Positions 1 through 47,344 of a stretch of 47,344 nucleotides of DNA are shown piece by piece. The stretch spans positions 1-47,344 of the forward strand of contig CAIWTU010000126.1 of the NCBI GenBank assembly GCA_903915655.1, written 5' to 3'. How positions within the stretch are numbered: position 1 is the first letter of the stretch; each line of letters begins with the position of its first letter. The DNA is from an uncultured Geobacter sp. (GTDB lineage Bacteria > Desulfobacterota > Desulfuromonadia > Geobacterales > Geobacteraceae). The position numbers and the translations under genes are program-made. The notes under the pieces are model-generated. The model was given only the letters and a program-made list of their open reading frames with translations, did no database searches and was not told where the DNA came from.

Positions 1-140
1 CTGGAAGGCTTCAACAGCCTAGTGCAATCAGCTAAAGCCAGAGCAAGAGGATACCGTACCAATAGAAATCTCATCGCCATGATTTATCTGATTGGCGGAA
101 AACTTAAGTTTGGGTTACCCACGTAGAACAGCGAGCAGCC
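1..140 (+). mobile_element. 3' end of an ISL3-family insertion sequence (transposase C-terminus, truncated by window edge)
   Basis: Frame 1 is open from base 1 to a TAG at 124-126 and encodes the last 41 residues of a transposase. It contains the stretch LEGFNSLVQSAKARARGYRT and a hydrophobic segment, then ends in GLPT. This closely resembles the C-terminus of ISL3-family DDE transposases as I remember them. The bases around the stop codon and just after it (about 115-140) look like an ISL3-type terminal inverted repeat, so the element probably ends near base 140. The 5' part lies outside the window, so an intact element cannot be confirmed. Confidence 0.75.
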
Positions 141-213
141 AGAAAAGATCCCCCCATCTGACCGGTTAACTGCTGGATAATGACGACGTCGCCTCACTCA
201 AAAGGAGAAGGAT

Positions 214-687
214 ATGGATCTCAAGGATATTAAATCCCTCATAAAGTTTGTTACTGAAACGGATATAACCGAATTTGAACTTGAAAACCCCGACGAGAAG
301 ATACGAATTAAAAGGGGTTCTTTTCATGATCAAACAAATAACCAGCTTTTTCAGCCACTGATGCAGTATAATACGCCGACCCGGACGGAGGTTCCCGCAC
401 TTCCAACCGAAAGCCCTTCACTTCCGGCAACTCTGGCGCATGATGAAGGGTTTACTATCACTTCTCCCATAGTTGGTACATTATACCGCTCACCAGCGCC
501 GGATGCTCCTCCCTACGTGGAGGTTGGGCAGATAGTGGAAAAAGGTCATGTCCTTTGCATAATAGAAGCGATGAAATTAATGAATGAAATCGAGGCGGAA
601 TTCCGCTGCAGGATTCTCAGGATATCCAAAGAGAATGCTCAGCCGGTTGAGTTTGGTGAAACTCTCTTTGTTGTCGAGAAAATGTAA
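214..687 (+). CDS. accB: Biotin carboxyl carrier protein of acetyl-CoA carboxylase
   Basis: AccB (157 aa) carries the biotin that AccC carboxylates and the carboxyltransferase uses to make malonyl-CoA, the first step of fatty acid synthesis. The N-terminal domain (about 1-45) is followed by a Pro/Thr-rich linker (about 48-76) and a C-terminal biotinyl domain. That domain has the motif EAMKLMN, with biotin expected on Lys121. The start is an ATG with a strong ribosome binding site (AAGGAGAAGG, about 8 bases upstream). The length is normal for the family. accC follows after 132 bases. The upstream neighbour is the end of an insertion sequence, so the native promoter may have been displaced. Confidence 0.97.
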   Translation: MDLKDIKSLIKFVTETDITEFELENPDEKIRIKRGSFHDQTNNQLFQPLMQYNTPTRTEVPALPTESPSLPATLAHDEGFTITSPIVGTLYRSPAPDAPPYVEVGQIVEKGHVLCIIEAMKLMNEIEAEFRCRILRISKENAQPVEFGETLFVVEKM

Positions 688-819
688 TCAGTTTTTATCC
701 GGGCTTACTTGGTTAAAGCAGCTTAATGGTGCAATCCGTTTCATCCTTTGCTCTTTTCCGTCAGATGGCGCAAGGCACGAACCTGGTCTCAGTTTCCTGT
801 CTACTTGGAGAAATAACAG

Positions 820-2160
820 ATGTTTCATAAAATTCTAATTGCGAACAGGGGAGAAATTGCCCTCCGTATCATAAGGGCATGCAAGGAATTGGGCATCAAG
901 ACAGTTGCCGTCTTTTCAACGGCAGACAAAGACTCCCTGCATGTAAAAATTGCTGATGAAAGCATCTGCATCGGTCCTCCGCCGAGCCTGCAAAGTTACC
1001 TTAATATCAACGCCATCATAAGTGCTGCGGAATTGACCGATGCAGAGGCGATACATCCGGGATACGGCTTTCTCGCGGAAAATACCGCCTTTGCTGAAAT
1101 TTGTGAAAAATGCGGTATAAACTTTATAGGTCCTGCATCAGAAACAATGCGGATGATGGGTGATAAAATCAGCGCCAGACAGGCAATGATAAAAGAAGGG
1201 ATACCAATCCTTCCCGGGACTAAAGAGGGTGTTAAAGACCTGGATGCGGCGGTAAAGATTGTAAAAAAAATCGGTTTACCGGTCATTATCAAGGCGACTG
1301 CCGGAGGGGGTGGAAGAGGGATGAAAATAGTCCATTCACCTGCTACTTTGGCAAATGCGTTCGCCACGGCCCGGGCTGAAGCACAGGCCTGTTTCGGAAA
1401 TTCTGAAGTATATATAGAAAAATATTGTGAACGGCCGCGTCACGTAGAGATACAGATAGTTGCCGATAAACATGGCAATGTGATTCATTTGGGCGAGCGG
1501 GACTGCTCGATTCAACGTCGTCATCAGAAACTCATCGAAGAGGCGCCTTCCACGGCAATTACTCCGGCGTTACGAAAGAAAATGGGTGAGGATGCTGTCA
1601 GGGCAGTAAGAGCAGTAGGCTATAACAGCGTAGGTACCATGGAATTCCTGGTGGACAGGGATAACAACTATTTTTTCATGGAAATGAACACCCGAATCCA
1701 GGTTGAACATCCGGTCACGGAAATGGTTACCGGAATAGACATCGTCAAAGAGCAGATTCGCTCGGCTGCGGGAATTAAACTTCGCTATAAGCAGAGCGAT
1801 ATAAAAATGAACGGTCACGCAATTGAATGCCGTATCAACGCGGAGGATTCAAGTAAATTTACGCCCTGTCCCGGAAAAATAATTGCGTATCATACACCGG
1901 GTGGACTAGGTGTTCGAGTCGATTCATTCGTCTATGATCAGTACACTGTTCTGCCTCATTATGATTCTTTGATCGCGAAACTGATTGTTCACGCGGAAAC
2001 GAGGAAAGATGCAATCAGCAGAATGACGAGGGCTCTGGATGAGTATATAATCGAGGGGATAAATACCACGATCCCCTTCCATAAGCGTATTATGGCCAAT
2101 AAAGATTTCATTGAAGGGAACATTGATACCGGCTTTCTAGAAAGAGTCGTATTGGAGTAA
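820..2160 (+). CDS. accC: Acetyl-CoA carboxylase biotin carboxylase subunit
   Basis: AccC (446 aa, normal length) uses ATP and bicarbonate to carboxylate the biotin on AccB. The N-terminal biotin carboxylase domain starts with [18 protein letters not shown]. The ATP-grasp domain contains the glycine-rich loop [12 protein letters not shown] (about residues 156-167). The motif [13 protein letters not shown] carries the catalytic region, and the C-terminal biotin-carboxylase domain begins near residue 330. ATG start with GGAGA upstream. The next gene begins 3 bases after the stop, so the two are almost certainly co-transcribed. The 132-base gap before it (688-819) shows no gene and no clear terminator. 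Confidence 0.97.
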
Positions 2161-2163
2161 TGT

Positions 2164-2559
2164 ATGGATTTTCCAGAAGAGCTTAAATACAGTAAAGAAC
2201 ATCTCTGGGTGAGAGTGGAAGGAACCAGGGCAGTAATCGGGATTACCGACTATGCCCAGATGGAACTCGGTAAGATAACGGGAGTCGAGCTACCCGAGCT
2301 GGGTGATGAATTGGATCAGGAAGATTCATTCGGTTCTATTGAAGCCAGGAAAACGGTGGCGGAGCTTTATGCCCCCTTGACCGGTCTGGTTCTGGAAGTA
2401 AACGAAGAACTGTCAGTCTCCCCTGAGCTTTTGAATGAAGATCCTTTTGACAGTGGCTGGATAGCCATAATCGATATCTCGGATTACGAAGAGTTAAACC
2501 TGCTGATGAGTGCCGAAGATTATGCCGATTCCGTAAGCGCTTTTGATGAACTGGATTAA
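2164..2559 (+). CDS. gcvH: Glycine cleavage system H-like lipoyl carrier protein
   Basis: This 131-aa protein has the H-protein fold: an N-terminal KYSKEHLWVRVEG strand, GITDYAQMELGKI, then the lipoyl hairpin with SIEARKTVAEL. Lys63 sits where the lipoylated Lys of GcvH lies. The flanking residues (EARKT rather than the common ESVKA) and the acidic C-terminus are somewhat divergent. It starts 3 bases after accC and no gcvT or gcvP is in the window. It may serve a glycine cleavage complex encoded elsewhere, or act as a lipoate carrier or lipoyl-relay protein. Its place behind accBC suggests a tie to fatty acid or lipoate synthesis, but that is inference. Confidence 0.88.
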   Translation: MDFPEELKYSKEHLWVRVEGTRAVIGITDYAQMELGKITGVELPELGDELDQEDSFGSIEARKTVAELYAPLTGLVLEVNEELSVSPELLNEDPFDSGWIAIIDISDYEELNLLMSAEDYADSVSAFDELD

Positions 2560-2648
2560 TCGGTGACTTCTAAATACCTGCTTGGGAAATATTTTCTCCG
2601 ACAGGCTTGAAATGCTTTTCCTTCAGCAATGCTTCAAAGGGAGTGCTG

Positions 2649-3470
2649 GTGACACTGCGAGTCGGTCAGATAGATTATGCTAACTGTACTCCCTTATTCG
2701 CGTGCCTGAAAAAATTCCATGACTGCAGAAACTATATCTTCACTCATGGGACACCTTCGAGACTTAACAGCATGCTTTACAACGGGGAAATTGATATCTG
2801 CCCCTCGTCTTCCATAGAATTTGCCAAATACCCTCAAAAATACCTGATCCTTCCAAATATTTCCATCAGTTCTGATCTCCAGGTAAGAAGTGTGCTTCTC
2901 TTCTCACTTCTGCCTATAGAAGAATTAAATCATCAAAATGTTGGAGTTACCGGCGAGTCTGCAACGTCGGTGGCTCTGTTGAAGGTTATCCTGCGCAGAT
3001 TTTACTCTTACGATAATTACTACAGCAAGCTGGATATTCCCACGGTAGCTGCCCTTGCAGATTATCCGGCTATACTGCTGATCGGTGATACTGCGCTCAA
3101 GGGGGGTATCCAGCGGCCTCAAGGGGTATATGTCTACGATTTGGGTGAACTATGGCACAGGTTTACCGGACTCCCCTTTGTTTTTGCCCTCTGGCTGGTT
3201 CGGAAGGAAACCGCTCTCATGCAAAAGAGTGAAGTCGAAACATTATATTCCTCCCTCTATCACGCAAAACGGATGGCAAGCAGCTGTTATAAAGCGATTG
3301 CCAAAAACTGCAGGGAAGACTGGATAAGCAAAAATGATATGATAGAGTACTGGAATACCATTTCATATGACTTGACAACGAGGCATATTGAAGGACTGCA
3401 GACATTTTTCAGATATTCTGCAGAATCAGGTCTTATTGACCACGAACCAGAACTAAAGATCTTCGGTTAG
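2649..3470 (+). CDS. mqnA: Chorismate dehydratase (futalosine menaquinone pathway)
   Basis: MqnA-type protein of about 273 aa. The family dehydrates chorismate to 3-[(1-carboxyvinyl)oxy]benzoate, the entry step of the futalosine route to menaquinone. The fold is periplasmic-binding-protein-like: RVGQIDYANCTPLF at the N-terminus, GEIDICPSSSIEFAKYP, GVTGESATSVALLKVIL, and later LGELWHRFTGLPFVFALW. The frame is open from a TTG at 2607, but GTG at 2649 has AAGGGAG 5 bases upstream and directly precedes the conserved RVGQIDY, so I place the start there. The gene stands alone on the plus strand and is followed by a long hairpin. Confidence 0.9.
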   Translation: MTLRVGQIDYANCTPLFACLKKFHDCRNYIFTHGTPSRLNSMLYNGEIDICPSSSIEFAKYPQKYLILPNISISSDLQVRSVLLFSLLPIEELNHQNVGVTGESATSVALLKVILRRFYSYDNYYSKLDIPTVAALADYPAILLIGDTALKGGIQRPQGVYVYDLGELWHRFTGLPFVFALWLVRKETALMQKSEVETLYSSLYHAKRMASSCYKAIAKNCREDWISKNDMIEYWNTISYDLTTRHIEGLQTFFRYSAESGLIDHEPELKIFG

Positions 3471-3505
3471 CCGTTACCAGTTGCAATTTGAAAATGGCTC
3501 AAAAA

Positions 3506-3547
3506 CGCAGAAGAGGTGGGACAATCGAGCGTCCCACCTCTTCTGCG
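3506..3547. terminator. Convergent terminator hairpin between mqnA and the PxxKW gene
   Basis: A perfect 17-bp inverted repeat (arms 3506-3522 and 3531-3547, 8-base loop). On the minus strand the stem is followed by five T residues (complement of 3501-3505), so it fits a Rho-independent terminator for the minus-strand cysteine-rich gene. It could also stop transcription from mqnA. Confidence 0.85.
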
Positions 3548-3562
3548 TCATAGCCGGTCATC

Positions 3563-3853
3563 TTATTTCTTTTTACCACCGGAAGCCTTTTTCGAGGCTT
3601 TGAGAGGATTGACTTTAAGTTCTTCGCTTTTTATTTCTACTTTTACATGTGTAGCGAAGTTGCAAATACCGGATGTCCATTTTTTGATCGGTGCGGGGTA
3701 AGCGCTGCAGACCTTACCGATAGATCCTTCGACAATCCTATCACATCCTTCACAGTTCTCCGCGATTAGATGGCAGGAGCCCCCGCTGAAAACGCATCCC
3801 TGTTTTCCCCAGAAGGTGCACTCAGTGCCCGGGAGTACCGTTTGACATTGCAT
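3563..3853 (-). CDS. PxxKW family cysteine-rich protein
   Basis: A 96-aa protein with eight Cys in its first 64 residues (3, 12, 20, 27, 34, 37, 49, 64), including a CEGC pair. It has the segment PIKKW that matches the PxxKW name of a small family seen mainly in Deltaproteobacteria. The C-terminus is Lys-rich (NPLKASKKASGGKKK). The Cys pattern suggests metal or Fe-S binding, but no function is established to my knowledge. The start is ATG with a near-perfect GAGGAGG site. It is monocistronic, divergent from the downstream phosphohexomutase, and ends at a strong hairpin terminator. Confidence 0.85.
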   Translation of the reverse strand: MQCQTVLPGTECTFWGKQGCVFSGGSCHLIAENCEGCDRIVEGSIGKVCSAYPAPIKKWTSGICNFATHVKVEIKSEELKVNPLKASKKASGGKKK

Positions 3854-4036
3854 TTTTATTCCTCCTCTTGTTCCCCTAGTAATCTATTAATGTTTCACTC
3901 TACCAATTTTGAAAGAAAAATGTCAATAAGAAAAAAACTGTTGCAAAATCCCTTTCTCTTGACTCAGTGTAGACGATATATTAACCTGAAAGAGATTGCT
4001 ATCGGCGAATTGTTATAATTACAAAGGGGGACAGAC

Positions 4037-5455
4037 ATGCAGCGTATCAGTTTTGGCACTTCAGGATGGCGTGGTATTTTATGTGAAGATTTTACGTTCG
4101 AAAATATCAGGGTGGTTACCCAGGCAATCGCTGATCATGTGCGAGCAAGCGATGATCGTGATAAAGGTCTTATCGTAGGGTATGATACCCGTTTCATGGG
4201 TGAAAAATTTGCGAAAGAGGCGGCACGTATCCTGACGGGCGCCGGTATAAAGACCTATATCTGCAAACGGGATACCCCGACCCCTGCCATCGCATTTGAA
4301 ATTTTGCGGAGAAAAACCGCTGGAGCTATCAATTTTACTGCCAGTCACAATCCGTCTGAATACAACGGAATTAAATTTTCACCCGCATGGGGGGGGCCGG
4401 CCCTTCCTGAAACGACAAGAGATATTGAGCGTCGGGCGAATGAAATGGCTGGTCAAATATCCTGCAGGGATAAATTTCTCGAAAATTCTATTCAAAGCGC
4501 TCTCCTTGAGGAGATCGATCCGAGGGAAGCCTATCTGAAAGAGCTGGAAGAAAAGATTGACTTCGCTTCCATGGCCGGTTGCGGGGTGGTTGCCGTGAAC
4601 CCGCTATACGGTGCGGGGTGCGGCTATCTGGACGAGTTGCTCGAAAGACATAATGTCAAGACCAGGCTGCTGCATGTGAACCGCGATCCCTATTTCGGAG
4701 GGTTTCCACCTGAGCCCTCCGAGAAGTACATGCAGGACTTTATCAATCTGGTCAAAAATGACGCAGATGTAAAACTGGGGCTTGCCACGGATGGTGATGC
4801 CGACCGGTTTGGCATAGTGGATGAGGATGGTTCTTTTATAGAACCGAATTACATCCTGGCACTGTTACTCGATTATCTGATCAGGGTTCGGGGGATGAAA
4901 GGGGGGGTTGCTAGGAGCGTTGCCACTTCTCATCTGGTCGATGCGGTTGCGGCAAAACATGGCATTGAGGTCTTCGAAACACCGGTCGGCTTCAAATATA
5001 TTGGTGAACTTATCTCCAGGGACAGCATAGTTATAGGTGGTGAAGAGAGCGCAGGCCTTACAATAAGAGGCCATGTGCCCGAAAAAGATGGTATTTTGGC
5101 CTGCTTTCTGGTCGCCGAGATGGTGGCGAGGGAGAGAATGTCGGTCAGAAAGCTGCTTGACCGCCTATATTCGGAAGTAGGGCGATTTCTTACCAGGAGA
5201 GAAAATATTACCTTGTCTCCGATGCGTGACGCCGGCTTCTCAGAAAAGGTACAGGCCATACCCTCTACTTTTGCCGGCTCCAGGGTGAAGGATGTAATTA
5301 CCATTGACGGCACGAAATGTATTCTCGAAGATGGCCGATGGCTCCTGTTTCGCAAGTCTGGTACGGAGCCGGTAGTTCGCCTGTACGGCGAGGCCTCCTC
5401 GGAGATTGGATTACAGGATATCATGGCCGCAGGGAGGGAATTTATCCTTAAGTAG
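4037..5455 (+). CDS. Phosphoglucomutase/phosphomannomutase family protein
   Basis: A 472-aa alpha-D-phosphohexomutase, which interconverts hexose 1- and 6-phosphates for polysaccharide and nucleotide-sugar synthesis. The phosphoserine loop TASHNPSEYNG places the catalytic Ser at residue 103. The metal-binding loop is DGDADRFG, the sugar-binding loop is GGEESAGL, and the C-terminal phosphate-binding loop is RKSGTEPVVRLYGE. The ATG is preceded by AAAGGGGGA. The substrate (glucose, mannose or glucosamine) cannot be fixed from the sequence. Its stop codon TAG lies in a copy of the dispersed repeat described below. A long antisense open frame (4930-5790, minus) looks like a shadow. Confidence 0.93.
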   Translation: MQRISFGTSGWRGILCEDFTFENIRVVTQAIADHVRASDDRDKGLIVGYDTRFMGEKFAKEAARILTGAGIKTYICKRDTPTPAIAFEILRRKTAGAINFTASHNPSEYNGIKFSPAWGGPALPETTRDIERRANEMAGQISCRDKFLENSIQSALLEEIDPREAYLKELEEKIDFASMAGCGVVAVNPLYGAGCGYLDELLERHNVKTRLLHVNRDPYFGGFPPEPSEKYMQDFINLVKNDADVKLGLATDGDADRFGIVDEDGSFIEPNYILALLLDYLIRVRGMKGGVARSVATSHLVDAVAAKHGIEVFETPVGFKYIGELISRDSIVIGGEESAGLTIRGHVPEKDGILACFLVAEMVARERMSVRKLLDRLYSEVGRFLTRRENITLSPMRDAGFSEKVQAIPSTFAGSRVKDVITIDGTKCILEDGRWLLFRKSGTEPVVRLYGEASSEIGLQDIMAAGREFILK

Positions 5456-5472
5456 TCTCCATCCGGAAACTC
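5453..5472 (+). repeat. Copy of dispersed TTTCCATCCGGAAA repeat, at the phosphohexomutase stop
   Basis: TAGTCTCCATCCGGAAACTC matches the repeat core seen at 47205 with one change. The first TAG is the stop codon of the upstream gene. Confidence 0.7.
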
Positions 5473-5521
5473 AGTTCTGAAACAAGCGAGGTTCACAACA
5501 ACGATGACAGAAATACTGTCG

Positions 5522-5558
5522 TTGCTAAAATAGCAGGCTATGTAGTATACTGTACAGT
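5522..5558 (+). promoter_or_regulatory. Predicted nifU promoter with overlapping palindrome
   Basis: A -35-like TTGCTA (5522-5527) lies 18 bases from TATACT (5546-5551). A perfect 10-base palindrome ACTGTACAGT (5549-5558) overlaps the -10 and the likely start region, which is a typical position for a repressor. A weaker hairpin-like repeat (GACAG, 5 bases, CTGTC) lies just upstream of the -35. An Fe-S-responsive regulator would make sense for nifU-nifS, but the site does not match an IscR consensus I can confirm. Confidence 0.5.
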
Positions 5559-5585
5559 CAACCAATACTGTTTTTGGAGGATTTA

Positions 5586-6446
5586 ATGTGGGATTACACT
5601 GATAAAGTAAGAGAGCATTTCCTGAACCCGAGGAATGTTGGTGAGATAAAGGATGCAGATGCTGTTGGTGAGGTAGGTAGTCTGGCCTGTGGAGACGCCT
5701 TGAAGCTTTACCTGAAACTGGATGAAAAGAAGGAACGTATTCTGGACGCCAAATTCCAGACTTTCGGCTGTGCAAGCGCCATTGCTTCATCTTCGGCCCT
5801 TACGGAAATGGTCAAGGGTAAAACGCTGGAACAGGCGTTGCACATAACTAATCAGGAAATTGCAGATTTTTTGGGGGGGCTTCCCGAGGAAAAAATGCAC
5901 TGTTCCGTCATGGGGCAGGAGGCGCTGGAAGTCGCAATTGCCAAATATATGGGAACTGAAGTCAAGTCACGCCCCCACGACAAAGAGCATCTGGAAATGG
6001 AAGGGGCGGTTGTCTGCAAATGTTTCGGCATTACCGACCTCTTCTTGAAGAAGGTAATCGGCGCCAACAAGCTTAATACTGCGGAACAGGTGACTCATTT
6101 TACCAAGGCCGGTGGCGGTTGTGGTGGTTGTGTTCCCAAAATAAAAGAACTTATCGCCGAGGTAATTGGAGGGGAGCCGAAAGAAGAGTATAAAAGGCCG
6201 GAAAAGTTGACCAACCTCCGTAAGATGCAACTGATCCAGGACACTCTTGAGAAGGAGGTGCGCCCCCTTTTGTGGGCCGATGGCGGTGATCTCGAGCTGA
6301 TCGATATTGCCGGGGTTAAAGTACAGATTGCTTTCAGGAAGGCATGCGCCGGTTGCGTTTCATCCGGGCAGACTGCGAAATTTGTGGAACTGAAGCTGAG
6401 GGAATTTGTGGCTGACAATATCATTGTTGAGGAGGTTGAGGGATGA
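5586..6446 (+). CDS. nifU: Fe-S cluster assembly scaffold NifU
   Basis: Full three-domain NifU (286 aa), which receives sulfur from NifS and builds Fe-S clusters. The N-terminal IscU-like domain (about 1-125) has the three scaffold Cys at 35, 62 and 106. A central BFD-like [2Fe-2S] domain has Cys144, 146, 179 and 182 (VCKC and CGGC). The C-terminal Nfu domain (about 212-285) has CAGC at 254-257. ATG at 5586 follows GGAGG by about 5 bases; an in-frame TTG at 5574 is less likely. The last 4 bases overlap the start of nifS, so the two are translationally coupled. No nitrogenase genes are present, so a general Fe-S role is possible. Confidence 0.96.
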   Translation: MWDYTDKVREHFLNPRNVGEIKDADAVGEVGSLACGDALKLYLKLDEKKERILDAKFQTFGCASAIASSSALTEMVKGKTLEQALHITNQEIADFLGGLPEEKMHCSVMGQEALEVAIAKYMGTEVKSRPHDKEHLEMEGAVVCKCFGITDLFLKKVIGANKLNTAEQVTHFTKAGGGCGGCVPKIKELIAEVIGGEPKEEYKRPEKLTNLRKMQLIQDTLEKEVRPLLWADGGDLELIDIAGVKVQIAFRKACAGCVSSGQTAKFVELKLREFVADNIIVEEVEG

Positions 6447-7615
6447 AGGAAATCTACCTTGACAATAATGCAACTACAAAAGTCGATGAAGCTGTTTTCG
6501 AGGAAATGCGGCCCTATTTCTGCGAACTTTACGGCAATCCCAGCTCCATGCACTTTTTTGGTGGCCAGGTACAAAACAAGATCGACGAGGCGCGTAAAAG
6601 GGTTGCGAAACTGCTCGGCTCACTCCCTGAAGAGATCATCTTTACTTCTTGTGGGACGGAAAGTGATAACGCCGCCATCCGTTCTGCCCTGGAAGTCTTT
6701 CCGGAAAAACGGCATATTATAACAACGAGGGTCGAGCATCCTGCAGTATTAACTCTCTGTCGTAACCTTGCCAAACGCGGATACCGTGTAACGGAATTGT
6801 CAGTGGACGGGGAGGGGAGGCTCGACCTGGGGGAATTGAGAAAAGTTATTGATAATGATACCGCCATTGTCTCTGTCATGTACGCCAACAACGAGACCGG
6901 AGTGATTTTCCCTGTAGAGGAGGTCGGAGCAATAGTGAAGGAAAAGGGGGCGCTCTTCCATACCGATGCAGTGCAGGCGGTTGGCAAAATACCGATGGAT
7001 ATGTCTAAATCAACGATCGACATGCTGGCGCTCTCCGGACATAAACTGCATGCCCCCAAAGGGGTCGGCGCCATGTACCTGCGTAAAGGGGTCTCATTCA
7101 GACCATTTATGGTTGGAGGGCATCAGGAGCGAAGCCGTCGTTCAGGAACGGAAAACTCGGCTTCTATTATTGCGCTGGGGAAAGCCTGTGAACTTGCCGG
7201 ACAGTTCATGCTTGATGAAAATACTAGGGTCAAAGCGATGCGCGACCGTCTGGAAAAGGAGATTCTGGCCAGGATACCGAGCGTCAGGGTAAATGGTTGT
7301 CAGGCTGAAAGGCTTCCTAATACCTTATCGATTGCCTTCGAGTTTGTGGAGGGGGAAGGGATACTACTTCTTCTGAATGAAAAGGGTATCTGCGCTTCAT
7401 CCGGAAGCGCCTGTACTTCAGGGTCTCTTGAACCCTCCCATGTGCTCAGGGCAATGGGTGTTCCATTTACCTGCGCCCACGGCTCCATCCGGTTTTCCCT
7501 TTCACGTTTCAACACCGATGAAGAAATTGATCTGGTTATAAGGGAGCTGCCGCCGGTTATCACCCGTTTGAGGGAGATGTCTCCCTTTGGAAGGGATCTT
7601 CTGTCGAGCCACTGA
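6443..7615 (+). CDS. nifS: Cysteine desulfurase NifS
   Basis: PLP-dependent class V aminotransferase fold (390 aa) that takes sulfur from cysteine for transfer to NifU. It opens with IYLDNNATTKVDEAV. The PLP Lys is Lys201 in SGHKLHAPKGVGA, and the catalytic Cys is Cys324 in the short loop SSGSACTSG, as in group I (NifS/IscS) desulfurases. ATGA overlap with nifU shows coupling. The length is normal. The next small gene starts 25 bases downstream and may share the transcript. Confidence 0.96.
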   Translation: MKEIYLDNNATTKVDEAVFEEMRPYFCELYGNPSSMHFFGGQVQNKIDEARKRVAKLLGSLPEEIIFTSCGTESDNAAIRSALEVFPEKRHIITTRVEHPAVLTLCRNLAKRGYRVTELSVDGEGRLDLGELRKVIDNDTAIVSVMYANNETGVIFPVEEVGAIVKEKGALFHTDAVQAVGKIPMDMSKSTIDMLALSGHKLHAPKGVGAMYLRKGVSFRPFMVGGHQERSRRSGTENSASIIALGKACELAGQFMLDENTRVKAMRDRLEKEILARIPSVRVNGCQAERLPNTLSIAFEFVEGEGILLLLNEKGICASSGSACTSGSLEPSHVLRAMGVPFTCAHGSIRFSLSRFNTDEEIDLVIRELPPVITRLREMSPFGRDLLSSH

Positions 7616-7640
7616 TTAAAGTCGGGGAGTTTAAGAAATA

Positions 7641-7838
7641 GTGAAAAAGTCTGCGGCCGTCATACAACTGATTACTGTCCTGCTTGTTGTTGGATACGGA
7701 ACTTATAATCTTTTTACCGGCAATTTTGAACAGAGCATTTTGACCCTGCCTCTCCTGGTGGTTTACTATCTGTTTGTCGTTGTAAGACAAAAGAGGGTGC
7801 CATCAGATGGGGAGAAGGAGGGTCCGGTCGGCAGGTAA
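7641..7838 (+). CDS. Small hypothetical membrane protein
   Basis: A 65-aa protein with two predicted membrane helices (about 8-25 and 31-48), a short loop between, and a charged C-terminal tail. The start is GTG with GGGGAG about 12 bases upstream. It lies 25 bases after nifS in the same direction. I do not recognise the family. Position suggests co-transcription with nifUS but not a role. Confidence 0.55.
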   Translation: MKKSAAVIQLITVLLVVGYGTYNLFTGNFEQSILTLPLLVVYYLFVVVRQKRVPSDGEKEGPVGR

Positions 7839-7883
7839 AAGGGAAACCGGTCTCTTCACCGGAAATATTTCGGGCGACTCTGC

Positions 7884-8315
7884 TTATTGCGCGGCATCCC
7901 GAGGTTTTTTGCAGAGTTCTATGAAGGCTTCCAACAGATCGGTGATGGAAAGTATCCCTTCAAGATTTCCCTGATCATTGACCACACAAAGACCGTAGAG
8001 TTTCTTATCGTGCATCAGTTGCGCAGCTGTAACTATGTCTGCGTCGGGTGAGACTGTGTATGGGTTGGAAATCATCGACTCCGTTACAGGGATCTTGGAT
8101 AAAAGGTAATGGAGCTCCCAGGTGTCGAGCGAGGTAGCCTTACCGGGTGTCGATCTCTGGATTGAACCTTCGGTAAGAAGACCAATCAGCTTCTCCTTCC
8201 GCATAACCGGTAAATGCCGGATGTTTTCCTCTTTCATGATATGGATTGCCTCTATTAAAGAGGATTTGTCTTCAATGGTCAATGCCTTCTTCATCCAAGT
8301 TGAAACTTTATCCAT
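7884..8315 (-). CDS. CBS-domain pair protein at the end of the liv operon
   Basis: A 143-aa protein built from two CBS motifs (about 8-60 and 80-137), with IRHLPVM and SITDLLEA as typical CBS ends. CBS pairs bind adenine nucleotides and usually regulate another protein. ATG at 8315 has GGAGGTGG 8 bases upstream; a GTG at 8327 lies inside that site and is unlikely. It starts 18 bases after livF and is the last gene of the operon. A regulatory role in the transporter is inference from position. Confidence 0.85.
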   Translation of the reverse strand: MDKVSTWMKKALTIEDKSSLIEAIHIMKEENIRHLPVMRKEKLIGLLTEGSIQRSTPGKATSLDTWELHYLLSKIPVTESMISNPYTVSPDADIVTAAQLMHDKKLYGLCVVNDQGNLEGILSITDLLEAFIELCKKPRDAAQ

Positions 8316-8333
8316 GGGTACTACCACCTCCGT

Positions 8334-9038
8334 TTAAATTCCAAGAAAGGCCTTCTTTACATGTTCTTCATTCAGGAGAGCCTCACCTGTTCCGGCTAGA
8401 ACAACTCTGCCTGTTTCAAGAACATACCCGCGATGGGCGACACGCAACGACTGGTAAACGTTCTGTTCGACAAGGAGTATGGTTACCCCCTTACGGTTGA
8501 TCTCCGTGATTATATCGAAGATGTTTCTCACCAGAAGCGGGGCCAGTCCGAGTGATGGTTCGTCCAGCAGAAGCAGCCGAGGGTTGGCCATGAGCCCTCT
8601 GGCGATAGCGAGCATCTGTTGTTCGCCTCCCGACATGGTGCCTCCCAGCTGTTTTTCTCTCTCCTTGAGCCTCGGGAAGAGGCCGAAGACCCAGTCAATG
8701 TTTCTGGCCCGGTCTTTTTTCGCGCTCTTTATATACGACCCCATGCGCAAATTTTCCATTACAGTCAATTCTGAAAATATCTTTCTCCCTTCGGGAACCT
8801 GGACTATTCCTTTTTCCACAACTTCGTGTGACTCCAGTTGTGTCAAATCTGTTCCCTCAAAGGTGATCGAGCCGGAACCGGGCTTGAGCAGTCGGGAAAT
8901 ATTCTTTAAAGTAGTAGATTTTCCGGCGCCGTTACTGCCGACAACCGTCACTATCTCTCCTTCGTTTACCTCAAGATCTATCTCCCAAAGGACTTTCAGT
9001 CCGTCATAGCTGAAGCTCAGTTGTTCGATCTTAAGCAT
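8334..9038 (-). CDS. livF: Branched-chain amino acid ABC transporter ATP-binding protein LivF
   Basis: A 234-aa ABC ATPase of the LivF type on the cytoplasmic side of the Liv importer. Walker A is GSNGAGKST, the signature is MSGGEQQMLAIARGL, Walker B is LLLLDEPSLGLAP, and LLVEQNV contains the switch region. ATG at 9038 has GGAGAAAG just upstream and begins MLKIEQLSF; a longer frame to 9059 lacks this support. It overlaps the end of livG by 8 bases, as expected for a coupled pair. Confidence 0.93.
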   Translation of the reverse strand: MLKIEQLSFSYDGLKVLWEIDLEVNEGEIVTVVGSNGAGKSTTLKNISRLLKPGSGSITFEGTDLTQLESHEVVEKGIVQVPEGRKIFSELTVMENLRMGSYIKSAKKDRARNIDWVFGLFPRLKEREKQLGGTMSGGEQQMLAIARGLMANPRLLLLDEPSLGLAPLLVRNIFDIITEINRKGVTILLVEQNVYQSLRVAHRGYVLETGRVVLAGTGEALLNEEHVKKAFLGI

Positions 9039-9750
9039 GACTTTCTCCGAGATAGGCATCGATCACTTCCTGGTTGTCGGCAATCTCGGCAGGAGTCCCT
9101 TCGGCAAGCTTTTCTCCTGAATTGAGGACGACAATCCGGTCTGAAATTCTCATTATGGCTTTCATGTCATGCTCAATTACCATCTGGGTGAGGCCCCGTG
9201 ACTTCGTTTCAAGGATAAGTTGGATTATTTCTTCACTTTCGGAGGTATTCAACCCCCCCATGACTTCGTCCAGCAGAAGCAATTCCGGGTTTGTGGCGAG
9301 GATACGGGCAATCTCAAGTCTTTTTCTTTCACCAATCGGCAGTCCTCCGGCAGGCATGTTTGTCTTGTGTTCAATGTGTACAACCTTTAACTGTTCCATG
9401 GCAATTTCCCTGGCTATTTTAAGTGAATTAGTCCTGCAGAGCGCCCCGACCATAACATTGTCAAGAACGCTCATTTTTACCAGGGGCCGGACCTTCTGCC
9501 AGGTTCTCGCCATGCCGAGTCTGCAGATCTGGTGAGGCTGCAATCCGGTAATATTCTGCTTTTTAAAAAGGATCTGACCCTGAGATGGGGGGTAAAAGCC
9601 TGTTATACAATTAAAAAGTGTGGTCTTGCCGGCGCCATTCGGGCCAATAAGACCGATAATTTTACCTTCTTCCAGGGAAAATGAAATATCGGTGTTGGCT
9701 GCCAGTCCGCCGAAAAATTTGCTCACATTTTTCAGTTCAAGAATTGTCAT
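9031..9750 (-). CDS. livG: Branched-chain amino acid ABC transporter ATP-binding protein LivG
   Basis: A 239-aa ABC ATPase paired with LivF. Walker A is GPNGAGKTT, the signature-like region is GLPIGERKRLEIARIL, and Walker B is LLLLDEVMGGL. The signature is the variant usual for LivG rather than canonical LSGGQ. The C-terminal segment (NQEVIDAYLGE) is typical of this family. The start overlaps the stop of livM by 4 bases (ATGA), indicating translational coupling. Confidence 0.94.
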   Translation of the reverse strand: MTILELKNVSKFFGGLAANTDISFSLEEGKIIGLIGPNGAGKTTLFNCITGFYPPSQGQILFKKQNITGLQPHQICRLGMARTWQKVRPLVKMSVLDNVMVGALCRTNSLKIAREIAMEQLKVVHIEHKTNMPAGGLPIGERKRLEIARILATNPELLLLDEVMGGLNTSESEEIIQLILETKSRGLTQMVIEHDMKAIMRISDRIVVLNSGEKLAEGTPAEIADNQEVIDAYLGESHA

Positions 9751-10844
9751 GAGACCCCTCTACGGGTCTTTCCGTGTACAAATTTACTGATAAAGCCGAG
9801 GACACCTTCCGGCATGAAGAGGATAACCACCACTACCAGAATGCCATAGATAAGAACGTGTGAATGGGCAAGGTTATCCTTGAGGAATATCCCGATAGAG
9901 GATTCTTCACCCACCAGTCCGGCCTTGAAGAGGCCTTGAGCAATCATATTGCTCCGTAATGCCTCGGAAAGCGGGACCAGTATTATTGCACCGGCAACTG
10001 GCCCGAAGATGGTGCCAATGCCGCCGATTATACAGATCAGAACTATCTGGACCGACATGTCAAGAGAGAGGACACTTGTCGGATCTATAAATCCTATATA
10101 TACGGCATAGAAGCTGCCTGCCGTTGAGGTGAATGCCGCAGAAATGATCAAGGCTATATTCTTGTGCAGTGTGAGATTGATTCCGAGGGAATGGGCGGCG
10201 TCCTGGTCTTCCCGAATGGCCTGTAAACAGTAGCCGAGTTTGGAGTGCTGCACCAGCCAGGTCATTAAAATTGTCAGGAGGACGAGTATGAGGCCGGTGT
10301 AATAGAATGGCAACTTCGACGAAAAATCAGTTATCAGGATTGCGCCGAGTTTAAGGGGAGGAATATCGGTAGCCAGAATCCCCTCTGCACCGTTGGTGAA
10401 ACTTTTCACATTTAATGCGGTAAGCCTGATTATTTCAGCGGCAGCTATGGAAGCGAGAACAAAATATGGACCGCGGAGGCGAAAACAGATGGAGCCGATG
10501 GCCAGCGCGACTATTATGGCAACGGCAACTCCAACCCATACACCCAGCCAGGGAGGAACCTGGGCGTATTGCATGAGCATCATTGTCGTGTAGGCACCGG
10601 TGCCGAAATAGGCCGCATGACCGACCGAGTACTGGCCGGTGTACCCACCGAGTATATTCCAGCTTTCACCCAAGATAATACTGAGAAAGATCAAAATCAT
10701 CATGTGCAGGGTGTACGGACTATCCACAATCTGCGGAAAAGCGAAAAGCAAAGAGAGTAAGGCAACCGTTGCAAGGAGGTAAGTAACAGGCGGCGCCTTG
10801 GACTTTGGAGGCTTGGTGATAGCAGATTTTGCGGGACTGTTCAT
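9747..10844 (-). CDS. livM: Branched-chain amino acid ABC transporter permease LivM
   Basis: A 365-aa inner-membrane permease with about nine to ten hydrophobic segments. The N-terminal cytoplasmic stretch is Pro/Lys-rich. The ATPase-contact motif is AIREDQDAAHSLGIN and a Gly-rich segment IIGGIGTIFGPVAGA lies near residue 270. It forms the channel with LivH. It starts 15 bases after livH, with GGGAAG upstream of the ATG. Confidence 0.94.
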   Translation of the reverse strand: MNSPAKSAITKPPKSKAPPVTYLLATVALLSLLFAFPQIVDSPYTLHMMILIFLSIILGESWNILGGYTGQYSVGHAAYFGTGAYTTMMLMQYAQVPPWLGVWVGVAVAIIVALAIGSICFRLRGPYFVLASIAAAEIIRLTALNVKSFTNGAEGILATDIPPLKLGAILITDFSSKLPFYYTGLILVLLTILMTWLVQHSKLGYCLQAIREDQDAAHSLGINLTLHKNIALIISAAFTSTAGSFYAVYIGFIDPTSVLSLDMSVQIVLICIIGGIGTIFGPVAGAIILVPLSEALRSNMIAQGLFKAGLVGEESSIGIFLKDNLAHSHVLIYGILVVVVILFMPEGVLGFISKFVHGKTRRGVS

Positions 10845-10859
10845 CAGGCAATGCTTCCC

Positions 10860-11726
10860 TTACATTCTAGATTTACCCATAAGACCCGAGGGTTTGAAGA
10901 GGAGTACAAGGAGGAAAATAACGTAAACCAGAACTTCTTTCCATCCTGAAGATATATAGACAGCCCCCATCGATTCGGCGATACCTATGATAACCCCCCC
11001 CAGAGTTGCACCAATTACGCTCCCCATTCCACCAAGAACCGTTATGACAAAAGCTTTCAGGGTAAATGTACTTCCTATCTGGGGAAAGATGTAATATGTA
11101 GGTGTTATCAATGCACCGGCCGTTCCGGCCAGTGCCGTGCCGAGGCCGAACGCTATTACGGACATCCGCTTCACATTTATTCCCATAAGCTGGGCTGCCT
11201 CCCTGTCCTGGGCGGTAGCCCTGATTGCTTGACCCATGTCGGTTTTCATCAGAAACCAGTATAATGCAGCGGTAATTATCACTGTTATCAGGAAGGATAT
11301 GGCGAGGGGTTCGGAAATGGATATTCCGGCAATTCTGAAGCTCCCTGAGGAATACGAGGTCGTCAGTATTTTGTAGTCTGAGGTGTAGATGAGCATAATG
11401 GTGTTGCTCATGATAAGACCGAGGCCGATAGTCAGCAGAATCTGGTTCTGAGGAAGGGCGTTCAGTACCCGGTTGATGAATATTTTCTGCAGGAAACCTC
11501 CGAAGAGGAACATGACCGGGATGCAGATGACTACCGAAGCAAAGGGATCGATACCGCACAGAGTGAACAGGTTGTAAGTCAAATACATGCCGACCATCAT
11601 AATGTCACCATGAGCGAAATTTATCACGCGCATGACACCGAAGATCATGGTCAAACCTATACCTATAAGGGCATAAACGCCCCCTATAAGGATTCCACTG
11701 ATAAGGGATTGAAGGAAAACGGTCAT
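10860..11726 (-). CDS. livH: Branched-chain amino acid ABC transporter permease LivH
   Basis: A 288-aa inner-membrane permease. The N-terminus SGILIGGVYALIGIGLTMIF and the next segment RVINFAHGDIMMVG are hallmarks of LivH. The ATPase-contact loop is AIRATAQDREAAQLMGIN, and GGMGSVIGATLGG follows near the C-terminus. ATG start with GGAGCAGAGAGA upstream. It follows livK after about 116 bases that hold an mRNA hairpin. Confidence 0.95.
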   Translation of the reverse strand: MTVFLQSLISGILIGGVYALIGIGLTMIFGVMRVINFAHGDIMMVGMYLTYNLFTLCGIDPFASVVICIPVMFLFGGFLQKIFINRVLNALPQNQILLTIGLGLIMSNTIMLIYTSDYKILTTSYSSGSFRIAGISISEPLAISFLITVIITAALYWFLMKTDMGQAIRATAQDREAAQLMGINVKRMSVIAFGLGTALAGTAGALITPTYYIFPQIGSTFTLKAFVITVLGGMGSVIGATLGGVIIGIAESMGAVYISSGWKEVLVYVIFLLVLLFKPSGLMGKSRM

Positions 11727-11788
11727 TCTCTCTGCTCCGGAATTAGAACGAGAATAAATATCGCCATAAATATTAAGCGTACGAACTG

Positions 11789-11819
11789 TAATGTTCCCGT
11801 AGAGCCTAAGGGAACATTA
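11789..11819. promoter_or_regulatory. Intercistronic hairpin between livK and livH
   Basis: Perfect 10-bp inverted repeat (TAATGTTCCC / GGGAACATTA, 11-base loop) without a T tract on the minus strand. In transporter operons such a hairpin after the binding-protein gene commonly stabilises the upstream mRNA or attenuates downstream transcription, giving more LivK than permease. That role is inferred. Confidence 0.6.
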
Positions 11820-11842
11820 TTCGTTCCGATCAATGATCAATC

Positions 11843-13000
11843 TTATTGCCATTTAGGGAAAGGATACAGATGTTTTTTTGTGGCGAATATTAATGGAAAT
11901 ACCGTCTCGTATTTTCCGTTCTGGATCTGTTCCACGAGCATCTGGTGTCTGTTCTGATTGGTAAAGCCGTCATAATCCGCAAATTTCACCTCGCCCATAA
12001 TCCCGTTCCATTTACCTTTTTTCAGTTCGATGCGGACTTTTTCCCTGTCACCGCCGGCCTTGGCTGCCGTTTCGGCCATAACCATCATCGATGCGTACGC
12101 ACAAGCTGCATGGTAAGTCGGCTCTTTGCCGAACCTGGACTTGTAGCGTCTGGCAAATTCCTTTGCATCGGGCCAGCTTACATCATCGGTCCACTGGGTA
12201 CAGGCAAAAACGCCATTGGATATTTCTTTCTCTCTGGCGAATTCCGCCGTCGTAAAACCGGCTCCACCCCCAAGGAATGCTTTTGGCTGGAGTTGAATTT
12301 CCCGCGCCTGTCGCATGAGGAGAATTGCATCGGCGACATAGGAGACCATGAAAACCAGGTCAGGATTCCGGGCTTTGATTTTCGTCAGTGTGGAGCGATA
12401 GTCAGGAGAACCTTTTGAGTAAGATTCATCCGCTACAACCTTGATCCCCTTTTTGGCAACGTACTCCCGGGCCGTTTTCGTTGTAGAGGTTCCGAAATCG
12501 GTGTTTTCATAGATAAAAGCTATAGTTTTTGGCTTCCCCATGGAGAGTGCGGCGTCAATAAGGACCGAAGCGTAGACATCGGCAGGGGCGTTCATCCGAT
12601 AGACCCACTTGTAGCCTTGTCTGGTGATCTCTTCTTTTGCTGCGGCAGGCACCAGCAGGGAAACTTTGTATTTTTCGGCTAGTTTTGCTACTGCATTGGC
12701 GCATGCCGATGTGTAGGGGCCGACCACTCCGACAACCTTGTCGCGTGTAGCCAGTTTTTCCATGGCGCTCATGGCAATCTGGGGCTTGCCGGTATCGTCT
12801 TCCCATACGAGATCTACGTTTATGTTTTTCTTTTTGAGATCTTCCTGGGCCAGTTTAGTACCGTTGGTAAGGTTTTCACCGATAGGCGCTTCCGGACCGG
12901 TTATGGAATTTATCACGCCGATTTTTATGGCGGCTGCAGGGGAGAGCGACGGGATAGCTGAAAAAAAGGCCATCAGCATCAGAACAGAATACTTTTTCAT
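11843..13000 (-). CDS. livK: Branched-chain amino acid ABC transporter substrate-binding protein LivK
   Basis: A 385-aa type I periplasmic binding protein. A signal peptide (about 1-24, KKY then a hydrophobic core, AAA cleavage region) precedes IKIGVINSITGPEAPIGENL, the usual start of the mature LivJ/LivK family. Later motifs include VVGVVGPYTSACA and AFIYENTDFGTS. It delivers leucine, isoleucine, valine or a related ligand to LivHMGF; the ligand cannot be set from the sequence. ATG with AGGAGA 8 bases upstream. It is the first gene of the operon and is divergent from the UbiD-type gene. Confidence 0.94.
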   Translation of the reverse strand: MKKYSVLMLMAFFSAIPSLSPAAAIKIGVINSITGPEAPIGENLTNGTKLAQEDLKKKNINVDLVWEDDTGKPQIAMSAMEKLATRDKVVGVVGPYTSACANAVAKLAEKYKVSLLVPAAAKEEITRQGYKWVYRMNAPADVYASVLIDAALSMGKPKTIAFIYENTDFGTSTTKTAREYVAKKGIKVVADESYSKGSPDYRSTLTKIKARNPDLVFMVSYVADAILLMRQAREIQLQPKAFLGGGAGFTTAEFAREKEISNGVFACTQWTDDVSWPDAKEFARRYKSRFGKEPTYHAACAYASMMVMAETAAKAGGDREKVRIELKKGKWNGIMGEVKFADYDGFTNQNRHQMLVEQIQNGKYETVFPLIFATKKHLYPFPKWQ

Positions 13001-13336
13001 TGTAGTAATCTCCTGGTATAGGGGTATTTCATGGTTGATAAACTACACTGCCAGTAGTTTTGTTCATAAAGATCGGCGCGCGATGAACTTATAAACCGGA
13101 CACAAATTTATAAACCATGTTGGGAAATAAATCCAGAGAAATGCTCATTTTCTTTAGATGATCAGAGAGGTGAAACGACAGGGGTAGAGGATTTCTTAAA
13201 ATAATCCGGTCTGGTCGGCCTCGCTCCCTCCCTGTTTTATGTTGACTTGGAATCGGGTCTGTTTTAAGAACTACAGAGTGATAGATGTTTGTAGCTGATC
13301 AACAGAATATATATATAGTGTGCGAGGTCATTTACC
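13001..13336. promoter_or_regulatory. Divergent control region between livK and the UbiD-type gene
   Basis: No gene is visible in these 336 bases. On the livK side there is a perfect 7+7 inverted repeat (AAACTAC / GTAGTTT, 7-base spacer) at 13040-13060. A 9-base direct repeat TTATAAACC occurs at 13089-13097 and 13108-13116 (19-base period, same helix face). Toward the UbiD gene, TTGACT with TAAGAA 17 bases on (near 13243-13271) could be a promoter. An AT-rich run, ATATATATATAG, precedes the start codon. Confidence 0.45.
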
Positions 13337-15178
13337 ATGGGCTACCGCAATTTGAATGAGACTGTTCAAGATCTTGAAGCGCGTAGCGATCTGGTTCGCA
13401 TCACCGCTGAGATAGATCCGAGGCTAGAAGCCGGAGCTGTGCAGAGAAGGGTTTTTCAAGCCGGTGGGCCGGCGCTCTTGTTTACGAATATCAAAGGGAG
13501 CAAGTTTCCGATGCTTGCCAATCTTTTTGGCACCATTGAGAGAACGCATTACCTGTTTCGGGATTCTATCGATGTCATCAGGAAATTGTGCCGGTTAAAG
13601 AGTGACCCTGCCGATCTGCTCCGTTCTCCCCTCAGCCTGGCGGGACTCCCTCTCCATCTCCTTCATATGTTTCCCAGGATGGTGAAGAGGGGTGGGGTGA
13701 CTGCCAACCAGACCTCTATAGATCAACTTCCTCAGCTGCAATCCTGGCCTGGGGATGGTGGGGCATTTATCACCCTTCCCCAAGTTTACAGTGAGAGCGT
13801 GGAACGCCCTGGTTGGCGTTTTTCCAACCTCGGCATGTATCGCGTTCAAATTTCCGGGGGGTTATACAGGCAAAACGAGGAGATCGGGATCCATTACCAG
13901 CTGCATCGCGGCATCGGCGTACATCATGCCGAGGCGATCAGATGCGGAGTTCCTCTAAGGGTGAATGTCTGGATCGGGGGGCCACCGGCCCTGACTGTAG
14001 CGGCTGTCATGCCTTTGCCGGAAAATGTTCCGGAACTTGCCTTTGCCGGGTTGCTTGGAGGAAGGCGCCTCGATATGGTGCGCCTCCCAGGTCTATTGCC
14101 GTTCCCGGCCGAAGCTGATTTCTGTATTACCGGTTACATTGAGCCGGGCAGGACTTTGCCGGAAGGGCCGTTCGGTGACCATCTGGGCTATTATAGCATG
14201 ACCCACGATTTTCCGGTTCTCAAGGTGGAAAAGGTATTCCATAGGGACGGGGCCATCTGGCCCTTTACAACGGTCGGCAGACCACCTCAGGAAGATACGG
14301 TCTTTGGCGAATTTATCCACGATCTGGCCGGTCCGTTGATCCCCGAAGTTATCCCTGGTCTCAAAGCTGTGCATGCGGTCGACGCTGCCGGAGTTCATCC
14401 TTTGCTTCTGGCAGTGGGGCAGGAGCGATATCTCCCCTATGCGGAGGAGCGTAGACCGCAGGAGTTGTTGACGCAGGCAAATGCCGTACTGGGGCAGGGC
14501 CAGCTTTCCCTTGCCAAATACCTCCTGATTGTTGCCCATGAGGATAATCCTGCGTTGGATATCAAAAATATTCCAGAGTTTCTCCGGCATCTCCTTGAGC
14601 GGGTCGATTTCCGGCGTGATCTCCATTTTCACTCCTGCACCACCATTGATACCCTCGATTATTCCGGAACAGGCCTAAATGAGGGTTCTAAGGTGGTAAT
14701 TGCCGCAGCCGGCTCAATAAAACGTTCCCTTCCAGCAACTCTCCCGGGCGATCTCACTCTTCCTGCCGGTTTTGCCGCTCCGAGAGTCTGTCTCCCTGGG
14801 ATTCTTGCTGTCACCGGGCCCAGGTTCGGTTATGATCCGGAGTCTGCATCACGGTTAATGGATCTCTTCTGCGTCTTCTTTGAAGAAAGGGGGGGGCGCC
14901 AGGAGTTTCCGCTCCTTGTTATTGTCGATGACAGCGAGTTCACAATTCGTACCCTCAATAATTTTCTCTGGGAAACCTTTACCCGCTCCAATCCTGCAAC
15001 TGATATTTATGGTATCGGTGCATTCACTCAACACAAGCATTGGGGCTGTCGGGGGTCACTGGTCATAGACGCCCGGAGCAAACCTCACCATGCCCCCCCC
15101 CTGATAGCTGACCCCGAAATAGAAAAGAGGGTGGATGCGCTAGGCGCACCGGGCGGGCCATTGCACGGGATTATTTAG
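13337..15178 (+). CDS. UbiD-family (prenylated-FMN) decarboxylase
   Basis: A 613-aa UbiD-family protein, longer than E. coli UbiD. These enzymes decarboxylate aromatic or unsaturated acids with prenylated FMN made by a UbiX partner, which is not in this window. Conserved parts include SNLGMYRVQ (about 163-171), HRGIGVHHAEA, and the catalytic-region motif PEGPFGDHLGYYS with Glu276 and Asp281. In an organism with mqnA, a UbiD homologue could act in menaquinone synthesis (MqnL role) or on aromatic carboxylates; the sequence does not decide. ATG start. The gene's TAG stop lies in a copy of the dispersed repeat. Confidence 0.9.
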   Translation: MGYRNLNETVQDLEARSDLVRITAEIDPRLEAGAVQRRVFQAGGPALLFTNIKGSKFPMLANLFGTIERTHYLFRDSIDVIRKLCRLKSDPADLLRSPLSLAGLPLHLLHMFPRMVKRGGVTANQTSIDQLPQLQSWPGDGGAFITLPQVYSESVERPGWRFSNLGMYRVQISGGLYRQNEEIGIHYQLHRGIGVHHAEAIRCGVPLRVNVWIGGPPALTVAAVMPLPENVPELAFAGLLGGRRLDMVRLPGLLPFPAEADFCITGYIEPGRTLPEGPFGDHLGYYSMTHDFPVLKVEKVFHRDGAIWPFTTVGRPPQEDTVFGEFIHDLAGPLIPEVIPGLKAVHAVDAAGVHPLLLAVGQERYLPYAEERRPQELLTQANAVLGQGQLSLAKYLLIVAHEDNPALDIKNIPEFLRHLLERVDFRRDLHFHSCTTIDTLDYSGTGLNEGSKVVIAAAGSIKRSLPATLPGDLTLPAGFAAPRVCLPGILAVTGPRFGYDPESASRLMDLFCVFFEERGGRQEFPLLVIVDDSEFTIRTLNNFLWETFTRSNPATDIYGIGAFTQHKHWGCRGSLVIDARSKPHHAPPLIADPEIEKRVDALGAPGGPLHGII

Positions 15179-15195
15179 TTTCCATCCGGACTTCC
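15176..15195 (+). repeat. Copy of dispersed TTTCCATCCGGAAA repeat at the UbiD gene stop
   Basis: TAGTTTCCATCCGGACTTCC matches the first 15 bases of the repeat core and then diverges. Its TAG is the stop codon of the UbiD gene. Confidence 0.65.
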
Positions 15196-15208
15196 CAAAT
15201 AATAGTTG

Positions 15209-15237
15209 TTGAAATTTAATTATAACCATGTTATATA
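15209..15237 (+). promoter_or_regulatory. Predicted sigma-70 type promoter for the 160-aa gene
   Basis: TTGAAA (15209-15214), a 17-base AT-rich spacer, then TATATA (15232-15237). It is the only good match in the 164 bases upstream of the gene at 15343. Confidence 0.5.
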
Positions 15238-15342
15238 TTGCAAATTAGAACTGTCAAATTGAATCTGTCTTAAGATTCAGCGACAGGCTTACGCCAAGAT
15301 TTCAAATTGTACTGTAAAGCGGGATGAAAGGGGAATCTGACT

Positions 15343-15825
15343 ATGAAGGCACCGAAGTTTACCCTCTATGCCAAGAGCGCCGGCATGGAGATCACCCGGT
15401 ACGAAAGACGGCAGGAGGGGAAACCCCGTGAAGGGAGGGTTTCACTCAGATTCTTCAGAATGGAGAGTGGAAATCTCCAAATTCGCTTTATTGTTGAGCC
15501 TTGGGAGGGGTTCGAACTTTATCGTATGATCAGTAAGCTCTCCTCTGCCGGGGGAAAGGAATCTCTCATCCACAAGTTCGGAGGGAATGGCGGGGAAATC
15601 GTAACAAGGCTCACCGTTGAAAAGTATGAACGAAACGGTAAAGCTGGGTATGCACTGGCCATACAGCGAGGTGATGACATCATCAATGTGCCCGCATCTG
15701 TTGGCCAGTTTCTCTATGTGGGTGAATTCCTCCGATACCTCTCCCTAACCGAGGCGTGGGTGGAACAGTACGCTGGTGAAAAGGGTGACTGTATGCCGGC
15801 TGATGGAGATACGGGGAGAGAGTAA
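15343..15825 (+). CDS. Hypothetical protein, 160 aa
   Basis: A soluble, beta-rich-looking protein with no signal peptide or membrane segment. It is charged at the N-terminus (ITRYERRQEGKPREGR), with a middle part VEPWEGFELYRMISKLSS and a C-terminal stretch VGQFLYVGEFLRYLSLTEAWVEQ. I do not recognise a family. ATG start with GAAAGGGG upstream and its own likely promoter, so it reads as a real monocistronic gene. Confidence 0.7.
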   Translation: MKAPKFTLYAKSAGMEITRYERRQEGKPREGRVSLRFFRMESGNLQIRFIVEPWEGFELYRMISKLSSAGGKESLIHKFGGNGGEIVTRLTVEKYERNGKAGYALAIQRGDDIINVPASVGQFLYVGEFLRYLSLTEAWVEQYAGEKGDCMPADGDTGRE

Positions 15826-15870
15826 AAGTAGCAACAGCTGGCATCAGATCGTCGTCCCGATCCTGGTATC

Positions 15871-16275
15871 CTATCTCGTCTCTGCGAGGTCCATGCGCAC
15901 TTTTAGTATTCCCGGCTGCGGGTGGTTGTACCCCGGGATTTTGGCCATGACGTCACTTTTTATCAAATCGCTCTTTAATATCCATTTTATCCCATCAAGG
16001 CTCGCCCACTCACGGTAGATCAAAATTTCTCGTGACGGAGTAACCATCAGTATTGTGCTGGCTGTCCGGGAAAAGAGAGTTCCCTCGATAGTAATTGTGA
16101 TTGTGATCGGTTTGCCCGCAGGGAAGAGAAGTATATGGTCTGTCTCCGGTACTGCCTCTCCAAACTCGACAACCGGGAGTTTGGCCAGTTTTTCGTACGC
16201 CGGTGCTGCTGCCGATGCAAGCCCTGTTGAAAGCAAACAGAGAAGAAATGCTGCTATTAAACTTTTCATCTTCAT
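15871..16275 (-). CDS. Secreted hypothetical protein
   Basis: A 134-aa protein with a clear signal peptide (MKMKSLIAAFLLCLLSTGLASA, cleavage near residue 22). The mature part is beta-rich: PVVEFGEAVPETDHILLFPA, a Thr/Ile repeat-like strand, then ILIYREWASLDGIKW. Export to the periplasm is likely. No family recognised. It follows the TatD-radical SAM gene by 25 bases on the same strand and may share its transcript. Convergent with the 160-aa gene. Confidence 0.72.
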   Translation of the reverse strand: MKMKSLIAAFLLCLLSTGLASAAAPAYEKLAKLPVVEFGEAVPETDHILLFPAGKPITITITIEGTLFSRTASTILMVTPSREILIYREWASLDGIKWILKSDLIKSDVMAKIPGYNHPQPGILKVRMDLAETR

Positions 16276-16300
16276 CCTCCATAGTTATTTCGATTATTTA

Positions 16301-17689
16301 TTACCCGACCTCTGCATACCCTCTTTCTCTGAATTCAACTCCTAAAGATTGCGCGAGTTTATTAATCGATGCGACATCGAGTCCCGGTACCGCTACCGCC
16401 GAAGCGGTGACCTGCGGGATATATTTTTTTGCTTCCTGCAGAAAGGTGCAGACACTCTTGAATCCAGCCTCGCCGAAAGGAGTCCGGCAGAGCTTCTCGT
16501 AGGTGACTGAGTCCGCTGCGTTGAGACTTACTGAGATGGAGTCGATCAGGCCGGCAAGTTCCGGAAGTACATTGTGCCCGTGGACCAGGTTGGCCTGACC
16601 GTCTGTATTGATCCTTATCCTGCAGTTATTTTTCTTCAATTCTACGGCAACTGTCTTGATCAGATCGAGTCTGAGCATCGGTTCACCATATCCGCAGAAG
16701 ACCACTTCGTCAAAGCCGGAAGGATCACCTATCGCAGCCATTACTTCCAGAAAGGAGGGCTCGTGCTCCAGTTTGAGATTATGCCCTTTTACGTGGAAAT
16801 CGGAAAACTTGGCACAAAAGGAACAGCTGTTTGAACAACGGTTGGTAATATTCAGGTAAAGGGAGTTCCTGATACTGTACGCAATCCGGGAGGTTTTATC
16901 ACCCTGTTTCAGATTAAACAGACGTTGCGCATTCAGTGAAGTAATGCGGCAGACATCTTCCAGTGAAAGGCCCTTGAGCTCGGCTACCTTTTCCGCAATA
17001 ATCTTCAAATTGGCCGGTTCGTTCCGCTTTCCCCGGTGTGGTACCGGAGAAAGGTAGGGGGAGTCGGTCTCCAGGAGAATATCCTCGATTTTTATTTTGC
17101 GAACAACCTCCCTCAGTTGTTCATTGCCGGGAAAGGTAATTGTCCCAGGGATGGAGAGAAGAAACCCCATCATCACACATTCCTTGGCCATTTCGAGATC
17201 ACCGGAAAAACAGTGCAAAACACCTCCGACATCCATCGCGTTTTCTTCCCTGAGAATATTCAACAGCTGTGCGTGCGCGTTACGGTCGTGGATAATGAGA
17301 GGGAGCGAAAGTTGGCGGGCAAGACGGATAAAACGACGGAAGACATTTTCCTGTATGTCGCGCGGAGAGCGGTCACGAAAGAAATCTAGACCTGTCTCGC
17401 CAATTGCGACAACTTTCGGATTCCCGGTTGCCAGTTGCTGAATGATATCGTAGCACTTTTCAGTAATCCGGGCCGCATCATGGGGATGAATACCGACGGC
17501 GCAATAAATGTTTTCATAGGCGGCTGAAAGGGCACAGGCAGCCTTGCTCGATTCCATGTCTGCGCCTATTGTGATAATTGTTGCCACCCCTGCATTGTTT
17601 GCGCGCTGCAGCATGGAATCAAAATCTGTAGAGTACTGATGCCCATCTATATGTGCATGAGTATCGATTAGAAAAAATTTGGAAGTCAT
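16301..17689 (-). CDS. Fusion of TatD-family metal-dependent hydrolase and a radical SAM domain
   Basis: A 462-aa two-domain protein. Residues 1-260 are a complete TatD nuclease-like domain, with metal ligands in DTHAHIDG (His11, His13), Glu98 in GETGLDF, His134, His159 and Asp209 in ETDSPYLSP. Residues about 270-462 are a radical SAM domain with Cys285, 289 and 292 in NRCSNSCSFC, then FCGYGEPMLR. Both parts keep their key residues. TatD-linked radical SAM proteins are known in anaerobes, and the substrate is unknown to me. ATG start. The stop is followed closely by the secreted protein gene. Confidence 0.9.
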   Translation of the reverse strand: MTSKFFLIDTHAHIDGHQYSTDFDSMLQRANNAGVATIITIGADMESSKAACALSAAYENIYCAVGIHPHDAARITEKCYDIIQQLATGNPKVVAIGETGLDFFRDRSPRDIQENVFRRFIRLARQLSLPLIIHDRNAHAQLLNILREENAMDVGGVLHCFSGDLEMAKECVMMGFLLSIPGTITFPGNEQLREVVRKIKIEDILLETDSPYLSPVPHRGKRNEPANLKIIAEKVAELKGLSLEDVCRITSLNAQRLFNLKQGDKTSRIAYSIRNSLYLNITNRCSNSCSFCAKFSDFHVKGHNLKLEHEPSFLEVMAAIGDPSGFDEVVFCGYGEPMLRLDLIKTVAVELKKNNCRIRINTDGQANLVHGHNVLPELAGLIDSISVSLNAADSVTYEKLCRTPFGEAGFKSVCTFLQEAKKYIPQVTASAVAVPGLDVASINKLAQSLGVEFRERGYAEVG

Positions 17690-17790
17690 TTATTAGTATC
17701 CTGTGTAGAACTTGGAGTCTGAACCCTTTGCAAAGCGGGTTTACGGATTGGCACCGGTCTAAATTGTAAAATATCGGTAACGTCCCAACT

Positions 17791-17808
17791 GATTTCCATC
17801 CGGAAACC
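17791..17808 (+). repeat. Copy of dispersed TTTCCATCCGGAAA repeat
   Basis: GATTTCCATCCGGAAACC keeps the whole inverted core TTTCC-ATCC-GGAAA. It is not attached to a stop codon, unlike three other copies. Confidence 0.6.
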
Positions 17809-18024
17809 GACTAAAGGAGACAGATTTTAGCAGTATTTCAAGACAGATTCCACCATTCTTTGCGATCCTCCATGTTATGGATCAGAGATCTAGCCGGTAC
17901 AAGGGGCCGATTGCATTTATTCTCCTTTGATGTTATACATTAACTCGTTTCTCGAGGGTAAGGGTATTTGCAGACCGGTTGCCGGCAAATGGCGCCCCGA
18001 TACGAAAAAATGGGTTGTTCGTTA

Positions 18025-18053
18025 TTGATGCCCGTCAGGCTTCCTGCTATGAT
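18025..18053 (+). promoter_or_regulatory. Predicted metF promoter
   Basis: TTGATG (18025-18030), 17-base spacer, TATGAT (18048-18053). A short hairpin (ATCCTG / CAGGAT) lies about 5 bases after it, in the expected 5' leader of metF. Confidence 0.55.
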
Positions 18054-18112
18054 GGGGATCCTGCTCTCCAGGATATAAATTCCGGGGTACCGGTTCTTAA
18101 GGAGTATTCACC

Positions 18113-18997
18113 ATGCGGATTGCTGAACTTATTTCTGCGGAAGATCAATTTCTCTCCCTGGAGTTTTTCCCACCAAAAGAAAAGGCGGACTGGCCAGCTT
18201 TTTTTCAGGTTGTCGACAGGCTTACTTCCATCAACCCCCTGTTTGCCTCTGTAACTTACGGAGCGGGGGGGACTACCCAGGAATCTACCCTGGAAATAGT
18301 AACCCGATTGAAAAGGGAGTTTAACCTCGAACCGATGGCTCATTTAACCTGTGTTGGGGCTTCTAAAGAGGGAATTCAAAGCTTTGTCGATTCTCTGGTT
18401 GAAGCCGGCATCGATAATCTCCTGGCCTTGCGGGGTGATCCCCCCCAGGATCAGCAGAACAGCCCCCCTCTTGCCAGTGACTTTGAGTATGCTTCCGATC
18501 TTGTATCTTTTCTACGGAAAGAGAACGGCCGGATCGGTATCGGAGTCGCCGGGTATCCTGAGGTTCACCCTCAGGCATCCAGCCCCGAGGCTGATCTCGA
18601 ATTCCTCAAGCTGAAGCTCGATCTCGGTGCGGATTTTGCGGTCACGCAACTCTTCTTCGACAATCTCTATTACTGGGATTTTCTGAAGCGCGCAAGAAAC
18701 ATCGGAATTACTAAACCTCTCATACCTGGAATAATGCCGGTATTCAACCTGAAGGTTGTGCAACGGATTCTCACTTTGTGCGGAACCTGTGTGCCTCACT
18801 CTTTTATGAAGCAATTAGAGGAAGCCCAGGCAAAGGGTGGTAGCGCAGCTGTTCAGGAGTTGGGGATAGAGCACGCAAGAAAACAGATCCAGGAACTTCT
18901 GGATAAGGGGGTGCCAGGTGTCCATCTTTATACTTTGAACAAGGATGATGCCTGTCTTGATTTGATTTCCAGGCTTAATTTAGCGCATAACGGTTGA
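18113..18997 (+). CDS. metF: Methylenetetrahydrofolate reductase
   Basis: A 294-aa FAD-dependent (beta/alpha)8 enzyme that reduces 5,10-methylene-THF to 5-methyl-THF for methionine synthesis. Conserved parts: LSLEFFPPKEKADW (catalytic Glu region), SVTYGAGGTTQEST, HLTCVGAS, NLLALRGDPP, GVAGYPEVHP, and TQLFFDNLYYWDF. The C-terminal GVHLYTLNKDDA is typical. The length matches bacterial MetF. ATG with AAGGAG 8 bases upstream. Confidence 0.96.
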   Translation: MRIAELISAEDQFLSLEFFPPKEKADWPAFFQVVDRLTSINPLFASVTYGAGGTTQESTLEIVTRLKREFNLEPMAHLTCVGASKEGIQSFVDSLVEAGIDNLLALRGDPPQDQQNSPPLASDFEYASDLVSFLRKENGRIGIGVAGYPEVHPQASSPEADLEFLKLKLDLGADFAVTQLFFDNLYYWDFLKRARNIGITKPLIPGIMPVFNLKVVQRILTLCGTCVPHSFMKQLEEAQAKGGSAAVQELGIEHARKQIQELLDKGVPGVHLYTLNKDDACLDLISRLNLAHNG

Positions 18998-19056
18998 GTT
19001 GACCGCAATACTTCTATAAACCATATGCAAAAAAACAGGAGAGTTAAACATATACC

Positions 19057-20742
19057 ATGAGCAACGACGGAACCAAAGTGATCTACTCCATGATGGGAGT
19101 GGCAAAGTTTTATGAAAAAAAGGCGGTCCTGAAGGATATATCTCTTTCCTATTTTTACGGTGCAAAAATTGGAGTGCTCGGCCTGAACGGGTCAGGCAAG
19201 AGTTCTCTTTTGCGAATCATGGCGGGGATTGATAAGGATTTTATCGGTTCAACCATCCATTCTCCCGGCTATTCTATCGGTTATCTGGAGCAGGAGCCAA
19301 AGCTTGATGGTGCAAAGACGGTACGGCAGATCGTAGAACAGGGTGTACAAGAAACGGTAGATTTACTTCATGAGTTCAACCTTATCAATGAAAGATTTGC
19401 CGAACCGATGTCAGATGATGAAATGGCGGCTCTCTGTGATCGGCAAGCGGCGGTTCAGGAAAGACTTGACCGATTGGATGCCTGGGACCTTGACAGCAGG
19501 CTGGAGATGGCGATGGATGCCCTTCGCTGCCCTCCTGGAGAGACTTCCGTACAGTTTCTTTCCGGCGGCGAGAAGCGGCGGGTGGCCCTCTGTCGTCTCC
19601 TCCTGCAGAAACCTGATATACTGCTCCTTGACGAACCTACAAACCATCTGGATGCCGAGACGGTGGCCTGGTTGGAACATCATCTGCAACGGTATCCCGG
19701 TACCGTGATTGCAGTGACACATGACCGATATTTTCTTGACAATGTTGCCGGATGGATACTGGAGCTGGACAGGGGAGAAGGGATTCCCTGGAAAGGGAAT
19801 TATTCTTCCTGGCTGGAGCAGAAGCAGAACCGGCTCAAGCTGGAGGAAAAAACCGTTACGGATCGCCAGAAGACCCTGCAGCGAGAGTTGGAGTGGATCA
19901 GAATGTCGCCGAAAGGACGACATGCCAAAGGCAAGTCGCGTCTCAATTCGTATGAACAGCTGTTGAATCAGGAAAGTGAAAAGTGCGCGAAGGAACTGGA
20001 AATTTATATACCGCCAGGCCCCAGGTTGGGTGGGGTGGTGATTCAGGCTGACCAGGTCACTAAGTCATACGGTGATCGGCTGCTATTGGAGGGAATGGAG
20101 TTTTCTCTGCCGCCTGGCGGGATTGTCGGCATTATCGGCCCGAACGGGGCTGGTAAAACCACCTTGTTCAGGATGATTACCGGTCAGGAAGAGCCAGATT
20201 CGGGCTCATTCCGTATCGGGGAGACCGTTAAGCTGGCCTATGTGGATCAGAGCAGGGACCTCCTTGATGCTGAAAAAACGATCTGGGAAACTATTTCGGA
20301 AGGTCAGGATACGCTTCAGCTCGGAAATAAACAGGTTAATTCCCGTGCCTATGTTGCCCGGTTTAATTTCTCCGGATCGGACCAGCAGAAAAAAGTGGGG
20401 ATGCTGTCAGGCGGGGAGCGTAACCGGGTCCATCTGGCGCGGATACTGAAAGAAGGGGCCAATGTACTACTCCTTGACGAACCTACAAATGACCTTGATG
20501 TAAACACCCTCCGGGCGTTGGAGGAGGCTCTGGAAAATTTTGCCGGCTGTGCGGTGGTTATAAGCCATGACCGCTGGTTTCTCGACAGGATTGCCACGCA
20601 TATCCTGGCTTTTGAGGGGGAGAGCAAGGCAGTCTGGTTTGAGGGGAACTATTCTGAATACGAAGCGGACAAAAAAGCACGGTTAGGCGCCGCGGCCGAC
20701 CAGCCGCATCGGATAAAATACCGTCAACTGACGAGGGTATGA
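19057..20742 (+). CDS. ettA: ABC-F protein EttA, energy-dependent translational throttle
   Basis: A 561-aa cytoplasmic ABC-F ATPase that binds the ribosomal E site and couples early elongation to the ATP/ADP ratio. Two ABC domains: Walker A GLNGSGKSS (near 47), signature LSGGEKRRVALC, Walker B LLLDEPTNHLDAE, then the second set GPNGAGKTT, LSGGERNRVHLA and LLLDEPTNDLD. The linker (about 240-320) carries the P-site tRNA interaction motif region with ELEWIRMSPKGRHAKGKSR. The C-terminus is EttA-like (RIKYRQLTRV). Similarity to E. coli EttA is strong along its full length. ATG start at 19057. Confidence 0.95.
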   Translation: MSNDGTKVIYSMMGVAKFYEKKAVLKDISLSYFYGAKIGVLGLNGSGKSSLLRIMAGIDKDFIGSTIHSPGYSIGYLEQEPKLDGAKTVRQIVEQGVQETVDLLHEFNLINERFAEPMSDDEMAALCDRQAAVQERLDRLDAWDLDSRLEMAMDALRCPPGETSVQFLSGGEKRRVALCRLLLQKPDILLLDEPTNHLDAETVAWLEHHLQRYPGTVIAVTHDRYFLDNVAGWILELDRGEGIPWKGNYSSWLEQKQNRLKLEEKTVTDRQKTLQRELEWIRMSPKGRHAKGKSRLNSYEQLLNQESEKCAKELEIYIPPGPRLGGVVIQADQVTKSYGDRLLLEGMEFSLPPGGIVGIIGPNGAGKTTLFRMITGQEEPDSGSFRIGETVKLAYVDQSRDLLDAEKTIWETISEGQDTLQLGNKQVNSRAYVARFNFSGSDQQKKVGMLSGGERNRVHLARILKEGANVLLLDEPTNDLDVNTLRALEEALENFAGCAVVISHDRWFLDRIATHILAFEGESKAVWFEGNYSEYEADKKARLGAAADQPHRIKYRQLTRV

Positions 20743-20766
20743 TGCCGGAGTGTACGCTCTGCCTCA

Positions 20767-21648
20767 TTACCATAAGAGCTCCCGTTCAGAGATGAACTCC
20801 AGGTTCCTGCCGGTAACCGGGTCCTGGAATCTTACCATTCTGGCAAGCAGCTGTAGTGGGTTGTCGAAGTTATCGTCGGTTTCTGGCTGCAGTTCCGGAT
20901 AGTATCTGTCGTTCAAAATCCCGAACCCCAGACCGCTCATATGGATCCGCAGTTGATGCGTTTTGCCTGTTAGCGGGTGTAAAATGAAGCGGGCCATCCC
21001 CTTTTTTAGACCCATCAGACAGATAGTTGAGCGGGCATTCACCGCACCAGGCGCCGTTTTCATCAGGAACCGCGGTTCTCCCTGTACAATTCTGTTCTCG
21101 ACAACCCACGAGGCCCTTTCCTGGAGTGGAGAATATGCCGACAAAGCCTGATAGGTTTTTTCTACCTTACCATTCATGAAGAGTTCGCCATAAAGTCCCC
21201 TTGTCTTTTTATTGACTGAAAACATGACAATCCCCGCTGTTTCACGGTCGATCCGGTGGATAGGGGCAAGGTCCCGGATTCCCGTGCTCTTTCGCAAACG
21301 GTTTAGCAGGCATTCGTCAACATAGCGGCCGCCCGGGGTCACCGGAAGGAAGTGGGGTTTGCAGGAAACCAGGATATCGTCATTCTGATAAAGTATCTTT
21401 TCACTAAACGGAATGACCGGCTCAATCTCGACTTCTCGGAAATAAAAAATCTGTTTGCAAGGGGCATATTCTGTATCCGGAGTTATCGGGTTGGACTCCC
21501 CGTCAAGCACCTTCCCTTCTGCAATCCGTTCTTCCCATCTCTTTCGTGGAATGGATGGGAACCTGCTGCTTAAAAAAGAGAGGATGGATGGGTAGGGCTT
21601 TATTGAATTCGGCATGGTAACGGTGGAAGGGTATTTAGATATCCCCAT
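20767..21648 (-). CDS. RluA-family RNA pseudouridine synthase
   Basis: About 293 aa, isomerising uridine in rRNA or tRNA. An S4-like N-terminal segment (PSIPRKRWEERIAEGKVLDG) precedes the catalytic domain. The active Asp is in PIHRIDRETAGIVMFS, followed by KTYQAL and the conserved LTGKTHQLRIHMSGLGFGILNDRYYP. ATG at 21648 has AGGGG about 9 bases upstream; the frame stays open to 21831, but the extra 61 residues look non-conserved. It converges on ettA with 24 bases between. The target uridine is unknown. Confidence 0.88.
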   Translation of the reverse strand: MGISKYPSTVTMPNSIKPYPSILSFLSSRFPSIPRKRWEERIAEGKVLDGESNPITPDTEYAPCKQIFYFREVEIEPVIPFSEKILYQNDDILVSCKPHFLPVTPGGRYVDECLLNRLRKSTGIRDLAPIHRIDRETAGIVMFSVNKKTRGLYGELFMNGKVEKTYQALSAYSPLQERASWVVENRIVQGEPRFLMKTAPGAVNARSTICLMGLKKGMARFILHPLTGKTHQLRIHMSGLGFGILNDRYYPELQPETDDNFDNPLQLLARMVRFQDPVTGRNLEFISERELLW

Positions 21649-21974
21649 TGATCGATTCCCCTGTCGGTTATTATCACATTTAACGGGCGACCGTATCAGT
21701 TTCTGGCCCCTGACGAATAGATACGGGTATACTACCTCTATCTGAGTATGATCACAACTGATTTGCGCACTATACCTGCTGTTTTGGTCAGTTTTGCCTT
21801 GATTTTGCGGGCTATTTGCTTTACTCTTCAATTGCCCGTCAGGCGACTCCTCAGGAGGAGCGGTGCCAGTTTCGGATCTCTGAGCGGAATCAGAGGGCGG
21901 GTTGCGGTCAGTTTTTTATGATAATAGTTGTATGAAGAAAGCTTTCATGTACTGAAATTTGACAGAAGGTTTTT

Positions 21975-22232
21975 ATGGCTGAAGAAAATTTACCACGCAG
22001 GCTCTGCTCTGAGATTAAATTGTTTGATTTATGCACAAAAAATCTGTGCGGAAGTAAGGATGGCCGCTTTTGTCTGGACAAGGGCATTCTTGCGAAATTT
22101 GAGACCATAAGCGAAGAAGATATAGATTACACTGAACAATTAATGATCGATGAGGCTGAAGATTTCGAAGATTCGGATTATACGGAATATGAAGAAGACG
22201 CTTATGATGATAGCGATGAGGATGATGACTGA
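21975..22232 (+). CDS. Small Cys-containing protein with acidic tail
   Basis: An 85-aa protein. The first half has four Cys (CSEIKLFDLCTKNLCGSKDGRFC), then DKGILAKFETI. The last 35 residues are almost all Asp, Glu and Tyr and end in DSDEDDD. This suggests a metal- or Fe-S-binding head with a disordered acidic tail. I do not know a function. ATG with AAGGT upstream. It sits 104 bases before comEC on the same strand and is divergent from the pseudouridine synthase gene. Confidence 0.7.
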   Translation: MAEENLPRRLCSEIKLFDLCTKNLCGSKDGRFCLDKGILAKFETISEEDIDYTEQLMIDEAEDFEDSDYTEYEEDAYDDSDEDDD

Positions 22233-22336
22233 CCTGTTCTGAGCTTTTTTCCAGTTGCCTCTGCGAGGACATCAAAATTGATTTCAATTAACAGATGGTA
22301 ATTATCCCCAAATAAACCCTGAGACAGGAGAGTGCA

Positions 22337-24751
22337 ATGGAGAGGCCGCTCTTCCTGCCACTTCTGGCAACCGTAGTCGGAGTTCTCCTTGCAGACCTTT
22401 TCCTCTACTTTGTCCCGGATCTGCTTCTCTACCTTTCTTTAGCTGCAACCCTTCCATTTCTTTTTCTTCAACGAAGAGCTCTTTTTTTTGCGGCGCTCTC
22501 TCTTTTTTTCTTCTCATGGGGAAACCTTTCGTTAAAACCATTCCTGCTTCAGGGAAGCTCAACTCAAACGGTCCTCCAAATGTTGACTGACGATCCGGTG
22601 ACCGTTGAAGGTGTAATTGAGAGCAGACCAGAGACTTCTGAAAAGGGGAGCCGTCTCTACCTTCGAGCGGAAAGAGTGTACAGGGAGAAGAGTTACGCCA
22701 TAGTTACCGGGAGGATATTGCTGTTTGTAGCTGAAGGTAAAGGCGAATTGTATACCGGGGACAGGATCCGTTTCATTTCCCGGATCAAGGCCCCGCGGAA
22801 TTTTGGCCTGCCCGGGGAATTCGATTACGTTCGTTATCTCGCATACAGACACGTATATTGCACTGCATTTGTAAAGAGCAGCAAGGATCTCCTACTCATG
22901 CGGAAAAGAGCCGACTACTCTTTACAGAATATCGTTGATGCTTTAGCCGCTGATTTCGGCAGATTTATCAACAGGTGCGCCCCGGGTGAGGAAGGTTATA
23001 TCCTTCAGGCACTCCTGTTGGGTGATATGGGGGGGATCTCGAAGAGTACCAAAGACGCCTACACTAGAACCGGTGTTAACCATATCCTCTCGATTTCCGG
23101 TTTTCACATCAGCATAGTAGTCTTTTTCATCTTTCATCTCCTCCTTCTTCTCGCAAGGAGCTCCGAATTCCTCCTTCTGCAATACAATATGCGCCGCTTG
23201 ATACTGATTTTTACCATCCCGGTTGTCATCTTCTATCTCCTTCTTTCAGGTGGCGCTCCAGCCACAGTCCGGTCGGTGATAATGGTTGTAGCTTTCATAA
23301 CGGCAATGCTGCTCGGTCGTGATGTCGACCCACTGAATTCGCTGATGCTTGCAGCCATGGTTATTATTGTCGGCTCTCCCCCTGTACTGTTCGATCTTTC
23401 CTTCCAGCTTTCGTTTCTTGCACTTTGGGGAATAGTTGTTCTGACCCCCCTCTTTATTGCGCCGTTCAGGAATATTGAAGGGACGCTATGGTATAAACTG
23501 CTTCTATTTTTCATGGTTTCTGCTGCAGCGACCTGTGTAACCCTCCTGCCGGTAGCGTATAATTTTCACAGGACAACGCTAACTGGCCTGATCAGCAACT
23601 TTTTCATAGTTCCGCTCATCGGTTATGGAGCTGTTGTTCTTGGTTTCTCCGCGTTACCCTTTATCTATATCGTTCCTTCGCTGGCCAGGCTGCTCCTGGT
23701 TACTGCCGCTCTTCTTGTGCAGCTCTCCAACTTCATAATAAATCTGCTCGCGCAACTCCCTCTGCTCCCCTTATTAAATCCGACCAGATTTGATCTCTTG
23801 CTTTTCTTTGTTTTTCTCGTCATGCTCACATTTGTCAGACGTAACAGGATGAAGCTGGTTTGCTGCAGTTCCGTTACACTTATTTATCTCGTGGTAAAAC
23901 TTATAACACCCCCGGTTAGCGGAGACGACGGTCTCCTTGCGATAACATTTTTCAGTTTAGGGCAGGGGGAGTCTACCCTGATTTCCTTTCCGAACGGAAA
24001 AAAAATGCTCATCGATGGCGGCGGTACCATTCGGGAAGGGGGTATGGACCCTGGTGAGAGACTGCTGGCGCCCGCCCTCTGGCGGATGGGCGTTGAACGG
24101 CTGGATTATGTTGTACTTTCACACTCTCATCCTGACCATCTGAATGGTCTGAAATTTATCCTGGCCAATTTTGATGTGGGAGAATTCTGGGAGAGCGGTA
24201 TTCCGTCCAGTTCTGAGGATTACATAAATTTGAAGCGCCTCCTGGCGGCAAGGCAGATACCGGTACGTTCGATACATGCCGCTATTGCGCCGGTGGATAT
24301 TGGAGAGACCAAGATAGAACCGCTTGCCCCTTTTCTGTCCGGCCTGACTCCTCAGGATTACCGTAATCTGGATCTGAATGAATCCTCTCTTGTTTTCCGT
24401 TTGAAATACGGAGACTTTTCACTCCTTTTTACCGGGGATATAGGGAGTGTGACCGAAGGTAAACTCCTCCTGCGTCCGGAATATCTTCCCTGCGTAGTTT
24501 TGAAAGTACCCCACCATGGGAGTTCCTATTCTTCAACCTTGCCATTTCTCTCTGCTGCCTCTCCAAAGGTTGCGTTGATCTCCGCGGGGTACAAGAACAG
24601 TTTCGGGCTTCCATCCCGGCAGACGACGTTGCATTTGGATCAAATGAATGTAAAAGTATATAGAACGGATCTTGATGGGACTGTAAGGCTCTCTTGCGGT
24701 AAAAACGGGTACGAGGTCTCTACTTTTTACGCATCAGGGCATTTTCGTTGA
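22337..24751 (+). CDS. comEC: ComEC/Rec2-type DNA internalisation protein
   Basis: An 804-aa inner-membrane protein for transport of single-stranded DNA during natural transformation. N-terminal hydrophobic segments and an OB-like domain (about 75-190) are followed by the competence membrane domain with GVNHILSISGFHISIV. The C-terminal metallo-beta-lactamase-like domain (about 535-800) has SHSHPDHLNG and VPHHGSSYSS, so the putative nuclease metal site is intact. ATG with GACAGGAGAG upstream. No other competence genes are in the window. Confidence 0.93.
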   Translation: MERPLFLPLLATVVGVLLADLFLYFVPDLLLYLSLAATLPFLFLQRRALFFAALSLFFFSWGNLSLKPFLLQGSSTQTVLQMLTDDPVTVEGVIESRPETSEKGSRLYLRAERVYREKSYAIVTGRILLFVAEGKGELYTGDRIRFISRIKAPRNFGLPGEFDYVRYLAYRHVYCTAFVKSSKDLLLMRKRADYSLQNIVDALAADFGRFINRCAPGEEGYILQALLLGDMGGISKSTKDAYTRTGVNHILSISGFHISIVVFFIFHLLLLLARSSEFLLLQYNMRRLILIFTIPVVIFYLLLSGGAPATVRSVIMVVAFITAMLLGRDVDPLNSLMLAAMVIIVGSPPVLFDLSFQLSFLALWGIVVLTPLFIAPFRNIEGTLWYKLLLFFMVSAAATCVTLLPVAYNFHRTTLTGLISNFFIVPLIGYGAVVLGFSALPFIYIVPSLARLLLVTAALLVQLSNFIINLLAQLPLLPLLNPTRFDLLLFFVFLVMLTFVRRNRMKLVCCSSVTLIYLVVKLITPPVSGDDGLLAITFFSLGQGESTLISFPNGKKMLIDGGGTIREGGMDPGERLLAPALWRMGVERLDYVVLSHSHPDHLNGLKFILANFDVGEFWESGIPSSSEDYINLKRLLAARQIPVRSIHAAIAPVDIGETKIEPLAPFLSGLTPQDYRNLDLNESSLVFRLKYGDFSLLFTGDIGSVTEGKLLLRPEYLPCVVLKVPHHGSSYSSTLPFLSAASPKVALISAGYKNSFGLPSRQTTLHLDQMNVKVYRTDLDGTVRLSCGKNGYEVSTFYASGHFR

Positions 24752-24841
24752 CAATAGTCGAGAGTCTTTGATAATTTCAACCGGTCACCTCTTCACTTTG
24801 TTTCACCCGGCTTGAGGCCGTTTTATATGGGAGCAGGTATA

Positions 24842-26227
24842 ATGGAAAGAATACTGATTGTTGAAGACGACCGTTTTTTCAGGGAAATGTATTATCACCT
24901 GTTGCGGGGCGAAGGGTATAAGGTAGACACTGTATCCTCTCCGGAGGAGGCAATCGATAATCTGATGAAAACTGATTATCAACTGGTAATAACGGATCTT
25001 GTTATGCCTGGCATGAGCGGTATAGATCTCCTGTTTCGTGTTAAGCAACTTAATCCTGATATTGATGTAATTCTGGTGACATCCAGCACTAATCTGGAAA
25101 CTGCAGTCTTTGCTTTGAAAAATGGCGCCAGGGACTACCTGGTAAAACCTATCAATAGTGATGAGTTCAAGCATATTGTCAGTCTATGCCTTGAGCAGCG
25201 GAGACTTTTGAATGAAAATATAGAACTGAAGGGGCTTGTACATCTCTTTCAGGTCGGCCAGACTATATCAAACTGTCTTGAGCTCGACCGGCTTTATACT
25301 TTAATTGTCGACACTCTTGCCAAAGAGGTTGGTTCCGGGAAGGTTCTGGGTTTATTCACCGATAACGAGAACAGGCTTAACTTGCTGGAAAGACGTGGAT
25401 TCAACGAACAGGAAAGTGAGAGTCTTGTCGAGATCATGCTCCCTGACTGTTTGCGATATGAAGGGACCGCCTGCGATCTGAAACGTCTGGATGCTTTCTT
25501 TCAGACCGAGAACCGACTGGAGAAAGGGCTCAGATCGGAGTTGCATGAAGCTCTCATACTGTTCATACGTTCCAAAACGACATTGCAGGGGGTTGTGATT
25601 CTCTTTAATAACCCAGGTGGTACAATCCATTCAGATATTAATTACAAAAATCTGACTTTTATACTGGATCAGTCATCGTTAGCATTTGAGAACGCGACCC
25701 GCTATGCAACTGCAAAGAATCTTCTCTATATTGATGAGTTGACAACCTTGTATAATTACCGGTATCTGGACATCGCTCTGGAGCAGGAAATTAAAAGATC
25801 AGAACGTTACGGTACCTGTCTTACGGTAATTTTCCTCGATCTGGACTTTTTCAAAAACGTGAACGACACGCATGGCCATCTTGTCGGAAGCAGCATTCTC
25901 AAAGAAATAGGCAAAATATTGAAAATGTCGGTGCGTGAGATTGATCTGGTCATCAGATATGGCGGAGATGAATATACCATCATCCTGGTAGAGACAAGTT
26001 CTTCGGGGGGCGCTTTGGTAGCGGAGCGTATTCGTTCAACGATTGCCAATTACCATTTTCTCTCTGATCAGGGGTATGCCATCAGATTGACTGCATGTCT
26101 GGGGTATGCCTCGTATCCTGACGATACGAAATTAAAACAGCGCCTTCTTGATCTTGCAGACCAGGCAATGTATCGTGGTAAATCGAGTGGCAGAAACAGG
26201 GTGTTTCACGCTCTGGAAAATAAATAA
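24842..26227 (+). CDS. gacA: REC-GAF-GGDEF response regulator, putative 3',3'-cGAMP synthase (Hypr/GacA type)
   Basis: A 461-aa signalling enzyme. The REC domain (about 1-118) has phospho-acceptor Asp52 in VITDLVMPGMSG. The middle (about 130-290) looks like a GAF sensor. The GGDEF domain (about 295-461) has active motif GGDEY (374-378) and an upstream RxxD I-site (REID, 365-368). Where canonical diguanylate cyclases have Asp in GHxxGD, this protein has Ser350 (NDTHGHLVGS). That substitution defines the Hypr class, which makes cyclic AMP-GMP in Geobacter, so GacA is the best call. ATG at 24842 has GGAGCAGG upstream; a longer frame to 24812 is less likely. Plain c-di-GMP synthesis cannot be excluded. 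Confidence 0.82.
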   Translation: MERILIVEDDRFFREMYYHLLRGEGYKVDTVSSPEEAIDNLMKTDYQLVITDLVMPGMSGIDLLFRVKQLNPDIDVILVTSSTNLETAVFALKNGARDYLVKPINSDEFKHIVSLCLEQRRLLNENIELKGLVHLFQVGQTISNCLELDRLYTLIVDTLAKEVGSGKVLGLFTDNENRLNLLERRGFNEQESESLVEIMLPDCLRYEGTACDLKRLDAFFQTENRLEKGLRSELHEALILFIRSKTTLQGVVILFNNPGGTIHSDINYKNLTFILDQSSLAFENATRYATAKNLLYIDELTTLYNYRYLDIALEQEIKRSERYGTCLTVIFLDLDFFKNVNDTHGHLVGSSILKEIGKILKMSVREIDLVIRYGGDEYTIILVETSSSGGALVAERIRSTIANYHFLSDQGYAIRLTACLGYASYPDDTKLKQRLLDLADQAMYRGKSSGRNRVFHALENK

Positions 26228-26426
26228 AACCTGCTCTGGCCTCAACCTTAATCCGGTCTCATTCACCTTTGAGAAATCGGACTGCTGGCTCCGAATCCCC
26301 TCAGCACCAGATGCACCAGGGGAAAAGCGAGGGGGGATCCGATCTTTGATACCCCTTGGTCAATAACCTGGATCTTCAATAATTAAAACAGTCAACTTGT
26401 CGAGGTACCTGAAAGGAAGTTTACAG

Positions 26427-27692
26427 ATGACAATAACAGGAGTTAAAGGTTTTAATGATATTCTGCCAGCTGATGTCGGGAAATGGCATCATATCGAAGG
26501 GGTCGCCAGGAGAGTATTTGAACTGTACGGTTTTTCCGAAATACGGGTTCCGGTTCTGGAAAAAACCGAACTTTTCACCCGTTCGATCGGAGATGATACC
26601 GATATCGTAGAAAAGGAGATGTATTCTTTTACTGACAAGGGGGATAATAGGGTAACCATGCGTCCCGAGGGGACTGCAGGAGTTATCCGCGCCTTTATAG
26701 AGCACAAACTCCACAGAACAGATCCGGTAGCCAAGCTTTACTACATGGGGCCTATGTTCCGCTACGAACGCCCCCAAAAAGGACGTTACCGCCAATTTCA
26801 CCAGATAGGCGCAGAGCTTTCCGGTGTGACCAGTCCTATGGTTGATGCCCAGATTCTTACGATGCTTTGCCACTACTTTGCTGAACTCGGTCTGACTGAG
26901 CCGACCTTGCAGATCAACTCCCTGGGCTGCTCCGAATGCAGGCCCCCTTACAGGCAAAAATTGAAGGATTTCCTCCAGGTAAGGTTGCACTCCCTTTGTG
27001 AAGATTGCAGGCGCAGATATGAAAATAACCCTCTGCGCGTCCTTGACTGTAAGGCAACAGGTTGCCGGGAAGCAACAGTTGCCGCCCCTTCCGTACTTGA
27101 TAATCTTTGTCATGGATGCGCTGACCACTTTGCAGAGACGAAGTGCTACCTTAGGGATGTTGGCACAAGGTATGAGATTAATTCCAGAATGGTGAGAGGG
27201 TTGGATTACTATACCCGTACCACTTTTGAGCTTGTAACGTCCCTCCTTGGTTCCCAGAGTGCAGTTGCAGCCGGAGGACGATATGACAGGCTGATAGAAC
27301 AGCTTGGTGGACCGCAATTGCCCGGCATAGGTTTTGCCATGGGGGTAGAGAGAATAGTGTTATTGCTCAGTGAACAGGATTTCAGAAAGAGACCGGATCT
27401 TTTTTTCGTATATCTGGGTGAAAGCGCGCAAAAAAAATCGTTCACTCTGATGAGCGAATTATTGCAGATGGGGGTATCGGTAGAGATTGATTACGAAGGT
27501 AAGAGTCTGAAAAGCCAAATGCGGCGGGCAGACAAATCGCGGGCGAGGTATACTCTGGTCATCGGCGAAAATGAATTGAATAAGGGTATGGTTGTGCTGA
27601 AAGATATGGATAATGGAGTCCAGCTGGATATGGTACTGGATTCGCACAATATTTCACGTATCGTGAGGTGTAATCCGTATCAGCCGACCTGA
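26427..27692 (+). CDS. hisS: Histidyl-tRNA synthetase
   Basis: A 421-aa class II synthetase charging tRNA-His. Opening TGVKGFNDILPADVGKW; motif 2 MFRYERPQKGRYRQFHQ; histidine-specific segments RMVRGLDYYTRTTFE and AAGGRYDRLIEQLGG; motif 3 GIGFAMGVERIVLLL; anticodon-binding domain from about residue 325. ATG at 26427 has AAGGAAG 7 bases upstream; an in-frame TTG at 26397 is unlikely. The 199 bases upstream show no gene. Confidence 0.97.
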   Translation: MTITGVKGFNDILPADVGKWHHIEGVARRVFELYGFSEIRVPVLEKTELFTRSIGDDTDIVEKEMYSFTDKGDNRVTMRPEGTAGVIRAFIEHKLHRTDPVAKLYYMGPMFRYERPQKGRYRQFHQIGAELSGVTSPMVDAQILTMLCHYFAELGLTEPTLQINSLGCSECRPPYRQKLKDFLQVRLHSLCEDCRRRYENNPLRVLDCKATGCREATVAAPSVLDNLCHGCADHFAETKCYLRDVGTRYEINSRMVRGLDYYTRTTFELVTSLLGSQSAVAAGGRYDRLIEQLGGPQLPGIGFAMGVERIVLLLSEQDFRKRPDLFFVYLGESAQKKSFTLMSELLQMGVSVEIDYEGKSLKSQMRRADKSRARYTLVIGENELNKGMVVLKDMDNGVQLDMVLDSHNISRIVRCNPYQPT

Positions 27693-27805
27693 CCGGCGAC
27701 GTAATCTTTCATCTGCCTATACATGCGATTCTGTTTCTGCTATTCTCTTGCAGTTGTCCTGATATAAATTAAACCTGAGATAATTGGATCATTCGGATTC
27801 CGCCT

Positions 27806-29353
27806 ATGGACTATACTTTTCTGATTATCGGCCTTATTATCGGTGGCGTAGCCGTATGGTTTTACTTGAAATCAAGGGTCGCCCTTGCCTTTCAAAAGGG
27901 GAGGTCAGGTTTGGAGTCGGAGGTTGCGGCGCTCAACGAACGGCTCCAGGGGAAAGAGCGCAATATTGCCGAGTATAGACTGTTTCTCGATAAGGCTGAA
28001 GCTGAAGTCGCGGGGCTCCGTCTCGAATTAAGATCGGAAGCGGAAAGAAGATCATCAGCTGAGGAGAAAACTACCAGAATCGCTGGACTAGAGATAACGT
28101 TAACGGCCAGGGAAAAGCTGCTGCGGGAATTATACAATGAAAATACTGACCTGAAGGAAAAATCCTCGGCGCTTCTTACCCGGTTGCAGGAAGAGCGGAA
28201 AGCCACAGATGAAAAACTTGCCATATTGGATGCCGCTCATGCAAGGTTGTCCGATGCCTTCAAGGCTTTGTCAGCGGAGGCGTTAACCAGCAACAACCAC
28301 TCTTTCCTGGTTTTGGCCAAGGCCACTCTGGAAAAATTTCAGGAAGGGGCAAAGGGTGATCTGGAATTGAAACAGAAGGCCATAGAAGAACTGGTTCGGC
28401 CAATGAAAGATTCCCTGGAAAAAGTTGATGGTAAAATTCAGGAGTTGGAAAGACTCCGCACAACTGCCTATGTCAGTATGACCGAGCAGATAAAATCGCT
28501 TGCTGCCTCGCAGAACCAATTGAAATGCGAGACATCTAATCTTGTAAAAGCACTGCGTACCCCTACCGTACGTGGCCGCTGGGGAGAAATCCAGCTGAAA
28601 CGGGTTGTGGAAATTGCCGGAATGGTCCCTTATTGCGATTTTACAGAACAGGAAACTTCCTTTGGCGCAGATGGACGGCAGCGCCCTGACATGGTAATAA
28701 AACTTCCGAACAGCAAAAATATAGTCGTTGATTCTAAAGCGCCCCTACAGGCATATCTCGAAGCCATTGAGGCTCCGGACGAACAGGTGCGGCTGAATAA
28801 GCTCAGAGAACATGCCCGTCAAATCCGGACGCATCTCCAGAAACTCAGTTCCAAGTCCTACTGGGACCAGTTCAAGTCGACACCGGAGTTTGTCGTACTG
28901 TTCCTCCCAGGAGAGATGTTCTTCAGCGCAGCCTTGGAACATGACCCGAGTCTGATTGAATACGGCGTTGATCAGAGGGTCATACTTGCCACCCCGACGA
29001 CTCTCATAGCCTTGTTGAGGGCTGTTGCCCATGGCTGGAGGCAAGAACAGATTGCGGCTAACGCCCAGGCCATCAGCGACCTCGGCAAAAACCTTTATGA
29101 CCGTATTGCAGTCCTTGCCGGCCACTTCACAGATCTCCGCCGCGGCCTGGAGCGGGCTGTCGATTCTTATAACAGGGCCGCCGCTTCACTGGAATCGAGG
29201 GTTCTGGTTACGACACGAAAATTCAAGGAACTGGGCGCATCGAACGGCAACGATATTCCCCTCCAGGAAATGCTAGACAAGGCTCCACGTTTTGTTAATT
29301 TTGAAGATCTCTTCCCGGATCTGGATATATCGGAAACCAAAGCAGATCAGTGA
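27806..29353 (+). CDS. rmuC: RmuC-family DNA recombination protein
   Basis: A 515-aa protein. It has an N-terminal membrane anchor (about 3-22, [17 protein letters not shown]), a long coiled coil (about 30-220), then the RmuC nuclease-like domain with [46 protein letters not shown] and LFLPGEMFF. The Asp/Lys pattern (PDMV...VDSK) resembles a PD-(D/E)XK core. In E. coli the homologue limits recombination at inverted repeats. ATG start. It stands 113 bases after hisS and 38 before acnB on the same strand. Confidence 0.93.
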
Positions 29354-29391
29354 AACCACCCCTATCCATACATTCAGGAGGATTTACATAG

Positions 29392-31971
29392 ATGATCGAA
29401 GCATATCTGCATCATGAAGAAGAAAGGGCGAGTCTTGGCATCCCTGCCAGGCCCCTTGACGCAATTCAGACCGGAAAATTGTGCGCCCTTTTGCAAAATT
29501 CTCAGGCGGGGAACGGGGCATTTCTCCTCAAGCTTCTCGAAGAAAGAGTTTCACCCGGTGTGGACCCAGCGGCTAAAGTGAAAGCCGAATTTCTCTCCGG
29601 AATTATTACAGGGTCGGTCCGGTCATCGCTTATCAACGGAAAAGATGCGGTAATGATGCTCGGCGCCATGCTTGGCGGATACAATATCCCCCCACTCATT
29701 GCTCTCCTCAAGGATCTGGAACTGGCTGCAGATGCCGCTGCAGCGCTTTCCGGTACCATTCTGGTCTATGATGCCATCGATGAGCTCTGCCTGCTCGCAA
29801 AAAGCTGTCATATGGCAAAAAAAGTTCTATATTCATGGGCAAATGCGGAATGGTTTACCAGTAAACCGGGGATTCCGGAGTCGATCAAGGTTAAGATCTT
29901 CAAGGTTGACGGTGAAATAAATACCGACGATTTTTCTCCTGCAGGTGACGCCTGGAGTCGACCCGATATTCCGCTTCACGCACTCTCAATGGGGAAAACT
30001 CGGTTTCCGGAAGGTCTTGCGACAATATCCGGATTCCGTGCCGACGGGTATCAGGTTGCGTTTGCCGGCGATGTTGTCGGGACCGGCTCTTCCCGCAAGT
30101 CTGCCTGCAACAGCCTTTTGTGGCATATCGGCAACGACATTCCTGCAGTGCCGAACAAACGCCGTGGCGGCATCGTGATCGGTGGAACAATTGCCCCTAT
30201 CTTCTTCAATACCTTGCAGGATTCCGGGGCGTTACCTATCCAGGCAAGCGTTGCCGGCTTGGAAACCGGAGATATCATTGTCATCCATACAAGAAAAGGG
30301 GAGATCTGCTCGGAGAACGGCGTGTTGCTCACTACCTTTGACCTTCGGCCCGATACCCTTTCTGACGAGTATCGTGCAGGGGGCAGAATTCCCCTGATAA
30401 TAGGCCGTGCTCTTACCGCCAGGGCTTGTTCTGCCATCGGTCTGGAACAGCCCGCTATCTTTACCATCCAGGAAAATCCAGCAACGAAGCAGGGGCAGGG
30501 GTACACGCTGGCCCAGAAGATCGTCGGCAACGCCTGTGGGCTTCCCGGCGTCCTCCCAGGCTTTTCTTGTGAACCGCGAGTTACCACCGTTGGCTCACAG
30601 GACACCACCGGCCCCATGACAGCTGATGAGTTGACGGAACTGGCCTGTCTGAAATTTCAGGCACCCATGTTCATGCAGTCGTTTTGCCACACCGCTGCCT
30701 ATCCCAAGCCTGCTGATGTAAGTATGCAGAGGAAGCTCCCAGCTTTTGTCGAAGAGCGTGGTGGAGTTGCTCTTCGTCCAGGTGATGGCATAATCCATAA
30801 CTGGCTGAACCGGTTGCTCCTGCCGGATACCGTAGGGACAGGGGGCGATTCCCACACCCGTTTCCCGCTTGGTGTTTCTTTCCCTGCCGGGTCTGGTCTG
30901 GTTGCCTTTGCAGGTGCACTCGGCTTCATGCCGCTGAATATGCCTGAAAGCGTGCTGGTCAGGTTCAGGGGAGAACTGAACCCTGGGATTACTTTGCGCG
31001 ACTTGGTCAATGCCATCCCTTTATGGGCCTTACGGAAGGGACTATTGACAGTGCCGAAAAAGAATAAGGTCAATATTTTCAGTGGCCGCATCCTCGAGAT
31101 AGAAGGCCTTTCCGACCTTCCTGTTGAACAGGCCTTTGAATTGACAGACTCCGCCGCTGAAAGAAGCGCTGCAGCGGCCTGCATAAAGCTTTCGGAAAAG
31201 AGTACAGCCGCCTATCTCCGTTCCAATGCCGCTCTTATGCGAAAGATGATTGCCGATGGCTACCGGGATGCGGACACTATCCGCAGGCGGATCGACGCAG
31301 TGGAAGAGTGGCTTGCGAATCCATGTCTCTTCTCCGCCGATCGCCATGCGGACTATGCGGCCGTCATTGAAATCGATCTGGCAGAGATCAGTGAACCGAT
31401 CGTCGCCTGTCCTAATGATCCGGATGACGTCAGGCCCCTTTCCGAAATAGCAGGGACCCCGGTTCAGGATGTGTTCATCGGGTCGTGTATGGTCACTATC
31501 GGTCATCTTCGAGCCGCCGCCGAGATATGGCGGGGTTGCAGTTTCAATCCCGATGTCCGTACCTGGCTCTCCCCGCCAACCAGGATGGACCAGCAACGAT
31601 TAAAGGAAGAAGGACTTCTGGCGATTTTTGGCGCCGTCGGCGCGCGGATCGAAATCCCTGGATGCTCCCTATGTATGGGCAATCAGGCAAGGGTACCCGC
31701 CGCAGCAACAGTCTTTTCCACCTCTACCCGCAATTTCGATAACCGTATGGGTGATGGCGCAAAGGTTTATCTCGGTTCTGCCGAACTCGCTGCTATTGTG
31801 ACAAATCTTGGCAGGATTCCCACAGCCGAAGAATATCATACGGTTTACCGGGAAAGAATAGAATCGAACAAAGCCCGAATCTACGCAACTATTCAGTTTG
31901 AAGGGATGGATGGTTATTGTCTGTCAGATTATATCTTGAAGCCGGGTGACAATTTAAGTATACTCAGCTAA
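29392..31971 (+). CDS. acnB: Aconitate hydratase 2 / 2-methylisocitrate dehydratase AcnB
   Basis: An 859-aa AcnB-type aconitase, normal for the family. The N-terminal HEAT-like domain begins IEAYLHHEEERASLGIPA. The swivel domain follows early, as usual for AcnB. The 4Fe-4S ligands are Cys699 (IGSCMVTIGHL) and Cys758 and Cys761 (CSLCMGNQARV). GTGGDSHTRFPLG is also present. It isomerises citrate to isocitrate in the TCA cycle, and the family can also dehydrate 2-methylisocitrate. ATG with AGGAGG about 8 bases upstream. A dispersed repeat follows the stop. Confidence 0.97.
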   Translation: MIEAYLHHEEERASLGIPARPLDAIQTGKLCALLQNSQAGNGAFLLKLLEERVSPGVDPAAKVKAEFLSGIITGSVRSSLINGKDAVMMLGAMLGGYNIPPLIALLKDLELAADAAAALSGTILVYDAIDELCLLAKSCHMAKKVLYSWANAEWFTSKPGIPESIKVKIFKVDGEINTDDFSPAGDAWSRPDIPLHALSMGKTRFPEGLATISGFRADGYQVAFAGDVVGTGSSRKSACNSLLWHIGNDIPAVPNKRRGGIVIGGTIAPIFFNTLQDSGALPIQASVAGLETGDIIVIHTRKGEICSENGVLLTTFDLRPDTLSDEYRAGGRIPLIIGRALTARACSAIGLEQPAIFTIQENPATKQGQGYTLAQKIVGNACGLPGVLPGFSCEPRVTTVGSQDTTGPMTADELTELACLKFQAPMFMQSFCHTAAYPKPADVSMQRKLPAFVEERGGVALRPGDGIIHNWLNRLLLPDTVGTGGDSHTRFPLGVSFPAGSGLVAFAGALGFMPLNMPESVLVRFRGELNPGITLRDLVNAIPLWALRKGLLTVPKKNKVNIFSGRILEIEGLSDLPVEQAFELTDSAAERSAAAACIKLSEKSTAAYLRSNAALMRKMIADGYRDADTIRRRIDAVEEWLANPCLFSADRHADYAAVIEIDLAEISEPIVACPNDPDDVRPLSEIAGTPVQDVFIGSCMVTIGHLRAAAEIWRGCSFNPDVRTWLSPPTRMDQQRLKEEGLLAIFGAVGARIEIPGCSLCMGNQARVPAAATVFSTSTRNFDNRMGDGAKVYLGSAELAAIVTNLGRIPTAEEYHTVYRERIESNKARIYATIQFEGMDGYCLSDYILKPGDNLSILS

Positions 31972-32090
31972 CCGGTTTCCTTCCGGAAAGTCTGTTTTCC
32001 CCCCTGGCGGCGTCTATTTTCGGGCTTGCTTGCCAGGACGATAAAATCCTAGCTTTCGAATCGGAAACTGGTGGTTTCTAACTATATAAC
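31972..32090 (-). repeat. Long copy of the dispersed repeat, inverted, between acnB and aspS
   Basis: Read on the minus strand, this region contains AGAAACCACCAGTTTCCGAT and then TGGCAAGCAAGCCCGAAAAT. It aligns with the plus-strand copy at 47205-47344 over most of its length; that copy has about 45 extra bases inside. The acnB-proximal edge has GTTTCCTTCCGGAAAG, a variant of the core. It fills most of the 144-base gap, with the aspS ribosome binding site at its end. Confidence 0.65.
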
Positions 32091-32115
32091 ATGTTAATTT
32101 AACTGGAGGAAAGAA

Positions 32116-33912
32116 GTGATAGATTTTCTTGGAGATTGGAAACGGAGTCATTATTGCGGTGAACTCTCCGCAGATAATATAGGGAAAGCGGTAGTCCTGA
32201 TGGGATGGGTGATGCGTCGCCGTGACCATGGAGGTTTGATCTTTGTCGATATGCGCGACAGGGACGGGCTTACACAGATAGTTTTTGATCCTGACAAGAA
32301 CAGGGATGCTCACAAAAAGGCTGAAACATTAAGAAACGAGTACGTGGTTGCCGTTAAGGGGGTGGTTGCTCCCCGCCCCGAGGGAACCGTCAATCCGAAC
32401 CTCAAGACCGGATCGGTCGAGATTATAGTTTCGGAATGCAAGGTGTTGAACCGATCTAAACCGCTTCCATTCAGCCTTGACGAGCATATTGAAGTCGCGG
32501 AAAATCTGCGGCTCAAGCATCGCTATCTTGATTTGCGCAGGCCCGTCCTTCAGGGTAATATGATCCTCAGATCGCGAGTAACGCAGCTTACACGTAATTA
32601 TTTGACCACAAACGGTTTTTTGGAAATTGAGACCCCTTTTCTGACCAAGTCGACACCTGAGGGAGCCAGAGACTTTCTGGTGCCGTCCCGCATCAATCAG
32701 GGTAATTTTTACGCGCTACCCCAGTCTCCCCAGTTATTCAAGCAGATCCTTATGGTTTCCGGATTTGACCGCTATTTCCAGATAGCGAGATGTTTTCGCG
32801 ATGAAGACCTCCGTGCCGACCGGCAACCGGAATTCACCCAGATAGACTGTGAGCTCTCTTTCATCGACAGTGAAGAAATCATTTCGATTATGCAGGGTCT
32901 CATTGCCACGATCTTTGCGGAAACCCTTGGCGTAACCGTTGAACTTCCAATGCCGCGACTTACCTATGCCGAGGCAATTCGACGTTTCGGTGTCGATAAC
33001 CCAGACATACGTTTTGGATTAGAGCTGGTGGACCTGTCGAATATCGTCAAAAATGCCGGTTTCAAGGTTTTCGCAGATGTAATTGCCACCGGCGGCATGG
33101 TAAAAGGTATTAACGCCCGGGGTTGTGCCGGGATGTCGAGGAAAGATATTGACGAACTGACAGACTTTGCCAGAATTTATGGGGCAAAGGGGCTGGCGTA
33201 TGTCAAGATGACCGACCAGGGATGGCAGTCTCCTATTGCAAAATTCTTCACCGAAGAGGAAATAGCGCTCATGACCGAAGCCTTCTGCGCCGAGGTAGGG
33301 GATCTGCTCCTTTTTGTCGCCGATAAACCGAAGATCGTACACGATTCTCTCGGGAGGCTGCGGACTCATCTTGCCAATAAACTCGGTCTTCTCGATAAGG
33401 GTACCTATAGTTTTGTCTGGATAACCGATTTCCCACTCTTTGAGTGGGATGAAGAGTCAAAGCGCTGGGCGGCGGTGCACCATCCATTCACTGCCCCTCT
33501 CGATGAGGACCTGGCGAACATCGAAACGAGCCCGGGCAGTTGCAGGGCCAAGGCGTATGACCTGGTCCTGAATGGGAGTGAAATTGGCGGTGGCAGCATC
33601 CGGATACATCAGGAAAAAGTTCAATCCCTCATGTTCAAGATGCTTGGCCTGGCCGAAGACAATGCCAGAGAGAAGTTCGGCTTTTTGCTTGATGCCCTGG
33701 AATACGGCACACCTCCGCACGGAGGGATTGCCTTCGGTATGGACAGGCTGATCATGCTTATGACCGGCAGCGATTCTATCCGTGATGTAATTGCATTTCC
33801 AAAAACCCAGAAAGGGGCGTGTCTGATGTCCGAGGCCCCTTCGCTGGTTGATCTGCATCAATTGAAAGAGTTAGGCTTGAAATTATCGGTAAAGGGTGAT
33901 AGCAAGGGTTGA
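32116..33912 (+). CDS. aspS: Aspartyl-tRNA synthetase
   Basis: A 598-aa class II synthetase with the bacterial layout: N-terminal OB anticodon domain ([20 protein letters not shown]), catalytic core, inserted GAD domain (about 290-410), and C-terminal [21 protein letters not shown] motif 3. Motif 2 is [19 protein letters not shown]. Start is GTG with GGAGGAAAG 5 bases upstream. Whether it is discriminating or charges tRNA-Asn too cannot be decided here, since no gatCAB is in the window. Confidence 0.97.
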
Positions 33913-33913
33913 T

Positions 33914-34594
33914 ATGTTGAACAGGTTTTTTACGATTGCCGCTGTCACGATCTTTTTCCTCCCTGGATGTGCTGCTCCTGCTCCCCAGTGGCGAGCGGAA
34001 GCTGTAACTGCCCTTGAGAGGATCAATACCAGTGATCCTGCGGCTGCTCTTACTGATCAATATCATGCTGCAGAGGAAGCTTTTTTTAAAGGGGAGCGGC
34101 TGTCGCTATCTGGCCAGAAAGATTCTGCAGAAAGATATTTTTACCTTGCCTTACAGGAAGCTTATCTGATCGAAAAAATGCTTCCTGAAGAGAGAACGCA
34201 GATATATCTGGAAAAGAAAAAGCTGCAGGAGCAACGGGAAAAGAGAGAGCTGGATCAGCGGATAAAGGCCATCAGAGAGGAACAGGAACAACGTAAGGCG
34301 ATTGAACAGAAAGAAAAAGAAAAAAGGCTGAATGAAGAGAGGCTGAAACAGGGTAGGGAACGAGCGATTCACCTCTACCATACAGTAAAACGTGGTGAAT
34401 CACTCCCATCTATATCAGCGTTGCCTGAAGTCTATGATGACTCGCAGCTTTGGCCGATTCTCTACCGCGCAAATCGCGATCAGATCAGGGATCCAAAATA
34501 CATTTCACCAGGGCAGCTATTGCGGATCCCGAGAAACCTGACTCGTGAAGATATCTTGGAAGCAGTGAGATCCTCTCGGGGAAAGCCGATCTAG
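33914..34594 (+). CDS. Lipoprotein with coiled coil and LysM domain
   Basis: A 226-aa protein with a lipoprotein signal (FFLPGC lipobox, Cys near residue 18). A helical region follows, including a highly charged coiled coil (about 95-150, Glu/Lys/Arg/Gln-rich). The C-terminal LysM peptidoglycan-binding domain (about 157-210) has YHTVKRGESLPSISALPEVY and ISPGQLLRIP. It is likely anchored in the cell envelope. Start ATG at 33914, one base after the aspS stop, so coupled. A longer frame overlapping aspS is less likely. Its TAG stop lies in a dispersed repeat copy. Confidence 0.87.
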   Translation: MLNRFFTIAAVTIFFLPGCAAPAPQWRAEAVTALERINTSDPAAALTDQYHAAEEAFFKGERLSLSGQKDSAERYFYLALQEAYLIEKMLPEERTQIYLEKKKLQEQREKRELDQRIKAIREEQEQRKAIEQKEKEKRLNEERLKQGRERAIHLYHTVKRGESLPSISALPEVYDDSQLWPILYRANRDQIRDPKYISPGQLLRIPRNLTREDILEAVRSSRGKPI

Positions 34595-34622
34595 ATTCTA
34601 TCCGGTAACTCTGGATGAGAAC
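34592..34622 (+). repeat. Copy of dispersed repeat at the LysM gene stop
   Basis: TAGATTCTATCCGGTAACTC followed by TGGATGAGAAC matches the copy at 47205-47236 with a few changes. The first TAG is the stop codon of the LysM lipoprotein gene. Confidence 0.65.
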
Positions 34623-34671
34623 CTGCCGACGCTTTTTCATAACAACAGAAATAGAATGAAAGGAGTGTAAA

Positions 34672-35604
34672 ATGTTAAGAAAATGTATAAAAATATTCAC
34701 AATATTGTTTGCGCTGTTTATTATCAGCGTACCTGTCATGGAGATGGATGCACATGCTAGGGCAGGGGGGGGGAGGTCCTCCGGAAGCAGGGGGGGCGGT
34801 AGTTTCTCCGGCCCGAGTCGCTCCTATTCGCGGCCAGCCACGTCACCCCTTAACCGAACGGCGCCATCTCAACAGGGAGGCGGTTTCATGAGGAGTATGG
34901 CCGGAGGTCTGGTCGGCGGTGTTCTTGGCGGCATGCTGTTCCGCAGCTTAGGGTTTGGCGGCGGCGGCGGCGGTGGTGGCGGTGGCATCGGTTTTTTTGA
35001 AATTATCCTGCTGGCCGGCATTGGCTACATGATCTACGTAATGATACGCAAGAGAAGGGCTGCGGCAAAATCCGGTAGCGGGATTTTTGACTTGGGAAGA
35101 ACCCCCGAGACTATATCGCCTGTTCCAGTCAACTACCTTCAAAATTCAGCTGCAGATGATGTATCAGTCGGACTGGCGAATATCCGGCAAATGGATCCGG
35201 CCTTTGATGAAGGACTGTTCAACGATAAGGTAATGGATATCTTCTTCAAAATACAGGGCGCGTGGATGCACAGGGACCTTACGCCGGTAGCCGGCCTATT
35301 GACTGGTGAGATGAATCGAATCTTCCAGGATGACATCGATACCCTGAAAAGGGAGAGAAAAATCAATAAACTGGAAAATATTGCAGTCCGGACTGTTGAT
35401 GTTGAAGAGGCCTGGCAGGAATCAGGTCAGGATTTTATTACAGCAAGGATTTATGCCAACCTTCTTGATTATACAACCGATGACACCACCGGGGGAGTAA
35501 TTTCAGGTAGTACTACTGACCCTGTAAAATTTGAGGAGTACTGGACGTTTACACGGGAAGTCGGAAATAACCCATGGAAACTGTCGGGAATCAACCAGTC
35601 CTAA
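34672..35604 (+). CDS. Tim44-like domain membrane protein
   Basis: A 310-aa protein. N-terminal signal sequence (about 1-30), then a Gly/Ser/Arg-rich low-complexity stretch (about 31-105) with a run of ten Gly. A membrane helix (GFFEIILLAGIGYMIYVMI, about 107-125) precedes a C-terminal Tim44-like domain (about 160-308), with FFKIQGAWMHRDLTPVAGLL and EEYWTFTRE. Such proteins occur widely in bacteria without a settled role. ATG with AAAGGAG upstream. It ends 12 bases before a strong hairpin. Confidence 0.88.
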   Translation: MLRKCIKIFTILFALFIISVPVMEMDAHARAGGGRSSGSRGGGSFSGPSRSYSRPATSPLNRTAPSQQGGGFMRSMAGGLVGGVLGGMLFRSLGFGGGGGGGGGGIGFFEIILLAGIGYMIYVMIRKRRAAAKSGSGIFDLGRTPETISPVPVNYLQNSAADDVSVGLANIRQMDPAFDEGLFNDKVMDIFFKIQGAWMHRDLTPVAGLLTGEMNRIFQDDIDTLKRERKINKLENIAVRTVDVEEAWQESGQDFITARIYANLLDYTTDDTTGGVISGSTTDPVKFEEYWTFTREVGNNPWKLSGINQS

Positions 35605-35616
35605 CAGGGTTGCTAA

Positions 35617-35657
35617 TAGTCAAGGTTGAGGGATTATTTTTACCTCAACCTTGACTA
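35617..35657. terminator. Convergent hairpin between the Tim44 gene and trmL
   Basis: Perfect 15-bp inverted repeat (TAGTCAAGGTTGAGG / CCTCAACCTTGACTA, 11-base loop) that overlaps the last codons of trmL. There is no long T tract on either strand, but its place between converging genes fits a bidirectional terminator. Confidence 0.7.
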
Positions 35658-36139
35658 TGAACTTGAGCCGACCGCAAAATGCCGGTCTGGCGCAAGGCTT
35701 CATAGAGAATGATCCCAGCAGAGGTAGAAAGATTCAGGCTGCGGACCCTCCCTAAAATTGGTATCCTTATCGCCCTCTCCCTGTTTTTTTGTATCAATTC
35801 ATCGGGTAAACCCTTGGTCTCCTTGCCGAATACAATAAAGTCTCCCTCCCTGAATTCTGCATCCAGATAGCTTTTTTCTGCTTTTTTACTTGTGAAGAAG
35901 AACCGTCCGGTCGGGTAGTTCTCCTGTAACTGCTCAAGATCCTGCCAGTAGTAGATCTCTACCTCGCTCCAATAGTCTAGTCCGGCCCTTTTCAGCATAC
36001 GGTCATCGGTGGAAAAACCCAATTTCCCGACGAGGTGCAGGACTGTGCTTGTCGCGCCGCAGAGGCGTGCAATGTTGCCTGTATTTGGAGGTATTTCAGG
36101 TTCTATTAAAACTATATGAAACGGTTTGAATGAATTCAT
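35645..36139 (-). CDS. trmL: tRNA (cytidine(34)-2'-O)-methyltransferase TrmL
   Basis: A 164-aa SPOUT methyltransferase that 2'-O-methylates the wobble base of some tRNA-Leu. Opening HIVLIEPEIPPNTGNIARLC, then KRAGLDYW, the SAM-binding knot FIVFGKETKGLPDELI, and RSLNLSTSAGIILYEALRQ. The length is normal for TrmL. ATG start. It faces the Tim44 gene and ends in a shared hairpin. Confidence 0.93.
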   Translation of the reverse strand: MNSFKPFHIVLIEPEIPPNTGNIARLCGATSTVLHLVGKLGFSTDDRMLKRAGLDYWSEVEIYYWQDLEQLQENYPTGRFFFTSKKAEKSYLDAEFREGDFIVFGKETKGLPDELIQKNRERAIRIPILGRVRSLNLSTSAGIILYEALRQTGILRSAQVHSQG

Positions 36140-36234
36140 GGCAGCTCCCGGTATTTATTAGTATCGATGGCGGATTACGGAAAGTATAGGTGTAGTAAAG
36201 TCAATAACACCCCGATTGTCTTGAGCTATCCGTA

Positions 36235-36275
36235 AAGGTCCCCCCGGAATTGTGTTGACGGGGTGACCTTTTTTT
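36235..36275 (+). terminator. Plus-strand Rho-independent terminator with no gene before it
   Basis: AAGGTC plus a C-run pairs with a G-run plus GACCTT (36259-36270), followed by seven T residues. It points along the plus strand, but the nearest upstream gene is trmL on the other strand. It may end a small RNA from 36140-36230 or act as an attenuator for the lipoprotein gene. TTGACG (36255-36260) with TAATTT 17 bases on also makes a possible promoter overlapping it. Confidence 0.6.
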
Positions 36276-36327
36276 AGTAATTTTATAGCTCGGAAATCGA
36301 ATTCCTATCCCCATAAAGGAGTACCCC

Positions 36328-36858
36328 ATGACAGGATTCTGCAAAGCGTTCATCACCGCGAGCATCGGGCTCTGCATCTCCGCTTGTGCGACCACCGAAA
36401 AAGCGCAACTAGCGATGCAATCCCAATTTATCGGTCAGCCGGTCGAGGCCTTCTTTTCAAAGTACGGTATGCCGATGTCATCGTTTCCGATGAGCAACAG
36501 CACCATCTACCGCTGGCGCGGCGGCGAGACCTCGATCTATGTTCCGGCTGAATACAGGAAACTGAATCCAAACTCGCCGGTCACGGGGGTGAGCAAGAGC
36601 ACGAGCACGACGCAGGTGTCAAATCCGAATCCAAACACAACGGTCACCGAAACCACGACCACAAAGTTCAGTGTTGACCTTGGCGACCTTTTGACCCCGC
36701 AGGGGCAGGTCTCGCCGGCGCACACCGTGCCGATATTCTGTGAGGCGCAGATCACTGCTGACACCAGGGGGGTGATCACTGCTATTCATGCCACGCAGGA
36801 TACCCGCGGCTTCGGCTTGAGCCTGTCGCGCTGTGCCGAACTGTTCGACGTGAAATAG
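36328..36858 (+). CDS. Small lipoprotein, Thr/Ser/Asn-rich
   Basis: A 176-aa protein with a lipoprotein signal (IGLCISAC, Cys at about 20). An N-terminal segment follows (FIGQPVEAFFSKYGMPMSSF and TIYRWRGGETS). A low-complexity Thr/Ser/Asn/Pro middle (about 85-112) precedes CEAQITADTRGVITAI and a C-terminal RCAELF. It uses more GC-rich codons than its neighbours (for example many GCG, CCG, ACC and ACG), which may point to transfer. ATG with AAAGGAG upstream. No family recognised. Confidence 0.75.
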   Translation: MTGFCKAFITASIGLCISACATTEKAQLAMQSQFIGQPVEAFFSKYGMPMSSFPMSNSTIYRWRGGETSIYVPAEYRKLNPNSPVTGVSKSTSTTQVSNPNPNTTVTETTTTKFSVDLGDLLTPQGQVSPAHTVPIFCEAQITADTRGVITAIHATQDTRGFGLSLSRCAELFDVK

Positions 36859-37043
36859 TTCATAAACCGCAGTTGCCCAGACTTTTGTGATTCCGGGGAG
36901 ATAGATGATAAGTTTCTTCAAGGGGAAAAAGGATATTTCCCCATAACTCCACGGGCTACCAACGGGGCTGTAGACGGTACAACAGGTAGCTATGAGTGGT
37001 GAGGAGCTTGGACCTCAATGCCTTATAAAGGGAATTTGAGTTA
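36859..37043. other. Intergenic region with a short hairpin
   Basis: No gene is seen. A 7-bp inverted repeat, GGGGAAA / TTTCCCC (36922-36942, 7-base loop), lies between convergent genes without a clear T tract. Confidence 0.45.
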
Positions 37044-37574
37044 TCATTTTTCTATCCCTATCCTGGCGGTAACCCCAGATTTGTAGTAGTGCTTGACTTC
37101 ACGCATCTCTGTTACCAGGTCGGCGGCAGTAATTATTTTTTCATCTGCATTTCTACCCGTCAGCACCAATTCCACCTGGTCCGGTTTGATTGCAATAAGA
37201 TGCAGCACGTCATCAACTGAAATCAGACCGTAATGGACGGCATTATTGATCTCGTCGAGAATGACCAGATCATACCGGGCTTCAGTCAAGGTTTTCTCTG
37301 CCAGGGAGAGCGCTTCACGAGCAAGTAGTCTATCAACCCCGGCGGCATTGTCTCTCCGGCACCAATCACTGGTTCCCGTCTGGAGTATTGTAAAATTTGG
37401 GGCAAGTTTTCTGGCAGCCATTTGTTCACCGTAGGGTCCGCCACCCTTTAAAAATTGAAGCATGCATACCTGCAAATCTCTGCCGACTGCGCGAAGGGCA
37501 AGACCCAGGGCAGCAGTTGTCTTACCCTTACCGTTACCAGTATAAACCTGTACAAGACCTTTTTCCAGTTTCAT
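37044..37574 (-). CDS. cobO: Cob(I)yrinic acid a,c-diamide adenosyltransferase
   Basis: About 176 aa, CobO/BtuR (CobA-type) adenosyltransferase that puts the adenosyl group on the cobalt of corrinoids. The P-loop is GNGKGKTTAALGLALRAVG. It continues CMLQFLKGGGPYGE, DLVILDEINNAVHYGLI and LVLTGRNADEKIIAA-like LTGRNADEKIITAADL. ATG at 37574 begins MKLEKGLVQVYTG; a TTG at 37589 would add five residues. The region upstream (37590-37835) shows no cobalamin riboswitch that I can recognise and no gene. Confidence 0.93.
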   Translation of the reverse strand: MKLEKGLVQVYTGNGKGKTTAALGLALRAVGRDLQVCMLQFLKGGGPYGEQMAARKLAPNFTILQTGTSDWCRRDNAAGVDRLLAREALSLAEKTLTEARYDLVILDEINNAVHYGLISVDDVLHLIAIKPDQVELVLTGRNADEKIITAADLVTEMREVKHYYKSGVTARIGIEK

Positions 37575-37835
37575 GCGCCACCAACTCAAGATTATTTTTG
37601 CAACAGTTCAGCTTGTTACCCTGGTAAATAGTTTGCTTTCTGGCTTTTGTCCCCCTTGACAGGAGAGGAGATTTTATTCCTGGATTGCAGCTTGAGCGTT
37701 GCAGAGAGAGTCCTGGCCATGAAAGGCTTATTTTTCTGCAGTCAGCATTCAGGTTGAGGAAATCGTGTCAAGGAGAGCCACGTTTCTAGAGGGAGTATAA
37801 AATGCCGGATGCTCAACTGTAAAGCTAAAACGAAC

Positions 37836-37864
37836 TTGACAAGAACAACTGGTACTGCTAATTA
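37836..37864 (+). promoter_or_regulatory. Predicted promoter of tRNA-Val
   Basis: A consensus TTGACA (37836-37841), a 17-base spacer and TAATTA (37859-37864), 15 bases before the tRNA. Confidence 0.65.
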
Positions 37865-37879
37865 AGGTATAGATAAATA

Positions 37880-37954
37880 GGGCGATTAGCTCAGCGGGAG
37901 AGCACTGCCTTCACACGGCAGGGGTCACTGGTTCGAACCCAGTATCGCCCACCA
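37880..37954 (+). tRNA. tRNA-Val (anticodon CAC)
   Basis: A full cloverleaf: acceptor GGGCGAT pairs with ATCGCCC, D-arm with AGCTCAGCGGGAGAGC, anticodon stem CTGCC/GGCAG with loop TTCACAC (anticodon CAC), and T-arm CTGGTTCGAACCCAG. CCA is encoded at 37952-37954. It stands alone and marks the change from conserved genes to the accessory region. Confidence 0.97.
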
Positions 37955-37963
37955 TAAAAATCA

Positions 37964-37990
37964 AGGGGTTAGAGAATTTCTCTAGCCCCT
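37964..37990 (+). terminator. Hairpin after tRNA-Val
   Basis: AGGGGTTAGAG pairs with CTCTAGCCCCT (one G-T pair, 5-base loop), 10 bases after the tRNA. A T-rich tract follows (CTTGCTTTGC), weaker than a classic T-run. Confidence 0.65.
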
Positions 37991-38170
37991 CTTGCTTTGC
38001 AATTAATTGCCATGCGGCAAATATGCGGCATGAGAAAATATTTTTTTATTTCTGCCGTAACGTCCAACCTTTACTTGAGCTAAGGCTGCTTGAGGCTCTC
38101 TTGGCAATCTCGGGAAGGTGGAAAGTGTGGAGTGTCTTCTGAAAATGCCCTGGCGGCCTGATTTGGTAGC

Positions 38171-38578
38171 TTAATCAATCTTATTGAATTGAGGGATTGG
38201 TGAAGCTGGCAAATTATTGTAACCGTATTGCGAAAGCCTTTTTCTGGCAATCTTTCTGCCTGCTTCGGTGAATAACTCACCCCATTGCGATTCTAAAATG
38301 AACGCCTCTACTGTTAGGTCGAGCCGTTTGCGCTCCCATAATTCAGTTTATCCTTCGGATACATTATTGCTGTGCAAGAGGATTTTGGCGGTTTCAAGCC
38401 CGCCATGATCGCATAACATCTGATGGAATCGCGTCGCCTTATACTTTACTTCTTCCCAGGCGCGGTGGTAAATGCCCATCATTGGAACAGGCAGCAGGAT
38501 AAAAGGCAGCACTTTTCTACGTTGACCGGCAAACTGAGTTGACGTGGGCAAGAAACGGCAATATTGCCGACAAGCCAT
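38171..38578 (-). pseudogene. Disrupted gene fragment (helical domain of unknown function)
   Basis: Minus-strand reading gives YHRAWEEVKYKATRFHQMLC, DHGGLETAKILLHSNNVSEG, then an in-frame TAA, then TELWERKRLDLTVEAFILES and KIARKRLSQYG to a stop at 38171. I recognise the string (HGGLETAK..LL...VS.GFT.LWE..RLDLTVEA) from larger hypothetical proteins of many bacteria. The frame is kept on both sides of the stop, so a point change probably broke it. It is also short at its N-terminus. The function of the family is unknown to me. Confidence 0.75.
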
Positions 38579-38596
38579 TGTCCTTCAGCTACATGA

Positions 38597-39589
38597 TTAC
38601 TGTTGGGACAGTTTCAGCTCATTAGGAGAGAGCCAGTTCTCAAATTTTTGCATACTTTCAAAAACGCTGCATTTGGAACAAGGGATATTATCCGTTTTTG
38701 GCACTAATCCCATCAACATTTTACGCGCATAGCGCATTTTATCATTATTCAGTTGTTCAGAAAAAATCCCTTCAAAAACATTTTCTGCGTACACCCCCCA
38801 AATATTCCGACTGCACCCCAACAGTTTGCCGTCCCAGTTTATTTGAGGACTGTGCCACATATGGTAGCACAGATGCCTCATATAATGGACTTTCTCGCGG
38901 CCAAGATACTCATTACGATCAGAATATCCGGTTAACTCTCGTACTTTTTCTGCCCGCTCATCTTTTACTTCGCCAGAAAGACAATCCAGTTTGTATTCAA
39001 TTTTCATCTTAAGCATCTCGGCCAACAGGGCAGCTTGTTCTATCTGGTTAATATTGTGCTCAAATATGATGAACTGGAATACAAGGTGTGGTGTCGAAGA
39101 CCCATATTTTTTTTTCAATTCATTTATGCGGCTGATATTCTTTATCACGTTCCTGAGTGATCCACCGACCCGATACTGCGCATAAACCGACTGAGTTACC
39201 CCATCAATTGCACATCGCACTCTGGATGTTCCAAAGCGCACAAGAGCGTCCAAGGCGTCATCTGAAGCGTGATTCAGGTTGGCGCCCTCATCAATTTCGG
39301 TAATAATTCCTTGCCTATGGGCAAATTCGAGAATCTCGGGAAGCTGAGGATTAAGGAAAACCTCTCCGAAGTTCCCAAGTTCTATACTTTTGATGGCTGG
39401 ATTCCTGATTAAAAAATCGCTGAATTTTTTAAAAGTCAGCTTCCCGTGACCTATTATATTGGTACTATTGCCTATAAGCTGACACATTGGGCAGTGGAGT
39501 TGACAGATAGAACATGCCTCGATCCTGACAGTGGACGGCAGTTTCTCCAGGTCGCCGGAAAAGATGCCATAGGTATTCTCTCTGGTCAT
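38597..39589 (-). CDS. Radical SAM/SPASM-like protein, second of a tandem pair in the lasso-type cluster
   Basis: A 330-aa radical SAM protein. The 4Fe-4S motif CX3CX2C is Cys29, 33 and 36 (CSICQLHCPMC). It continues IELGNFGEVFLNPQLPEIL, VRCAIDGVTQSVYAQYRVGG and RINELKKKYG. The C-terminal part has a SPASM-like pattern: LCYHMWHSPQINWDGKLLGC and CSKC, for an auxiliary cluster. It is clearly paralogous to the gene before it, sharing GxNLNxAxDxAL, VRxAxDG and YRVGGxLRxVIxNIxRINELK. Its ATG overlaps the previous stop (ATGA), so both are translationally coupled. The substrate may be the precursor peptide or a sugar on it; this is inference. Confidence 0.88.
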   Translation of the reverse strand: MTRENTYGIFSGDLEKLPSTVRIEACSICQLHCPMCQLIGNSTNIIGHGKLTFKKFSDFLIRNPAIKSIELGNFGEVFLNPQLPEILEFAHRQGIITEIDEGANLNHASDDALDALVRFGTSRVRCAIDGVTQSVYAQYRVGGSLRNVIKNISRINELKKKYGSSTPHLVFQFIIFEHNINQIEQAALLAEMLKMKIEYKLDCLSGEVKDERAEKVRELTGYSDRNEYLGREKVHYMRHLCYHMWHSPQINWDGKLLGCSRNIWGVYAENVFEGIFSEQLNNDKMRYARKMLMGLVPKTDNIPCSKCSVFESMQKFENWLSPNELKLSQQ

Positions 39590-40581
39590 ACTAGGTCCTG
39601 CTCAATCATCATGATCCTGTTGTTAATATCATCCTCAGTAATCCAATTTTTATAATGGCACATCGCCTGATAACAGTCACAGTGACAACAGGGTACATCT
39701 TTTCGGGGAGGCTTTTTCCCCATAAGCATTTCACGAGCATAGATCAATGCCTCGCTGTTAAGGGATTCGCGCAAATCATCCGTAAAAACATTGCCGGGAA
39801 AGTATCCGAAGTCGTTGTTACAAGTACAGCCGATTATCCTGCCATCCCATGTAATACGAGGACTGATCCAGGGCTGAGGACATAGCTGCCGAAAAAAATG
39901 ACATTTCGTTTTGTGAAGGTATTCAGCTCTATCGGCATAACCGGCGTATCTCCTTATTTTTTCACGTTCGACTGGCGACAGCTTTTCAGGAAATCGATTC
40001 AGTCTGATCTCGAATTTCATTTTGAGCATCTGTGCCAACAGGGCAGCCTGATCTATTTCATGAATATTGCAGGCCATCGGGATAAATTGAAAAATCAGCA
40101 GAGGAAAAGGCGAACAATATTTATGTTTCAGCTCATTAATACGTTTGATATTACGTATCACCTTGCGAAGGTCGCCTCCGACTCGGTACTTTTCGTACGT
40201 ACGCCTGGTTGCTCCATCCACAGCACAGCGGACGGCTTTGACACCAAAACGAACAACAGCTTCAAGCGCTTCATCTGTCGCATCGTTCAAGTTGGTGCCG
40301 TTAGCGATTGTAATTGCGATGCCACGTTCGGCGGCAAACTGAATCATTTCCGCCAGATTTTCATGAAGAAACAACTCGCCCCGCCCCCGTAGATACACTT
40401 TTCTGATCACGGGGTAACGGGTCAGAAAATCCCGGTAATCATTCAGAGCCATAAAACCCTTTTCCGGATGTTGATTGACCGATCTTGCCGGACATTTCGG
40501 GCAACTCAGATTGCATACCGACGTCGGTTCGAGGCCGACCGATTTGGGGAGAGGAACTGTCTGTTTTATTTCATTCGGCAT
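39586..40581 (-). CDS. Radical SAM/SPASM-like protein, first of a tandem pair in the lasso-type cluster
   Basis: A 331-aa radical SAM protein with Cys23, 27 and 30 in SVCNLSCPKC. It continues VYLRGRGELFLHENLAEMIQ and VRCAVDGATRRTYEKYRVGG. A SPASM-like C-terminus has LCPQPWISPRITWDGRIIGC and a Cys-rich PCCHCDCYQAMC, richer in Cys than in its paralogue. ATG at 40581 has GGAAAG 6 bases upstream and lies just after the glycosyltransferase stop; a frame to 40608 overlaps that gene and is unlikely. It is coupled by ATGA to the next radical SAM gene. Confidence 0.88.
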   Translation of the reverse strand: MPNEIKQTVPLPKSVGLEPTSVCNLSCPKCPARSVNQHPEKGFMALNDYRDFLTRYPVIRKVYLRGRGELFLHENLAEMIQFAAERGIAITIANGTNLNDATDEALEAVVRFGVKAVRCAVDGATRRTYEKYRVGGDLRKVIRNIKRINELKHKYCSPFPLLIFQFIPMACNIHEIDQAALLAQMLKMKFEIRLNRFPEKLSPVEREKIRRYAGYADRAEYLHKTKCHFFRQLCPQPWISPRITWDGRIIGCTCNNDFGYFPGNVFTDDLRESLNSEALIYAREMLMGKKPPRKDVPCCHCDCYQAMCHYKNWITEDDINNRIMMIEQDLV

Positions 40582-40583
40582 GA

Positions 40584-41780
40584 TTATCTTTCCAAGATTG
40601 CAATACATTTTCCGGCAATAATCCGGATTCGTTGAGAATTATCGGAGGCGGCATATTTCTGCGCCAGTGCGCCAATATTTTTATGTAAGGAGTTGTCATT
40701 AATCAGTCCCCTGATTTTGGATTCCATATCGGGAGTAGTGTCGAAAATTGAGACCATACTGCATAGATGCTGTGATGCAAGGCGATAGGCCAGTAACTGC
40801 TGCTCCAACTGCGAAGGGAAAAGGAGGATCGGCACGGCGTTAAGCAGTAACTGTGAAGTTGTGTTGTGGCCTGCTTCCGTTATGGCGAGACAGCAGTGGT
40901 TGCTGACATCTTCAAGACTGACCGGAGAGTCGGTGATCCTGATAGAGGGGCTGCTCAAAGCCTGTATGTCATCTTTTGAGAGACCCGGAATGACGGCATA
41001 AACTGGCAGTCCCAGTTTTCCAAGGGCGGCAAGAAGCGATAGAAGGTTCCGATTCTGAAATCCTATGTAGGCGAATATGTTGTCTCTCCCGGATGATGGC
41101 CAGTCGGCAAAAATGCCTGCAACCGATTCCGTTATCGGCCCGAAGTAAAAGGGCTCTTTCCGGTCAGAATAATGATCGAATTCCGGCCAGGTGCATAAAA
41201 ATAGTTCCGCACCGGTAAAAATATCTGCGGCTGAAGTCAGAAAAGAATGCCCGGAACTCTCCAGAGCGGGGTTTACAGCGGCAAGAAACTCTGCCTCTTT
41301 TTCGGCAAGGGTATGCCTTGGAATATTGAGCCAGGGGTGTAGTGACGGCATTGGGGTTGAAAGAGGGGGGATAGTGAAGCCGGTTCCCGTAACAGCACGC
41401 GGTATATTCATGCTCCTGGCGGCGATAAGCGCTGTCGGAGCATGTTCGGCAATTATCATGTCCGGTTTTGCAGAGAGAAACAGGGAGCGCCAGATCAAAA
41501 GCTGATTCTTCAGGTTGTCGCCATGACTGTAGCCGTTTTTCAGAAGATTCTGGCCATAGGACAGTGAAAGAACGGATGAAATCGGCGGAGTATTCTCTCT
41601 TTCAACACTGTGGCAGACAAAACCCTCTGCCGTAACAAGTTGCCAAGCTACAGAGTGCGTCTTACTGAACGCCCAGACAATGGCATGCCCTTGCACTCTG
41701 AGGATTCTGGCAAGGGGGAGAAGCCTCATGACATGGCCCAGATTGCCGCCAAGCTCCCAACAGATAAGTATTCGGCTCAT
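40584..41780 (-). CDS. GT-B fold glycosyltransferase (UGT/MGT-like)
   Basis: A 398-aa GT1-like enzyme. N-terminal acceptor domain opening RILICWELGGNLGHVMRLLP with the Gly-rich loop and His20-type base region. The C-terminal nucleotide-sugar domain has LAITEAGHNTTSQLLLNAVP and ILLFPSQLEQQLLAYRL, the family signature. It lies after the precursor gene and before the two radical SAM genes in the same direction, so glycosylation of the peptide product is the simplest idea. The ribosome binding site is weak, and the gene follows a hairpin in the mRNA. The sugar donor cannot be told. Confidence 0.87.
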   Translation of the reverse strand: MSRILICWELGGNLGHVMRLLPLARILRVQGHAIVWAFSKTHSVAWQLVTAEGFVCHSVERENTPPISSVLSLSYGQNLLKNGYSHGDNLKNQLLIWRSLFLSAKPDMIIAEHAPTALIAARSMNIPRAVTGTGFTIPPLSTPMPSLHPWLNIPRHTLAEKEAEFLAAVNPALESSGHSFLTSAADIFTGAELFLCTWPEFDHYSDRKEPFYFGPITESVAGIFADWPSSGRDNIFAYIGFQNRNLLSLLAALGKLGLPVYAVIPGLSKDDIQALSSPSIRITDSPVSLEDVSNHCCLAITEAGHNTTSQLLLNAVPILLFPSQLEQQLLAYRLASQHLCSMVSIFDTTPDMESKIRGLINDNSLHKNIGALAQKYAASDNSQRIRIIAGKCIAILER

Positions 41781-41820
41781 TTTGAAGTCTGCAGACTCTG
41801 TGGCTGCTCCGGTTGATTGT

Positions 41821-41862
41821 CCGCCAAAACTTCTTGGTTCAAGCTAACACGACTTTTGGCGG
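41821..41862 (-). promoter_or_regulatory. Intercistronic hairpin after the precursor peptide gene
   Basis: A perfect 9-bp inverted repeat, CCGCCAAAA / TTTTGGCGG, with a 24-base loop, in the 106-base gap between the precursor and the glycosyltransferase. A partial terminator or mRNA-stabilising stem here would raise precursor over enzyme levels, as in many peptide clusters. There is no strong T tract. Confidence 0.55.
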
Positions 41863-41886
41863 TTACTAAGACGGACTGTAAGGAGG

Positions 41887-42030
41887 CTATGAATACGCAT
41901 TGCCGTCTGCGCCAGTACCAGTGTTTCCTGACAGAGTAACGTCTTTGATGTCCCAGTCGTTTATAGTCGGTGTGGTCCACTGCTGTTTCCCCCCTGTTGC
42001 TTTTACAGCCTGCAGATTTTCGCTGTTCAT
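41887..42030 (-). CDS. Putative lasso-type precursor peptide
   Basis: A 47-aa peptide. The leader (1-33) has WTTPTINDWDI (residues 18-28), like the Y/WxxP motif bound by lasso leader-recognition (B1) proteins. Thr32 sits at -2 of the proposed cut, followed by Leu33. The proposed core (34-47) is SGNTGTGADGNAYS, with Asp at core position 9 for an isopeptide bond to Ser1. This matches paeninodin, which has Thr at -2, Ala1-Asp9 ring and a C-terminal Ser. An alternative cut before Gly35 would give an 8-residue ring to the same Asp. ATG at 42030 has GAGGAGG upstream; the frame extends to 42078 but lacks that support. The predicted tail is short (5 residues). Confidence 0.8.
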   Translation of the reverse strand: MNSENLQAVKATGGKQQWTTPTINDWDIKDVTLSGNTGTGADGNAYS

Positions 42031-42070
42031 ACGGCCTCCTCTTCTGGATGTTCTGTTATTTACAAGCTTT

Positions 42071-42358
42071 CTATGCAATGGATATAATCTGTCGTGACAG
42101 CAGCTTCACCAAAAAATCCAGTGTCTCTTTCTCCAACAACGAGCGCTCCGCTGAAAACTTACTTTCAAGAATATCGCAGAGAGCGCAAAAAGTCAGCGGC
42201 TGTTGAAGAGCGTCCCATATTTCTCCCCCGACTGGATTCAAGAGGTAATATTTGCCGGAATCCACGCTCATCATCATGATGTCGGAGTCCACCTCGCCGG
42301 TAAACATATCCTCATTTCTAGTTATAATAGTATCAAGAGTGAATTCCGAATACAGCAT
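42071..42358 (-). CDS. PqqD-like RiPP recognition element (lasso B1-type)
   Basis: A 95-aa small PqqD-fold protein that binds leader peptides. Typical pattern: MMMSVDSGKYYLLNPVGGEIWDALQQPLTF (about 28-57, read in two parts), followed by helices around CDILESKFSAERSLL and EKETLDFLVKLLS. ATG start. It ends 40 bases before the precursor start and begins 104 bases after the HPr-kinase-like gene, a gap that holds a short inverted repeat (GACAAT / ATTGTC, 42407-42431). Confidence 0.85.
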   Translation of the reverse strand: MLYSEFTLDTIITRNEDMFTGEVDSDIMMMSVDSGKYYLLNPVGGEIWDALQQPLTFCALCDILESKFSAERSLLEKETLDFLVKLLSRQIISIA

Positions 42359-42462
42359 AATCGCTCCTAAGAGTGGTGTATGTAATGCAACTTAACATAA
42401 GCTGCCCGACAATTCAATCACCTGATATTGTCCGGGAAAAATGGCATAGCAGGTTAGATGGA

Positions 42463-43377
42463 TTATCTCTCAAGCAGCGTTTCTATCATGTAAAAAAGTT
42501 CGTCCGGATGCGGTTTGGGGGACGAGAGCTCCAGCGAATAAATCGGCACTTTGTTCGCAATATTTATTATAGTATTGAAGTTGTTGGCTGTTCCACCCAT
42601 GCCTGAAAGAAAGTCACGGCAGAAAATATGCCGGTTTATCAGATGGAACGCTTCTCCTCCCCTCATCTGCTTTATGCCGGTTTTTGAAGAACCGTGCGAC
42701 GTAAGGATGAAAATCGCTGAAAGTGGCCTCGGATGCTCTTCGAAGAGATTCTGCATCAACAATCCATCTTTTTCCCAGCTGGGGAGTGAATCTATACCGT
42801 CTGTCCAGTCATCAGGCCATAGAGCGATTGAATCTTTATGGAGCTTCAACTCCGGAGTCCCTGGCAGAACCAGCAGCTTGTGGTCTTTACTATCTATGGC
42901 CGTGGTGTTGTCATCAAGCAGTCTGTAGCCTTTGTGGAGAAAAGCTGCGGCAAGAGTAGACTTCCCCATGCCGGAGTCAGCGCAAAAAACTATGCAAGAT
43001 CCCTGCTGATTGGCTACTGAGGCGGCATGAAGAGGCAAAACTCCCCTTTGGTGAAGAAGAGCCCCCAGACCCCAGCCAAGAAGCAGCATCCGAATATCTT
43101 CGATTTTGCTCTCAACCAACGGCTCAACAAGGATATGTGATCCGCTGGAAACAAGTATCCGTGCAATAGTATCAGTTATTATAAGGAGTTGCTCTTTGCC
43201 GGCTTCGAATTTGAACCCTGTCCGTTTGTCGGGATCGGTTATTTCAGGTACCGTTCCGGTTGTAATTGTGACATCCACTTTTCGTCTGCCATCATCTCTG
43301 CGAAGTTGAGGGCACTCAATAGCGGATGAGATGGTAAGGCCAAAGGCTCTGTAGAGGAATTTCTTTTTTGTTGTCAC
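42463..43377 (-). CDS. HPr kinase-like protein of lasso-type clusters
   Basis: A 304-aa protein with the HprK P-loop CADSGMGKSTLAAAF (Lys139), preceded by GVLPLHAASV (His117) and followed by a Walker B-like LLDDNT (Asp155-156). Such kinases in lasso clusters phosphorylate the C-terminal Ser of the precursor, and the precursor here ends in Ser. GTG start overlaps the TGA of the cyclase gene by 4 bases. The C-terminal region (SGMGGTANNFNTIINIANKV) is unlike HPr kinase proper, as in other cluster-associated members. Confidence 0.88.
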   Translation of the reverse strand: MTTKKKFLYRAFGLTISSAIECPQLRRDDGRRKVDVTITTGTVPEITDPDKRTGFKFEAGKEQLLIITDTIARILVSSGSHILVEPLVESKIEDIRMLLLGWGLGALLHQRGVLPLHAASVANQQGSCIVFCADSGMGKSTLAAAFLHKGYRLLDDNTTAIDSKDHKLLVLPGTPELKLHKDSIALWPDDWTDGIDSLPSWEKDGLLMQNLFEEHPRPLSAIFILTSHGSSKTGIKQMRGGEAFHLINRHIFCRDFLSGMGGTANNFNTIINIANKVPIYSLELSSPKPHPDELFYMIETLLER

Positions 43378-45317
43378 AAGCGGCTACCGTTGAGAGCATC
43401 CTCGATAAAACAGCCGCACATGATCCCTCGGAGAAGAACCGTTGTTGCCTTATTTGCACTTTCGGCTGTTACGCCGATCTCCAGAGCCTTCCAGACATTG
43501 CGCATCATGTTCAGGTCAAGAATTGCTGAAATTTCAGGAGTATTGCTGAATCTATCAAGGACGGCTCTCATCTCTTCTCTATGATGCAGTAATCTAAGGG
43601 CAACATCCGCCCCCTGTTTTCCCCGGACGGTGCTCCACTGCACTTCCGGAGGAAGAATCCCTTCCATCCCCCTTCTTATAAGCATTCTATCTCCACCTTT
43701 CCAGTTATGCTGAATCTCCGGAACAGAAAGGCAATATTCTATAAGTGGGATGTCCGCAGTCGGATCCCTTACCTCCATGTTGAAGGCTGAGCCGAAGAGA
43801 TGCCAGATCGGTCCTGCCATTGCTCCGTTTCTCTGAAGCGTAAGAAAACGTTCTTCAGCAGGAGAGATGAAATCGCCTGAACCGGGGGCGTTGCGAATTG
43901 ATTTGAGTGCCTCTCTCAAGCCGAATCTTCTGGCAAAATCCGGACTTATTGCAGAATAGCCAGACCAGGAGTCTTTCCTCCCCCTCCCTATAATACAACC
44001 TGCCCGGCTCCGAAGGGGACGGAGCAGAGGTTTGACAACTGCCGAGGTTATGGCAGAAATCCAGGATACTCCATGGCACTGTTTCCATTCTGCTATCGCC
44101 TTCATCCCTTCGTCCCATCGTCCCGAAGCAAACAGAAATAAAATCCGATCCCTCCCGCCACTCCACGAAACCCCGCCATTACCCAGTTGACCGGTAAGCA
44201 TAACACGAACTCCACAATCTTGTGCCTGATCTAGCAAGGCCATGATCCAGTGCATATTGGCAGCAGCATGCATCGGAGCGTGAGCGATTACGGCTATTCG
44301 CTCAATGGCCTTGATTGGCGCCACATTAGAAGCGTTAATCTTGTGGTGTTTTATGTTTTTGAAACGGGAAGATACGGTTGAAGCAAGTCCCCATTCATCC
44401 GCCAGGGCTCCATTGAGCAAATATTGGCAAGCAAACTCAGGAACTGAAGTGAAAGCATGGAGAGTTTCTCCGCTACGTCCCAGAATCTGAGCAGCAAGCG
44501 CAGTGACAGCCCCTGAATCAAGCCCCGCACTCAGGGTGCTGCCGATCGCGTATCTTGATCGAAGACGACTCTTAACCGCCGATTTGAAGCTGTCTAAAAA
44601 ACCGGCTAGATAATTATCTTCTGAACTGACCGAGGCAGCGGTCAAGTCATTCATATTCCAATAGCGAAGGTTATTTAACCCTTTTGTAGAAACACTAAGT
44701 TTGCAACCTGCTGAAAGTCGTTTTATGCCTGCCCAGCAGGTGTCATCTGCATCTCCAAGCGGAGAGATCGTCAAATATGCAGCAATCTTGGTCTCGTTGA
44801 TTTTGCGCTCTATCTGTTTTAGGGCGAACAGACCTTCCGGATCACTGGAAAAGGCAAAGAAGGGTGGACGGTAGTAGTAGTAAAGTCCTGTGTTTCCGAG
44901 ATGATCTCTTGCGATAAAAAGGGTTTTTTCCTTTAAATTACAGGCTGCAAAGGACCAGTCGCCATAAAGATGCCGGGGTGCACTCTCTCCCCATTTGCAG
45001 TACGCCTTAAGGACAAGATTTGTGTCAGGGGTTGAGTTTCGGTCAGGACACGGGATACCAAAAATGCCGCAAAGTTCATCTCTGTTATCCAGCCTTGCAG
45101 CCGAGGTAAACAGCAACTGTTCCGTTTTCAGAGGCATTGATTCGTGCAGAGACTCCGGAGTTATTGAAAGATTGGCAAATCCCATAAAAACCGAATTGAT
45201 ATTAAGTGAATAAAGGCCGTCAGCCCCCCATCTCCTCATTGACTCGCTCATATACGCCAGATCATCCGGGGGGAGGGTACCTCCATCAAAATTGATGCAT
45301 CCAAAAATAGCGCTCAA
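43374..45317 (-). CDS. Asparagine-synthetase-like lasso cyclase (C protein)
   Basis: A 647-aa AsnB-like protein. The N-terminal glutaminase-like domain begins MSAIFGCINFDGG and lacks the Cys2 needed for amidotransferase activity, as in lasso cyclases. The C-terminal ATP-pyrophosphatase domain has the PP-loop STLSAGLDSGAV (Ser263-Ser268). It would adenylate the Asp side chain and close the ring. TTG start, with GAAAGG about 11 bases upstream. It is the first gene of the cluster and overlaps the kinase gene (GTGA). Confidence 0.88.
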   Translation of the reverse strand: MSAIFGCINFDGGTLPPDDLAYMSESMRRWGADGLYSLNINSVFMGFANLSITPESLHESMPLKTEQLLFTSAARLDNRDELCGIFGIPCPDRNSTPDTNLVLKAYCKWGESAPRHLYGDWSFAACNLKEKTLFIARDHLGNTGLYYYYRPPFFAFSSDPEGLFALKQIERKINETKIAAYLTISPLGDADDTCWAGIKRLSAGCKLSVSTKGLNNLRYWNMNDLTAASVSSEDNYLAGFLDSFKSAVKSRLRSRYAIGSTLSAGLDSGAVTALAAQILGRSGETLHAFTSVPEFACQYLLNGALADEWGLASTVSSRFKNIKHHKINASNVAPIKAIERIAVIAHAPMHAAANMHWIMALLDQAQDCGVRVMLTGQLGNGGVSWSGGRDRILFLFASGRWDEGMKAIAEWKQCHGVSWISAITSAVVKPLLRPLRSRAGCIIGRGRKDSWSGYSAISPDFARRFGLREALKSIRNAPGSGDFISPAEERFLTLQRNGAMAGPIWHLFGSAFNMEVRDPTADIPLIEYCLSVPEIQHNWKGGDRMLIRRGMEGILPPEVQWSTVRGKQGADVALRLLHHREEMRAVLDRFSNTPEISAILDLNMMRNVWKALEIGVTAESANKATTVLLRGIMCGCFIEDALNGSRL

Positions 45318-45347
45318 AAGGAATGAAACCTTTCAAAAAAGTAAATT

Positions 45348-45368
45348 GTGAAAAAACAGCTTTTTCAC
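45348..45368. promoter_or_regulatory. Inverted repeat upstream of the cyclase gene
   Basis: GTGAAAAA / TTTTTCAC (8-bp arms, 5-base spacer) 31-51 bases before the cluster start. On the minus strand TTGACG just precedes it and TTGACT lies about 40 bases further up, so this could be an operator over the promoter of the cluster. Confidence 0.45.
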
Positions 45369-45821
45369 GTCAACGAGATACATATTTCCTTGATTGGACC
45401 TAATAGTCAAGACCATAATGCATCGAGTTTAAGTCTTTTTGCCGCTGAGCGCGGCGCAGCAAGCTGCGGGGAATATGACCCGCTGAGATTAAAAAAATAC
45501 TTTGAGCTCTTGTTTGTCTTCGACGGAGCAACTTGGCAAAGAACAGCACGTCTTCTGTCCAACCTGTAAACCATGAACTAGGAACTTTACTAAATGCCCT
45601 TTTGTTTTTTCTCCTCTGAAGAAAGTTAGTTTTTTGTAAAAATAAAACCAGCCTATAAGGTTTTAGCAGAAGGCTAAAGTAAGGGGGCGAGATACTTGTT
45701 TTGACATTCGGAATAAACGCCTGATGCCCAATGCAAAGCATGAGTTCTTTGACAGTGAACTTTAGGTAGTGAGAGATGCTGAAAATATTTTTGACCGTAT
45801 ACAGAACAAAATGGAGGTGCC
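45369..45821. other. Intergenic region between the lasso-type cluster and rtcB
   Basis: About 450 AT-rich bases between divergent genes. Open frames here (for example 45400-45867, minus) are Lys/Leu/Ser-rich with no recognisable domain and run through the rtcB start, so I treat them as noise. I see no clear sigma-54 site for rtcB. Confidence 0.5.
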
Positions 45822-46916
45822 ATGAAAGACACACACATTTTTGCAGAAGTTCTCGAACCGAAAGCACTTGAACAGTTTGAAAGTGCCATGCTTCAACCCT
45901 TCGCCGTCAAAGGTGCCTTAATGCCTGACGCACACGCTGGCTACTCTCTGCCGATTGGTGCAGTTGTGGCGACCGATGGCGTGATTTTGCCAAGCTGGGT
46001 TGGCTATGACATCGGCTGTGGTATGTGCGCCGTACCCACCACGTTCAAACGTGCCGATGTTGAGACTAATGCCGAACAGATTTTCAAGAGCATTTACCGA
46101 GCCGTACCTGTCGGATTCAGCCACAATAAGAAAGATTCTGTTTGGGATTATTCTGCTCTGGCGTACACTCCAAATCTGGCTTCTATTTTCGCAAGGAACG
46201 GCTTGAGGCAACTGGCTTCTTTGGGGGGCGGAAACCACTTCATTGAGATTGGGTATGATGAAGATGATGCAATCTGGATTATCAATCATTCCGGCTCGCG
46301 GGGAATTGGTCACGCCGTAGCAACCCACTACATGAAACTGGCATCCGGTGACGGCAAAGCCCGTGAGGGTCATTTCGGGTTTGCTGTTGATTCGGCTGAA
46401 GGCCAAAACTACGCCACCGATCTTTCTTTCTGTCTTGCGTTTGCCCTAGAGAACCGCCACCAGATCATTCAGCGGGTAGTTCACGAAATAGTGCATTACT
46501 GCGAAGGTTACGCCGATTATGGCCGGTTGATAAACCGGAACCACAACCACGCCGAACTGAAAGAGGGGCTGTGGATTCACCGCAAGGGGGCCACCCATGC
46601 TGAAGCGGGAATGATGGGCGTTATCCCCGGCAACATGCGGGACGGCTCTTTCATCGTGGAAGGGAAGGGCAACCCTGTCGCTCTCTGGTCTAGTTCTCAT
46701 GGGGCGGGGCGGGTTTTGGGCCGCAAAGCGGCACAGGTTACTCTTACTGTAGAGCAGTTTTCTAAAACCATGCGAGGTGTAGTTGCCAAGATTGACGCTG
46801 AAACACTGGATGAATCACCATTTGCATATAAGGACATTTTCGACGTAATGCGGCAACAGTCTGACATGGTGGGAATCAAGCATTATATCCGTCCCCTTAT
46901 CAACATCAAGGGCTAG
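45822..46916 (+). CDS. rtcB: RtcB-family RNA ligase
   Basis: A 364-aa GTP-dependent RNA ligase joining 2',3'-cyclic or 3'-phosphate to 5'-OH ends. Metal ligands lie in VGYDIGCGMCAV (Cys66), GGGNHFIEIG and NHSGSRGIGH. HRKGATHAEAGMMGVIPG is conserved. His293 in WSSSHGAGR is the guanylylation site. It is shorter than E. coli RtcB (about 408 aa), matching the compact group. ATG with GGAGGTG upstream. No rtcA, rtcR or archease gene is beside it. It may repair tRNA or rRNA cut by toxins. Confidence 0.94.
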   Translation: MKDTHIFAEVLEPKALEQFESAMLQPFAVKGALMPDAHAGYSLPIGAVVATDGVILPSWVGYDIGCGMCAVPTTFKRADVETNAEQIFKSIYRAVPVGFSHNKKDSVWDYSALAYTPNLASIFARNGLRQLASLGGGNHFIEIGYDEDDAIWIINHSGSRGIGHAVATHYMKLASGDGKAREGHFGFAVDSAEGQNYATDLSFCLAFALENRHQIIQRVVHEIVHYCEGYADYGRLINRNHNHAELKEGLWIHRKGATHAEAGMMGVIPGNMRDGSFIVEGKGNPVALWSSSHGAGRVLGRKAAQVTLTVEQFSKTMRGVVAKIDAETLDESPFAYKDIFDVMRQQSDMVGIKHYIRPLINIKG

Positions 46917-47007
46917 AGAGTTATAACGACCGCACCCTCTGGATTCTGTTTCCACTAAGCTATTAAGCAGATAAGATGAATCAACTACTTATAATGGAGG
47001 CTGAATA

Positions 47008-47082
47008 ATGGCAAATATAAAAGATTGCCAGCAACATCCCCAAGGGAAGTTTAGCAATAATAGAGATGTGGCTCAAGCCTAG
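47008..47082 (+). CDS. Very short ORF, doubtful
   Basis: ATG with GGAGG 9 bases upstream starts a 24-aa frame (MANIKDCQQHPQGKF...). A second frame of about 41 aa (47065-47190, ...IEMWLKPSVQEQKEKREATK) reads on with protein-like composition. One frameshift would join the two, so this may be a decayed small gene. No family recognised. Confidence 0.3.
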   Translation: MANIKDCQQHPQGKFSNNRDVAQA

Positions 47083-47204
47083 TGTGCAAGAACAGAAGGA
47101 AAAAAGGGAAGCAACAAAGTTGTGTAAGCAAAGCAAGTTTAAGCTTATTAAAGATGACAACAGTATTGATTACGGGAGTTGGTTCATATGACACCACTTG
47201 TAGT

Positions 47205-47344
47205 TAGTTTCCATCCGGAAACTCCGGATGAGAAACTATCGGTTTCCAATTCGGAAAGCGGGGATTTTTTCTTCTGGCAAGAAAATCAAGGGCTTGCGCG
47301 GAGGCGTACATCGGTACACCGCACAAGTAAGCCCGAAGATTGAC
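47205..47344 (+). repeat. Long copy of the dispersed repeat, running to the window edge
   Basis: Starts TAGTTTCCATCCGGAAACTC followed by CGGATGAGAAAC, which is an inverted structure, then GGTTTCCAATTCGGAAAGC and CTGGCAAG, and ends in AAGCCCGAAGATTGAC at the window edge. It aligns with the inverted copy between acnB and aspS, except for about 45 extra bases that hold a further inverted repeat (GCTTGCGCGG / CCGCACAAG, imperfect). The end is not seen. Confidence 0.7.

Follow-up and report, generated by a model that had tools for sequence, protein, structure and literature searches.

A putative lasso-type peptide cluster with a glycosyltransferase and two radical SAM genes in an uncultured Geobacter sp.

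We present here a lasso-type RiPP cluster from contig CAIWTU010000126.1 of an uncultured Geobacter sp. (47,344 nucleotides; the window), in which a glycosyltransferase (GT) and two radical SAM genes accompany those for a cyclase, a kinase, an RRE and a precursor. On balance, we judge these genes to be a real, rare variant of lasso-type clusters, with a tailoring cassette that is dedicated and inherited. We found no earlier description of radical SAM tailoring in the lasso class. In the literature searched, no lasso cluster was described as containing radical SAM enzymes, and the accessible part of a 2026 review (PMC13352647) does not use the word "radical" at all.

Gene content and the lasso-type genes

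The window carries seven minus-strand ORFs between 38597 and 45317 (Table 1), all of them intact, as the initial annotation had called them. They form a tight operon-like run. The cyclase and kinase ORFs overlap by 4 nt, as do those of radical SAM b and radical SAM a, and the gap between the GT and radical SAM b is 2 nt if the latter begins at its likely start, 40581 (a longer ORF begins at 40608). The seven genes include neither a B2 peptidase nor a transporter, and none of the seven proteins has a Pfam nucleotidyltransferase match.

Table 1. Genes of the cluster, in window coordinates
Feature	Position	Strand	Basis
AsnB-like lasso macrolactam cyclase (C protein), 647 aa	43374..45317	-	NF033535, PF00733, PF13537
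HprK-like kinase, 304 aa	42463..43377	-	TIGR04352 and weak PF07475; His, Lys, Asp-Asp kept
PqqD-like RRE (B1), putative leader-binding protein, 95 aa	42071..42358	-	PF05402; NF033536 lasso_PqqD_Bac
Lasso-type precursor peptide (predicted), 47 aa	41887..42030	-	AGGAGG 5' of ATG; alignment of 8 precursors
GT-B glycosyltransferase, GT1 type (predicted), 398 aa	40584..41780	-	AF2 model, PDB folds, weak TIGR01426
Radical SAM protein b	39586..40581	-	PF04055, PF13186; CxxxCxxC and four conserved Cys
Radical SAM protein a, 330 aa	38597..39589	-	CxxxCxxC and four further conserved Cys; AF2 model

In NCBIfam the cyclase matches the lasso cyclase model NF033535 best (E 2.4e-106, 356.8 bits), ahead of the asparagine synthase model (E 5.5e-46). 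This points to a lasso-type cyclase, though the score does not reach the curated cut-off of 525, which is exceeded in 3 of the 247 genomes of the phylum sample. The protein is 46% identical both to a lasso-type cyclase on contig C97 of the same genome and to the cyclase of G324. The PqqD-like protein exceeds the PF05402 cut-off (49.1 bits), its best NCBIfam model is NF033536 (E 8e-18, 64.4 bits; cut-off 80), and it is predicted to be the RRE of a lasso cluster. The kinase scores below the cut-offs of Hpr_kinase_C (PF07475; 19.4 bits versus 33.3) and TIGR04352 (E 2e-13). Its His, Lys and Asp-Asp residues are conserved in 8/8 aligned kinases (seven cassette loci and contig C87, with the L036 kinase left out); the motif is named for HprK-like kinases in the accessible part of PMC9266682, and its placing on the present sequences is our own assignment. 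With the C-terminal Ser of the precursor, these residues suggest a paeninodin-type pairing, in which the kinase would be expected to phosphorylate that Ser. Gene content and the conserved kinase residues thus support the paeninodin-type set (cyclase, kinase, leader binder and Ser-ending precursor) proposed at the outset. The cyclase, PqqD-like protein and kinase all lie under their NCBIfam cut-offs, which counts against the explanation that we favor.

The precursor has no Pfam match. AGGAGG lies immediately 5' of its ATG, it has homologues elsewhere, and all eight sequences end in Ser, which upholds the original call of a Ser-ending precursor. The proposed core is SGNTGTGADGNAYS; Thr-Leu precedes SGNTGTGAD, so that Thr stands at -2, the putative ring acceptor is Asp9 and the C terminus is Tyr-Ser, an arrangement consistent with a lasso precursor (leader Thr at -2, Asp/Glu at core positions 7-9). 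Eight precursors from seven loci, window included, share a leader W-x-x-P and Thr, the Asp acceptor and the terminal Tyr-Ser. M1, W, P, T, D, Y and S are invariant among them; no core residue besides the Asp and the final Tyr-Ser is conserved throughout. Counted from the -2 Thr, the Asp falls at D9 in four precursors and D8 in one (5/8), and it would be position 11 in the three Chloroflexi precursors (L039, L040). To our knowledge, natural lasso peptides have rings of 7-9 residues. Tyr-Ser ends 8/8 cassette precursors but 0/4 Ser-ending candidates taken from lasso clusters that lack these radical SAM genes. Two features of the precursors also count against our favored explanation: a tail of five residues leaves little length for threading, and the Asp of the three Chloroflexi precursors would stand at position 11.

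The genome has one PF13471 (B2) match, on contig C87 outside the window, which probably belongs to its second lasso cluster; the B2 gene of that cluster lies at L013:5869-6354. B2 was found in six of the seven other cassette genomes searched, and in four of these seven it lies at the cassette locus or on a contig overlapping it (L068 is the same contig as L036, and L064 shares a 121-bp end with L038). These overlaps rule out B2 in trans as a general rule, and the lack of B2 in the window cluster, set against these four genomes, is a further point against the favored explanation.

Two products other than a threaded lasso would also suit a 14-residue core whose tail is five residues long, in a cluster without B2: an unthreaded macrolactam of small size, or a linear peptide bearing phosphate and sugar, akin to the linear polyphosphorylated peptides (LPPs). 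LPPs depend on a kinase, RRE and NTP-transferase of the same kind. According to the accessible part of PMC13381572, LPP clusters have the kinase and RRE in common with paeninodin clusters. The LPP clusters described there, however, are without a cyclase, whereas a lasso-type cyclase is present at 7/9 loci of the present family, and 4/8 precursors have Asp9 and Thr(-2) in register; we therefore hold such a product to be unlikely.

The glycosyltransferase and the radical SAM pair

The GT has no Pfam match and lies below the cut-off of TIGR01426 (E 8e-11). Its AF2 model (pLDDT 82) has VinC, the kitacinnamycin GT and a macrolide GT as best PDB folds, and the fold models support the GT-B call made initially and suggest GT1 type.

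Radical SAM b exceeds the Pfam cut-offs of PF04055 (33.5 bits) and PF13186 (24.4 bits; ORF 39586-40608). Radical SAM a, 45% identical to it, is below both (PF04055, 20.6 versus 29.5; SPASM, 19 versus 21.5). The top NCBIfam match of both, the tungsten-cofactor maturase TIGR04317, was rejected at 72 and 83.8 bits versus a cut-off of 380. C29-C33-C36 and C241, C259, C304 and C307 are invariant in 14/14 aligned radical SAM rows. Two-cluster SPASM RiPP maturases (SuiB, anSME type) have a motif of seven or more C-terminal Cys, and BtrN has CxxxCxxC and four Cys holding one auxiliary cluster. Because only four Cys lie beyond CxxxCxxC, the window proteins probably have one auxiliary cluster, a BtrN-like pattern in which the shared fold is not proof of shared function. 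Of the tandem radical SAM/SPASM-like pair first described, the radical SAM assignment therefore stands, and a full two-cluster SPASM domain probably does not.

The AF2 model of radical SAM a (pLDDT 87) supports a radical SAM fold, with PDB fold matches to BlsE (Z 19.2), SuiB, SkfB and MoaA; BtrN follows at Z 15.7, and PqqE and anSME, like SuiB and SkfB, are also close. As SuiB and SkfB score less than 1 Z from BlsE, fold cannot separate a sugar from a peptide substrate. The closest solved-structure sequence at E <= 0.01 is 7tol alone, a weak match (E 4.3e-4). The sugar and cyclitol enzymes BlsE, DesII and BtrN thus resemble the window proteins in fold, and BtrN also in its four-Cys auxiliary cluster, but at just 13-18% identity, in fold alignments only.

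The radical SAM proteins of cassette loci (14 rows, including L036_a and L037_b from incomplete loci) form a single clade with support 100/99 versus 14 other family members. A Pfam glycosyltransferase lies no more than about 3 kb from at least five of the 13 non-lasso relatives; the scanned neighbors of L042, L044, L046, L048 and L051 gave none. Because of these neighborhoods, and because BlsE and DesII are among the best folds, we lean slightly toward radical SAM enzymes that act on a sugar or sugar-phosphate conjugate. The pair may instead act directly on the peptide core, guided by the RRE (for example by oxidation, cross-linking or epimerization at Tyr or ring residues), with the GT decorating the phosphoserine independently, in a manner comparable to PsmN in pseudomycoidin. 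The close folds of PqqE, SuiB, SkfB and anSME, the RRE in the cluster and the invariant penultimate Tyr (8/8 precursors) speak for this course. Against it are the four-Cys pattern, the restriction of core invariance to Asp and Tyr-Ser, the relatives near glycosyltransferases, and the 22 non-cassette loci, which have no tblastn match (E <= 1e-5) to RRE or precursor references. We give it a substantial chance, though one below even.

Recurrence and distribution of the cassette

Kinase, RRE, precursor, GT and radical SAM genes occur together at six other loci (L029, L034, L035, L038, L039 and L040), in Desulfobacterales, Chloroflexi and one genome of the window's phylum. The cyclase is also present at five of them, and the contig of L040 ends. 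Since the set recurs in other genomes, it is more than a chance association. The initial annotation had named a lack of conservation of the GT and radical SAM genes with cyclase, kinase and precursor as evidence against its proposal, and the recurrence runs the other way.

Nine loci, window included, were compared. Every gene class is present at six; the lasso-type cyclase is found at these full sets and at L036, and the GT at 7/9. L036 has no GT or precursor that we could find, L037 has radical SAM genes alone, and no GT was found anywhere in the genomes of these two; such incomplete loci speak against our favored explanation. The GT adjoins the precursor at 7/7 loci having both, and the order precursor-GT-radical SAM is kept at 6/7, with a cupin gene separating the GT from the radical SAM genes at L040. 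The exception is L035, whose radical SAM pair lies on the other strand and follows two genes of weak GT2 similarity. This layout, together with the glycosyltransferases near non-lasso members (at least 5/13), would suit GT and radical SAM genes that make a surface glycan and merely neighbor the lasso cluster. The constant GT-precursor adjacency, the order kept at all loci but one, the window junctions of 2 and -4 nt and the distinct cassette clade make that very improbable.

The cassette is sporadic and rare. None of nine other lasso-cyclase loci of the phylum matched the radical SAM proteins of the window or its GT in tblastn (0/9, E <= 1e-3), and 8/9 have an HprK-like gene. A radical SAM match at 1e-30 was found in 9 of 395 phylum genomes; G000 and G324 have the cassette, and the contigs of G147 (L030) and of G151, G429 and G215 (L031-L033) have no lasso genes in their annotation. 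Among 147 genomes searched as relatives, 10 had radical SAM matches at 1e-20, G000 included. Outside G000 these were only 25-30% identical, and broad conservation in the window's relatives was rejected. The phylum sample of G531 gave a radical SAM match in 1/400 genomes and its class sample a GT match in 1/249, G531 itself counted in each; the order sample of G527 gave 2/242, G527 itself and G1122 (one match). Gene-by-gene annotation spans 20 (L034-L053) of 29 radical SAM loci. The 22 non-cassette loci (L041-L062) had no kinase, RRE, precursor, cassette GT or B2 match in tblastn at 1e-5, and L057 had one weak cyclase-2-like match (22%, 2.8e-8).

Proposed pathway and relation to known systems

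Gene content, gene order, conservation, catalytic motifs and predicted folds are read from the sequence; the reactions, their order, the modification site and threading are what we infer. In the pathway that we consider the most probable, at somewhat better than even chances, the RRE would bind the W-x-x-P leader and the HprK-like kinase would phosphorylate the C-terminal Ser. The second lasso cluster of the genome would provide, in trans, a B2 peptidase that cuts after Thr-Leu. Ring closure by the cyclase between Ser1 and Asp9 would yield a macrolactam of 14 residues with the five-residue tail GNAYS. The calculated [M+H]+ is 1253.503 for this macrolactam, 1333.469 when it bears one phosphate and 1495.522 when it bears phosphate and one hexose. 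The GT1-type enzyme would attach a sugar, while further radical chemistry would fall to the two radical SAM enzymes, both probably around the conserved C-terminal Tyr-Ser. A more specific version, which we offer tentatively and consider doubtful, places the radical SAM step after glycosylation. The pair would oxidize or rearrange the sugar, or the sugar-phosphate-Tyr-Ser unit, of a phosphorylated, GT1-sugared lasso-type peptide, whose modified end would plug a very short lasso, with an 11-residue ring in some Chloroflexi.

The cluster resembles the paeninodin type (PadeK, ThcoK) in its cyclase, discrete RRE, HprK-like kinase with His, Lys and Asp-Asp, and Ser-ending precursor. It differs in adding a GT1-type GT and two radical SAM proteins, in a precursor that ends in Tyr-Ser, and in a seven-gene set that lacks both B2 and a transporter. 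Pseudomycoidin (PsmK, PsmN) is a phosphorylated, hexosylated lasso peptide, and the window peptide is likewise predicted to carry phosphate and sugar at its C-terminal end. PsmN, if a PF14907 member, would have a counterpart in the nucleotidyltransferase genes of the related loci L029 (PF14907) and L034 (50% identical to that of L029). The window cluster, in contrast, has a GT1-type GT and radical SAM genes, and no PsmN-like nucleotidyltransferase was found in it. The SynChlorMet cassette contains ScmC, ScmD and ScmE, whose models (TIGR04248/04249/04250) are weakly matched by the kinase, PqqD-like protein and radical SAM b at 19.2 versus 100, 22.1 versus 125 and 34.2 versus 400 bits. With scores so far under the cut-offs, it was rejected as the home system. 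A PqqD-like gene is present at two ScmE loci (L088, L089), which showed neither a lasso cyclase nor a relative of the window GT, and the term SynChlorMet is absent from the literature searched.

The tailoring steps known for lasso peptides are growing in number. With a cassette common to at least two phyla, radical chemistry could be studied on a lasso-type peptide that is phosphorylated and glycosylated, using defined enzymes and cores that are short and simple, and the seven precursor-bearing loci and their C-terminal Tyr-Ser signature may be used for genome mining.

Gene cluster and related loci

The initial annotation had described seven co-directional genes, and these were confirmed as intact, consecutive minus-strand ORFs (45317 to 38597) encoding, 5′ to 3′, a cyclase, an HprK-like kinase, a PqqD-like leader-binding (RRE) protein, a 47-aa precursor, a glycosyltransferase, and radical SAM proteins b and a. 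Their intergenic distances (−4, 104, 40, 106, 2, and −4 nt, in gene order) are, judged from the sequence, an operon pattern, and AGGAGG precedes the precursor's ATG. The top NCBIfam model for the cyclase is lasso cyclase (E = 2.4e-106), yet below that model's curated cut-off; the PqqD protein passes the Pfam cut-off, with lasso_PqqD_Bac as top NCBIfam model, below the NCBIfam cut-off. A Pfam search gave no match for the glycosyltransferase, the predicted model of which (pLDDT 82) resembles GT1 antibiotic glycosyltransferases, e.g., VinC. Just downstream of the cluster lies tRNA-Val (cac), which with the adjoining stretch is a possible insertion site; the sole ORF tested there had no Pfam match.

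A radical SAM b search of 147 relatives (threshold, 1e-20) gave matches in 10, including the window's own genome (G000), all but G000 at 25 to 30% identity; a second search, of 395 phylum genomes, gave 9 at 1e-30, G000 counted. In the same phylum, locus L029 (genome G324) shares the window's order of kinase, RRE, precursor, glycosyltransferase, and two radical SAM genes; its cyclase is convergent, and close by are the leader peptidase B2 (PF13471), a PF14907 nucleotidyltransferase, and an ABC transporter-like gene. A pattern scan of a genome collection of 84,980 species, using four radical SAM proteins as queries, produced 29 loci. All gene classes were found at L034 (Desulfobacteraceae), L035 (Desulfobacterales), and L038 and L039 (both Chloroflexi), and all except the cyclase at L040 (Chloroflexi), where the contig stops. 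L036 (Desulfosarcina) has the cyclase, kinase, and two radical SAM genes, the second truncated by the contig end, and overlaps L068, with a PqqD-like gene and B2; the glycosyltransferase and precursor were looked for there and neither was found. L037 (Brocadiaceae), a 4.4-kb contig, has two radical SAM genes only, and the remaining 22 loci had no match to the kinase, RRE, precursor, cassette glycosyltransferase, or B2 references. Conservation of the radical SAM and glycosyltransferase genes with the cyclase, kinase, and precursor was thus borne out, the full set being present at six of nine loci, window and L029 counted. The radical SAM pair is on the opposite strand in L035; one such gene is present at L038, and one is visible at L040 ahead of the contig end. 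Cupin-like genes (Pfam tested in L029 only) occur at four of the nine cassette loci and are absent from the window's seven genes. In wider genome samples, the cassette is rare.

Coordinates of features in the window, cassette loci, and other loci
Feature	Locus	Position	Strand
Radical SAM b	window	39586-40581	−
Radical SAM a	window	38597-39589	−
tRNA-Val (cac)	window	37880-37954	+
Stretch adjoining tRNA-Val	window	38080-38580	
ORF tested	window	38348-38578	
Precursor, Asp at 11	L039	7135-7287	
Precursor, Asp at 11	L039	7650-7802	
Precursor, Asp at 11	L040	7762-7911	
Cupin-like	L029	7270-8046	
Cupin-like	L035	11130-11870	
Cupin-like	L036	9085-9840	
Cupin-like	L040	9227-9922	
Second lasso cluster, part	L019 (C97)	1-9886	
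Second lasso cluster, part	L013 (C87)	4757-9925	
Radical SAM tandem triple	L048	8022-10933	
Radical SAM tandem pair	L051	9884-12087	
PqqD-like/B2 row	L072 (G529:C273)	1092-3309	

Precursors and control loci

The core of the window precursor is proposed to be SGNTGTGADGNAYS, which places Thr at −2 and Asp at position 9. M1, W18, P21, T32, D42, and the terminal Tyr-Ser are common to all eight aligned precursors from seven loci (window, L029, L034, L035, L038, L039 [two], and L040). BLAST against the window or L029 precursor recovered those of L035, L038, and L040 and one of the L039 pair; position and YS ending served to choose the L034 precursor and the other L039 copy, and these two are therefore not independent evidence for that ending. 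If Thr is −2, Asp is at core position 9 in four precursors, 8 in one (L038), and 11 in three from Chloroflexi. Natural lasso rings have 7 to 9 residues, and a ten-residue ring was obtained in vitro, according to PMC8498205; under the −2 Thr rule, position 11 would fall outside the natural range.

Controls were the nine best lasso-cyclase matches in a 247-genome phylum search, G000 and G324 excluded; they came from seven genomes, three on contigs of <5 kb. An HprK-like gene is present at eight of the nine, and none matched the window radical SAM proteins or glycosyltransferase (tblastn, E ≤ 1e-3), a result that, for radical SAM genes, covers homologues of these proteins. Control locus L119 carries GT2-like genes, of a different type from the window glycosyltransferase. 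Ser-ending candidates away from these radical SAM genes end in GS (C97), DS (C87), and GS and PS (two at L123); the Tyr-Ser ending is therefore found in 8/8 cassette precursors versus 0/4 of these, a contrast that was put to a Fisher test but for which no P value is claimed because the rows are related and were chosen by eye or pattern. The candidates of L115 and L117 have a C-terminal residue other than Ser.

Radical SAM proteins

CxxxCxxC and four more cysteines (C241, C259, C304, and C307 in protein a) are kept in all 14 aligned rows, the latter four predicting one auxiliary cluster; BtrN cysteines have similar spacing. The predicted model of protein a (pLDDT 87) matched BlsE (Z 19.2), SuiB and SkfB (18.5), MoaA (17.7), DesII (17.3), anSME (17.2), PqqE (17.1), and BtrN (15.7), a set in which sugar enzymes and peptide maturases stand beside other types. 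In a tree that also holds 14 other family members, the 14 cassette-locus rows, including those from incomplete loci L036 and L037, form a single clade (support, 100/99). Within the tree, the two L029 copies are sisters and the L035 copies cluster with those of L036, which suggests more than one origin for the tandem pairs. Among the 13 non-lasso relatives, with neighbours scanned at all but L049 and L053, at least 5 (L041, L043, L045, L047, and L052) lie within ~3 kb of a Pfam glycosyltransferase gene, and selected neighbours at L042, L044, L046, L048, L050 (DUF4422), and L051 include none; sugar is thus only slightly favoured over peptide as the substrate of the radical SAM chemistry. A tandem triple (L048) and a tandem pair (L051, adjoining UxuA-like and short-chain dehydrogenase genes) of the related family occur in non-lasso settings.

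Leader peptidase and standing of the cluster

The single PF13471 match in the window's genome is on contig C87, which probably adjoins C97, since their ends match a repeat copy less four bases. Joined, they would probably make a second lasso cluster that comprises two cyclase-like genes, RRE genes, a TylF-like methyltransferase-PqqD fusion, GT2, an HprK-like kinase, a sulfotransferase, and B2; its product is possibly a sulfated lasso peptide. Directly upstream are sulfate-activation-like genes (named by eye). Genome G353 (L123) has a resembling cluster, its sulfotransferase 57% identical.

Seven other cassette genomes, that of L034 not among them, were searched for B2, and six have it. In G324, G527, and G528 (L036) it lies at the cassette locus itself; in G530 (L038) its contig and the cassette contig have a 121-bp end in common; in G529 (L037) and G531 (L039) the respective contigs do not overlap. 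The search of G532 (L040) found none. B2 thus usually lies close by, and for the window's genome a supply in trans is plausible, though unusual, with L039 as best parallel. Pseudomycoidin is reportedly synthesized without leader and leader peptidase. A different cluster, L072 of a Brocadiaceae genome, has in a row genes for a PqqD-like protein, B2, a distantly related radical SAM-like protein (24% identity), and a GT2-like protein.

Both HPr kinase and sulfotransferase genes had previously been described from lasso clusters (PMC8498205 among the sources). The literature searched yielded no account of radical SAM enzymes in a lasso cluster; it takes in passages of PMC9266682, PMC13352647, PMC13381572, PMC8498205, PMC7470986, and PMC4289311, with most subscription papers outside it; within these bounds the combination is apparently undescribed. 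All chemical steps of the pathway are inferred. The gene combination is real and conserved, and the window cluster is a variant within paeninodin/pseudomycoidin-type lasso clusters and not a separate kind.
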